64,000 nt of DNA from Ranitomeya variabilis (lineage: Eukaryota; Chordata; Amphibia; Anura; Dendrobatidae), in the NCBI RefSeq assembly GCF_051348905.1, contig NC_135236.1, positions 671,389,389-671,453,388 of the forward strand, read 5' to 3'. The notes under the pieces are model-generated. The model worked only from the letters and a program-made list of their open reading frames with translations, was not told where the DNA came from and searched no databases. Positions 1 through 64,000 of the stretch are shown one piece after another. The translations under genes and the position numbers were made by a program. How positions within the stretch are numbered: position 1 is the first letter of the stretch; each line of letters starts with the position of its first letter.

Positions 1-560
1 GTCCTTCTCTCCCAAATACCAGAGCGCTCGCTTGGCCCAAAAACTCCTGTGTTCTCTATGAGAGAGCCACTGTCAGACGTCTTTGACGGTGGTCTTTCTC
101 TTGGAATCGTTGGGACATGTTGGTTCCTTAACTCCCCTGACAATTGATTTGGGGCCCTCCATACAGTATACATGGTTGTCGCTCAAGCTATGCAATCTCG
201 GTTGCCTCTCCCAAACACAGGAGCGCTCGCTTGGCCCAAAAGCTCCTGTGTTCTCTGAGAGCCACTGTCAGACATCTTTGACGGTGGTCTTACTCTGGGA
301 ATCGTTGGGACATCTTGGTTCCTTAACTTCCCTGACAATTGATTTGGGGCCCCCCCATACATAATACATGGTTCTCACTCAAGCTATCATCTCGGTTGCC
401 TCTCCCATACACAAGAGCGCTCACTTGGGCCGAGTGCTCCTGTTTTCTCTATGACAGCCGCTGCTGGATGTCTCTGACAGTGGTCTATCACAAAGAAATC
501 AGCAGTATGAAATGGGACATTCCCGATTCTTAACTCTGGATTATCCAGAGTCCCCATACA
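1..560. repeat. Tandem repeat, ~196-bp unit, about 3 copies
   Basis: A block carrying AGCGCTCGCTTGGCCC recurs near positions 23, 222 and 416, giving spacings of about 199 and 194 bp. The third copy is the most diverged. The array may continue to the left of the window. I do not recognise the family and see no coding potential; the short ORFs here follow the repeat. Confidence 0.75.
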
Positions 561-599
561 TGGTGAAACCTGTTTATCAACATGACATGACAAAGAGAT

Positions 600-1960
600 A
601 AAGGTGATGTTTGTCTCTAAATTTTACCAATCTCAATCTGAGATCATCTGGAGGAAGGATCAGCAGTAAGTGTTCAGTTTCCCCACAGCACTCCAACAGG
701 AGAAAAGAAGTATTACACCGTGCCAGTCCTGTTTTTTTCATCCGTTGTTTTGGGGATGGTGTAAGAGACGCTCCATGAACGCAGTCGGTGATGGCAGATT
801 TTTAGACTTCTCTCAGTGAGAACGTGCAGCGGGATTAGTCTTAATCTCGGGTGTTATATAGAGCCTCGTTCTGCCTCGCACCAGATTATGGGCCGGGGGG
901 GGACGAAGTGAGAATTAGAACTCTCCGCTTGTTTTTCTCGGCCAGATTTAAAGAGATTTCATTTTGAGTTTTTGCATCGAAAGTAATCCTATTAATGGGA
1001 TATAATCCAGGATCGGAGAAGAGCCTTTCCATTAGAACCGAGTGTACGCAGTTAAAGGAGACATGAATCCAACTAAACTTTATTCTTAAAGGGGAAGTCC
1101 CGTTCATTACATACATGAGTGGTAATTGCTCGTCTTGGCTTTTACAATAGACCCTCCTGTGAGAAAGTAAATTGCCTCCATGCAGGAACTTTGTACGAAG
1201 CATTGGCCACACGGATGTGACACGTGAGGGTCGATACTACGGGGCACGAGTCTGCCAGTCAATGAGAAGCATGTGCTGCCTTACTACACTCACAAGAGTT
1301 TGTATCACATGCTCAGATTGCGCACGCTCCCACTGAGCCACCGCAATGTGATTACTCTCTGCTTAACCCATGTACTGCCCAGCTACACCAATGCCGTGGG
1401 ATATGATCTAGGAGACTGGGAAAATACAGAGGAACTTTGGGAAGTTGCTTAATAGACAAAGGAGGGGGGAGTGTGGAGGGGCGACCCATCTATTCCAAAG
1501 TCCAGAATGGCAATTATGAGTTGTGAGAGCCATTATAGCGTTAGAAATGGATGATAACTGCAGGAGATGGTAAAAATCCATTACAGGTTCTGTGGCTGAT
1601 CTGCAGTGAAATCTCCCATTGTCATAGCAAAGAGTTAAATCTACTGATAAAATCCACGAAAGGAAAAAATGGCATTATGCGGATTTTATAAAAAGAAAAT
1701 CCAAAAACAAACGCAGCAGAATGTCAATTTCAGCTGCCGATATTCACCGTGGATTTTCAGAGCCCAAGCAATTTCTGCACCATTCGATGGAAATTTTGCA
1801 GCTGCAGAAAAATGTGCAGGAAATCCGATCTAGGAGGAATGAAACTAGGAGAGACACTTGTAGAGAAGGATCCGGGTGAGATTTGTAGATCACAGACTAA
1901 ATCACAGCATGAAATGTCAATCAGCGTCTTCTATGCAGGGTACTGTCATGTAGAAAACAG
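600..1960. other. Intergenic sequence without recognised features
   Basis: About 1.36 kb of non-tandem sequence between two repeat arrays. I found no splice-framed ORF, RNA gene or transposon ends that I could support. Confidence 0.4.
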
Positions 1961-1964
1961 CAGT

Positions 1965-3075
1965 GTACTGTAAGAGCAGTGATTATATGAACAGACGACC
2001 TCAGGAGCTGGTCCTTTACTGTAAGAGCAATGACTATATGAACAGACGACCTCAGGAGCTGGTTCTTTACTGTAAGAGCAGTGATTATATGAACAGACGA
2101 CCTCAGGCGCTGGTCCTTTACTGTAAGAGCAGTGATTATATGAACTGACGACCTCAGGCGCTGGTTCTCTACTGTAAGAGCAGTGACTATATGAACTGAC
2201 GACCTCAGGCGCTGGTTCTCTACTGTAAGAGCTGTGACTTTATGAACAGACGACCTCAGGAGCTGGTTCTCTACTGTAAGAGCAGTGACTATATGAACTG
2301 ACGACCTCAGGCGCTGGTCCTTTACTGTAAGAGCTGTGACTTTATGAACAGACGACCTCAGGAACTGGTTCTTTACTGTAAGAGCTGTGACTTTATGAAC
2401 AGACGACCTCAGGAGCTGGTTCTCTACTGTAAGAGCAGTGACTATATGAACTGACGACCTCAGGCGCTGGTCCTTTACTGTAAGAGCTGTGACTTTATGA
2501 ACAGACGACCTCAGGAACTGGTTCTTTACTGTAAGAGCTGTGACTTTATGAACAGACGACCTCAGGAGCTGGTTCTCTACTGTAAGAGCAGTGACTATAT
2601 GAACAGACGACCTCAGGCGCTGGTCCTTTACTGTAAGAGCAGTGACTATATGAACTGACGACCTCAGGCGCTGGTCCTTTACTGTAAGAGCAATGACTAT
2701 ATGAACAGACGACCTAAGGAGCTGGCTCTTTACTGTAAGAGTTTTAACTATATGAACAGACGACCTCAGGAGCTGGTTCTCTACTGTAAGAGCAGTGACT
2801 ATATGAACTGACGACCTCAGGCGCTGGTCCTTTACTGTAAGAGCAGTGGTTATACAAACAGACGACCTCAGTAGCTGGTTCTTTACTGTAAGAGCTTTGA
2901 CTATATGAACAGACGACCTAAGGAGCTGGCTCTTTACTGTAAGAGTTTTAACTATATGAACAGATGACCTCAGGAGCTGGTTCTTTACTGTAAGAGCTTT
3001 GACTATATGAACAGACGACCTCAGTAGCTGGTTCTTTACTGTAAGAGCTTTGACTCTATGAACAGATGACCTCTG
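1965..3075. repeat. Minisatellite, 51-bp unit, ~22 copies
   Basis: The unit includes CTGTAAGAGCAGTGACTATA, GAACAGACGACCTCAGG and a CTGGTTCTTTA tail. It is 51 bp, a multiple of three, so the minus strand stays open for about 447 codons as a 17-residue repeat (core RSSVHIVTALTV). Copies differ by scattered substitutions (AACAGACGACC/AACTGACGACC, CAGTGACTATA/CTGTGACTTTA). There is no start context, splice structure or non-repeat coding flank, so the ORF is taken as a by-product of unit length. Confidence 0.93.
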
Positions 3076-3555
3076 GAGCTCGTCACAGTGAGAATAGTCG
3101 GTTTCAAAAGAGAATAAAATAAGATAAATATGTGAAACTCTTGTGATCAGCTCCAGTTGATCAACACTCGGGATCAGAATGGAATCCGTGCTTTTTAGGG
3201 CAGGCGGGGTGCATTTGCAGCGAATGTCCCTTCCCTTCATCTTCACCATTCCTCGGCAGAACATGATGGACTATGCACTTAACCTGTCAGATCTACAGAT
3301 CATGTGATTGCGGAGAGTGAGAGAATCTCAGCACCACCAGTAGTAATTAGATAACTGCAGATTATTAGATAACGCGTATTTCCTGACCCTGTTATATGAT
3401 TTATTGATTCCAGCCTGCTCTCTGCACAAAATATTAGCCACGTCTGGTATAATATGAGCTTTATCACGTCCAGAACTCCTAAAATTCACTACGGACGGAC
3501 ACTACGTTTCCTATATGATGAAGTTTACGATAATCAGCCATAACATTAAAACCAC
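3075..3555. other. Spacer between two minisatellites
   Basis: About 480 bp of ordinary AT-rich sequence between the 51-bp and 45-bp arrays. No gene, RNA or element ends were seen. Confidence 0.4.
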
Positions 3556-3559
3556 CAGC

Positions 3560-6500
3560 CTGGATACCCAAGTTATACCCGCTGTACATATATAATTATA
3601 TTCAAAAGGTGGTCAGGTTATACCAGCTATACATATATAACTATATACAGGAGATGCTCAGGTTATACCAGCTGTACATATATAACTATATACAGGAGAT
3701 GCTCAGGTTATACCAGCTGTACATATATAACTATATACAGGAGATGCTCAGGTTATACCGGCTGTACATATGTAATTATATACAGGAGATGCTCAGGTTA
3801 TACCGGCTGTACATATATAATTATATACAGGAGATACCCAGGTTATACCAGCTGTACATATATAACTATATACAGGAGATGCTCAGGTTATACCGGCTGT
3901 ACATATATAATTATATACAGGAGATGCCCAGATTATACCAGCTGTACATATAAAATTATATACATGAGATGCCCAGGTTATACAAGCTGTACATATATAA
4001 GTATATACAGGAGATGCCCAGGTTATACCGGCTGTACATATATAATTATATACAGGAGATGCCCAGGTTATACCAGCTGTACATATATAATTATATACAG
4101 GAAATACCCAGGTTATAGCAGCTATACATATATAATTATATACAGGAGATGTCCAGGTTATACCAGCTGTACATATATAATTATATACAGGAGATGCCCA
4201 GGTTATACCAGCTGTACATATATAATTATATACAGGAGATGCCCAGGTTATACCAGCTGTGCATATATAATTATATACAGGAGATGCCCAGGTTATACCA
4301 GCTGTACATATATAGTTATATACAGGAGATGCCCAGGTTATACCATCTATACATATATAACTATATACAGGAGATGCCCAGGTTATACCAGCTGTACATA
4401 TATAATTATATACAGGAGATGCCCAGGTTATACCAGCTGTACATATATAATTATATACAGGAGATACCCAGGTTATACCAGCTGTACATATATAATTATA
4501 TACAGGAGATACCCAGGTTGTACCAGCTGTACATATATAATTATATACAGGAGATGCCCAGGTTATACCAGCTGTACATATATAATTATATACAGGAAAT
4601 ACCCAGGTTATACCAGCTGTACATATATAACTATATACAGGAGATGCTCAGGTTATACCAGCTGTACATATATAATTATATACAGGAGATGCCCAGGTTA
4701 TACCAGCTATACATATATAACTATATACAGGAGATGCTCAGGTTATACCAGCTGTACATATATAACTATATACAGGAGATGCTCAGGTTATACCAGCTGT
4801 ACATATATAACTATATACAGGAGATGCTCAGGTTATACCGGCTGTACATATGTAATTATATACAGGAGATGCTCAGGTTATACCGGCTGTACATATATAA
4901 TTATATACAGGAGATACCCAGGTTATACCAGCTGTACATATATAACTATATACAGGAGATGCTCAGGTTATACCGGCTGTACATATATAATTATATACAG
5001 GAGATGCCCAGATTATACCAGCTGTACATATAAAATTATATACATGAGATGCCCAGGTTATACAAGCTGTACATATATAAGTATATACAGGAGATAACCA
5101 GGTTATACCAGCTGTACATATATAATTATATACAGGAGATACCAGGTTATACCGGCTGTCCATATATAATTATATACAGGAGATGCCCAGGTTATACCAG
5201 CTGTACATATATAATTATATACAGGAAATACCCAGGTTATAGCAGCTATACATATATAATTATATACAGGAGATGTCCAGGTTATACCAGCTGTACATAT
5301 ATAATTATATACAGGAGATGCCCAGGTTATACCAGCTGTACATATATAATTATATACAGGAGATGCCCAGGTTATACCAGCTGTGCATATATAATTATAT
5401 ACAGGAGATGCCCAGGTTATACCAGCTGTACATATATAGTTATATACAGGAGATGCCCAGGTTATACCATCTATACATATATAACTATATACAGGAGATG
5501 CCCAGGTTATACCAGCTGTGCATATATAATTATATACAGGAGATGCCCAGGTTATACCAGCTGTACATATATAATTATATACCAGAGATGCCCAGGTTAT
5601 ACCCGCTGTACATATATCATTATATACAGGAGATGCCCAGGTTATACCAGCTATACATATATAACTATATACAGGAGATGCCCAAGTTATACCAGCTGTA
5701 CATATATAATTATATACAGGAGATGCCCAGGTTATACCAGCTGTACATATATCATTATATACAGGGGATACCCAGGTTATATCAGCTGTACATATATAAT
5801 TATATACAGGAGATACCCAGGTTATAGCAGCTGTACATATATAATTATACACAGGAGATGCCCAGGTTGTACCAGCTGTACATATATAATTATATACAGG
5901 AGATGCCCAGGTTATACCAGCTGTACATATATAATTATATACAGGAAATACCCAGGTTATACCAGCTGTACATATATAATTATATACAGGAGATGCCCAG
6001 GTTATACCAGCTGTACATATATAATTATATACAGGAGATACCCAGGTTATACCAGCTGCACATGTATAATTATATACAGGAGATACCCAGGTTATACCAG
6101 CTGTACATATATAATTATATACAGGAGATACCCAGGTTATACCAGCTGTACATATATAATTATATACAGGAGATGTCCAGGTTATACCAGCTGTACATAT
6201 ATAATTATATACAGGAGATACCCAGGTTATACCAGCTGCACATGTATAATTATATACAGGAGATACCCAAGTTATACCAGCTGTACATATATAATTATAT
6301 ACAGGAGATACCCAGGTGGTACCAGCTGTACATATATAATTATATACAGGAGATGCCCAGGTTATACCAGCTGTACATATATAATTATATACGGGAAATA
6401 CCCAGGTTATACCAGCTGTACATATATAATTATATACAGGAGATGTCCAGGTTATACCAGCTGTACATATATAATTATATACAGGAGATGCCCAGGTTAT

Positions 6501-9500
6501 ACCAGCTGTACATATATAATTATATACAGGAGATACCCAGGTTATACCAGCTGTACATATATAATTATATACAGGAGATACCCAGGTTGTACCAGCTGTA
6601 CATATATAATTATATACAGGAGATGCCCAGGTTATACCAGCTGTACATATATAATTATATACAGGAAATACCCAGGTTATACCAGCTGTACATATATAAT
6701 TATATACAGGAGATGTCCAGGTTATACCAGCTGTACATATATAATTATATACAGGAGATGCCCAGGTTATACCAGCTGTACATATATAATTATATACAGG
6801 AGATACCCAGGTTATACCAGCTGCACATGTATAATTATATACAGGAGATACCCAGGTTATACCAGCTGTACATGTATAATTATATACAGGAGATGTCCAG
6901 GTTATACCAGCTGTACATATATAATTATATACAAGAGATGCCCAGGTTATACCAGCTGTACATATATACTGTAATTATATACAAGAGATGCCCAGGTTAT
7001 ACCAGCTGTACATATATAATTATATACAGGAGATGCCCAGGTTATACCAGATGTACATATATAATTATATACAGGAGATGCCCGGGTTATAACAGCTGTA
7101 CATATATAAATATATACAGGAGATGCCCAGGTTATAGCAGCTGTACATGTATAATTATATACAGGAGATGCCCAGGTTATAGCAGCTGTACATATATAAT
7201 TATATACAAGAGATGCGCAGGTTATACCAGCTGTACATATATAATTATATACAGGAGATGCCCAGGTTATACCAGCTGTACATATATAATTATATACAGG
7301 AGATGCCCAGGTTATACCAGCTGTACATATATAATTATATACAGGAGATGCCCAGGTTATACCAGCTGTACATATATAATTATATACAGGAGATGCCCAG
7401 GTTATACCAGCTGCAGATATATAATTATATACAGGAGATGCCCAGGTAATACCAGCTGTACATATATAATTATATACAGGAGATGCCCAGGTTATACCAG
7501 CTGTACATATATAATTATATACAGGAGATGCCCAGGTTAATACCAGCTGTACATATATAGCTATATACAGGAGATGCCCAGGTTATACCAGCTGTACATA
7601 TATAATTATTTACAGGAGATGTCCAGGTTGTACCAGCTGTACATATATAATTATATACCGGAGATACCTAGGTTATACCGGCAGTACATATATAATTGTA
7701 TACAGGAGATGCCCAGGTTATACCGGCAGTACATATATAGTTATATACAGAGGATGCCCAGGTTATACCAGCTGTACATATATAATTATATACAGGAGAT
7801 GCCCAGGTTATACCGGCAGTACATATATAATTATATACAGAGGATGCCCAGGTTATATCGGCAGTACATATATAATTATATACAGGAGATGCCCAAGTTA
7901 TACCAGCTGTACATATATAATTATATACAGGAGATACCCAGGTTATACCAGCTGTACATATATAATTATATACAGGAGATGCCCAGGTTATACCGGCAGT
8001 ACATATATAATTATATACAGAGGATGCCCAGGTTATACCGGCAGTACATATATAATTATTTACAGAGGATGCCCAGGCTATATCGGCAGTACATATATAA
8101 TTATTTACAGAGGATGCCCAGGTTATACCAGCTGTACATATATAATTATATACAGGAGATGCCCGGGTTATAACAGCTGTACATATATAAATATATACAG
8201 GAGATGCCCAGGTTATACCAGCTGCAGATATATAATTATATACAGGAGATGCCCAGGTAATACCAGCTGTACATATATAATTATATACAGGAGATGCCCA
8301 GGTTATACCAGCTGTACATATATAATTATATACAGGAGATGCCCAGGTTATACCACCTGTACATATATAATTATATACAGGAGATGCCCAGGTTATACCA
8401 GCTGTACATATATAATTATATACAGGAGATGCCCAGGTTATACCAGCTGTACATATATAATTATATACAGGAGATGCCCAGGTTAATACCAGCTGTACAT
8501 ATATAGCTATATACAGGAGATGCCCAGGTTATACCAGCTGTACATATATAATTATATACCGGAGATACCTAGGTTATACCGGCAGTACATATATAATTGT
8601 ATACAGGAGATGCCCCGGTTATACCGGCAGTACATATATAGTTATATACAGAGGATGCCCAGGTTATACCAGCTGTACATATATAATTATATACAGGAGA
8701 TGCCCAGGTTATACCGGCAGTACATATATAATTATATACAGAGGATGCCCAGGTTATATCGGCAGTACATATATAATTATATTCAGAGGATGCCCAGGTT
8801 ATATCGGCAGTACATATATAATTATATACAGAGGATGCCCAGGTTATATCGGCAGTACATATATAATTATATACAGAGGATGCCCAGGTTATATCGGCAG
8901 TATATATATAATTATATACAGAGGATGCCCAGGTTATACCGGCAGTACATATATAATTATATACAGAGGATGCCCAGGTTATACCGGCAGTACATATATA
9001 ATTATTTACAGAGGATGCCCAGGTTATATCGGCAGTACATATATAATTATATACAGAGGATGCCCAGGTTATATCGGCAGTACATATATAATTATATACA
9101 GAGGATGCCCAGGTTATATCGGCAGTATATATATAATTATATACAGAGGATGCTCAGGTTATACCGGCAGTACATATATAATTATATACAGAGGATGCCC
9201 AGGTTATACCGGCAGTACATATATAATTATTTACAGAGGATGCCCAGGTTATATCGGCAGTACATATATAATTATATACAGAGGATGCCCAGGTTATATC
9301 GGCAGTACATATATAATTATATACAGAGGATGCCCAGGTTATATCGGCAGTACATATATAATTATATACAGAGGATGCCCAGGTTATATCGGCAGTACAT
9401 ATATAATTATTTACAGTGGATGCCCAGGTTATATCGGCAGTACATATATAATTATATACAGAGGATGCCCAGGTTATATCGGCAGTACATATATAATTAT

Positions 9501-9752
9501 ATACAGAGGATGCCCAGGTTATATCGGCAGTACATATATAATTATATACAGAGGATGCCCAGGTTATATCGGCAGTACATATATAATTATATACAGGAGA
9601 TGCCCAGGTTATACCGGCAGTACATATATAGTTATATACAGAGGATGCCCAGGTTATACCAGCTGTACATATATACGGTAATTTTATACAGGAGATGCCC
9701 AGGTTATATCGGCAGTACATATATTATTATATACAGAGGATGCCCAGGTTGT
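3560..9752. repeat. Giant AT-rich minisatellite, 45-bp unit, ~137 copies
   Basis: The unit runs GGTTATACCAGCTGTACATA, TATAATTATATACAGG, AGATGCCCA and repeats every 45 bp, so every three or four sequence lines are nearly identical. Two sequence types occur: ACCAGCTGTACATA units fill about 3.56-7.65 kb, and ATCGGCAGTACATA units with AGAGGATGCCC dominate about 8.70-9.65 kb, with mixed units between. Larger blocks are duplicated inside the array: sequence near 3640-4020 recurs 1080 bp later, and sequence near 4021-4390 recurs about 1123 bp later. Unit length divisible by three leaves long ORFs on both strands. The TATATAATTATATA core is self-complementary. Confidence 0.96.
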
Positions 9753-9754
9753 GA

Positions 9755-10380
9755 GGAGTAGATATTATCTTTCTTTGATCAGAACTTTCTGTTTCATTCA
9801 GTCACCGGAAGAAACACATATTTGTTCATAAGAAGAACTGTACTTCCTGCACATATAAGAACGCCGACACCAGATGAGGCCACACACACTTATGTTCTTT
9901 TTTTACTGTTCTCCCCTCTGTGCACATTAGTGACCAGATGATCTGCCAAATCTTGGGGGTGGATCAATGACATTTCTCTTTACATTTTCATCCGGTCTGA
10001 AAAGAAGAAAATGTAATTAAAATGCAGCCACGTAATTAGCGGAGGAGCCGCGTGACTACAGATGGGCGCGTCTCCCAGAATTCATCCGAATTGGTTTTAC
10101 AACAGTCTGGGCTCCAGGCTGAGGTCCTGAAGAAGAGGATATATGTGATGTGAGACTTAGTGATTGATGTTCCAGCCTTTTCCAACTTCTGGTCTCTCGA
10201 TCTCACTTCTGAGATATTATGAACATTGATTCCTTCGAGGTCTGGTTAATACCAACCAATGTTTCTCATCACCTTAATTAAAACACACCTTGGTAATTAG
10301 CTCACAAAGCCTGGTTAGATTGTGAGCCCCAATGGGGGCGGCAGACTTGCAGTACAGGGGAAAGTATGATATAATACTAC
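9755..10380. other. Intergenic spacer, nothing recognised
   Basis: Non-tandem sequence between the 45-bp array and the LINE fragment. I see no gene or RNA here. Confidence 0.4.
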
Positions 10381-10383
10381 ATA

Positions 10384-11945
10384 TCAGGGAGGGGAGTTAG
10401 GCGAGATGGAGAAAAGATGATGAGTTCTGTTTTGTCCACATTGAGTTTTAAGAAGCGTGGTGAAGGAAGGAGGACATGGCTGATAGATACTCTGGGATTC
10501 TGGACAGGAGAGAGGTGACGTCTGGACAAGAGAGGTAGATCTGAGTATCATCAGCATAGATGGTACTGGAAGCGATGGAATTTTAGGAGATGCCCAGGCC
10601 AAAAGTATAGATGGAGAAGGAGAAGAGTAGGGGTCCCAGAACAGAGCCTTGAGGGACTCTGACCCAGACAGGGCCGGGTGAGGAGGTAGTGTGGGAGTGG
10701 GAGGCACTAAATGTACGGTTGGAGAGGTATGAGAAGATCCAGGAGAGGGCGAGGTCTTTGATGCCAAGAGAGGATTTGTAGTAGGAGGCAGTGGTCAACT
10801 GTGTCGAAGGCAGAGGACAGGTCTAGAAGGAGGAGTATTGAGTATAGTCTTTTAGCTTTGGCAGTAAGTCCTTAGTAATTTTGGACAGGGTATTTTCGGT
10901 GGGATGTTGGGGATGGAAGACAGATTGTAGGTTGTCAAAGAGTAGGTTAAATGAGAGATAGGAGGAAAGTTCAGCATGGACATGGTGTTCGAGGAGTTTG
11001 GAGGTGAACGGGAGCAGTGATATGGGTCAATAGCTGGACGTAGAGTTTGGATCAAGGGATGGCTTCTTAAGGGTAGATGTCATAGTGGCAAGTTTGAAAG
11101 CAGAGGGGAAGGTAAAAGAGGTTAACGATAGGTTGAAGAGATGGGTTAAAGCTGGGATAAGCCTGGTGGTGAGGTTAGGGAGAAGGTGGGATGGGATGGA
11201 GTAAAGTGAACAAGTGGTGAGGTGCAATTTGGAGAAGAGATGAGTGAGGTCTCCTTCAGTGATGGTGGGGAGGAAGGTTGTGGGGGAGGAGCAGTGGTCT
11301 TTTACACTTAGGGGATGTGGTGTGTGGTGGATGGGCAGTAAAGACTTGCCTTGCTTGGTCAACCTTACTTTTTAAATGTGTGGTGAAGTCTTCTCCAGAG
11401 ATGAGGGTGGTCAGATGGAGCAGTGGAGGGCGGGGGAGGAAATTACAAGTTTTTAATAACTGTGGGATAAAGAAGATACGAGGGCTGTGAAGTCGTGTAG
11501 TTTAGCAGAGATGAGGGCTCATTTGCAGGTGAAAGTGGCTGTTTCGAATGCGGTGAAGTCTTCTTGAGAATGTGTTTACCTCCAACGATGCTCCGTAACC
11601 CCGGATACTTGTCAAAGCTTTTTAGTGAGGTTGTTGTGCCAGGGTTGTCTGTTGATTCTTCGTACTCTGCCAAGCAAGAGAGGGATGACAGAGCCAATAG
11701 CTGATGCCAGTGTAGTGTAGAAAACAGTGGCACTGTCTGCATCATGGAGTGAAGATGTGGAGGACAGTGGTCGAATAGAGTCAGACAGCGTCTGAGTAAC
11801 TAGATGTGTGAGGTTTCTTTAGGAGTGTGCTAGTTTCTGATCATGGAGGACAGGTGAGGAGGACAGGGATTAGAAAGTGAGTAGATGGGAGGAAAAGTGA
11901 GGTTAGATAGGAGCAGATTTTGATGAAGATAGGTCTAATGCGTAT
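10384..11945 (-). mobile_element. LINE fragment (L2/CR1-like reverse transcriptase), decayed
   Basis: Read on the minus strand, several overlapping frames give pieces of a non-LTR reverse transcriptase. Around 11.03-11.36 kb there is the fingers-like stretch with PSAFKLATMTSTLKKPSLDP; around 10.58-10.80 kb there is [13 protein letters not shown] followed by [12 protein letters not shown], the hallmark of the L2/CR1/Rex1 group. Downstream (10.38-10.6 kb) an SYADDTQI-like block is only partly readable. The coding sequence switches frame several times and carries stops, so it is an inactive copy. The piece upstream of 11.44 kb looks like the region preceding the polymerase. Clade assignment between L2 and CR1 is inference. 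Confidence 0.82.
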
Positions 11946-11949
11946 GATC

Positions 11950-12608
11950 AAACAAGGGTATACCAGCTAAGCGTCTATCCTAAGTTGTCAAAACACTACC
12001 TGAGTCAGAACCGCAGTCATGGGATGAGATGCAACAACTACCTGTCCATGAAAACCTGCCTTGTTAAATGGTGACATTGAAGAGAACATGGACAAGACAC
12101 AACCTGAGGGTTACATCAAAGAGGGTGAAGAGAATCTCATTGACAAACCACTAAAATTCTCTCTATGGTTGTAAACTATTGCCAAGAGCGCGGATCACCA
12201 AAATGAGCAAAGTATTATTGGAAGAAGAATATAAAAGAGGTCAAGCAGATCCATGTATATACAGAAAATGTACAGAAGGAAAGTGGATGTATATTCTCTT
12301 ACATGTGGACGATGTGATTACGGTTCATCAAGAGGAAACGGAAATTGCAAAGATGAATAAAATTCTGAATCAGCATTGGAAATGGGACATCTTATCTAGG
12401 AATCCAGGTCCAAAGAGAAGAAGATGGACGGCTTCTCCTCAACCAAAATGCAAAAATCAACTCAGTTCAGAATCAGATTGGAATGTCAGAAGTCGAAGGT
12501 AAATCAACCCCAAAGGAACCATCCTAGTGACAGACAGGCAGTGAGGGCACGTCTCTACACTGCAACTATGAAGACAGTACAGAGATTAATCCGCTGCCAA
12601 CAATAATA
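11950..12608 (+). mobile_element. Fossil Ty1/copia LTR-retrotransposon fragment (pol, RT region)
   Basis: The stretch near 12.18-12.6 kb translates into a recognisable part of a copia-type reverse transcriptase, and the preceding ~200 bp may belong to the same element. It is a short, broken internal fragment; I found no LTRs at its ends. It sits between the LINE relic and the 31-bp minisatellite. It looks old and non-functional. Confidence 0.75.
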
Positions 12609-12610
12609 AA

Positions 12611-15570
12611 CAGTGATGTCAGAGTACAGGGATAATGCACACAGTGATGTCACAGTACAGAGATAATGCACACAGTGATGTCACAGTACAGGGATAATGC
12701 ACACAGTGATGTCACAGTACAGGGATAATGCACACAGTGATGTCAGAGTACAGGGATAATGCACACAGTGATGTCACAGTACAGGGATAATACACACAGT
12801 GATGTTACAGTACAGGGATAATACACACAGTGATGTTACAGTACAGGGATAATACACACAGTGATGTCACAGTACAGGGATAATACACACAGTGATGTTA
12901 CAGTACAGGGATAATGCACACAGTGATGTCACAGAACAGGGATAATACACACAGTGATGTTACAGTACAGGGATAATACACACAGTGATGTCACAGTACA
13001 GGGATAATACACACAGTGATGTTACAGTACAGGGATAATACACACAGTGATGTTACAGTACAGGGATAATACACACAGTGATGTCACAGTACAGGGATAA
13101 TACACACAGTGATGTTACAGTACAGGGATAACACACAAAGTGATGTCACAGTATAGGGATAATACACACAGTGATGTCACAGTACAGGGATAATACACAC
13201 AGTGATGTTACAGTACAGGGATAATACACACAGTGATGTCACAGTACAGGAATAATACACACAGTGATGTTACAGTACAGGGATAATACACACAGTGATG
13301 TCACAGTACAGGGATAATACACACAGTGATGTTACAGTACAGGGATAATGCACACAGTGATTTCACAGTACAGGGATAATACACAAAGTGATGTCACAAT
13401 ATAGGGATAATACACACAGTGATGTCACAGTACAGGGATAATATACACAGTGATGTTACAGTACAGGGATAATGCACACAGTGATGTCACAGTATAGGGA
13501 TAATACACACAGTGATGTCACAGTACAGGGATAATACACACAGTGATGTTACAGTACAGGGATAATACACACAGTGATGTCACAGTACAGGGATAATACA
13601 CACAGTGATGTTACAGTACAGGGATAATGCACACAGTGATGTTGCAGTACAGGGATAATGCACACAGTGATGTTACAGTACAGGGATAATACACACAGTG
13701 ATGTTACAGTACAGGGATAATGCACACAGTGATGTCACAGTATAGGGATAATGCACACAGTGATGTCACAGTACAGGGATAATACACACAGTGATGTCAC
13801 AGTACAGAGATAATGCACACAGTGATGTCACAGTACAGAGATAATACACACAGTGATGTCACAGTATAGGGATAATACACACAGTGATGTCACAGTACAG
13901 GGATAATACACACAGTGATGTTACAGTACAGGGATAATGCACACAGTGATGTCACAGTACAGGGATAATGCACACAGTGATGTTACAGTACAGGGATAAT
14001 ACACACAGTGATGTCACAGTACAGGGATAATGCACACAGTGATGTCACAGTACAGGGATAATACACACAGTGATGTCACAGTATAGAGATAATACACACA
14101 GTGATGTTACAGTACAGGGATAATACACACAGTGATGTCACAGTATAGGGATAATGCACACAGTGATGTCACAGTACAGGGATAATACACACAGTGATGT
14201 CACAGTACAGAGATAATGCACACAGTGATGTCACAGTATAGGGATAATGCACACAGTGATGTCATAGTACAGAGATAATACACACAGTGATGTCACAGTA
14301 CAGGGATAATACACACAGTGATGTTACAGTACAGGGATAATACACACAGTGATGTTACAGTACAGGGATAATACACACAGTGATGTCACAGTACAGGGAT
14401 AATACACACAGTGATGTTACAGTACAGGGATAATGCACACAGTGATGTCACAGAACAGGGATAATACACACAGTGATGTTACAGTACAGGGATAATACAC
14501 ACAGTGATGTCACAGTACAGGGATAATACACACAGTGATGTTACAGTACAGGGATAATACACACAGTGATGTTACAGTACAGGGATAATGCACACAGTGA
14601 TGTCACAGTACAGGGATAATACACACAGTGATGTTACAGTACAGGGATAACACACAAAGTGATGTCACAGTATAGGGATAATACACACAGTGATGTCACA
14701 GTACAGGGATAATACACACAGTGATGTTACAGTACAGGGATAATACACACAGTGATGTCACAGTACAGGAATAATACACACAGTGATGTCACAGTACAGG
14801 GATAATACACACAGTGATGTCACAGTACAGGGATAATGCACACAGTGATGTTACAGTACAGGGATAATACACACAGTGAAGTTACAGTACAGGGATAATG
14901 CACACAGTGATGTCACAGTATAGGGATAATGCACACAGTGATGTCACAGTACAGGGATAATACACACAGTGATGTCACAGTACAGAGATAATGCACACAG
15001 TGATGTCACAGTACAGAGATAATACACACAGTGATGTCACAGTATAGGGATAATACACACAGTGATGTCACAGTACAGGGATAATACACACAGTGATGTT
15101 ACAGTACAGGGATAATGCACACAGTGATGTCACAGTACAGGGATAATGCACACAGTGATGTCACAGTACAGGGATAATACACACAGTGATGTCACAGTAC
15201 AGGGATAATGCACACAGTGATGTCACAGTACAGGGATAATACACACAGTGATGTCACAGTATAGAGATAATACACACAGTGATGTTACAGTACAGGGATA
15301 ATACACACAGTGATGTCACAGTATAGGGATAATGCACACAGTGATGTCACAGTACAGGGATAATACACACAGTGATGTCACAGTACAGAGATAATGCACA
15401 CAGTGATGTCACAGTATAGGGATAATGCACACAGTGATGTCATAGTACAGAGATAATACACACAGTGATGTCACAGTACAGGGATAATGCACACAGTGAT
15501 GTCACAGTATAGGGATAATGCACACAGTGATGTCATAGTACAGAGATAATACACACAGTGATGTCACAAC
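12611..15570. repeat. Minisatellite, 31-bp unit, ~95 copies
   Basis: The unit is about 31 bp (ACACAGTGATGTCACAGTAC followed by AGGGATAATAC). Common variants are GTTACAG/GTCACAG, TACAC/TGCAC and CAGTATAGG. Rare variants recur at a fixed distance: CACAGAACAGGG near 12931 and again near 14450, about 1519 bp or 49 units apart, showing duplication of a large block. The frame carries frequent stops and there is no coding potential. Confidence 0.95.
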
Positions 15571-16065
15571 CTTTTTTTTATAGAATAGAGCTAATTAAAA
15601 GCTCTATGGTCCCAATGCAAAATCTGTATGGGGTCCCCACCAACCATATGACATTTATAATACTGGGGTCTTCCTATATGACAGAGGGGCCTTTTGGCCC
15701 CCGCAGATGCTAATTCTGCAACTCTGTAGCCTTATCACTGAAATTTGCACCTCTTTTGCCAATGTAGGAGCTGAACCCCAGGCGTTCCCCTCAATTGTCG
15801 CCCTCCAGTTCTAGGCAGTCAGTTTTTTTCAGGATTTCTAGACCACTAGGTGGCAGTCTATAAGAGCTTGGCGGCATTAACCCTTCGTTACCCTTTCTCC
15901 TTAATGCCAGGAAGAGACGATCCCTCGGCAAATTAGGATGAGATTGTGATAATTCCACTCACATGAGTCTCAGATAAGTTCCCAGCCCACCGCAGCCGCT
16001 TGTCATTTCATGTGGCAGGATACAGCAGAGCTGACGGTGCGCCGTGCCTGTCAGCTGCCCGGAGG
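15571..16065 (+). promoter_or_regulatory. Upstream region of SLC23A4 with a CTCF-like motif
   Basis: About 500 bp between the 31-bp array and the SLC23A4 start. CCACTAGGTGGCAGT near 15843-15857 fits the core CTCF consensus in plus orientation. A second motif, CCAGCAGGTGGCGGT, lies in intron 1 near 16531-16545. No TATA box at a convincing distance was found. The assignment as promoter rests on position only. Confidence 0.4.
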
Positions 16066-19000
16066 ATGATGATGACGGCCGCGGAGGGGCTCAAGGGCTA
16101 CAACGACCCGGACAAGTCACTATTCAAGGCAAGTGCTATTCATTCTAGCTAGCCCTCCTGCGTGTGACTCCGTGCTTAAAGGGGAACCCCAACTTTTGAC
16201 ATTGTCTATTAATTTTCAACATCTCCGCTTGCTGTCAGTGAATTGAAAACCGTTCTTCTTTCCATCCCAAACCTCTACAGACTTGATATTTCTCACAGCT
16301 GAGGGTTTGTTACCATTGCATCCAGTGTGAACAGTCCTATGGTAGCTAAACACATCAGCGGTGCTGATAGTTTGTTACAATGTATCAGTGCAGGTAAAAT
16401 GCATCGGCTCACAGCTGAGGGTTTGTGACACTGTCTCGGTGCAGGTAAGAAAGATGTTTTTTTTTTTTTTGTTTCCTATGTCTCTGCTTTCTAGCTTGAA
16501 CAGAACCTAATAGAAGTGTAAGCTCTTGTGCCAGCAGGTGGCGGTATTGCGGCACTATATATATGAAGTCAGGTCCCCTCTATTGTCGTAGTACCGGCCC
16601 TTTAAATATGCTGCTTTATTTTACCATCTCCATTGCCTGAATAGTGATAAAATATGGCCTGCTTATCTTCAGCTCCAGAAAGCCCACCCAACACGGCCCC
16701 CCAGAACTTATTTTTAGGTTTTTTTTCCTAAGTCAATCATTCCTTAAAGGGACGGCGCCAAATTGCTAATTCCTTTTGGATTTGATTTTCTGGGAATGCG
16801 TAAATGTGCGAGACCTACGGATCGGGTTCACAGAAGTGAGGGTAACATTGTGGGGTACAGAGGAGCCCCTCTGCCACATAGGAAGACACCCGTATTATAA
16901 ATGGTACATAACCAATGGGGGCACATTTGTAGATTTTTCTTAGGGGCCGAGATCCTGGATGAGCTCCCTTTAAGAGAGGATTGATCAGTAACCAATATAA
17001 TATTGTAATAAAATAATGCCGCCATCATGTCGTTCCCTTTAAGTGCCTACGACATCTTCTCGCCGCTCCCTAAAATAGTTGTGAATCCTGGGCAATAAAC
17101 AATAATAATTGTGCCATTTGGTATAGTGATGGCGGGCCGTGACTGGGGAGGGGCCGAGCTCTGCTGATTTACATAAGTCTCACACTTCGTCTCCTTCCTT
17201 CATTACTTATTGACTTGTGATGTTGGGAAACCGTCAGACCTCAGTGAGGCGTTGGTCGAGCCGGTGCCTCCTGCCAACCTGGGGATGGGCAGGTAACTCC
17301 GCGGAGCTCAGTCTATCACCTGCAACCAAAGAGATGGAGAAGGAGAGCAGTGGTAACGATGGCGGCGTGGACAACCCCACATTCCAGGTCACAACAACGC
17401 GTCACCAATGTAACATATGGACATTTACTTTCAGGAAAAAGGGGCACTATGTTTATATATTCTGGGAAATTAGGGTCATTGGCCCCTTATGTACCCATCT
17501 AGGGTTTTTATTTATAGGGTTATTCCCAAAATATCAAGTTTTCCCCTTTCCATTGGATTGAATTTTCACTTTTGTAAGGAGACTATATGGCTGCTTTATT
17601 TCGGTACTTTTTGGTCTGCGATGAGTTCACTTTATGGCTGCATTATTTGAACGCTGCATGGTCTGATAAGTGTTCACTGTGTGATACTTTTATATAGCGC
17701 ATTATATAGCTCTATTATTTGGGCACTCTATGGTATCAGTTTGTTTTCACTGTTGTGTACTTTGTAAGGAGACTATATGGCTCCTTTATTTGGGCTCTTT
17801 TTGTTCTGCAATGTGTTCACTATATGGCCGCATTATTTGAACGCTGCATGGTCTGATAAGTGTTCATTGTGTGATACTTTTATATAAGGCATTATATAGC
17901 TGTATTATTTGGGCACTCCATGTATCAGTTTATTTTCACTGTTGGGTACTTTGTAAGGAGACTATATGGCTGCTTTATTTGGGCACTTTTTGTTCTGCAA
18001 TGTGTTCACTATATGGCTGCATTATTTGGACACCACATGGTCTGTTATGTGCTCAATGTGATTCTTTTATGTAGGGCATTATATAACTATTATTTGGACA
18101 CTCTATGGTATCAGTTTGCTTTCACTGTTGGGTACTTTGTAAGGAGACCATATGGCTGCATTTTTTGGATACCACATGGTCTGTTATGTGTTCACTGTGA
18201 TTCTTTTATGTAGGACATTATATAGCTGTATTATTTGGGCACTCTAATGTATCAGTTTGTTTTCACTGTTGGGTACTTTGTAAGAATACTGTATGGCTGT
18301 TTTATTTGAGTACTTTTTGGTGTGCAACTTGTTCACTATTTGGCTGCATTATTTGAACACTACATGGTCTGTTATGTGATCATTTTGTGATACTTTTATA
18401 TAGGGCATTATATAGAGGTATTATTTGGGCACTGTATGGTATCAGTTTGTTTTCACTGTTGGGTACTTTGTAAGGGGACTATATGGCTGCTTTATGTAGG
18501 CACTGTTTGTTTTGTTATGTGTTCAATAGATGGCGGCATTATTTGGGCACTGTGCTTCATCAGAGAAAATAAATTTGCAGGAAACAAGGAATCAGACTGC
18601 GATTTTGCTGAAGAACACGACCATGAATAAAGAATGAGATCTAAGCCTCCCCCAAGAGCAACTTCTCCCAATAATCCAGGAACAATTGGTGATGAACGAG
18701 GCTTTTTCCAGCATGACAGAGACCATGTCATAAGCAAAAAGTGATAATGAAGAGGCTCAGGAAGCAAAACATTGACATTTTGGGTCAATTCTGCAAACAT
18801 TTACAAAAGTCTTGAATGCAGCCTGAAACTGAGGAAGAAAAAAAAGATGCTGCAAAAGCAGATAAACAATACAGAGGAAAAAAAGTCTAAAAGTAAAGGG
18901 TGCACTACAAGAACCAGAGATATAATCGAAAATAAGATTAGTGCAAAACAGAGCTCTTTCCTCTGATCTGGCTATTCTGCACCAGCAGAATAGTGAGTGC

Positions 19001-22000
19001 AGCTCTGGAGTATAATACAGGATGTAACTCAGAATCAGTAATGTAATGTATGTACACAGTGACTGCACCAGCAGAATAGTGAGCGCAGCTCTGGGGTATA
19101 ATACAGGATGTAACTCAGGATCAGTAATGTAATGTATGTACACAGTGACTGAACCAGCAGAATAGTGAGCGCAGCTCTCGGGTATAATACAGGATGTAAC
19201 TCAGGATCAGTAATGTAATGTATGTACACAGTGACTGCACCAGCAGAATAGTGAGTGCAGCTCTGGGGTATAATACAGGATGTAACTCAGGATCATTAAT
19301 GTAATGTATGTACACAGTGACTGCACCAGCAGAATAGTGAGTGCAGCTCTGGGGTATAATACATGATGTAACTCAGGATCAGTAATGTAATGTATGTACA
19401 CAGTGACTGCACCAGCAGAATAGTGAGTGCAGCTCTGGGGAATAATACAGCATGTAACTCAGGATCAGCAATGTAATGTATGTACACAGTGACTGCACCA
19501 GCAGAAGAGTGCAGCTCTGGAGTATAATACAGGAGGTAACTCAGGATCAGTAATGTAATGTATGTACACAGTGACTGCACCAGCAGAATAGTGAGTGCAG
19601 CTCTGGGGGATAATACAGGATGTAACTTAATCTGCTTTTAGCCTATAAAATGCTCATTCATCGGGTAAAATTAACTTTTGAGCAGCATGATAGATCCTTG
19701 TTCTCGGCAGTGCATCATCCTGTGTAAACAAGACTCGCACTGCCAAGCACTATGGCAGCCTGTGCTCGCTGAGGGATCCATCACAGATCACTCTGTGCAC
19801 ATTGTTTACTGCGGTTTTTCTGTATAAATAGACTGTTATGCAACCACCGATCAGTAAAGGTTCACACTGCAGTCAGTTATTGCTGCCGGCTTCTTTCACA
19901 CTTCCGTCGGTACGGGGCCATCACAAAGCGTCGGCGCGACGTACCGACGGACAGTGGTGATTTTTTGCACAACGTGGGCAGCGGACGCAGTGTTTCAACT
20001 CGTCCGCTGCCCATTGTGAAGTCCCAGGGAGGAGGGGGTGGACTTCCGGTGCGCCTGCGCAGTTCAAAATGCAAGACCTGACGTACGAAAAAACGTTCCC
20101 TTGAACGTTTTTTCGCTACGACGGTCCGCCAAATACCGACGCATCCAGTGCACAACGTATGGAACGTGTGGCCATAAGTCGCGATGTGTCGGTAATACAA
20201 GTCTATGGGGAAAAAACGCATCCTGTGGGCAACTTTGCAGTATGCGTTTTTTCTCCAAAACGACGCATTGCGACGGAGGTCAAGCGACGCAAGTGTGAAA
20301 GTAGCCTAAATGGATTTTTACTCCCATATAGAATATGTACAGATCCTGCAATGTGTGAAGTTATTGCACAATGGCCTGGGGCTGGCATGGGGGCTGGCCT
20401 GGGGGCTGGTACAGATTTCGTTTTGATCTGATTAATGCTTCCTGAAATTGTCCCTTGGTGTCAGCTCTGCAATCGTTAATCATTATAATAAACCTCGGAG
20501 CTGGCGCTCCTCACTGCGAATCCTGTGTATCCCGGAGAGGTAACGGGAAGCGCCCATGTCCTACTGCAAAATCTGTCTCTGGCTACACCACCAGCCGAGT
20601 GCCAATATTAGATTCCTACTAGGGATGGGCCCTTTTCACTCCAAGGCCCCAAAAAGCGTTGACTTTTCTGTTACCGGTTAGAGCAGGAAGAGCAGCTCTG
20701 GAGCACAAACTGCAGCTGTAACAAGTAAGAGCGGAATGTTTAGGAATCCGTAAAACACCCACCGAATATGTAATATGGTTCCATTTGGCGCCAGCGGCCC
20801 GTTGACCTCTAATCAAAGTTCCTTCATTTTGACAGGTAGAAGATGTTAATCATTATAACATCACATCTTCATCTGATACAAAACTCCCCGGCCAAGAAAA
20901 GACGAAAATCAGTCAGAGCGACAAGGACAGGAACAAGCTGGCGTATACGGTGACGGACGTGCCCTCCTGGTACTTGTGCATCTTCCTAGGCATTCAGGTA
21001 ATGGGGGTCGACGTTACCCTTAAAATGGTCGACCAAGCCGATGGCGGCCATCTTAGTTGGCAGCCATTTTTCTCATTGACTTTTTTTCTCCCTGCTTTCG
21101 CAGCATTACTTGACCGCCCTCGGAGGGATTGTTGCTATTCCATTGATCCTATCCAAAGACTTGTGCTTGACCTACGACCCCTTGACCCAAAGTCACCTAA
21201 TCAGCACCATCTTTTTCGTCTCTGGGATTTGTACTCTACTGCAGGTTCTCTTCGGGGTCAGGTAAGTTCATAGAAGAGACGGCGCCATCCCTGTCCACGT
21301 ATCATAGCTCTAATCCATTCACTTCAATGGGGCTGAGTTGTAATACCAGAAACAACCCATCGCTAGGGGTGGCGCTATTTGCTAAGGAAAGCGGCCATGT
21401 TTTTTTTTCCAATTCAGGACAACCCCTTTATGACCAAGTCATCTTGGATGGTTTAGGGGACAGGAAACGGGGGCTTTCTGGGCGACAGGCCTCCTTGTTG
21501 GTGGCGTTATGGGGGCGGTTTCGGAAGGCGTTGTCAACTTTGAGCAACTCCACTTGACAGATTATTCAAGAGAAAAGATGTGAAACGCCTTATTGGATTA
21601 TTGGCGGACATGTTTGTTATGTCTTCCCTCCCATCACAACGAATCACAGCGCAGCTTTCATCTTTCCTAAGCCCTCTCAGAAATGAAAGCTGCACCGTGA
21701 TTGGTTGCTATGGACAATCTGCTGACATGATTTGGCGCTCGTTCTGGCATTTTAGTATTTCACTGTTTTACAACCGTAAACATACACACATATATATATT
21801 TTACTCATCAAGTCATAAAAATAGATAAATGACAGATATGTTATGCTGCAAAATAACAAAATGGAGCGTCCTCTTATCTCCTGTTATCTGCTGTGTCTGA
21901 GAGAGACCGTCCTTACAGATATTTAATGTTTCACTCCCCTGGTTTGCCGCAAGGTCATTAACTGATGAAGAAAAATCCGACAAGGAAAAACAGGAGTTAC

Positions 22001-25000
22001 TGGATGACATATTATAGGCCCGAGGCATCAAAAGTGTTGGGAAACTAGGCCTCGTTGCCCATAGCAACCAATAAAAACACAAAATAAAAGCTCAGGTCTG
22101 GTTGCTATGGACAACAAGATCGACTCTTCTGGCCACACCGCTTGCAAACTTTCACCACACCTCCTTCATGCCCCCTTAATATGCGTTCAAGGGACCGCCA
22201 AAGTCTGAAAAACAAAGGTTTCCTGGAAATTTGCTAACTCTCTCCAGGAATCAGGGAGGCCTCAACTTTATCTGGGAGCCTTCATATATCTCAGGAGATT
22301 AGGCAAATATCATGATGTTCCAAAAAATGTCTATACTCAGAATATCTCTTTAAGAAAACAGATAAGTACTGTAGATGTAAAGTAATGTTGGGGTCGCTTA
22401 CCCGATGTTCGGTCTCTTATAGGTTACCAATCTTACAAGGAGGAACTTTTGCCTTCTTGACCCCAACCCTTGCCATGTTATCGCTTCCCAAGTGGAGATG
22501 CCCAGAATGGACCCAAAATGCCAGCCTCGTGAATGCAACGTCGCCAGAATTTGTGGAAGTTTGGCAATCACGGTTACGGGAGGTAATGTGGTATAAGACT
22601 CTGACCAGATGGAAAAATCATGGTCCAAACTGAAAATTTCATGCATTATATCAGATATTATACTCCAGAGCTGCACTCACTATTCTGCTGGTGCAGTCAC
22701 TGTGTACATACATTACATTACTGATCCTGAGTTACATCCTGTATTATACTCCAGAGCTGCACTCACTATTCTGCTGGTGCAGTCACTGTGTACATACATT
22801 ACTGATCCTGAGTTACATCCTGTATTATACTCCGGAGCTGCACTCACTATTCTGCTGGTGCAGTCCTTGTGTACATACATTACTGATCCTGAGTTACATC
22901 CTGTATTATACCCCAGAGCTGCACTCACTATTCTGCTGGTGCAGTCACTGTATACATACATTACTGATCCTGAGTTACATCATGTATTATACCCCAGAGC
23001 TGCACTCACTATTCTGCTGGTGCAGTCACTATGTACATACATTACATTACTGTTCCTGAGTTACCTCCTGTATTATACTCCGGAGCTGCACTCACTATTC
23101 TACTGGTACTTATACATGGCAGCTGTAGATCAGGTACCTCCAGTCAGTAGAGATGGTTGCCAGTCTGCTATACGTTTTCCCTTCTTTAATCATTATGGTA
23201 TTGATCACGCCTCCACCAGTTAGACATACAATGTGAACAGCGTCGTACACCCGCCGTGCAGTAATGGAATTCAGTTATTACAACTAAGGAAACTTGTGAC
23301 AAAGTCCAGAGTCCGTTCTTCAATACGAAAACATCATGAATGATCTTGATATTTCTGTGAGTTTGGTCATCACCGGTCTATAAACACAAGTAATACTAAT
23401 GATTTATTGGGTTCAACGTCCACTAGGCGGCACTAGTGAGAAACTTTTCTTATACGCCGTTAGCTAATTTTTACACTTTTTTTTTCCCCTATGGAATGAT
23501 GCCAATTAGTCTCCATACACAGCCGGACCCTCCCCCAAAGTTGCAGATAAATGTTTCTCCATACGGCGACCACTGAACATCTCCCTCGTTCTGTCTCGTC
23601 TGTTGTTGTCGTTGAGCTTTTGGCTTTTTGTGCAAATTGGGGTCATTTTGTCACTAAACTTTCACGTTGTAGGCAAAATAAAGCGGTACCACTCAGTTTC
23701 ACAGCATAGTGTAAAGCGAGATGGTTTAAATTGGATTCTACAGATGCTGTACTGACATCTAGTGGCCAATGTGAAGACTGCAGCGATTCAAATTTTTCAT
23801 TTTTTTACATATTTATATTATAAATGTAATGTTTTTAAAAAATATATATATATTACATAGACATTTTAATGAACTATATAATCTCCTATTTTTCCAGGTT
23901 CAAGGAGCCATTATGGTCGCGTCCTGCTTCCAAATCCTAGTTGGATTTTCCGGATTGATTGGCTTCCTTATGAGATTCATTGGACCCTTAACGATCGCTC
24001 CTACGATTACGCTCATCGCTCTCCCCCTCTTCGAGTCTGCTGGTAACGACGCGGGAACCCACTGGGGGATATCCATCATGTAAATAACTAAGAAAAAAAA
24101 AATCCAAATAAAATTAAAGATCTGAGCCTGATTTTCAGGTTACTCTGTATTTTATTGTGGAGTTCCCCTTTAAATATTGATTTCTTCACTTCTTGTCTTC
24201 CAGGACAACTTTCTTCATCATATTGTTTTCCCAATACTTACGGAACATTCCTCTCCTTATCCCGTACTACTCAAAAAGTAACCGGAAGTGGCAGTACTCC
24301 AGAACATATGTCTTCCAGATCTTTCCGGTAATGTCTTATGATTTTATCTATACAGCCCAGATTTAAAGGGGTTGTCCATCTCCACCTTTTCCGATAATTT
24401 TTTTTTTCTTCTTAAATACTTTTGGCTAAAAATAATTTTTACCATTAGGTCTCTTTACAAAAAAAAATGCTTTTTATTGTCTCTGAGCTGTACTGTCTAT
24501 CACTGAGTGCAGAATGAGTTAACTGAGGATCCATCAGTGAGCTCATTCTGACAGTCCAATGGGTGTGGATCCATATTCCTTACTTCTTCCATCTTTTCTG
24601 CTTAAGGTTCTTCTTGGCATTTCCATTTCTTGGTTGATCTGTTACATTCTCACCATCACCAATGTCTTCCCAACCAAGCCCGAGACTTATGGGTATTTCG
24701 CTCGTACCGACGTCAAAGGGGATGTCTTGTTTCGGGCTCCGTGGTTCCGCTTTCCGTATCCAGGTAAGAAACATTTCACATGTGTCATGTTTGTGTATTA
24801 TGACGTTCTGCAGCAGCTGAGGTCATATTATTATGACTGCATACACTATATATAACCTATCTTTGACTTCATTGTTAGGTGTACCAGCCTCGCAATGGTG
24901 CGGTGTGGAAATCTTTGATAATTGTACGGCTCTGTGCTCCTGTCTTTTTGCTCCTCATCAGGGCAAGATAAGAAAAATGGCTATATTGAGTCAGGGCTCT

Positions 25001-28000
25001 TTAGGGTGTTTTTTTGGTTCCATTTATCCCATTTCTTTATGATATGACTGGATATCGAGTCTTTTTTTGCCAGGTTTCTTTTCTTAGACCCCTGGTTTTC
25101 ATATCTTGCACTGATGAGGTCTAACAAGCCTGGAACAGACCTCTTCTTCTACTTCTATATGTAAATAGTGGACGGCACAAAACTGAGACTCTAAATTAAT
25201 GGCGTCTCCAGGTGACAAAAAATTATCACCTATTAAGATAAATGACATATAGAATGATGAGGCTTTGACTAATAAAGGAGGTTTTTTGGAGGGAGGGACC
25301 TAGTTAAAGGGCAGCACACTGGTAAAGGGCATTGTTGAGAGTACCTTCTATTAGTCAGTATATGACATCAAACTATGGCAGTCTTTGTCTTTTAGGCCAA
25401 TGGGGTACGCCTACCGTCAGTCTGGAGGGCGTGTTTGGGATCCTGGCCGGAGTCATCTCATCCATGGTGGAGTCGGTGGGTGATTACCATGCGTGCGCAC
25501 GACTTTCTGGGGCACCACCCCCACCGAAGCATGCCATTAACAGAGGAATTGGTATAGAAGGGATCGGTTGCTTACTGGCCGGGGCATGGGGCACCGGGAA
25601 TGGGACCACATCGTACAGTGAGAATGTCGGCGCCCTGGGAATCACAAAGGTAAGTGTTCTCGCACTATTGTTCCGATCCGAATTAGAAATGGAACATTGA
25701 TTCTAAAGAGGAATTCCAACCAGCAACACTGGTCGGTCCGATTGCCAAAAGTGATGACCCCCTAATCATCTTTACTCCAAATTAGAAGACCAAGAGAAGT
25801 TTGGATGGAGTGGTGATCGAGCAAGCAATACGATGTTGATCATTGTCTTCCAGGTTGGGAGCCGGATGGTGATCATTACCGGCGGGGTACTGATGCTCCT
25901 CTTGGGCGTGTTCAGTAAAATCGGTGCTGTTTTTGCTACTATCCCAACTCCGGTGATCGGTGGGATGTTTCTGGTGATGTTTGGAGTAATAGCTGCTGTC
26001 GGGATGTCCAATTTGCAGGTAAATGATATCGCTTTCACATATGGAGGTCAACTGATTTGTTCCCGTATACTCATACACCTTTAGTCTGGTAAGCCAAAAG
26101 TAGCGCCATCTGCAGGAAATAGTCCTAGAGTCATCCAATAGTCTGTAAGTTTGATCCTGCCGTCCTGTTAGTCTGTGTTTCTGTCTCACGCTGTGACTGT
26201 ACATAAATAGCAAAAGGGGCCCTGCACTGTTCCTAGGGCTAGGGCCCTAACTATCCCTGCTCTCAAAGGTACCTCTAAAGGTGAGGAGGCTTGGGTCACC
26301 AGCCTTACTGTTCTCCCCTTCCCCAGGAGGTCTGAGACAGAAATGCTAATGTATAAACGCATAAGACAAACAGAGATAACAGAAGGCAACTAACATATAA
26401 ACACTCACCCAAAGGAAGAAAGGGATAAAGGGATGGATAGAAATGTACAAACCAAATGGGAATAGGACAATGAGGAAAGCATACACCCAAAAACAGCATG
26501 CAACAATCTCCAGCAGCAACGATGACCTCCAACTCAGCACAGAGACTCCAAGGAGCTAGGAAGTAAAACTTTAACTGGCAAGGAAGAGAAGGTCTGGCCA
26601 GATTTTACAGGGAGAGGAAATGACCAGGTCAGGATCAACTGTGAGATGGAGATGCACGTTTCTAACCAGCATAGGATGTGTCGTTAACCTTTTCAGCATG
26701 AAAGAAAATTAAATCCATTGAATATGAAAGACAAACACACAGGCTAAATGGAAGATCTGCGATTCACAATAAATAGTGATCTTCTAACCCCAGATCTCCA
26801 AGGAGGATGTGACATTCTGTCCTCGTCTTTCAGTTATATGACTGCAGGATCCGGCTATACACAAGGTAATAGTTTTTCGAAATTAACATTTTTTGTGTTT
26901 TTATACTCGCAGTACGCTGACATGAATTCCTCCAGGAACATATTCATTATTGGTTTCTCTATATTCTGTGGCCTTTCTATCCCAAACTGGGTGAACAATA
27001 ATGCAGAACTTCTGGAAACCGGTAAGAAGCAAAAGCTGACAATCGCTGTTTTTGAGGTGGCCATGCATGTTCATTCAATTAATATATACTCTCCCCCAAC
27101 CAGCAGTGTTGCGTAAAAAGAAAGGTTGAACATGTTGGATGTCAACATGCTCCATCCTTTTTTTCTCATGGGGGAGGATTAGCCATCCGAGGTGTCTCGC
27201 AACGTCATACTCTTTTCCTAGAGAACATGTGCATGATGGGCTGAAGAGGAGGTGGGGTTGAAAAAAAAAAGAATCTTGGCTATGGGTTCAGTCCACGTCA
27301 GTGCCCTTGTTCATTAATTTTTTGGGGGGATATGGTCTTAATTCCATGGTAGACTACCTTACAGAGTATGGCAAAAAAGACTGGCTCCGTCGAAAAGAAG
27401 ATAAACTGGAGTGTAAAGTTTCATCTTTTGGACTTCAATTTCGTAAACCCCGTCTTTCGGTAAATATAGTGGAAGTCCCTGACAAAGTCAGAAATGGGAG
27501 AATTGTCACGGTCTGAACCTGACCTAAGGTGTATGGGCGCCGTCACGTTTGGGATTGAATTGAACCCTACTGAATGAGTCCAGAATGGGGACATTCTCTT
27601 TTCCTTCTGTTGGGGTTCCAGGGCAATTTGTTGTTACATCAAGTAGAGTCAGATACGTCGATTACTTCTTATATTTCCATTTTTGACACAGGTATTCTTC
27701 AACTAGACCAAATCATCATGGTGCTGTTGACCACGGGAATGTTCGTCGGCGGGTTCCTTGGATTTTTCCTAGACAACACCATACCAGGTAATGATGGTCA
27801 TCAAGCTAGAATGATCTCCAGAAGAGAAGATAGTCTATCTAAAACATGGACAACATCTAATACTGGGCAATCCATACTGTTTTTTTCTTCTTTCGATATA
27901 TTCTCCTTTTCCTTCTCCACCATTTTTCCTCGAAACAAAGAATTTAGTAACAAGAGTCAAAGATGTTGGTTGTCAACACAATATAATATATGGAGGGTGT

Positions 28001-29042
28001 GCAAACGGACAATAGGAAGGACCAGATTCTGGGGCAAATTTAAGAAGGGAGAACAGGTAAGAGTTAGATTAGTGAGGTATTGAGCCAGTCGAGCACGCTT
28101 AAAACCAGGACTGTGGAGTCGGAGCCCATTTTGGTGGAGTCGGAGTCATTGAAATTGAGGCGGAGGTTTGGCTTATCGACCCCACAGCCCTGGCAGGGCT
28201 GTGGAGTCGTAGTCGTGGAGTCGGAGCCCATTTTGGTGGAGTCGGAATCTGTGTCATGGAAATTGATGAGTCGGAGGTTTGGCTTACCGACTCTGCTTAA
28301 AACCATGGATACTAGGAGCTCACCGGATTGTCCAAGGTAGTGCATTCAAGAGAACTGGAGCAGCACATGAGAAGTCTTGGAGATGAGAGTGGGAGGTTAG
28401 GATTATGGAGGATGTAAGTCTTAGGTCAATAGCGGAACGTAGAGTATTGGTAGGGTGGTAGACAGAGATGGGAGAAGAGATTTAGGGCAGTGCAGAACTG
28501 TGGAGAATGCACCACCACTCCTTACTTTCGATTCCTTCACTTGTCCTCTCTACCAGCTCTCCAAATATTGTTGAGCCGCAAGAAGAAAGACTCTTATAAC
28601 ATTCTCTACATGCCATTACTAATGCTTTGCCTGCTATTTAACAGCATAATGCCACCTTTTCTGCATATGTGAGAGCTTACTCTATGATGGAGCTCCATGT
28701 TCTTTTTCTTCTTCTCTGGACTCCCTCTACATTATTCCTTACGGTAAAAGTAAGGCTTGAGAACGTGAGGTGTTGACTGAAGTATCTTCCTTGCCTTTTG
28801 ATTATGACTTGATAGGCACAAAAGAAGAAAGAGGAATAGCGTCATGGAACAAGGTCAATGTTGAAGCCGAGGAGAACTGCTCCGACATTGAAGACGTCTA
28901 CGACCTTCCATTTGGCATCGGCACAAAATTCTGCACTTCTTCTTGGCTCCGATACATTCCTTTTTGTCCGAAACCCAGAAAACTACCTCTTGTCGATCAT
29001 GAGAACAACCATTGTAATAGCTACACGGAAACTAACCACTGA
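16066..29042 (+). CDS. SLC23A4: Solute carrier family 23 member 4, sodium-dependent nucleobase transporter (13 exons)
   Basis: This is a nucleobase-ascorbate transporter (NAT/SLC23) of the plasma membrane. Coding exons: 16066-16128, about 17238 or 17334 to 17387, 20836-20997, 21104-21261, 22423-22582, 23898-24079, 24204-24327, 24607-24763, 25396-25649, 25854-26018, 26913-27021, 27692-27787, 28816-29042. All joins from exon 3 on keep phase and give 597 residues; exons 1-2 add about 39-71. Visible family marks: [18 protein letters not shown] (first membrane segment, with the QH pair), [19 protein letters not shown], and the NAT signature [10 protein letters not shown]. The signature starts with Glu, as in nucleobase carriers, where ascorbate carriers SVCT1/2 have Pro. 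Rat SLC23A4 (SNBT1) carries uracil and other nucleobases with sodium, and the human copy is a pseudogene (remembered, not checked). Exon 1 ends in a GC donor (AAG|GCAAGT). The acceptor of exon 2 is unresolved. The next gene, STRA8, is convergent. Confidence 0.87.
17572..18560. repeat. Tandem repeat, ~188-bp unit, 5-6 diverged copies (SLC23A4 intron 2)
   Basis: TTTGTAAGGAGACTATATGG and close variants recur near 17573, 17761, 17950, 18136, 18278 and 18467, mostly about 188 bp apart (one interval is about 142). Each unit also holds a GCATTATTTG(A/G)AC block and TATCAGTTTGTTTTCACTG. The array is intronic and has no coding signal. Confidence 0.85.
18979..19628 (-). repeat. 86-bp minisatellite array A (SLC23A4 intron 2, minus orientation)
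   Basis: About 7.5 copies of an 86-bp unit containing GCACCAGCAGAATAGTGAGT, GCAGCTCTGGGGTATAATAC and TCAGGATCAGTAATG. It is the reverse complement of the arrays at 22.66, 32.60 and 51.62 kb and has the same orientation as the one at 33.88 kb. Short 64-residue ORFs arise once per unit because the monomer is nearly stop-free in one frame. Confidence 0.95.
19888..20306. mobile_element. Miniature inverted-repeat DNA transposon (MITE), ~420 bp
   Basis: The left end GGCTTCTTTCACACTTCCGT and the right end, read in reverse (GGCTACTTTCACACTTGCGT), form terminal inverted repeats of about 22 bp. The interior is CpG-rich, unlike the flanks, and has no transposase. I could not define a target-site duplication, so the superfamily is open. 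It lies in SLC23A4 intron 2. Confidence 0.7.
22658..23107 (+). repeat. 86-bp minisatellite array B (SLC23A4 intron 5, plus orientation)
   Basis: About 5 copies of the 86-bp unit in the sense orientation (CCAGAGCTGCACTCACTATT, CTGCTGGTGCAGTCACTGTG). Several units lack the second ACATT of CATTACATTACTG and are shorter. Together with array A it brackets exons 3-5 of SLC23A4 as an inverted pair. Confidence 0.95.
26195..26720. repeat. Possible interspersed repeat in SLC23A4 intron 10
   Basis: A stretch of different composition from its flanks, beginning AAAAGGGGCCCTGCACTG and including ACTGGCAAGGAAGAGAAGG. It resembles sequence I associate with dispersed frog repeats, but I found no terminal repeats or ORF. 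Family unknown. Confidence 0.3.
28095..28305. repeat. Short tandem duplication, GGAGTCGGAG-rich, ~2 copies (SLC23A4 intron 12)
   Basis: CTGTGGAGTCGGAGCCCATT occurs near 28110 and a near copy near 28212, each followed by a GGAGTCGGA-rich tail and GAGGTTTGGCTTA. The unit is about 100 bp. Such GTGGAGTCGGAGT repeats are dispersed in amphibian DNA as far as I recall. Confidence 0.7.
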
Positions 29043-30330
29043 ATTATACCAAAGAGCCCTATAATCAAGGACAATCCACAACACATGAGTATGTTCAGGA
29101 CCTTCTCAGGACCTCTTTCATTATGACTTGAGGACTGCAAACCTGGTTGTTGTAGACATTGGATGGCAATGGGCATCTTGTCACGGTTTTTCATATTTCC
29201 TCTTTTGTATACAACTGATGGGAACGGTCTCCCCATGGAAGGACCTCCAATTCTCCACTTCCAAGAGAATGGCCTACACGAAGTCATTTAGATTGAAGAA
29301 CACATCTGAAGACCAATTATTTTCATGTATTGGTGCTAAGGAGAACAATATGATTCGTGAATTCATCACTTTTTTTTACGTCGCCGACGTTTTTCGAACA
29401 AAATGGATTCCTTTGAAAGGATGAAATATTCAGCACCAAAATCCTTGACTTGAAGACCTTCAGATAATGCAAAAGCCAAATACGACCTCAATTCGTGACC
29501 GAAGGGGGTGCTTTCCATCATCCCTTTCCTTCAGGTGAAAGCCTTGATCTGTCTTCCTGTTACATGCGTTCTCAATAACGGTCATTACGATACTGTGATT
29601 CTTCTTGTAAGGAGTTTATTAAACCATCTGTGCTGGAGAAACCTCCCGATCCAAGTCTCTTCTCCGGTGTTTATTGTTCAGATTAACGGAAGTCGTCATG
29701 GGTAGACCAGTAGCTTAGACCAGAAAGTCCGTACCTGCACGTAAACTGGTGTTAAACACAAGAGCTCAATGAAAGACTTCATTCCAAAGTCCCCGAGATT
29801 ACGAGCATCTACGATTTCCATGACGTCTCCACCAACTGGGCGATGGCAGAATTGGTGGTGGCGAAAAGCATACGATTGAGTTAATTACATTTTGTTAAAG
29901 ATCAGCCTTTTGTGGACATAGGGATGCCACCACAAAAATCATGTCTCCTATGAACACTAGCCCCAGGTTGGGTGTCATAGGACTACCTTCATGACAGGCA
30001 CGGTGGTCTTCTGAAGACCCCTGGCCATCATGTGAACATATCGATGACTCGCGCTGTGCAGGCATCACAGGTGGACAGGTTAGCAGCTGCATCTGTTAAA
30101 TGCAGATGATGGCTTAACACCGCCATCACATGCCGGAAAAGATGCGGGCGCACATTCAATGGAAATGTAATGCGGGGCAATAGCAGCCATCGACCCGCCA
30201 GTGGCCAGCAGCGGATGTCGGCGTACCATGCACCACCCTGACTGTGGAAGAGAAGAAAACGCTGTTCACCGAGGACAACCGAGAAGGATTAATTCAATTT
30301 TTTTTAATGTGTATGTGAAGAGCAGGCCAA
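29043..30330. other. Downstream of SLC23A4: probable 3' UTR and intergenic sequence
   Basis: No clear AATAAA follows the SLC23A4 stop within 1 kb. Sequence near 30050-30230 (CCGCCATCACATGCCGG and neighbours) resembles dispersed repeat DNA. No other gene was recognised. Confidence 0.35.
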
Positions 30331-30332
30331 TG

Positions 30333-31105
30333 GGGACATTACTACAAGGTAAGGACCAGGATGGGGATATTACTACAAGATGAGGAATAGGATGGGGATA
30401 TTACTACAAGATAGGGACCAAGATGGGGATATTACTACAAGATGGGGACCAGAATGGGGATATTACTAAAAGATGAGGAATAGGATGGGGATATTACTAC
30501 AAGTTAGGGACCAAGATGGAGATATTACTACAAGATAGGGACCAGGATGGGGATATTACAAGATAGGGACCAAGATGGGGATATTACTACAAGATGGGGA
30601 CCAGGATGGGGATATTACTACAAGATGGGGACCAGGATGGAGATATTACTACAAGATGAGAGCCAGGATGGGGATATTACAAGATAGGGACCAGGATGGG
30701 GATATTACTACAAGATGGGGACAAGGATGGAGATATTACTACAAGATGGGGACCAGGATGGAGATATTACTACAAGATGAGAACCAGGATGGGGATATTA
30801 CAAGATAGGGACCAGGATGGGGATATTACTACAAGATGGGGACCAGGATGGGGGCATTACTACAAGATGGGGACCAGGATGGGGGCATTACTACAAGATG
30901 GGGACCAGGATGGAGATATTACTACAAGATGGGGACCAGGATGGGGGCATTACTACAAGATGAGGACATTACTACAAGATGGGGACACTACAACAAGCTG
31001 AGAACCAGTGTGGGGGACACTACTACAATATAGGGACCCGGATGGGGACATTACTATGAGGTTGGGACATTATTACAAGACAGGGACATTACTACAAAAA
31101 TAGGG
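30333..31105. repeat. Minisatellite, ~31-bp unit, ~25 copies
   Basis: The unit is GATGGGGATATTACTACAAG followed by ATGGGGACCAG, with shorter units that lack part of TACTACAAG. GATATT and GGCATT variants alternate. It lies between the convergent genes SLC23A4 and STRA8. Confidence 0.92.
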
Positions 31106-31109
31106 ATCA

Positions 31110-32289
31110 GGATGGGAAAATTATAACAGTATAAAAACCGGTATTACTTCAAGACGTTGGCCAGAATTACTTTACTGGCGCTAATTGTTAGACAATATTA
31201 CTGTATGGGGCCAATTGGGGGATAAAAAAAAAAAAAAAAGTAAACACAAAATTCAAAATAAAAGTATTAAAAAATAAACGAAAAATATTTGACCACTAAA
31301 AATGCTGTTTCTATTGATCCCAGCTATAAAACTGTACCTTAACCCATACTATGAATGTCATGAAAAAAAACGGCAAAAATGTTTAAAAAAAAAAATCAAA
31401 AAGGTGAATAGAAAAAATAGGCGACTACTAAAAATGTCCTCTCTTGGGGAACATATAGCTTCACAGTCCATTTCCATTCTTTGCAGGAATGACAGGATGT
31501 GGGTGATTGCAGAAGTCGACTTTTTCGCACCGGATCTAGTAAAAGTCCATTATAAAACAATAATCTCGGAACATTTCCTCAATAAATAGATTTTATTATA
31601 ATATGTAACAAAGTGTGAACGAGACAACACGAAAAAAAAACCATCACAAATATTTAAGATCGTCGCTCCCCAGACATCACAAATCTTGCTTACAGTTTCT
31701 TTTTGGGGTGAAAAGATGGATGACTGATCTGGGTTCCTACCCAGCTTTTCCAGACTCTGAAAGGCAAATCTGCCTACTTGTGCAGCATTAATTTTTTTAA
31801 AATATTTTTAGGGGGAGTGATTAAAATACTGAACATTAATAACAGTGTAACAAATATAAACTTTTTTTTTTAATAAATATTTATCTTAAAAGTTTTTCTT
31901 ATTTTTCCCATAAATCACAAAAATAATCCGATCTCCAATAATAATAAATAATAATAATACTCTTTAACTGACCGACAACTACAGGGACGCATGTGACGGA
32001 TGGTTGTCGGAGGTCATGTGACCGGATTCCGTCCTTCTCCATGTTCTTTTAACCCTTGCATTTCCCGCTCACACTGGCTATACGCTGTGGGGTATTTGGC
32101 GCAATGTCTGCCTCTAGGAAAGCCGGGCGATAACGGATACGAATCCCCGGACAGAGGTCGTCACTCGGCTTTCCCAGATAAATTATATAACTAAGAAATA
32201 AGCGAACTTCCCCAAGACGATGGACGGAAACGTTGACCTATTCAGGAGGCAGAAGTGGCAAACAGTACGGGACGGCGGCGCAGCGATCC
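31110..32289. other. AT-rich space between convergent SLC23A4 and STRA8
   Basis: No coding sequence was seen. AATAAA on the plus strand (31581-31586) and TTTATT (AATAAA on the minus strand, about 31592-31597) lie about 10 bp apart and could serve as poly(A) signals for the two convergent genes. The region is AT-rich, so chance occurrence is likely enough to keep this tentative. Confidence 0.35.
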
Positions 32290-35200
32290 TCAGAGGTCGT
32301 CCAAGTCATCGAAGTTCTCTGTGCATCTCAGCATCAGCGTCTCGTAATCGTACTGCGGAGCGGAGGCCTAAATAACAGAAAGGAAGCGTTATATTCCTGT
32401 ATGAGTCACGGGCACTGCGCCGGCCACACTGACACCCCACTATACACACCCCTACCTGCGGGCAAAGAGAGAACTTCCTCCTCAAGAAATCAGAGACATA
32501 TTGGTGCAGCTGCTCCTCACCTTGTGGACTGCTCCATAGGGAAACGTCAGGTGTAGGACTGCTGCAACGCGAGAAACCAGGTGTCGTAGGTTACCGGCTG
32601 CATTATACCCCAGAGCTGCACTCACTATTCTGCTGGTGCAGTCACTGTGTACATACATTACATTACTGATCCTGAGTTACATCCTGTATTATACTCCAGA
32701 GCTGCACTCACTATTCTGCTGGTGCAGTCACTGTGCACATACATTACATTACTGATCCTGAGTTACATCCTGTATTATACCCCAGAGCTGCACTCACTAT
32801 TCTGCTGGTGCAATCACTGTGTACATACATTACATTACTGATCCTGAGTTACCTCCTGTATTATACCCCAGAGCTGCACTCACTATTCTGCTGGTGCAGT
32901 CACTGTGTACATACATTACTGATCCTGAGTTACATCCTGTATTATACCCCAGAGCTGCACTCACTATTCTGCTGGTGCAGTCACTGTGTACATACATTAC
33001 ATTACTGATCCTGAGTTACATCCTGTATTATACCCCAGAGCTGCACTCACTATTCTGCTGGTGCAGTCCCTGTGTACATACATTACATTACTGATCCTGA
33101 GTTACCTCCTGTATTATACCCCAGAGCTGCACTCACTATTCTGCTGGTGCAGTCACTGTGTACATACATTACATTACTGATCCTGAGTTACATCCTGTAT
33201 TATACCCCAGAGCTGCACTCACTATTCTGCTGGTGCAGTAACTTTATACATAATTACTTTTTGTTTGATTTTAAGAGGTAAACGAAAGACAAATGCACTT
33301 GTATTGCAGGGGCTGTTGCAGCTTTGGCTGTGATTGGAGTAAGGCTTGTGTCCCCCACGTTCCTCATACACCTGGGCTCCACGTCTGCAGTGATGGCGTC
33401 TTACCCCGGGCTGGACGTCATCCGGTTAGCTCCTTGATCTAGAAATACAGCCGCCAATTCGAACGCATCGTCCAACAGGATCTAAAGACAGAAAAGGGAA
33501 GCGATGATCAGCGGCGGACGAGGAGTCTCCCCGGAGCCCGACCACCTCCATCACTCACATCTTCAGGGGTGGAGGACAGGAACGAGCTGGTGGCCTCCTG
33601 ACTCTCCGCCCCGCTGTCTCTTATGCGCCCATTGGGGCAGCTGGTGTCCGGGGAGGAGAAGGAGCACGAGGCGGCGGTCCGGTCTTGGGAAAAGTAATTC
33701 TGATAATTGTTGGTTTTCCCGCTCTGGAGAAGCTCCTGCCACAGATTGGAGATGGCCTTGGACACCACAGGAAGCGTGACCTGCGCCTGAGACACCACCC
33801 TGCTCTCCACCAGAAGGTCCACCGTCTGCTTGTAGAAGCGCAGATACCTGAGGGGAAATATATATATTTGTGATATAGAGCGCAGCTCCGGAGTATAATA
33901 CAGGAATGTAATGTATGTACACAGTGACTGCACCAGCAGAATAGTGAGTGCAGCTCTGGGGTATAATACAGGATGCAACTCAGGATCAGTAATGTAATGT
34001 ATGTACACAGTGACTGCACCAGCAGAATAGTGAGTGCAGCTCTGGGGTATAATACAGGATGTAACTCAGGATCAGTAATGTAATGTATGTACACAGTGAC
34101 TGCACCAGCAGAACAGTGAGTGCAGCTCTGGGGTATAATACAGGAGGTAACTCAGGATCAGTAATGTAATGTATGTACACAGTGACTGCACCAGCAGAAT
34201 AGTGAGTGCAGCTCTGGGGTATAATACAGGATGTAACTCAGGATCAGTAATGTAATGTATGTACACAGTGACTGCACCAGCAGAATAGTGAGTGCAGCTC
34301 TGGAGTATAATACAGGATGTAACTCAGGATCAGTAATGTAATGTATGTACACAGTGACTGCCCCAGCAGAGTAGTGAGTGCAGCTCTGGAGTATAATACA
34401 GCTGCTTTACATACTGTAAATGATACTTACTTTTCGAATTCCATCAGCTCTGGTGAGGAAAAAGGCTCTCCAGTATTTTCGATTTTCAATTCTTCCACTG
34501 TTTCATCCAGGTCTTCTTGAATTTCCGGTTGCATGTACAGGAGCACAGGGTCGATGTTATCGATATCCACAGGGTCAGCAGTGGGGCCTCTAACATTGAA
34601 ATTATAAGTTTGTGAAAGGTCAGTGGCAAAACAAAACCTCACAGTGGGTTGTACTCAATGTGTCCTCCTTTATTTTCTGTCGTATGACATCTTTTAAAAG
34701 GTGACCAACATCCGGGACACCCCTCTATCATCCAGAATGGAGAGCAACCAAAAAAAATAGCCTCCTGTCCATACATTACTCTGGTGGCCAAATGGGTTGC
34801 ATTAGTCTCTGTCACTTACCCCTCCTCGCTACTGACCAGCTGTAAGAATTCCTCCCTGACGTCCTCCAGGGTGTAGGGGGCGCTGTGCTCCAGGAAAATG
34901 TCAGCTGAGGGACAAGGCGGCCACATTATAACACACCGGGCCATGGCACATGCACCAATCAACCATTGCATTAACATTAACCCCTTAAAGACTGGGACAA
35001 TTTTCATTTTTGCGCTTTTCCTTTTTTCCTCTCCTTCTTCCAAGAGCCATAACTTTTTTTTTTCACTTCTAATATACTTTTTTAACACTTTATTTCTTTT
35101 TGTATGGGTGATTCCAATTTTTATGTTTTCTTAATTTTTTTATAAATATTTTTAAAACCTTTTTTTTTATTACTATATATATTTTTTTTAATTTTCCTTT

Positions 35201-36192
35201 TTGATCTCTTGTACTATATAAAATATTTTGTAATCATGTCCAAGCCACAGCGCCAAGATGGTGGCGAGACCTTAATATATCTGCACCCTCCTTATGATGT
35301 ACGGTCACATCCCGGGGAATGTAAAAAAACAATGAAAAATTGCTAAATACATCTATTTTTTATTCCTGACACTTTGCTCTATTGGGTGTATATATACAGA
35401 GCTGGGATCACAAAAAAAAAAAAAGAATTGCTATTTTCAGAAAAAAAAAAAAAAAATGATTAAAAGTCATGTCCCCAGGGTCAGCACTGGGGCCTCTAAC
35501 ATTGTTTTTGTTTTTTTTTAAATACTGTAGCTGATCATCTATATTTTTCAGTCTCCACAATATTTTTTTTGTTATTACGGAAAAACAAAAAATAAAAAAT
35601 ATATAAAAACTTGGTATCAAGTTTTGGATGTCTCCAATGAAAACATCAATTTAACCTGCAAATTAAATAATCTGTCCTGTCGCTATGTCAACTTAAAAAA
35701 AAAATTAAAATTAAATTAATATAAAAATAAAAGTTCTGGCGACTCAAAAAGTTTTCTAGTTTTAATAGTACAAAAAAAAAAAAAAAAAGGTTCCCCCCCC
35801 CCAAAAAAAATAAAAAATAAGAAAACGTTGTGTCCTGCTTCAATCTTTGTACGCTCACCTTTCATTTTCAGCAGGGAGTCCAGAGTGCTCTCCAGCTGCA
35901 GGATGTACTGCTTCGCCTGCTGCAGAACCTCTTTCTGGATTATGAGAAATGTCCATAAAACAACACATCACAATTGAGGTGGGGGGTGTGAATTGCGCCC
36001 TAGGGCGAGGAATCTTTGCTCCCCTACCCTGGTGGCTTTTGTATCGGGTTCGGGGAACACGAGGTCCCGTAGTTTCTGGATGAGCTGCGGGACAGATGTG
36101 GAGCTCGGGGTTCTCGCTTTCCGCTTTCTCGCTGCTGGTCTCTTGCCGCTGTTTCTCCCTTTTTGGCTGCCGCCTTCACCTGCCGCGTCCAT
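32290..36192 (-). CDS. STRA8: Stimulated by retinoic acid 8 homologue, regulator of meiotic entry (8 exons, 344 aa)
   Basis: Minus-strand coding exons in transcript order: 36192-36028, 35934-35859, 34904-34820, 34589-34431, 33847-33559, 33481-33405, 32561-32456, 32367-32290. All have AG/GT borders and phases that agree (1035 nt, 344 residues plus stop). The start ATG has an in-frame TGA 24 bases upstream. Recognisable parts against mouse STRA8 as remembered: a basic stretch (KRPAARKRKAR) and HLH-like helices (VPQLIQKLRDLVFPEPD; VLQQAKQYILQLESTLDSLL), TLEDVREEFLQLVSS, the conserved C-terminal block LMEFEKYLRFYKQTVDLL with LPVVSKAISNLWQELL, ESQEATSSFLSSTPEDILLD, and the ending LRCTENFDDLDDL. 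The long acidic run of mouse STRA8 is much shorter here. In mice STRA8 acts in the germ-cell nucleus with MEIOSIN to switch on meiotic genes after retinoic acid. Position head to head with WDR91 supports orthology. Confidence 0.93.
32601..33245 (+). repeat. 86-bp minisatellite array C (STRA8 intron 6)
   Basis: About 7.5 copies of the 86-bp unit, plus orientation and so antisense to STRA8. It ends where the repeat decays into TAACTTTATACATAATTAC. It lies between STRA8 exons 7 and 6 and is inverted relative to array D in intron 4. Confidence 0.95.
33878..34402 (-). repeat. 86-bp minisatellite array D (STRA8 intron 4)
   Basis: About 6 copies of the same 86-bp unit in minus orientation, beginning about 30 bp from the exon 5 acceptor (33848) and ending about 30 bp from the exon 4 donor. 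Almost the whole intron is repeat. Array C on the other side of exons 5-6 is its reverse complement. Confidence 0.95.
34975..35850. repeat. AT-rich, repeat-like filler of STRA8 intron 2
   Basis: Long A and T runs alternate with segments such as CTTCCAAGAGCCATAACTTT, which also appears in similar form near 43.54 kb (TTCTTCCACAAGCTATAACC). This points to a dispersed element family shared by the two sites. A copy of GTCAGCACTGGGGCCTCTAACATTG near 35480 repeats the 5' edge of exon 4 (34575-34597) but is not in a coding context. Confidence 0.5.
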
Positions 36193-36590
36193 CCAGACCG
36201 CACACGTCCTTCATGTATATCTGGATCAAATGATAACACATAGCATAGTACACCGGAATCCATTCCTTACTAAAGGGGCGGAGCTTGTGTTATGCCCCGC
36301 CCACTTGTCACTTGCCGCTTACCTAAGAGTAATCCTTTAACCCGTTAGTGAATGGCACATAAGAATGTCTATGACAGCTGACTGTGGTCAGGATCAGAGA
36401 TATCTCCAATCCCAGTCATTTAACCCCCTTAGATGCAGCTGTGAAAACCAACTGCAGCATCTAAGCGGTTAGACGGGCGGAAGAAGTTTTGTGTCGCCTC
36501 ATAAGCCCCTGACAGGGTACGGGGACCTAATAATGCCAGAATAGGCCATCTTTTACCTATTCTGATCTGTGAGAGGCATAATATACAAGT
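36193..36590. promoter_or_regulatory. Sequence just upstream of the STRA8 start; two GC boxes
   Basis: GGGGCGGAGC (about 36275) and GCCCCGCCCAC (about 36293) lie 80-110 bp upstream of the ATG on the STRA8 side. No retinoic-acid response element (paired AGGTCA-type half sites) was found in about 400 bp. Sequence after 36340 looks like dispersed repeat. The transcription start may lie further upstream. Confidence 0.35.
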
Positions 36591-36911
36591 ATGGTATTAT
36601 AGGAGAAAAAAGGACTAAAAAAATAACAAAAAAGTCAAAATAACATTATAGGAGACAGAAGAAATAAAAAAGAAAAATACAAGCTTTATAGGTGAAAGGA
36701 GTTAAAAAAAATAATAAAAAAGTGAAAATAAAAGTATAGGAGACAGAAAAAGTAAAAAAAGAAAAAAAAAAGGTTTATAGGACAAAAAAATGAAAAAATA
36801 ATAAAGTAAAAAAAAAAGCTTTATAGGAGAAAGGACTAAAAAAATTATAGACAAAACAGCTTTATAAGAGAAAGGCCTGAAAAAAAATAAGTAAAAAAAA
36901 GGTTTATAGGG
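36590..36911. repeat. A-rich tandem repeat, ~45-60 bp unit (left part)
   Basis: Irregular copies of TTTATAGGAGAAAGGACTAA plus poly-A stretches and AATAAGTAAAAA. The same repeat resumes at 37.72 kb after an unrelated block. Confidence 0.8.
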
Positions 36912-37714
36912 GAAAAAACTGGCCTCAGTGACTGGGGGTAACCTCAATGACATCACCGCCGGTCACTGACACTCAGTCACCAGTCTCCATTACTAAGCCG
37001 TGGGCTTGATGTCACCAGTCAATATAAAGGTGACATCAACCCCACAAATATGAACCCCACTTGCTACTGATACAGGGCAAGTGGGAAGAGCGAGGCTAAG
37101 TGCCAGAATTGACGGGTCTAATAGATGCGCCTTTTCTAGGAGGCTGCAGGCTGCTTTATTTAGGATGTGGGAGCCAATATCCATGGCCCCTTACCAGCCT
37201 GAGAATACCAGCCCCCTGCTGTCTGCTTTAGCTTGGCTGGTTATCAAAAATGGGGGGAGACCCCACACCATTTTTTAAAATTATTTAACTAATTTAAAAA
37301 ATCAGTGTGGGGACCCCTCTATTCTTGATAACCAGCCTTGTTGAAGCTGACAGCTGAAGGTTGCATCCCGCAGCTGTCAGTTTTGCCTGGCTGGTTATCA
37401 ATAATACAAAGGAACCCCACATCATTTTTGTAAAATTATTTAATGCGCAGGCGACGGCTCCATCAGCTACCGCCTGCTCTCGCTGTTATCAGTTGAATAC
37501 AACTCTCAACATTCTTCCCTGCAAGTGCGAGCAGTGGGCGGTGATGTGAGCCGTCTTCAGCACCCGGCGCCGGGGAACAGCACGAACAGGACAGCTGATT
37601 CCCAGGCGCCGATATGTGTGATACTGATACGGCACAAGTATTAAACACACAGACACGGACATCTCCAGTACTGGTTTTCACAGTAGCGGAAATATCAGGA
37701 CGTGCAATGAGCCC
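36912..37714. mobile_element. Dispersed repeat copy inserted in the A-rich array
   Basis: This block separates two stretches of the same A-rich repeat. Its part at about 37070-37140, read in reverse, matches 63836-63900 near the window end (shared AAGTGCCAGAAT, GTGGGAAGAG and GCGCCTTTT pieces), so it belongs to a dispersed family. Two copies of a GCTGGTTATCAA(A/T)AAT motif lie inside. No ORF and no clear terminal repeats. Confidence 0.6.
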
Positions 37715-38055
37715 TTAGAGAAAGGACTAAAAAAAAATAAGAAAAAGTAAAAAAAAAATCTTTATAAATAAAAGAAGGACTAAAAAAAATAAGAAAGTGA
37801 AAAAAAAAATCTTTATAGATGAAAGGACTAAAAATTAAAAGAAAAGTAAAAAAAAAATTTATAGATGAAAGGACTAAAAAAATAAGAAAAAGTAAAAAAA
37901 ACCTTTAGATCAAAGGACTAAAAAAATAAGGGAAAAGTAAAAAAAAAATCTTTATAGATGAAAGAAGTACTAAAAAATAAGAAAAAAGTAAAAAAAAAAT
38001 TATAGGAGAAAAAAGGACTAAAAATAAAAAAGGAAAAAATAAAATAAAAAAACCC
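37715..38055. repeat. A-rich tandem repeat (right part)
   Basis: Copies of GAAAGGACTAAAAAAATAAG and TAAAAAAAAATCTTTATAGA at about 45-55 bp spacing, the continuation of the array interrupted at 36.91 kb. Confidence 0.8.
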
Positions 38056-38699
38056 GCAATGACTCAAAGTATAAATTGATGTTGGTAATTCACACACACA
38101 TGTGGAACACAGTAAAAAAGTGAATAAAAAAAATTATAGATTTTTGTATTCCCCTATTCAAAATAATAAATAGTGATTTAAAAAAGTCATATTTAATCCC
38201 CCCAAAATAATACTAAAAAAAACAACACAAAATCAAAGGATTTTTTTTTTAATGTAAAATAAAAAAATAAACAGATTTGTTGTTGTCGCACTCTGATCGA
38301 GCCGTGGAATAAAGGGAATAACGTTATCCGCTTTGTTTATACCACATGGTGAATGTAAAAAAAAAACATGAGAGAAAAATACCCCCCCCAAAAAATACCA
38401 TTAAATTTAAAAAATAAATAAAACATGGCCTGAAAAGAAAGTACTAAATATATTTGGTGTTGTCGCACTCGGACTGAACTGACAACACTTCTGGTCTCCA
38501 CTCTCCTGGGTAGCTTCCCCTTGAAGGGGGCTTCCATAGGAGTTTTCCCTTGGCTTGTTGATGGCTATCAGTGCACTCCTAGATGAAGGGGTCTTCCTGA
38601 CCCCGCACAGGTAACATGCCGGGGGTCTCCCCACAACTCACTGCGCTAGGACCTGCCCGCACACCTGGTCGCTCTCCCGACTCCTCAGGCCGCGGAATT

Positions 38700-38900
38700 C
38701 CATCTACAGCTGACTAGAAGCTGCTGCAGCGGAGACCAATCACTTTACGCTCCAGCAACGATTCTGACCAATCGGAAGGAAGAAGAACCCAATCGGCGTT
38801 CTCGGCAACCAATCAGATGAGAGGAAATGAGGAGACCTGTATCAGTACTGCGGAGGCCAGGAGGGCAGGATTCTAAAGGGAAAAAGGGCGGGAGAACGTG
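38700..38900. promoter_or_regulatory. CCAAT-box cluster, candidate promoter
   Basis: Four CCAAT pentamers on the plus strand at 38736, 38768, 38789 and 38809 (spacing 32, 21, 20 bp), flanked by GC-richer sequence with a GGGCGGGAG box near 38886. Such spacing is typical of NF-Y promoters. It lies 2.5 kb upstream of the STRA8 ATG and could serve a non-coding first exon of STRA8; no such exon is proven. Confidence 0.4.
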
Positions 38901-39394
38901 ACTGGACATGAAGTAAAATAATAGGAGCCCCCTCCTCCTCACAGACAGGAGGCTGCTGTGACCTCCCCCCATACAGGGGCCCAGAACAGGCGGCCATTGG
39001 CCTATAAGTGTCCAAATAAATCTTATGTGAAAGTCCTATAATTGCTGACACAGTGACCCCAAGAAAGTACTCACCATATTAGGTTCAACCCTATAGCCAG
39101 TGCCATACCCAGGTTTATGTGGCCCCTTGGGGCCCCTGTTCGCTTTCGATTTTTCCTCATCCTGTTCAGGATGTGTTTTATCATCGCCATTTTGATTCTG
39201 CCTTTTGGTGCGGTTGGTCCACGGTCGGCGGGTGCTGGCACCGATCCTGCCCACACCTGACGGGCACAAGGGTCTGAGACAGTCCTGCCAGGCACTGTAA
39301 TGCGCAGGGTGTCTGCCGTACTGTGCGCCATATTCCTCAACAAAGGGCAACATTGTCAGAGAACACGCCAGCGACAACTATGGTGCTGTACACT
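38901..39394. other. Intergenic sequence, nothing recognised
   Basis: Non-tandem sequence between the CCAAT cluster and the 26-bp array. The short minus-strand ORFs show no family signature. Confidence 0.35.
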
Positions 39395-42300
39395 TAGCCA
39401 CAGTGTCGCCGTGACAGTACCGACCACAGTGTCGCCGTGACAGTACCGAGCACAGTGTCGCCGTGACAGTACCGAGCACAGTGTCGCCGTGACAGTACCG
39501 ACCACAGTGTCGCCGTGACAGTATCGAGCACAGTGTCGCAGTGACAGTACCGAGCACAGTGTCGCCGTGACAGTACCGACCACAGTGTCGCAGTGACAGT
39601 ACCGAGCACAGTGTCGCAGTGACAGTACCGAGCACAGTGTCGCCGTGACAGTACCGAGCACAGTGTCGCAGTGACAGTACCGAGCACAGTGTCGCCGTGA
39701 CAGTACCGACCACAGTGTCGCCGTGACAGTACCGACCACAGTGTCGCCGTGACAGTACCGAGCACAGTGTCGCCGTGACAGTACCGACCACAGTGTCGCC
39801 ATGACAGTACCGACCACAGTGTCGCCGTGACAGTACCGAGCACAGTGTTGCAGTGACAGTACCGAGCACAGTGTCGCTATGACAGTACAGAGCACAGTGT
39901 CGCCATGACAGTACCGACCACAGTGTCTCTATGACAGTACCGACCACAGTGTCTCTATGACAGTACCGACCACAGTGTCGCCATGACAGTACCGACCACA
40001 GTGTTGCTATGACAGTACCGACCAGTGTCGCTATGACAGTACCGAGCAGAGTGTCGCCGTGACAGTATCAACCACAGTGTCGCTATGACAGTAGCGAGCA
40101 CAGTGTCGCTATGACAGTACAGACCAAAGTGTCGCTATGACAGTACCTGCTCTAGTGTAACTATGACAGTACCGACCACCGTGTCGCCATGACAGTACCG
40201 ACCGCAGTGTCGCTATAACAATACTGATCACACTGTCGCCATGACAGTACTGACCACAGTGTCGCCATGACAGTACCAACCACAGTGTCGCCATGACAGT
40301 ACCAACCACAGTGTCGTCATGACAGTACTGACCACAGTGTCACTATGACAGTACCGACTATAGTGTCCCTATGACAGTACAGACCACAGTGTCCCTATGA
40401 CAGTACCGACCACAGTGTACGCCATGACAGTACCGACCACAGTGTCCCTATGACAGTACCTGCTCTAGTGTATGACAGAACCGACCACAGTGTCGCCATG
40501 ACAGTACCGAACACAGTGTTGCCATGACAGTACCGATCACAGTGTCCCTATGACAGTACCAACCACAGTGTCACCATGACGGTACCGACCACAGTGTCGC
40601 TATGACAGTACCTGCTCTACTGTAACTATGACAGAACCGACCACAGTGTCACCATGACAGTACCGAACACAGTGCTACGATGACAGTACCGATCACAGTG
40701 TCCCTATGACAGTACCAACCACAGTGTCGCAATGACAGTACCGAGCACAGTGTCACCATGACTGTACTTGTTTTATTTTAACTATGACAGTACCGACCAC
40801 AGTGTCGCCATGACAGTACCGACCACAGTGTCCCTATGACAGTACCAACCACAGTGTTGCCATGACAGTACCGACCACAGTGTCCCTATGACAGTACCGA
40901 CCATAGTGTCGCTATGACAGTACCTGCTCTAGTGTAAGTATGACAGATCCGACCACAGTGTCGCAGTGACAGTACTGAGCACAGTGTCGCAATGACAGTA
41001 CCGACCACAGTGTCGCTATGACAGTACCGACCAGTGTCCCAATGACAGTACTGACCACAGTGTCACCGTGACACTACCGACCACAGTATCGCCGTGACAG
41101 TACCGACCACAGTGTCACTATAACAGTACCGAGCACAGTGTCTCTGTGACAGTACCGACCACAGTGTTGCTATGACAGTACCGAGCACAGTGTCGCTATG
41201 ACAGTACCGAGCACAGTGTCGCCATGACAGTACCGACCATAGTGTCCCTATGACAGTACCGACCACAGTGTCACCATGACAGTACCGACCACAGTGTCAC
41301 TATGACAATACCTGCTCTAGTGTAACTATGACAGTACCGACCACAGTGTCACCATGACAGTACCGACTGCAGTGTCATTATGACAATACTGATCACACTG
41401 TCGCCATGACTGTACCGACCACAGTGTCGACATGACAGTACCGACCACAGTGTCGCAATGACAGTACCGACCACAGTGTCGCCATGACAGTACTGACCAC
41501 AGTGTCACTATGACAGTACCGATTATAGTGTCCCTATTACAGTACCGACCACAGTGTCCCCATGACAGTACCAACCACAGTGTCGCCATGACAGTACCAA
41601 GCAGTGTCCCTATGACAGTACTGACCACAGTGTCGCTATGACAGTACCTGCTCTAGTGTACGTATGACAGGACCAACCCCAGTGTCGCCATGACAGTATC
41701 AACCACAGTGTCCATATGACAGTACCGACCACAGTGTCCCTATGACAGGACCGACCCCAGTGTCGCCATGACAGTACCAACCAGTGTCCCTATGACAGTA
41801 CCGACCACAGTGTCGCTATGACAGTACCTGCTCTAGTGTAAGTATGACAGAACCGACCCCAGTGTCGTCATGACAGTACCGAGCACAGTGTCACCATGAC
41901 AGTACCGAGCACAGTGTCACCATGACAGTACCGACCACAGTGTCGATATGACAGTACCTGTTCTATTGTAACTGTGACAGAACCGACCACAGTGTCGCCA
42001 TGACAGTACCGAACGCAGTGTCACCATGACAGTACCAACCACAGTGTCGCCATGACAGTACCAAGCAGTATCCTTATGACAGTAATGACCACAGTGTCGC
42101 TATGACAGTACCTGCTCTAGTGTACGTATGACAGGACCAACCCCAGTGTCGCCATGACAGTACCAACCACAGTGTCCCTATGACAGTACCGACCACAGTG
42201 TCGCTATGACAGTGCCTGCTCTAGTGTAAGTATGACAGAACCGACCCCAGTGTCGTCATGAGAGTACCGAGCACAGTGTCACCATGACAGTACCGACCAC

Positions 42301-43270
42301 AGTGTCGATATGACAGTACCTGTTCTATTGTAACTGTGACAGAACCGACCACAGTGTCGCCATGACAGTACCGACCACAGTGTCCCCATGACAGTACCAA
42401 CCACAGTGTCGCCATGACAGTACCAAGCACAGTGTCGCCATGACAGTACCAAGCAGTGTCCCTATGACAGTACTGACCACAGTGTCGCTGTGACAGTACC
42501 TGCTCTAGTGTACGTATGACAGGACCAACTCCAGTGTCACCATGACAGTACCAACCACAGTGTCGCCATGACAGTACCAAGCAGTGTCCCTATGACAGTA
42601 CTGACCACAGTGTCGCTGTGACAGTACCTGCTCTAGTGTACGTATGACAGGACCAACTCCAGTGTCACCATGACAGTACCAACCACAGTGTCCATATGAC
42701 AGTACCGACCACAGTGTCCCTATGACAGTACCGACCACAGTGTCCCCATGACAGTACCAACCACAGTGTCGCCATGACAGTACCAAGCAGTGTCCCTATG
42801 ACAGTACTGACCACAGTGTCGCTGTGACAGTACCTGCTCTAGTGTACGTATGACAGGACCAACTCCAGTGTCACCATGACAGTACCAACCACAGTGTCCA
42901 TATGACAGTACCGACCACAGTGTCCCTATGACAGGACCGACCCCAGTGTTGCCATGACAGTACCAACCAGTGTCCCTATGACAGTACCGACCACAGTGTC
43001 GCCATGACAGTACCAACCACAGTGTCGCCATGACAGTACCGAGCAGTGTCACCATGACTGTACCTGTTCTATTTTAACTATGACAGTACCAACCACAGTG
43101 TCACAATGACAGTACTGACCAGTGTCCCTATGACAGTACCGACCACAGTGTCGCCATGACAGTACCGACCACAGTGTCGCCATGACAGTACCGACCACAG
43201 TGTCACCATGACAGTACCAACCACAGTGTCACCATGACGCTACCTGCTCTAGTGTAACTATGACAGTACC
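39395..43270. repeat. Minisatellite, 26-bp unit, ~148 copies
   Basis: The unit is ACAGTGTCGCCGTGACAGTA plus CCGACC. The first ~500 bp are the most uniform and CpG-rich (GTCGCCGTGAC, GTCGCAGTGAC), giving three open minus-strand frames. Later units change to GTCGCCATGAC or GTCCCTATGAC and take in CCTGCTCTAGTGTAA(G/C) variant units. Blocks of 200-300 bp recur near 42.2-43.0 kb. Confidence 0.95.
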
Positions 43271-43339
43271 AGGCGGTAACCTGTATTTTTATTTTCAGCA
43301 GCATTCCTTCCCCAACCAGCAATGCCAAGAGCAGCTTTT

Positions 43340-43455
43340 TCCAGAAACAGCACCACAGCTGTCCACAGGCCATGTCTGGTACTGCACCTCATCCTCATCA
43401 ATGGGATTGAGCTGCAGTACCAGACATGGACAGACGTGGCGCTGTTTTAGGCAGT
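43340..43455. mobile_element. Small foldback element
   Basis: The left arm AGAAACAGCACCACAGCTGT...ATGTCTGGTACTGCA pairs with the right arm TGCAGTACCAGACATGGACA...GTGGCGCTGTTTTAG. The whole is about 110 bp and near-palindromic. A related, more decayed copy lies near 21305-21400. Family unknown. Confidence 0.6.
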
Positions 43456-43489
43456 AATAAGCCCCTGTGTGTCAATGATAAGGACATTA

Positions 43490-44420
43490 ACCCTTCGTGA
43501 CCAGCCGATTTTATGTGTTTTCGTTTTTTTCTCTCCTTCTTCCACAAGCTATAACCTTTTTATCTTTCCCTCCCCATAGCCTTATGGGGGCTTTGTTTTT
43601 TTGCGGGACGAGTTGTACTTTTGAACGACACCATTCATTTTATCATGTGATGAACTGGAAAGCAGGAAATAAATCCCAGTGCATTGACGTTGCAAAAAAG
43701 TGCAATCCCCCATTTTTTTATTTTATTTACCATGGACACTATATGGTAAATCTGACCGGATAATATGACTCTCCAGGTCAGTGCGAGGTCACAGACACCA
43801 AACGTGTATAGTTATTTCTTTATTTAAGGGTGAAAAAAAGTTAGAAAATTAAAAAAAAAAAAAGTTTTTGCCTATGTCGCCATTTTCCGAGACCCATAGC
43901 GTCTCCGTTTTCTGAGATCTGGGGCCGGGTGACGTCTTGTTTTTTGCGCCCTGAGCTGAAGTTTTGATTGATACCATCTTGGTATAGAGACAATGTTTTG
44001 ATGGCTTGTTATCGCATTTAATTGCAATATTGCCGCGACCAAAAAAAACTTAATTCCGATGTTTTTGATTTTTTTCTTGTTACACCATTTACCGATCGGA
44101 TTAATCTATTTTATATTTTTATAGATCGAGAGTTTCTGAACGCGCTGATACCAAATATGTGTATTTAAAAAAAATAAATAAAGGGTCAAAAGGGGGGTGA
44201 TTTGAACTTTGTATTTTTTTAATATTTTTTTAAAATTTTTACGGTATTTAATAGTCCCCTTAGGGGACTTGTAGCTGCGATCGTCTGATTACTTGTGCTA
44301 GACGTAGCGGCCGCGGGGCATCAGGGCAGCTATGTATAGTGAAAAACACGGTCTCCTATGAACGTCGGCTACGGGCTGACGTTCACAGGAAGATCATAAC
44401 AGGTACGGCGGACTGGTCAT
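43490..44420. repeat. Dispersed repeat-like, T-rich segment
   Basis: Includes TTGCGGGACGAGTTGTACTT, TTGAACGACACCATTCATTT and poly-A/T runs, and shares a block with the STRA8 intron 2 sequence. I read it as an old copy of an abundant frog repeat. No ORF. Confidence 0.5.
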
Positions 44421-44689
44421 CAGCAGACCCCCAGCTGTCATGGCAAGTGTCTACAAAATACTGACCAAATACTGAACATGTGAACGCGGCCTAATGCAAG
44501 GTAATGGAACACATGGTGAGACGTTATGTACGGTACGGACTACACTGTATTACAACGTCACTTTCAATAAAGCTTGTTTTATTGTAATTGCTGTATAAAC
44601 ACATCACACAGTATAATCAGCTTTGTAAACACTTCCTAACGACAGGAGGCGGATTACGGCCGCAGAGAACAGCGGAATAAGCGGTTGGG

Positions 44690-44870
44690 GAGTGTCAGCC
44701 TCGCTTTCATTCCAACATGGCGGATGTGAAAAGGCTCTATCTGTGGCGCACACTCTGCTGCTGTATAGGGGACTTTCACATCCCCTCGTGACCGGCGCTT
44801 CCTGCTTTGTCATGTGACCAGACCGCCTGCATTAGCCACAGTGACAGCGGCAGAGCGGGGGTCCCGGGAG
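44690..44870 (+). promoter_or_regulatory. WDR91 promoter and non-coding first exon
   Basis: CCAACATGGCGGATG (about 44713) fits a YY1 site, and GTCATGTGACC (about 44809) is an E-box of the M-box/CLEAR type used by TFEB/TFE3/MITF factors. A non-coding exon ending GGGTCCCGGGAG is followed by donor GTAAGA at 44871. The matching acceptor is TTTCTCCTATGTTAAG ending at 46929, ten bases before the ATG. The transcription start itself is not fixed. Confidence 0.6.
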
Positions 44871-45054
44871 GTAAGAGCCGGCTGGGGGGCGGCAGGCTTC
44901 TGGTAGATGTGTCCGTGGGGGAAGCGCGGATGGAACGTTGGGTGACTGCACGTGGGGGATGGAACGTGGGCGGGGCGAAGAGAATCTGATGGAACGTTGT
45001 GTGATCCAGGGACGTAGTGCACAGAGAGCCATCCAATGCAGGGGAAGCCCTGGG

Positions 45055-46365
45055 ATCACACTGCTGGGCCCCCACGTCCACACTGTATGGGGCCCCCACA
45101 TCCACATCATATGAAGCCTCCACATCCATAACATATGGGGCCTCCACACCGTATGGGGCCCCCGACATCTACATCATATGGGGCCCCCACATCTACATCA
45201 TATGGGGCCCCCCACATCTACATTATATGGGGCCCCCACATCCACATCATATGGGGCCCCCCACATCCAATTCATATGGGGCCCCCCACATCCACACTGT
45301 ATGGGGCCCCCACATCCACACCATACGGGGCCCCCACATCCACACCGCATGGGGCCCCCACATCCACATCATATGAAGCCTCCACATCCATAACATATGG
45401 GGCCTCCACACCGTATGGGGCCCCCCACATCTACATCATATGGGGCCCCCACATCCACATCATATGGGGCCCCCCACATCCAATTCATATGGGGCCCCCC
45501 ACATCCACACCGTATGGGGCCCCCACATCCACACCATACGGGGCCCCCACATCCACACCGTATGGGTCCCCCACATCCACACCGTATGGGGCCCCCACAT
45601 CCACACGGTATGGGGCCCCCACATCTACATCATATGGGGCCCCCACATCTACATCATATGGGGCCCCTACACCGTATGGGGCCCCCACATCCACACCGTA
45701 TGGGGCCCCCACATCCACACCGTATGGGGCCCCCACATCCACACCGTATGGGGCCCCCACATCCACACCGTATGGGGCCCCCCACATCCACACCGTATGG
45801 GGCCCCCCACATCCACACCGTATGGGGCCCTCCACATCCACACCGTATGGGGCCCCCACATCCACACCGTATGAGGGCCCCCACATCCACACCGTATGAG
45901 GGCCCCCACATCCACACCGTATGAGGGCCCCCACATCCACACCGTATGAGGGCCCCCACATCCACACCGTATGAGGGCCCCCACATCCACACCGTATGAG
46001 GGCCCCCACATCCACACCGTATGAGGGCCCCCACATCCACACCGTATGAGGGCCCCCACATCCACACCGTATGAGGGCCCCCACATCCACACCGTATGAG
46101 GGCCCCCACATCCACACCGTATGAGGGCCCCCACATCCACACCGTATGAGGGCCCCCACATCCACACCGTATGAGGGCCCCCGCATCCACACCGTATGAG
46201 GGCCCCCGCATCCACACCGTATGAGGGCCCCCACATCAACACCGTATGAGGGCCCCCACATCCACACCGTATGGGGCCCCCGCATCCACACCGTATGGGG
46301 CCCCCGCATCCAATTCATATGGGCCCCCCGCATCCAAATCGTATGGGTCAACCCCCCAACGATTG
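45055..46365. repeat. Minisatellite, 24-bp unit, ~54 copies (WDR91 5' UTR intron)
   Basis: The unit is GGGGCCCCCACATCCACACC plus GTAT. ACATCATAT variants dominate before about 45.5 kb and ACACCGTATGAGGGCCC variants after 45.87 kb. The 24-bp length, a multiple of three, leaves several frames open on both strands (up to 288 codons). The GGGGCCCC core is self-complementary. Confidence 0.95.
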
Positions 46366-46399
46366 GTCAGGAGACTGAACACTTTCCAGTGAAGGTCCC

Positions 46400-46925
46400 A
46401 TAAACTGGAGCCCCCTGTTCTTTGCGCCAAAACTATAGGGGTCCCATTGTGATGTGAGGGGGGCTGACATACGGGACCACCTCCTGACTTGTACACCCAG
46501 CATAATGTCTTTTTTTGCAGCCCACACAGTGTGATCACGCCTGGGCATGTAGCAGGGAGCGCTCCGGTATCAGTGGGCAACATCCTCTGTACATGTATGG
46601 AAGCTGCGTCCTACAGCCGGCACCGGAGTGTAACCCATCCAGCTGTGATCGCAGCAGTTTAACCCCTTAGATGTCACTGATTAGCAGCAGCAGCTAATAA
46701 TGGCCAGTGCTGTGATCTAACCTCTAGGGATATAACCGCCATCATGTACCGCGGAGGCGGATCACATACAGTGGAGCATCTGTGCATAGTATGGCGGAGC
46801 AGACCCGGGCCCCGGTGGACGGCGTTATAAGTCACCGCTGGGGATCGGCGTGTGATGGATCCATCGTTGCGGACCCTCCCATCTGTTATTGTTCTTTAAT
46901 ACTTATTTTTTTGTTTCTCCTATGT
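46400..46925. other. Rest of WDR91 5' UTR intron
   Basis: Unremarkable sequence. The part near 46.64-46.75 kb (GTTTAACCCCTTAGATG and neighbours) also occurs in related form near 36.42 kb, so it is probably dispersed repeat. Confidence 0.35.
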
Positions 46926-46938
46926 TAAGACGTTAGTA

Positions 46939-49900
46939 ATGACGTCGGCGGTGGAGCGCACTGATGACCTGGTGCGGGAGTACCTGACCTTCAGGGGCTT
47001 CACCAACACCTTGAAGCATTTTGAGGCGGATATTAAAGTAGATAAGGAGAAAGGTTTCCGTGTAAGTTACAGTCTGGGCTTTTCCTTGTCTTATCGTTCT
47101 ATAGGTTCTTTTACATTTCCTGTCACTTGCACTTAATATTTTTTTTTAACCTGGTGTAAATGCCTCCGTCCTCCTGAATCCGGCGATGTTTTTTTTTTCT
47201 TTCTGCGCCTCTCCAATCCTGAGAAACGGCCCCTTTTCCCTGTATATAAATCTGGCCTTATAAGGCAAGTGGGCGTGATTCCTGACACTTCTCTTAGGGC
47301 CACACCCACATTTGTACCAAGACGCGATTTAAATACTGGTAAGAGGAGGCCGTATCTCAGGAACGGAGAGGCGCAGGAACAAAATAAAAACATCTCCGGA
47401 TTCAGGAGAACAGTGACATTTCCACAGGGTAAATAATTAAATATTTATGGCAAGTGACAGGTCCTCCTTAAAGGGGAGGTCAAGTCAAAATTACTATATA
47501 TAAAAGCTTTATCACATGCTTTTTGAGCAGTGGTTGATTCATTGACTTTACTATCCACCCTGTCCCTCAAGATCCTTCATGTGCCTGGACCCAGTCTTGA
47601 GAAAACACCACATAATGGAGCCAGATGGGATCTTGATGTAGTTCGCCTGTAAACCTAATCATTTTACGTCCCATTGCTTCATTTATCTTCCATTAATCTG
47701 GTATTTAATTGTCCATAAAGGTTTGCAAAATCTGTAATTGCTGCAGTATAAAGTATGGGGGAGGGACATGGCACCTGGTCAAATATGACTTTTTTTTTTC
47801 TTAAGGTGGATCGCATTGTGGAGCAATTACTGCAGTTTATCCAGAGTTATGACCTGAACGGGCTGGTGGATTATTGGAGTTACCTGGAGCGGCGGCTCTT
47901 CAGCCGATTGGAAGACGTCTATCGGCCGACGGTTATCAAGCTGAAGACCAGCCTGTTCCGCTATTACCTGGTGTGCACCATACAGGTACGGGGCTGGACA
48001 CATATTCCTTAATCCTCCTAAGACGCTTTGCTGTAGGCTGTAAAGTGAGACTTTTTTTAAACCTGTCTGTAGTTGCGCCACTTTGGCCACTAGGTGTCAG
48101 CGGCGTACAACTGTTAATCCCTCCGTACGTAATATTATATTACAGAGCAGCCGGACGGACAAAGCGCACGACTTCTTCCAGAAGCAGGCGCCGGAGCTGC
48201 AGAACCAGGCCGAATGGAAGGAATGGTTCGCTCTTCCTTTTCTTCCTGCGCCCGACGTCAACCCGACCTTCTCCACGTACTTCTCCCGGCAGTGGGCAGA
48301 CACCTTCACCGTGTCTCTGCACAACTTCCTCAGCGTCCTCTTCCAGTGCATGCATATCCTTATCGGGAAAGCAAAATGTAGGGTGCAAGATAAACTCTCC
48401 CGAAATCAGCAATTCTGCAGATCCCCCAGTATTCCTGCTTGTTCAGTGTCTATGGATACAAATATACAAATCCCCCAGTATTCCTGCTTGTTCAGTGTCT
48501 GCGGATACAAATATGCAGATCCCCCAGTATTCCTGCTTGTTCAGGGTCTGCACATTGAATGTCATGTTGTGTAATGTAACAGACTCCCACAATGCCGTTT
48601 GTACCTTGGTAAAACGAACCTGTTAAATCCAAAATTTAGCTTTGGGACCGAAAAGAGAAGAAAAACATAATATAATGTAAAACCAGTACAGAATGTTCCA
48701 TATTGTATGAATTAGAAATGTAATGATGTAAGTTTATTAGAAACTGAGTTTTCCTTTAACTTTATCCTGCACCTATCCCAACTATCCTGAACTTTGATGC
48801 AGAATGTCAGAGAATCTTCCATGTCCAAGAGGAGAACGAGGCGCTGAGACAGAAGGTGGGTGAGGAGGAGCGAAAGAAGGGCGAGGGCCAGGGTCTAGAG
48901 GGAAATGTTACTTTTTTTTTCTCTTCTTCTTTCCATGATTACTTCATCTGTTGTTTTCTTAGCTCTTTGCTCTTCAGGCAGAGGCGCACCGGCTGAAAAA
49001 AGAAGGTGAAGATGGCCCTATGGTTCACCATAAGCTGCCGCACTACGTCTCCAACATGGATCGTCTGGGAGACTCCGAGCTGTGAGTGACTTCAGGACAA
49101 CACCAATACATATAACTGCTGTAATACTGCCCCTATGTACAAGAATACAACTACTATAATACTGCCCTCTATGTACAAGAATATAACTACTATAATACTG
49201 CCCCCTATGTACAACAATATAACTACTATAATACTGCTCCCTATGTACAAGAATATAACTACTATAATACTGCTCCTATGCACAAGAATATAACTACTAT
49301 AATACTGCCCCTATGTACAAGAATATAACTACTATAATACTGTCCCTATGTACAAGAATATAACTACTATAATACTGCCCCTATGTACAAGAATATAACT
49401 ACTATAATACTGCTCCCTATGTACAAGAATATAACTACTATAATACTGCCCCTATGTACAAGAATATAACTACTATAATACTGCCCCCTATGTACAAGAA
49501 TATAACTACTATAATACTGCCCCCTATGTACAAGAATATAACTACTATAATACTGCCCCTATGTACAAGAATATAACTACTATAATACTGCCCCCTATGT
49601 ACAAGAATATAACTACTATAATACTGCCCCCTATGTACAAGAATATAACTACTATAATACTGCTCCTATGTACAAGAATATAACTACTATAATACTGCCC
49701 CTATGTACAAGAATATAACTACTATAATACTGCCCCCTATGTACAAGAATATAACTACTATAATACTGCTCCTATGTACAAGAATATAACTACTATAATA
49801 CTGCCCCCTATGTACAAGAATATAACTACTATAATACTGCCCCTATGTACAAGAATATAACTACTATAATACTGCTCCTATGTACAAGAATATAACTACT

Positions 49901-52900
49901 ATAATACTGCCCCTATGTACAGGAATATAACTACTATAATACTGCCCCCTATGTACGGTAATATAACTACTATAATACTGCCCCTATGTACAAGAATATA
50001 ACTACTATAATACTGCCCCTATGTACAGGAATATAACTACTATAATACTGCCTCTATGTACAGGAATATAACTGCTATAATACTGCTGTGACGGTAATGT
50101 TGTGCTCACATTCGCAGTACCATGATCTCCAGTCAGAGGACCTCCGGATCCGCTGTCCAGTCCCAGAAGACCACCGGGTTCCTCTCCTCTTTGCTGCCAC
50201 AGAGTAAGAAGGTAGTCCCCAAGCCTCCCCAGGCCGCCATCTCCTCTCCGACACAGAGCGCCGCTGTTCTTCCCCTGAAGAAAGATCCGGGGAACAGTCA
50301 GGTATAGATTTGCCATTTGTGTCCGGACTGTGATCTCGGCCTCTTTGTAGCCTGACATGGCTGATAACAGAGAACAATACTAATTAAATGTTTCTTTTTT
50401 CAGGCCCAGAAAACGAAAGAGACCCTGTGTGTGACTAAGGAAGTGAAGAGTGTGACCAGTGTCCTCGGCGCCCCGGCCGTCACTGAGGTCAGTATGGTGC
50501 AGCAGAGGCAGCGGCGCCTCCAGGAGAGGAAGGAGCTGTTCTCCAAGACGCAGTCACAGGTGAGGAGACATTTACGAAAAGAGGGAATGAGACTCTTAAT
50601 GGGGGAGGGACGTGGACAGGTCGGCTTTGAAGGACTATTGAATTGAATTTGGGCAAGTCTGAGCCTAGAAAGAGCATTCTAGAGAGCAGGGGCAGCACGA
50701 GAGGAAACCTGAAAATGTGAATTTGTGTCGTCTCTTACAGCAAAGCCTGGACAAGAAGTCGGAGACATCAGACACCGAGTCCGAGCTTCGCCCCGAGACG
50801 CCGCATGACCCGGTGGACGCTCTGACGAGAGGGGTGAAGGGGGTCTCGTCAGGCGGAGGAGGGGAGAAAGCGGAGCAGCCGTTCATCGTGCTCAGCCAGG
50901 ACGAGTATGGAGAGCACCACTCCTCCATCATGCACTGCAGGTCCTCAGGACTTCCTGATACACTGTAACAAACTGTCAGCAGCGGACGGAGGTTTATGGG
51001 TGGTCGCGCTGACTCCGCTGTTGTCTTGCCTTCCAGGGTCGACTGCTCGGGCCGACGTGTCGCCAGCCTGGACGTGGACGGGGTTATCAAGGTTTGGTCC
51101 ATCGACGGTATCATGCAGACCAAGGCGTCGGCCATATCCAAATCTGCGCTCCTGTCCCTGGAGTGGGCGACTAAGCGGGACAGACTGGTGAGTACGGGCA
51201 GCGTACAGGGGGCCCGCACCCGCGGAGACCACGTCACCACTATGTTCTTCTCCCCGAGCGCAGCTCTTGCTGGGCAGTGAGGTCGGCACCGTTCGCCTGT
51301 ATGACACCGAAGCCAAGAAAAACCTCTGCGAGATCGGGATCTGTGACGACATGCCGAGGTGAGCGCCGCCCGACGGGGGTCCGGGATCACGGACCTGTGC
51401 GGTATGTGACACCGAGGGTCTCTGCGCTCCTAGGATCCTCTCACTGGCCTGTAACCCCAGCGGGACGTCCTTCGTGTGCTCAGCCGCAGCGCCATCATCG
51501 GCCCCAGAGCTTCCCATCCCCGGGACAGGAGAGAACGGCGGCAACCAAGTGCCGGGACGACTGCTACTGTGGGACACCAAGACCATGAAACAGCAAGTAA
51601 GGAGCCTGGTAAAGTGTTACTCCAGAGCTGCACTCACTATTCTGCTGGTGCAGTCACTGTGTACATACATTACATTACTGATCCGGAGTTACATCCTGTA
51701 TTATACTCCAGAGCTGCACTCACTATTCTGCTGGTGCAGTCACTGTGTACATACGTTACATTACTGATCCTGAGTTACCTCCTGTATTATACCCCAGAGC
51801 TGCACTCACTATTCTGCTGGTGCAGTCACTGTGTACATACGTTACATTACTGATCCTGAGTTACCTCCTGTATTATACCCCAGAGCTGCACTCACTATTC
51901 TGCTGGTGCAGTCACTGTGTACATACATTACATTACTGATCCTGATTACACCCTGTATTATACCCCAGAGCTGCACTCACTATTCTGCTGGTGCAGTCAC
52001 TGTGTACATACATTACATTACTGATCCTGATTACACCCTGTATTATACCCCAGAGCTGCACTCACTATTCTGCTGGTGCAGTCACTGTGTACATACATTA
52101 CATTACTGATCCTGAGTTACCTCCTGTATTATACTCCAGAGCTGCACTCACTATTCTGCTGGTGCAGTCACTGTGTACATACATTACATTACTGATCCTG
52201 AGTAACGTCCTGTATTATACTCCAGAGCTGCACTCACTATTCTGCTGGTGCAGTCACTGTGTACATACATTACATTACTGATCCTGAGTTACCTCCTGTA
52301 TTATACCCCAGAGCTGCACTCACTATTCTGCTGGTGCAGTCACTGTGTACATACATTACATTACTGATCCTGAGTTACATCCTGTATTATACTCCAGAGC
52401 TGCACTCACTATTCTGCTGGTGCAGTCACTGTGTACATACATTACATTACTGATCCTGAGTTACGTCCTGTATTATACCCCAGAGCTGCACTCACTATTC
52501 TGCTGGTGCAGTCACTGTGTACATACATTACATTACTGATCCTGAGTTACATCCTGTATTATACTCCAGAGCTGCACTCACTATTCTGCTGGTGCAGTCA
52601 CTGTGTACATACATTACATTACTGATCCTGAGTTACATCCTGTATTATACCCCAGAGCTGCACTCACTATTCTGCTGGTGCAGTCACTGTGTACATACAT
52701 TACTGATCCTGAGTTATATCCTGTATTATACCCCAGAGCTGCACTCACTATTCTGCTGGTGCAGTCACTGTGTACATACATTACATTACTGATCCTGAGT
52801 TACATCCTGTATTATACTCCAGAGCTGCACTCACTATTCTGCTGGTGCAGTCACTGTGTACATACATTACATTATTACGTCCCCGTTTTTCCCTCCACAG

Positions 52901-54827
52901 CTGCAGTTCTCTCTGGAGCCCGTTCCCATCGCTGTGAACTGCACCTCATTCAACCATAACGGCAATCTTCTGGTGACCGGTGCCGCTGACGGTGTGATCC
53001 GGCTCTTTGGTAAGTGGCGCAGTGTGTGGTGTTCTATTTCCTTCTCATCAGTAGAGGGCGCTGTCTTTCTTGGTTTTTTCCTCTTCATGCTCGGGTGCAC
53101 TGTCCCTTTAAGTGGCGTGTCCTTGTGCATGCTGGCCGTACAGTCGGTGTCTTTGCTCCGCAGACATGCAGCAGCACCAGTGTGCGATGAGCTGGGAGGC
53201 GCACCGCGGGGAGGTGTACTCTGTAGACTTCAGCTACGATGAGAACGCCGTGTACAGCATCGGAGAGGACGGGAAGGTGAGCGGCGCCTGCTGGGGGTTG
53301 TAGTCCTATCCTGCGCTGTCCTATAACTGCAGGCTCTGACTACACAGGTTTTTTTGTTGTCTGTTACCATGGATACACATAGATCTGCACAGGAGCTGCA
53401 TACACAAAACGAGTATCACTGTATTTTAATGAGGACGAGTCGCTAAGTTGCGTTTTCCATATAAACGCGTCTGAACACTGTCCCCGGCTGATCGCTAAGT
53501 GTCCGGCCTCCACCGGCTGCTGACGGTTTCCGCTTCCTGACGTCGGGGAATAACATTTTTTTTTTCTCCCCAGTTTATTCAGTGGAACATTCACAAGAGC
53601 GGCCAGAAGGTGTCGGAGTACTCGCTGCCCCCCGACGCCACGGGGCCCTTCATGCTGTCCGGCTACTCGGGCTACAAACAGGTGCAGTTTCCTCGCGGAC
53701 GACTCTTCGCTTTCGACTCGGAAGGAAACTACATGCTGACGTGCTCCGGCACCGGCGGGGTCATATACAAGGTGAGAGGGTCCGAGGATCGCGGCCGGGA
53801 GCATGTGCGGTACCCACGGGGTGTGAGAGCAAAGCCGTATAGTCTCCTCACACGCTGATGTAGCAGAGCCGACTGTGCCGCTCTCTGGTCCCTATAGTCT
53901 CCTCACGCCGGTGTAGCAGAGCCGACTGTGCCGCTCTCTGGTCCCTATAGTCTCCTCACACGCCGGTTCAGCAGAGCCGACTGTGCCGCTCTCTGGTCCC
54001 TATAGACTCCTCACACGCCGGTGTAGCAGAGCCGACGGTGCCGCTCTCTGGTCCCTATAGTCTCCTCACACGCCGGTGTAGCAGAGCCGACTGTGCTGCT
54101 CTCTGGTCCCTATAGTCTCCTCACACGCCGGTTCAGCAGAGCCGACTGTGCCGCTCTCTGGTCCCTATAGTCTCGTCACACGCCGGTGTAGCAGAGCCGA
54201 CTGTGCTGCTCTCTATAGTCTCGTCACACGCCGGTGTAGCAGAGCCGACTGTGCTGCTCTCTGCTCCCTATAGTCTCCTCACACGCCGGTGTAGCAGAGC
54301 CGACGGTGCCGCTCTCTGGTCCCTATAGTCTCCTCACACGCCGGTGTAGCAGAGCCGACGGTGCCGCTCTCTGGTCCCTATAGTCTCCTCACACGCCGGT
54401 GTAGCAGAGCCGACTGTGCTGCTCTCTGGTTCCTATAGACTCCTCACGCTGGTGTAGCAGAGCCGACTGTGCCCCTCTTTGCTCCGTATATACTCCTCAG
54501 ACGCCAGTGTAGCAGAGCCGACTGTGACGCTTTTTGCTTTGTATAGACGCCGGTGTAGCAGAGCCGACTGTGCCGCTTTTTGCTCTGTATAGACGCTGGT
54601 GTAGCAGAGCCGACTGTGCTGCTCTTCGTGCTCCGTCCTCACGCTTTGCTCTCCGTTTCCTGCAGCTGAACAGTGACGGCAGCACGCTGGAGAACTGTCT
54701 GTCCCTCGGGGGGCACCGGGCCCCGGTGGTCACTGTGGACTGGAGCACGGCCGTGGAATGTGGCACCTGCTTAACGGCCTCCATGGACGGAAAAATCCGG
54801 CTGACGACCCTGCTGGCCCAGAAATAG
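46939..54827 (+). CDS. WDR91: WD repeat-containing protein 91 (15 coding exons, 747 aa)
   Basis: Coding exons: 46939-47061, 47806-47985, 48146-48353, 48773-48855, 48963-49081, 50118-50301, 50404-50559, 50741-50940, 51037-51187, 51264-51358, 51434-51596, 52901-53009, 53164-53276, 53574-53771, 54666-54827. They sum to 2244 nt, 747 residues, the length I recall for human WDR91. The N-terminal half ([55 protein letters not shown]) is the helical and coiled-coil part, the middle is a low-complexity linker, and from [20 protein letters not shown] onwards comes the WD40 propeller ([26 protein letters not shown] blades). WDR91 binds active RAB7 and, with WDR81, limits Beclin-1/PI3-kinase activity during conversion of early to late endosomes. 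Intron 3 is U12-type (ATATCCTT...AC). Introns 5, 11 and 14 hold minisatellites. Confidence 0.98.
48354..48772 (+). other. U12-type AT-AC intron of WDR91 (intron 3)
   Basis: The intron opens with ATATCCTTAT, the minor-spliceosome 5' splice site, has TTCCTTTAAC as branch site with its adenosine about 13 bases from the end, and ends in TGCAC. No AG acceptor lies where the protein demands the join. Splicing here gives [15 protein letters not shown], colinear with human [15 protein letters not shown]. Confidence 0.88.
48418..48550. repeat. Short tandem repeat, ~58 bp, 2-3 copies (WDR91 intron 3)
   Basis: CCCCCAGTATTCCTGCTTGT followed by TCAGTGTCT(A/G) and GGATACAAATATGCAGAT recurs three times inside the U12 intron. 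Confidence 0.85.
49095..50092. repeat. Minisatellite, 35-36-bp unit, ~28 copies (WDR91 intron 5)
   Basis: The unit is CTATGTACAAGAATATAACT, ACTATAATACTGCCC, with one extra C in some units. It starts 15 bases after the exon 5 donor and ends about 25 bases before the exon 6 acceptor, so it fills the intron. Confidence 0.95.
51617..52876 (+). repeat. 86-bp minisatellite array E (WDR91 intron 11)
   Basis: About 14-15 copies of the 86-bp unit in sense orientation. It begins about 20 bases after the exon 11 donor and ends about 25 bases before the exon 12 acceptor. A few units carry GATTACACCCTG instead of GAGTTACATCCTG; one unit lacks ACATT. Confidence 0.95.
53835..54640. repeat. Minisatellite, ~55-bp unit, ~14 copies (WDR91 intron 14)
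   Basis: The unit contains CCTATAGTCTCCTCACACGC, CGGTGTAGCAGAGCCGACTG and TGCCGCTCTCTGGTC. Later units (after 54.43 kb) are shorter and more diverged. GC-rich, with an AGCAGAGCCGACTGTG core. Confidence 0.93.
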
Positions 54828-55030
54828 TGGGGGATCCGGCCACCTGTGAATTTTCCTTAAGTCCGAGGGTCCGATATATTTAGACGACACAATGGACGAC
54901 CACCCGGGACCAATCGTAAGCTCCGGTACATAGCGTGCTCCAGGACCCCTCTCAGGGCGGAGCAGACGCCATCATGGCCGCCGCACAGTCCAGCACCGAG
55001 CGCAGTATTAATGTGTTACCGTATTACTCC

Positions 55031-55036
55031 AATAAA
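55031..55036 (+). terminator. Probable WDR91 poly(A) signal
   Basis: AATAAA about 204 bases after the WDR91 stop, followed by a GTGGTGTTCCCCTC region that could act as the downstream element. Confidence 0.7.
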
Positions 55037-55207
55037 CCCAAATGTGGTGTTCCCCTCCCCCGGTCCTGACTCTGCCTCTTATTTATAGATGTCCTTAAAG
55101 GGGCGGTGGTGATGAGGGTTATACTGGGACGTCTGCTCACGACGCATCCAAGAGAATCACAAAGTGTGTGGTAAATTCCTGCAATCTGACAACAATGGTG
55201 ATAAAAC

Positions 55208-55310
55208 GCGCGCTGACAACCGGCAGATCAGTGCTGGGAGGAGGAGTCAGTGCTGGGAGGAGGAGTCAGTGCTGGGAGGAGGAGTCAGTGCTGGGAGGAG
55301 GGGCTCATCA
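55208..55310. repeat. Short tandem repeat, ~19-bp unit, 4-5 copies
   Basis: GTCAGTGCTGGGAGGAGGA is repeated without interruption downstream of WDR91. Confidence 0.85.
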
Positions 55311-55773
55311 AAAGGTGAGATGGTAGGGAGGAGCTTATCTGCTAAAGGGTGCAGCTTAATCAAGGGACCACCTACCGAAGGCAGGAGGGGCTTATAGAAG
55401 AATAGACCTTGCCTCTTAAAGGGAGGAGCTTCTTAAAGGGAATGTCCCTGCCTGACCCTCGCGGAAACTCTCCACCCTGGCCACAACTATAAGGATCTGT
55501 AACAGTATTTCTCTCCTCATAGAGGGTCTCGTTTAAGGCTTTGTGCGCTGCCCCCGCTGTAGTTAGGCCCCTGCTAGGAGTACCCACCTGTGCCAGAATA
55601 GGGTCCCGGGTGCTAACGGAGCAGCTACACAGGACAAATATTGGAAAAATAATGTTACAGTCCGGCAGAACTTACCAGCCAGCTCCTCCTGACCACCAGG
55701 GACCCCCCAGTATGAAGCTGCCCCCCACAATAAGAGCAGTAAGTGGTGAACTCCTGAGGACTTTCTATTGCAG

Positions 55774-55864
55774 CCAGCGCCACCTGGTGGTAAATAGGCG
55801 TGCTGTGCAGTGAATAATAGAGCCTTTCATAAGTTCCTAGTGCAGCAGCGCCATCTAGCGGTCA
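55774..55864 (-). promoter_or_regulatory. Two CTCF-like motifs, minus orientation
   Basis: AGCGCCACCTGGTGGTAA (about 55776-55793) and AGCGCCATCTAGCGGTCA (about 55846-55863), read in reverse as CCACCAGGTGGCGCT and CCGCTAGATGGCGCT, fit the CTCF core. They lie about 70 bp apart between WDR91 and CYREN. Confidence 0.5.
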
Positions 55865-56104
55865 CCCGTTGTTACTGCGGCTGTAATAACGTACTGGTGC
55901 CGCCTTCCGGCTGGTAGCGCGCTGCACTTTGGGAAATGTAGTTCTTGGTAAATTGAGGAAGTCGGCCCATCCGGGTGTGAGCATGAGGGTCTCCAGCTGT
56001 GAGGCTGCGGGTCCTGCACGGACTGACCCTGTGCGCGCTCACTAACCTGTGGAGACATAAGTCATACAGTATGAGGCAGCGAACTGGTTAATTACAGGTA
56101 CACG

Positions 56105-56535
56105 GCGGTGATGGGAGGGGGCCTGGTGGGGGCGCTGTGGCTGGAGCAGGGGGATTAAGATGGGGGCACTATAGCAGTGATGGGGTGCTGTGCTTATAAT
56201 AGGGGCACTGTAATTATGGAGCGCTGTGGTAATGATGGAGGAAGATGCTGTAATTATGGGGGTGCACTGTAAATATGGGGACGCTGTAATAATTATTGGG
56301 TGCTGTAGTTATGGGGGCGCTCTAATTATGGGGATGCTGTAGTTATGGGGGCACTGTAATAATTATGGGGCGCTGTAATTGAGTGTTGTAGTTACGGGGG
56401 TGCAGTAATTATGGGGGTGCTATTATGAGGGCGCTGGTTAATATGGGATTGCTGTAATTATTATGAGGGTGCTGTAGTTACGGAGGTGCAGTAATTATGG
56501 GGGTGCTGTAGTTATTATGGGGGCGCTGCGGCCGC
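56105..56535. repeat. Degenerate tandem repeat upstream of CYREN
   Basis: Irregular 15-30-bp units around CTGTAATTATGGGGGCG and GTGCTGTAGTTATGGGG. The array ends about 45 bp before the CYREN ATG. A GCGGCCGCCATTG block follows it and may belong to the CYREN promoter. Confidence 0.75.
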
Positions 56536-56579
56536 CATTGTTGTGGGCGAGGCATTAATTACAGTCGTCTGTTAGTGAC

Positions 56580-57369
56580 ATGGACGCCGCTGGCTCCGCA
56601 GTGAAGAGGCGGCTGCTCCCCTCCTGGATGACAGCTGATAACTCTGCGCCCAAGAAGCCGCACAGCGCAGAACCGCGGAAGAGGAAGAAAGAAGTGTGAG
56701 ATATGGGGGTCTCTGACTATAGGGGGCCTCTGCCGGCGCTGTTCTGACTTTTTGCTTTTTTTCTGTTTTAGTTCGGTTTCTTCCAGGAAGAGGACGGTGT
56801 ATTGTATGAATGAGCGGGAGCTGGTGGAGTGCGCCCTGGAGGTGCTGAGCCAGGTACTGCGCCGTGAGGGGTCCGAGCCACTGGGGGGCGCTGCTGTACA
56901 TGATGGTGTGATGGGAGTCACCACCCCGAGCCGCCAGCAGGGGGCGCTGCTCTACATAATGGTGTGAACTGAGGCTCCAGCAGGGGGCGCTGCTGTACAT
57001 GATGGTGTGATGGGAGTCACCACCCCGAGCCGCCAGCAGGGGGCGCATCATCCCACACGGTCTCTGCCTCCGTCCAGCTGATTGTAGTCACTGAGGTTTT
57101 CTCAAGCAATTTCACACCTACTACAACCCCCAATATTGCTCCTGCTGTTAAAGAGGCTTTTCATTTCTCCTCTGTTCTAGAGTAAAGTACAGAGAGAAGA
57201 TGAGGAGAAGAGCAAAAAAGAGGCGGCCTCCCCCGCTGCCGGCCGTGAGGAGACGCCCCCGACCGCCGCCGGATCCGAGAAACCGCGGACTAAGCCGCCA
57301 TCATGTAATGACTCTGACGACCCGGACAACGACCCCCTAAAATACGTCCGGGAGATTTTCTTCAGCTGA
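56580..57369 (+). CDS. CYREN: Cell cycle regulator of non-homologous end joining (3 exons, 128 aa)
   Basis: Exons 56580-56695, 56772-56853 and 57181-57369 join in phase to 387 nt. Near residues 9-19 the segment KRRLLPSWMTA matches the Ku-binding motif of human CYREN (RVLPSWLTA). The middle keeps RTVYCMNERELVE, and the protein ends LKYVREIFFS, identical to the human XLF-like C-terminal Ku motif as I recall it. CYREN binds Ku70/80 and limits classical end joining in S/G2 phase; it is also known as MRI or C7orf49. The linker is shorter than in human (128 against about 157 residues) and Pro/Ser/Glu-rich. The exon 1 acceptor-like TTAATTACAG just before the ATG suggests a non-coding exon upstream. 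It follows WDR91 on the same strand, as in mammals. Confidence 0.93.
56873..57046 (+). promoter_or_regulatory. Cluster of four CTCF-like motifs, plus orientation (CYREN intron 2)
   Basis: CCACTGGGGGGCGCTGC (56875), CCGCCAGCAGGGGGCGCTGC (56931-56950), CTCCAGCAGGGGGCGCTGC (about 56975) and CCGCCAGCAGGGGGCGC (about 57030) all fit the CTCF core. They sit in a partly duplicated ~110-bp segment that also repeats GGTGTGATGGGAGTCACCAC. Confidence 0.6.
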
Positions 57370-57394
57370 GGAGAGAATAACGTTTCATATTTGT

Positions 57395-57400
57395 AATAAA
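57395..57400 (+). terminator. CYREN poly(A) signal
   Basis: AATAAA 26 bases after the CYREN stop codon, followed by a TGT/GTTGTTG-rich segment. It implies a very short 3' UTR. Confidence 0.75.
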
Positions 57401-57559
57401 CGGGTCTGTAACGTCCTCAGTTGTCAGGATCTCTGCTTGTTGTCGGTGAATAGAAATGTTACTGATTATATCCCACGGCTGAAACCTGCGCAGACCTCGT
57501 GCCTCGCACCGGCCGCTACCGGGGTCACAGCCCTGGATGTCCCTCATTAGCATATAATA

Positions 57560-58030
57560 ATTATATCATTAATAAGTATGCTGCGCCCTATATACAGTAT
57601 GAGTCCACACACGGTACCCCCTAAATATTGTAAAAGCCCCCACACACAGTCCCTCGTTATACAGTATGAACCCACACTACACCCCTATAATACAGTATCC
57701 CACACACAGCCCCCATATACAGTATGACACGCACATAGCCCCCTTATTTACAGTATGGACAATCATATATCCCCCTATATACAGCATGAGCTGCCACACA
57801 GCACCCCCTATTTATAGTATGAGCCCTCAGGGCCTCCCTGTATACAGTAGGAGTCCTCTATATTCACTATGGGCCCCCACATAGCTTTCCTATATACAGT
57901 ACGAGGCCCCACAGAGCCCCCTGTATACACGATAAGACATCACATAGACACCACAGACACAGTCCCCTATATAGTATAAGCACTCACATAGCCCCCTATA
58001 TGAGGTATAAGCCCCCACAAAGCCTACAGG
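57560..58030. repeat. Degenerate tandem repeat, ~30-40-bp units
   Basis: Repeated CCCCCTATATACAGTATGAG and CCCACACA(C/T)AG blocks with irregular spacing. No coding potential. Confidence 0.75.
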
Positions 58031-58350
58031 CAAACATCCCGCATACATTTACCCATTAAAAATCAAACACCTGGCGCTCCGGACTTTGCCGTGTGCTCTG
58101 GCGCTCTGCTCCGGACTTCGCTGTGTTCTCTGGCGCTCCGCACAGCAGACGCAATGTAGTGACTTCTGCCGTCTGTCGCACACTCTGAATTATGGAAGGA
58201 GCCACCATTGTATTCACCGCTTCTTGTATCCTAAGGACGTATATAATGGTGACATCGGGGTGCCGGGTGGGGGAGGGTGGTTGTATGGTACGACCCATGG
58301 GTAACATCCAGAGGGGCCTGCAGGTTACATTTTGCCCCAGTCTAGTATAA

Positions 58351-58700
58351 GGGTATGTTTCCACGGTACGTAAACGCTGCTTGTTTGACTATGTTCCAGC
58401 ATAGTGGAGGGGATTTTATGAAATCCCGTCTCCACTATGCGTGGAAACCCGCACGCGGCGGCCCTGCGACTCCGGACATGCTGCGCGTCTTTTCAGAACG
58501 CAGCATGTCCGTACACCTTGCGGGGACGCAGCGTCCCCGCAAGGTATATCACAGGGCCCTATGGCGAGGGGTGCGATGATCCCGGATGTGTACTGTACAC
58601 ATCCGGCACCATCGCGTCCCAGAAAGGGGGCGGGGCTAGTGCCGAGCGGCTTTGCCGCTGCGGCGATCCCGCCGGCTAAACGGACCGTGGAGACATACCC
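58351..58700. mobile_element. PIF/Harbinger-type MITE, 350 bp
   Basis: The ends GGGTATGTTTCCACGGT and ACCGTGGAGACATACCC form 17-bp terminal inverted repeats with one mismatch. They are flanked on both sides by TAA (58348-58350 and 58701-58703), the three-base target duplication typical of PIF/Harbinger elements. The interior is CpG-rich and holds nested palindromes (CCTTGCGGGGACGCAGCG; GGATGTGTACTGTACACATC). No transposase. Confidence 0.85.
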
Positions 58701-58799
58701 TAAAGTGAAGAGAGGAGGGAAAGCCGAATAACACAGACCAAGCTATAGGGAGGAAAGTACCAGGGAGGGTAAAGGACGCAGGTGGTGTTTGTACAGAGA

Positions 58800-59690
58800 G
58801 AAGAAAGCATTCATGAATCACACACTTCTCAGCATCAGTCTGAAGCCGTCTAAGAGCATGGAGGTCATAGAAGCTGAATAAATTGACACCTTCATATCTG
58901 CGATCCAATGTTTAATTCCAGAGAAATTCACATTTTTCTTATATGTAAATGAGCTGTTAAGATCTATGGGCCGGACATAGATCTCCCTGAGAATCTGCGT
59001 CCAGAGATTATAGTAAATGAAAGGCAGAGTTACCAGTGTGAGACATGTAGTGACTGACAGTCTGATCTCACTGCAGAGCTGTGTGTGATTACAACTAACA
59101 AAGTACAGATTCCCTCTAACTATAATGGCCGCTCTGGCTTTCGTCCTCTGCAATCTTCTCCTCTACATACACCAAGTCGCTGTTCCCTGAAGTCTGATTT
59201 TTTGATTGAAGCAATATCCAAGGCTCTGAAAAATGTGACCGAAGTCACACCAAAACAGCGCACAAGGCGAGGATTCGTGTGGACCGGAGGAGAGGGTCAC
59301 CAATAAATCATCCCCTTCCCTCCAAGCCAGAAGGCCACAGCAAGAGTCACGGGTCTTCGATGCTCTCTCTAGCCAAGGCCGGGGTAGAGACCTTTTCGTG
59401 CTCCCAGCATCCAACCAGACTCTCACCCTAGTGGAGCTGGGAACCCTGTGTCGTGTTGGTTTCTCAGCCCAAAGCTGACCGGACCTTTGACCGGCTTTAT
59501 AAAAATTCCCCTTCCTGACCCAAAGGCCAGGAATAGATAAGGTGCTCAAGAAAGTATGAAAGGCCAGGTGCGGCGTGCTACGGAGTCCAAGATTTATCTG
59601 GGATCTCGCTCCAATTAAGCTCAGATTCCCACCAGGGTGACCACTCCTGGGGCACATTGCACCATAAGCCTTCACACTTAGGCCAGGATC
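58800..59690. other. Intergenic sequence upstream of the TRIM gene
   Basis: No gene recognised. A direct duplication of CACATTGCACCATA(A)GCCTTCACACTTA lies near 59645-59720. Confidence 0.4.
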
Positions 59691-59724
59691 ACATTGCACC
59701 ATAGCCTTCACACTTACCCAGTCT

Positions 59725-60185
59725 AGAGGTACCGTCATACTCAGCGACGCTGCGGCGATATAAACAACGAGCCGATCTAAACTAGATCGCAGGAGCGTCG
59801 CTGTAGAGAGTCAAACACAGCAGCTCCAGAACGATGCAGGAGCGATCCTGTGACGTAACGGCGACTCACTTCTCGTTCTCGCTGGTTGTTAGCACCATGT
59901 CAAACAGCCGGACTGTACCGACTGGCTAGAAGGAGACGCTGCGACGCCCCCTATGCTCGTTGCTGGCGTCGTTGCTTTTGATGTCAAACATGACAATACA
60001 CGCCGACCTGGCGACGAAATAAAGTTCTGGACTTTTAGCTCCGACCAGCGATGGCACAGCGGGATCCAGATCGCTGCTGCGTGTCAAACACAACGAGATC
60101 GCTATCCAGGACGCTGCAACGTCACGGATTGTTGTCGTAACTTCGATCCTGGGGGGCCATGGTTTCCCCCAGATGACTGTATCAG
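59725..60185. mobile_element. Non-autonomous DNA-element copy, GACG/CGATC-rich
   Basis: Starts near GAGGTACCGTCATACTCAGC and includes GTCGTTGCTTTTGATGTCAA, AATAAAGTTCTGGACTTTTA and CGAGATCGCTATCCAGGACG. Composition (many CGs) differs from the flanks and is like that of other miniature elements here. Right end unclear; family unknown. Confidence 0.5.
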
Positions 60186-60255
60186 CCACCTGGCTTACTG
60201 GCAAGTGCACCAACCCAGTGTGTATTGTGTATCAAGGAGCAGGCCACCTCTTCGG

Positions 60256-60289
60256 AAGATACTATACTTGATCTTAGTCAAAAGGCCGC
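60256..60289 (-). pseudogene. U2 snRNA-derived fragment
   Basis: On the minus strand the sequence reads CGGCCTTTTGACTAAGATCA then AGTATAGTATCTTC, against the U2 5' region CGGCCTTTTGGCTAAGATCA then AGTGTAGTATCTGTTC. Only about 34 bases match, the U2 5' end and everything downstream are missing, so this is a relic or part of a U2-derived SINE, not a gene. Confidence 0.6.
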
Positions 60290-60472
60290 CCCCGTAAGTC
60301 TGATGTGTTAGTTGCTTTGTCAACCAAGAAAAAATGGGACAGTTCTCAATGAAGAGCACAACTGACAAGGGTGGAGACTAATGGGAGTATTCCCTCCGCC
60401 CAACCTCCCATTTCGCAGAGGCACAAAAAAAAAAAAAGACTTCCTGTCTGGGTTCTCTTCCTCTTGTCAGCC

Positions 60473-61699
60473 ATGGCGTCCGCTGATCTGAGAGAAGAGC
60501 TGCTCTGCTCCATCTGTCTGAGCACTTATACAGATCCTGTAATGCTGAGATGTGGACACAACTTCTGCCGGGTCTGTATAGATCATGTGCTGGATACACA
60601 GGACGGGTCTGGAGTTTATTCCTGTCCTGAATGCAGAGAAGAGTTTCAGGAGCGGCCGACACTGATGAGATGTTTAGCTCTGTGTAAGATCATGAAGAAT
60701 TTTCTGCGTGTTGAACCAAGTAAGGAGGCCACCAAGATCTGCTGCACCTACTGTGTGGACTCTCCGGTACCTGCTGTTAGATCCTGCCTGCTGTGTGAGG
60801 CTTCTCTGTGTGATAAACACCTGAGATCTCACAATAAGGCACCAGAACACGTCTTATCTGATCCCAGCACTTCTCTGGAGAAAAGGAAATGTTCTGTCCA
60901 TAAGAAGATCCTGGAATATTACTGCACGGAGGACGATTCTTGTATCTGTGTGACCTGCAGTTTGGCCGGACAACATCGGGGACATCGGGTGGAGACGCTG
61001 GATGAGGCCTCTGAGAAGAAGAAGGAGAAACTCAGAAATGTTCTCCAGAAATTGACCACACAGAGAGAGAAGAATGAGGAACAAGTCAAGAATCTGGAGG
61101 AGCAAATGAGAAAAGCTCAAGAAAAAGCAGCTGTACAAGCGGGAAAAGTGACTGCCCTGTGTACAGACATCCGGAGACGGCTTGATGACCTGGAGAAGAG
61201 AGTCCTGAGTGAGATCTCCAGTCAGGAAGAGAAGATGTCACTGTCACTGTCTGCTCTGATCCATCAGCTGGAAATAAAGAAGGACGAGCTGTCCAGGAAG
61301 ATGAGACACATTGAGGAGCTGTGTAACATGACGGATCCACTGACTGTCTTACAGGATCCTGACATTGGTGACTTGTGTGATCCTAAGAAGGATGGAGGTG
61401 ATGGTGACACAGGGGGACATGATAAACAGCCTCATGGTGGAGATGACCTGGATATGGCGGTGATGTCTAATAAGTTACACATGGGATTACTTAGTATTTT
61501 GACAGAATCCATGTCTAAATTTTATGTGAAGGGAAGTAAGGATCTTAGTATAAGATTAGACAAATTGTCTTTGGCTTCAGCTGTCGAAAATGAGAAGAGG
61601 ACTGAAGCCAAACCGAAAATGGTTACTATTGCGCAAAAACCACCAGCCCCATACATAGCCTATACTCCTATGGACTATGGACTATGGTATGAAAACTAA
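60473..61699 (+). CDS. TRIM25-like RING/B-box/coiled-coil protein lacking SPRY (408 aa, single exon)
   Basis: A likely E3 ubiquitin ligase of the tripartite-motif family. The RING is complete: C12, C15, C27, H29, C32, C35, C51, C54. A B-box 1-like segment (about 90-120) and a B-box 2 (C140, H143, C151 to H168, H171) follow, then a long charged coiled coil (about 175-320) and a Gly/Asp linker. Frog TRIM genes of this type usually carry a C-terminal B30.2/SPRY domain; here the sequence LHMGLLSILTESMSKFYVKG resembles the pre-SPRY linker but then runs into an unrelated tail ending MDYGLWYEN. The chosen ATG (MASADLREELLCSIC) has context GTCAGCCATGG; an in-frame ATG at 60371 would add 34 unconserved residues. 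An AATAAA lies at 61735. Without SPRY the substrate recognition is unknown. It may be antiviral as relatives are, but that is inference. Confidence 0.87.
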   Translation: MASADLREELLCSICLSTYTDPVMLRCGHNFCRVCIDHVLDTQDGSGVYSCPECREEFQERPTLMRCLALCKIMKNFLRVEPSKEATKICCTYCVDSPVPAVRSCLLCEASLCDKHLRSHNKAPEHVLSDPSTSLEKRKCSVHKKILEYYCTEDDSCICVTCSLAGQHRGHRVETLDEASEKKKEKLRNVLQKLTTQREKNEEQVKNLEEQMRKAQEKAAVQAGKVTALCTDIRRRLDDLEKRVLSEISSQEEKMSLSLSALIHQLEIKKDELSRKMRHIEELCNMTDPLTVLQDPDIGDLCDPKKDGGDGDTGGHDKQPHGGDDLDMAVMSNKLHMGLLSILTESMSKFYVKGSKDLSIRLDKLSLASAVENEKRTEAKPKMVTIAQKPPAPYIAYTPMDYGLWYEN

Positions 61700-61734
61700 T
61701 CTAGATGGTAATTTTTTTCGGGTTTATAAATAGC

Positions 61735-61740
61735 AATAAA
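61735..61740 (+). terminator. Probable poly(A) signal of the TRIM gene
   Basis: AATAAA 36 bases after the stop codon, followed by a T-rich stretch. Confidence 0.6.
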
Positions 61741-62084
61741 AATTGCTTTGTTTTTTTTTGCCATGCTGCCCATTTATATAGACCATTTGTATAATTTCAA
61801 TAACATAGCCCTAAAAATTAGTGTAGACCCCAGACCAGGGCCCTCATTTATACAGAGCAGGTGTACGGGTCCTCACCTCTCCTGATGCCGGGGCCAACTG
61901 TAGATCATACGTGGACATTCACACTAGCTGTAATTGACCATGCCGGTAATATTCACTATTGAATGTAATTTCTGATCTGTTGTATTTGATCATAAATAAA
62001 AGTTAAGTAATTTGCTGTATTTTTTTGTTTCTAATTTTCAGCAATTTTTAAGTAAATTTGCTATAAACCTCTTTTTAAGCAACA

Positions 62085-62350
62085 GTCCAAACGATAGCCG
62101 GCACTCACATCTTCTTAAATGAATTTCTTTATTCATCCAGTGGTATAAAAGGCACAAAATAAATAGTTGAACACAACAGCGCAAAAATTAAAAAAGCAGA
62201 AAATGAATATCCGCTGCGCTCATAAGGAACATGTTTCAGGCCTTCAGGGTCCTTCGTCATGTCAGTTTTTGTGCTGTTGTGTTCAACCATTTTTCGTGCC
62301 TTTTATACTACTGGATGAATAAAGCAATACCGGCGATTGTTTGGACTATT
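62085..62350. mobile_element. Foldback element, ~265 bp
   Basis: CAGTCCAAACGATAGCCGG at the left pairs with CCGGCGATTGTTTGGACTA at the right. Inner arms TTTATTCATCCAGTGGTATAAAAGGCAC and the reverse of CGTGCCTTTTATACTACTGG also pair, as do GTTGAACACAACAGC and GCTGTTGTGTTCAAC. The loop holds TTTCAGGCCTTCAGGGTCCT. No ORF; family unknown. Confidence 0.75.
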
Positions 62351-62752
62351 ACTATTACTGTAGTATTTTGCCGTGTACCTGGACAGGAGAGCTGATTACT
62401 CCTTTTTGACATATTTTTGGCAACTGCTGACCAAGAAAAGTCACCATAAGGGCTGGTGCGTGCCCCGATTATATCGGATGAGTGCTCTCCGTGATTCTCA
62501 TTCGTAGCTACGTTATTCTATGCACGTGTCCAATTTTTTCCTCAGTGTCTGATCAAAATCGGCAATGAGAGTCTATGTTTCCATGGAAAATATCGGACCG
62601 CACTCAGATGACATCCGATTTTCATTGACTGTCAAAACAGAGAAGGTGGAGAAACGTTTCGTGTTTTTCTCTCTTCACCTTCCAGAAAAATTGATCAGCA
62701 TAATCAGAATATTTTTCTCGAATGTAGAGAAAACGGTGGTATGTACTCACCC

Positions 62753-62954
62753 TATGGGTGCAGTCAGACGGCCGTATAACATGGAGGACGCTCGCATCGC
62801 AATGCTCGGACTGGCCGGCGGCTCTTCTGACTCCAGCGTGACAGCCAGTATTTCTATGCAGCCGTCACGCTTGTGTCCCGAGAGTCGCCGGCCAGTCCGA
62901 GCATTGCAATTTGATCGTCGTCCATGTTATATGGCCGGCTGACTGTGCCCTATA
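62753..62954. mobile_element. MITE with ~65-bp terminal inverted repeats, ~200 bp
   Basis: TATGGGTGCAGTCAGACGGC...AATGCTCGGACTGGCCGGCG on the left pairs with the reverse of CGCCGGCCAGTCCGAGCATT...GGCCGGCTGACTGTGCCCTATA on the right. The two arms make up about two thirds of the element. No clear target duplication was found. Confidence 0.8.
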
Positions 62955-63058
62955 AGTGATTTTTTATATCTTAAGGTTTTCTGAAAATTAGAAAATTGGA
63001 AACAAGTGAACCGATATCTGCCAGTCTGAGGGTTGCCCACATGTGACCACCATCATGC

Positions 63059-63205
63059 TTCCCTCAGGTTACATGACCCTTGCGCTTTATTTGCCACCAT
63101 TTTGTCTTCCCTCAGGTTACATGACCCTTGCGCTTTCTTTGCCACCACTTTGTCTTCCCTCAGGTTACATGACCCTTGCGCTTTCTTTGCCACCATTTTG
63201 TCTTT
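63059..63205. repeat. Tandem repeat, 48-bp unit, 3 copies
   Basis: CCCTCAGGTTACATGACCCT plus TGCGCTTT(A/C)TTTGCCACCA occurs at 63061, 63109 and 63157. Confidence 0.92.
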
Positions 63206-63232
63206 GTAAGATGTTGACATAGCTCAGAATTA

Positions 63233-64000
63233 GGCCGGGGTCACACTAGACCGTAATACGGACGAGTGCTATGCGATAAAAAATCGCATAGCACTCAGCC
63301 CAATGTTAATCTATGGTTCAGCTCCCATCATCCGATATTTTCTCCGCCGTATTCAGGATCCGAGTGAAATCGCAGCATGCTGCGATTGTCAGCGTATCTC
63401 GGCCGAGACTCGCCAATGCAAGTCTATGGGTGCGAGAAAAAATCGGATTACACACGGACCATGCGTGTGCATTGCGAGAAATACGCAGCGGTGTTCTATA
63501 GAAAAGCCGGTAATTCAATTGCCGGCTTCTCATTTCTCCTTCCGAAACCCGACAGGATATGAGACATGATTACATACAGTAAACCATCTCATATCCCCTT
63601 TTTTTTGCATATTCCACACTACTAATGTTAGTAGTGTGTATGTGCAAAATTTGGCCGCTGTAGCTGCTAAAATAAAGGGTTAAATGGCGGAAAAAATTGG
63701 CGTGGGCTCCCGCGCAATTTTCTCCGCCAGAGTGGTAAAGCCAGTGACTGAGGGCAGATATTAATAGCCAGGAGAGGGACCATGGTTATTGGCCCCCCCT
63801 GGCTACAAACATCTGCCCCCAGCCACCCCAGAAAAGGCACATCTGGAAGATGCGCCTATTCTGGCACTTGGCCACTCTCTTCCCACTCCCTGTAGCGGTG
63901 GGATATGGGGTAATGAAGGGTTAATGCCACCTTGCTATTGGAAGGTGACATTAAGCCAGATTAATAATGGAGAGGCGTCAATTATGTCACCTATCCATTA
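63233..64000. mobile_element. Dispersed DNA-element copy running off the window
   Basis: It starts GGCCGGGGTCACACTAGACC, an end I associate with abundant non-autonomous frog transposons, and continues with CpG-rich palindromic sequence (ATGCGATAAAAAATCGCAT). From about 63.6 kb it becomes the segment homologous to 36.9-37.4 kb. The right end lies beyond the window, or two elements are nested here. Confidence 0.55.

Follow-up and report, generated by a model that had tools for sequence, protein, structure and literature searches.

The 64,000-nucleotide stretch of DNA analyzed here (the window) carries on its minus strand a complete STRA8 gene model, probably from a frog, that keeps a candidate RB-binding motif. 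In germ cells, STRA8 is the protein that initiates meiosis. We hold with high confidence that we are dealing with an ordinary STRA8 ortholog that is intact and whose host is most likely an anuran. Its bHLH domain and LxCxE motif together suggest that both the bHLH arm and the RB arm of the mechanism described in mouse could operate in frogs. The gene does not overturn an accepted loss, frog stra8 being already on record.

The STRA8 gene model

We rebuilt STRA8 from the sequence as eight exons on the minus strand at 32290–36192, with GT..AG borders in seven of seven introns. The joined reading frame spans 1035 nt and encodes 344 aa followed by a TGA stop, with zero internal stops, while the remaining two frames of the joined sequence contain 10 and 12 stops. 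An open frame as long as this one would arise by chance at the same base composition with a probability of about 1e-6. Codon composition was also coding-like, with G+C-rich third positions and A-rich second positions. The original prediction had described eight in-phase minus-strand exons giving 344 residues, free of stops and with a stated C terminus; our reconstruction reproduced its coordinates, exon count, length and C terminus.

All exons lie on the minus strand. Coding exon 1 (165 nt, aa 1–55) occupies 36028–36192 and begins with the start ATG at 36192. It is followed by exon 2 (76 nt, aa 56–81) at 35859–35934, with donor GTGAGC and acceptor CCAG, and by exon 3 (85 nt, aa 81–109) at 34820–34904, with donor GTAAGT and acceptor TCAG. 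Exon 4 (159 nt, aa 109–162) lies at 34431–34589, and its 5′ border falls inside a stretch that is near-copied in intron 2. Exon 5, the longest at 289 nt (33559–33847, aa 162–258), contains the residues YKQTVD, which are matched by a Xenopus laevis stra8 reverse primer. The joined reading frame then runs through exon 6 (77 nt, aa 259–284) at 33405–33481, exon 7 (106 nt, aa 284–319) at 32456–32561 and exon 8 (78 nt, aa 320–344 and the TGA stop) at 32290–32367. A candidate polyadenylation signal, AATAAA, is found on the same strand at 31592–31597, about 690 nt 3′ of the stop. At the other end of the gene, an in-frame TGA at 36211–36213 lies seven codons 5′ of the ATG and therefore fixes the start, barring another acceptor inside those codons. 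Intron lengths range from about 0.08 to 1 kb; salamander introns are very large, and those of STRA8 in the window are far smaller.

Protein identity and predicted function

The encoded protein matches the Pfam family bHLH_STRA8 (PF23175) over aa 21–82, at 31.4 bits (E = 2.1e-7) and from profile position 17 of 80. This score passes the curated cut-off of the family (25 bits), so that the identification as STRA8 rests on an independent model; counting against it, the match starts partway into the profile and clears the cut-off by only 6 bits. Including introns, the domain extends over 34900–36132 on the minus strand, in exons 1–3. The general HLH model of Pfam scored slightly under its own cut-off, which might be expected of a divergent bHLH, and a sequence search of the PDB returned weak bHLH matches only (ID2, E = 0.14).

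Near the other end of the protein, the residues LRCTE (aa 332–336; 32317–32331, minus strand) match the LxCxE motif and form a candidate RB-binding site eight residues before the C terminus. An LxCxE within the last 20 residues occurred in 0.175% of shuffled versions of the protein. A C-terminal RB-binding motif of this type has been described as conserved across vertebrate STRA8 homologs, and in mouse STRA8 it reads LKCLE and binds RB1 and p107 (PMC10600341). The mouse protein and the one encoded here thus have in common a STRA8-type bHLH (Pfam) and a C-terminal LxCxE. They differ in that mouse STRA8 has 393 aa, ends in the coding exon numbered 9 and carries LKCLE, whereas the gene in the window has eight coding exons, encodes 344 aa and carries LRCTE (PMC10600341).

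If the protein works as its mouse counterpart does, its N-terminal bHLH region would form a pair with MEIOSIN that turns on meiotic genes, and RB or p107 would be bound through the C-terminal LxCxE, allowing germ cells to pass G1/S at the onset of meiosis (PMC10600341). Judged from its sequence, the ortholog is probably functional; we infer its expression in germ cells, its partner binding and its function. We scanned 3 kb upstream of the gene for retinoic-acid response elements and found a single DR2-like site, near 39059, where chance alone would give 0.49. No element above chance was found in these 3 kb, a scan in which a distal or degenerate site may be missed. Retinoic-acid control of the gene is neither supported nor excluded by this result. 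Also upstream of STRA8, ARAGORN called a tRNA-Lys (anticodon ttt) at 37238–37330 on the minus strand; Rfam gave no tRNA there, and the call is probably false.

The border of exon 4

Intron 2 contains a near-copy, identical at 33 of 36 positions, of a 36-bp stretch that takes in the acceptor of exon 4 together with the first 27 nt of that exon. The two members of the pair lie on the minus strand at 34563–34598 and 35469–35504. The window holds no further copy, and none of this kind would be expected by chance. From its sequence, the near-copy in intron 2 could act as a cryptic acceptor. The border of exon 4 is the least certain part of the gene model because its acceptor has this near-copy.

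This observation bears on a different reading of the locus, in which STRA8 is a recently silenced copy, still open and unexpressed, or in which exon 4 uses another border. Such a reading would draw on the near-copied acceptor and on the 86-bp tandem arrays that introns 4 and 6 carry in opposite orientations. Every splice site and the full reading frame are nevertheless intact, and the functional motif LxCxE has been kept, and we regard a silenced copy or a displaced border as unlikely. An intact ortholog remains the reading that we prefer.

Gene neighborhood

STRA8 is flanked by WDR91 and by an SLC23 gene, both on the plus strand. WDR91 is the usual neighbor of STRA8 in tetrapods. Its exons were located at 48044–53858, with a CTLH_Armc9 domain at 48044–48574 and matches to WDR91 structures in the PDB at 50969–51280 and 53541–53858. 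On the other side, exons of an SLC23-type transporter were located at 23775–26084 by the Pfam domain Xan_ur_permease on four open frames; for one of these frames the best PDB match, among solved structures, was SLC23A1 at moderate identity. The original prediction had placed STRA8 between SLC23A4 and WDR91. The WDR91 side of this placement was borne out, and on the SLC23 side the assignment held at the level of the family.

These neighbors fit a tetrapod. In the text of a 2019 study, which does not name the neighboring genes, the surroundings of stra8 are presented as well conserved among tetrapods, with Xenopus tropicalis among the species drawn, and there only certain fish are treated as lacking the gene (PMC6365411). 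The same text describes stra8 in gar as present without the tetrapod synteny (PMC6365411).

Two other features were seen at a distance from STRA8 on the plus strand. An open frame at 60353–61699 consists of a single exon and encodes a TRIM-like product of 448 aa in which RING and B-box domains are present, and a fragment of a Ty1/copia-type reverse transcriptase lies at 12155–12502 (Pfam RVT_2, 33.2 bits against a cut-off of 31.6). The Ty1/copia fragment speaks against a mammalian or avian host, the short STRA8 introns against a salamander, and the lack of tetrapod synteny around gar stra8 against a non-tetrapod fish. We therefore consider it unlikely that the host is a different amphibian or a reptile, in which case the gene would tell us nothing about frogs.

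stra8 in frogs and other amphibians

The original prediction had described stra8 as missing from Xenopus and thought to be lost in anurans. This is contradicted by two studies of Xenopus and by the text of the synteny study (PMC4821358, PMC12758760, PMC6365411). In 2016, stra8 was measured by RT-qPCR in the gonads of X. laevis with primers designed on sequence common to two stra8 cDNAs (PMC4821358), and in 2026 stra8 was among 90 sex-related genes analyzed in Xenopus (PMC12758760). An intact STRA8 in a frog is therefore unsurprising, since stra8 transcripts had already been measured in X. laevis in 2016. Our literature search found no report of stra8 loss in frogs; it covered subscription papers poorly, and an older report may exist.

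We compared the gene with X. laevis stra8 through primer sequences only. The reverse primer matched exon 5 at 16 of 20 bases and in frame, so that YQQTMD in X. laevis corresponds to YKQTVD here; when the codons were shuffled, 0.15% of the resulting sequences matched as well as this, and when the residues were shuffled, 0.05% did. The forward primer had no significant placement on the STRA8 gene, its best order-consistent site being YMQPEI at aa 127. Among salamanders, the newt Cynops orientalis expresses stra8 in the gonads of both sexes, and the paper reporting this describes absence of the gene for several teleost lineages only and does not claim a loss in anurans (PMC7096497). The newt gene is an amphibian stra8, as the gene in the window most likely is, and comes from a salamander (PMC7096497).

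These records leave room for a narrower proposal, that retention of stra8 is patchy in anurans other than Xenopus and that the host lineage kept a complete, RB-binding form; we consider it very improbable. That stra8 was instead lost from Xenopus, and perhaps from most frogs, with the host an exceptional frog that kept it, is hardly credible: its one source is the original prediction, even if older reports may have missed the gene, and it conflicts with the two cDNAs measured in X. laevis, one primer for which maps to a conserved stretch of STRA8 (PMC4821358), with the presence of X. laevis stra8 in a later gene set (PMC12758760) and with the conserved tetrapod neighborhood, X. tropicalis included, in the text of the synteny study (PMC6365411).

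Repeats in the window

Besides these genes, the window contains two families of tandem repeats. Arrays of an 86-bp family were found at 18977–19627, 22656–23107, 32598–33257, 33901–34401 and 51618–52874. Within STRA8 they occupy introns 4 and 6, in opposite orientations; others lie between exons of WDR91 and within or close to the SLC23 gene. Searches with a 72-mer of this repeat in genome contigs, a 62-mer in viral contigs and a 22-mer in both returned no match, and neither did shorter pieces of it in the texts of papers. A separate 6.2-kb array at 3563–9750 consists of 137 copies of a 45-bp unit that are 93% alike; it is open in several frames on both strands and so gives rise to long spurious ORFs.
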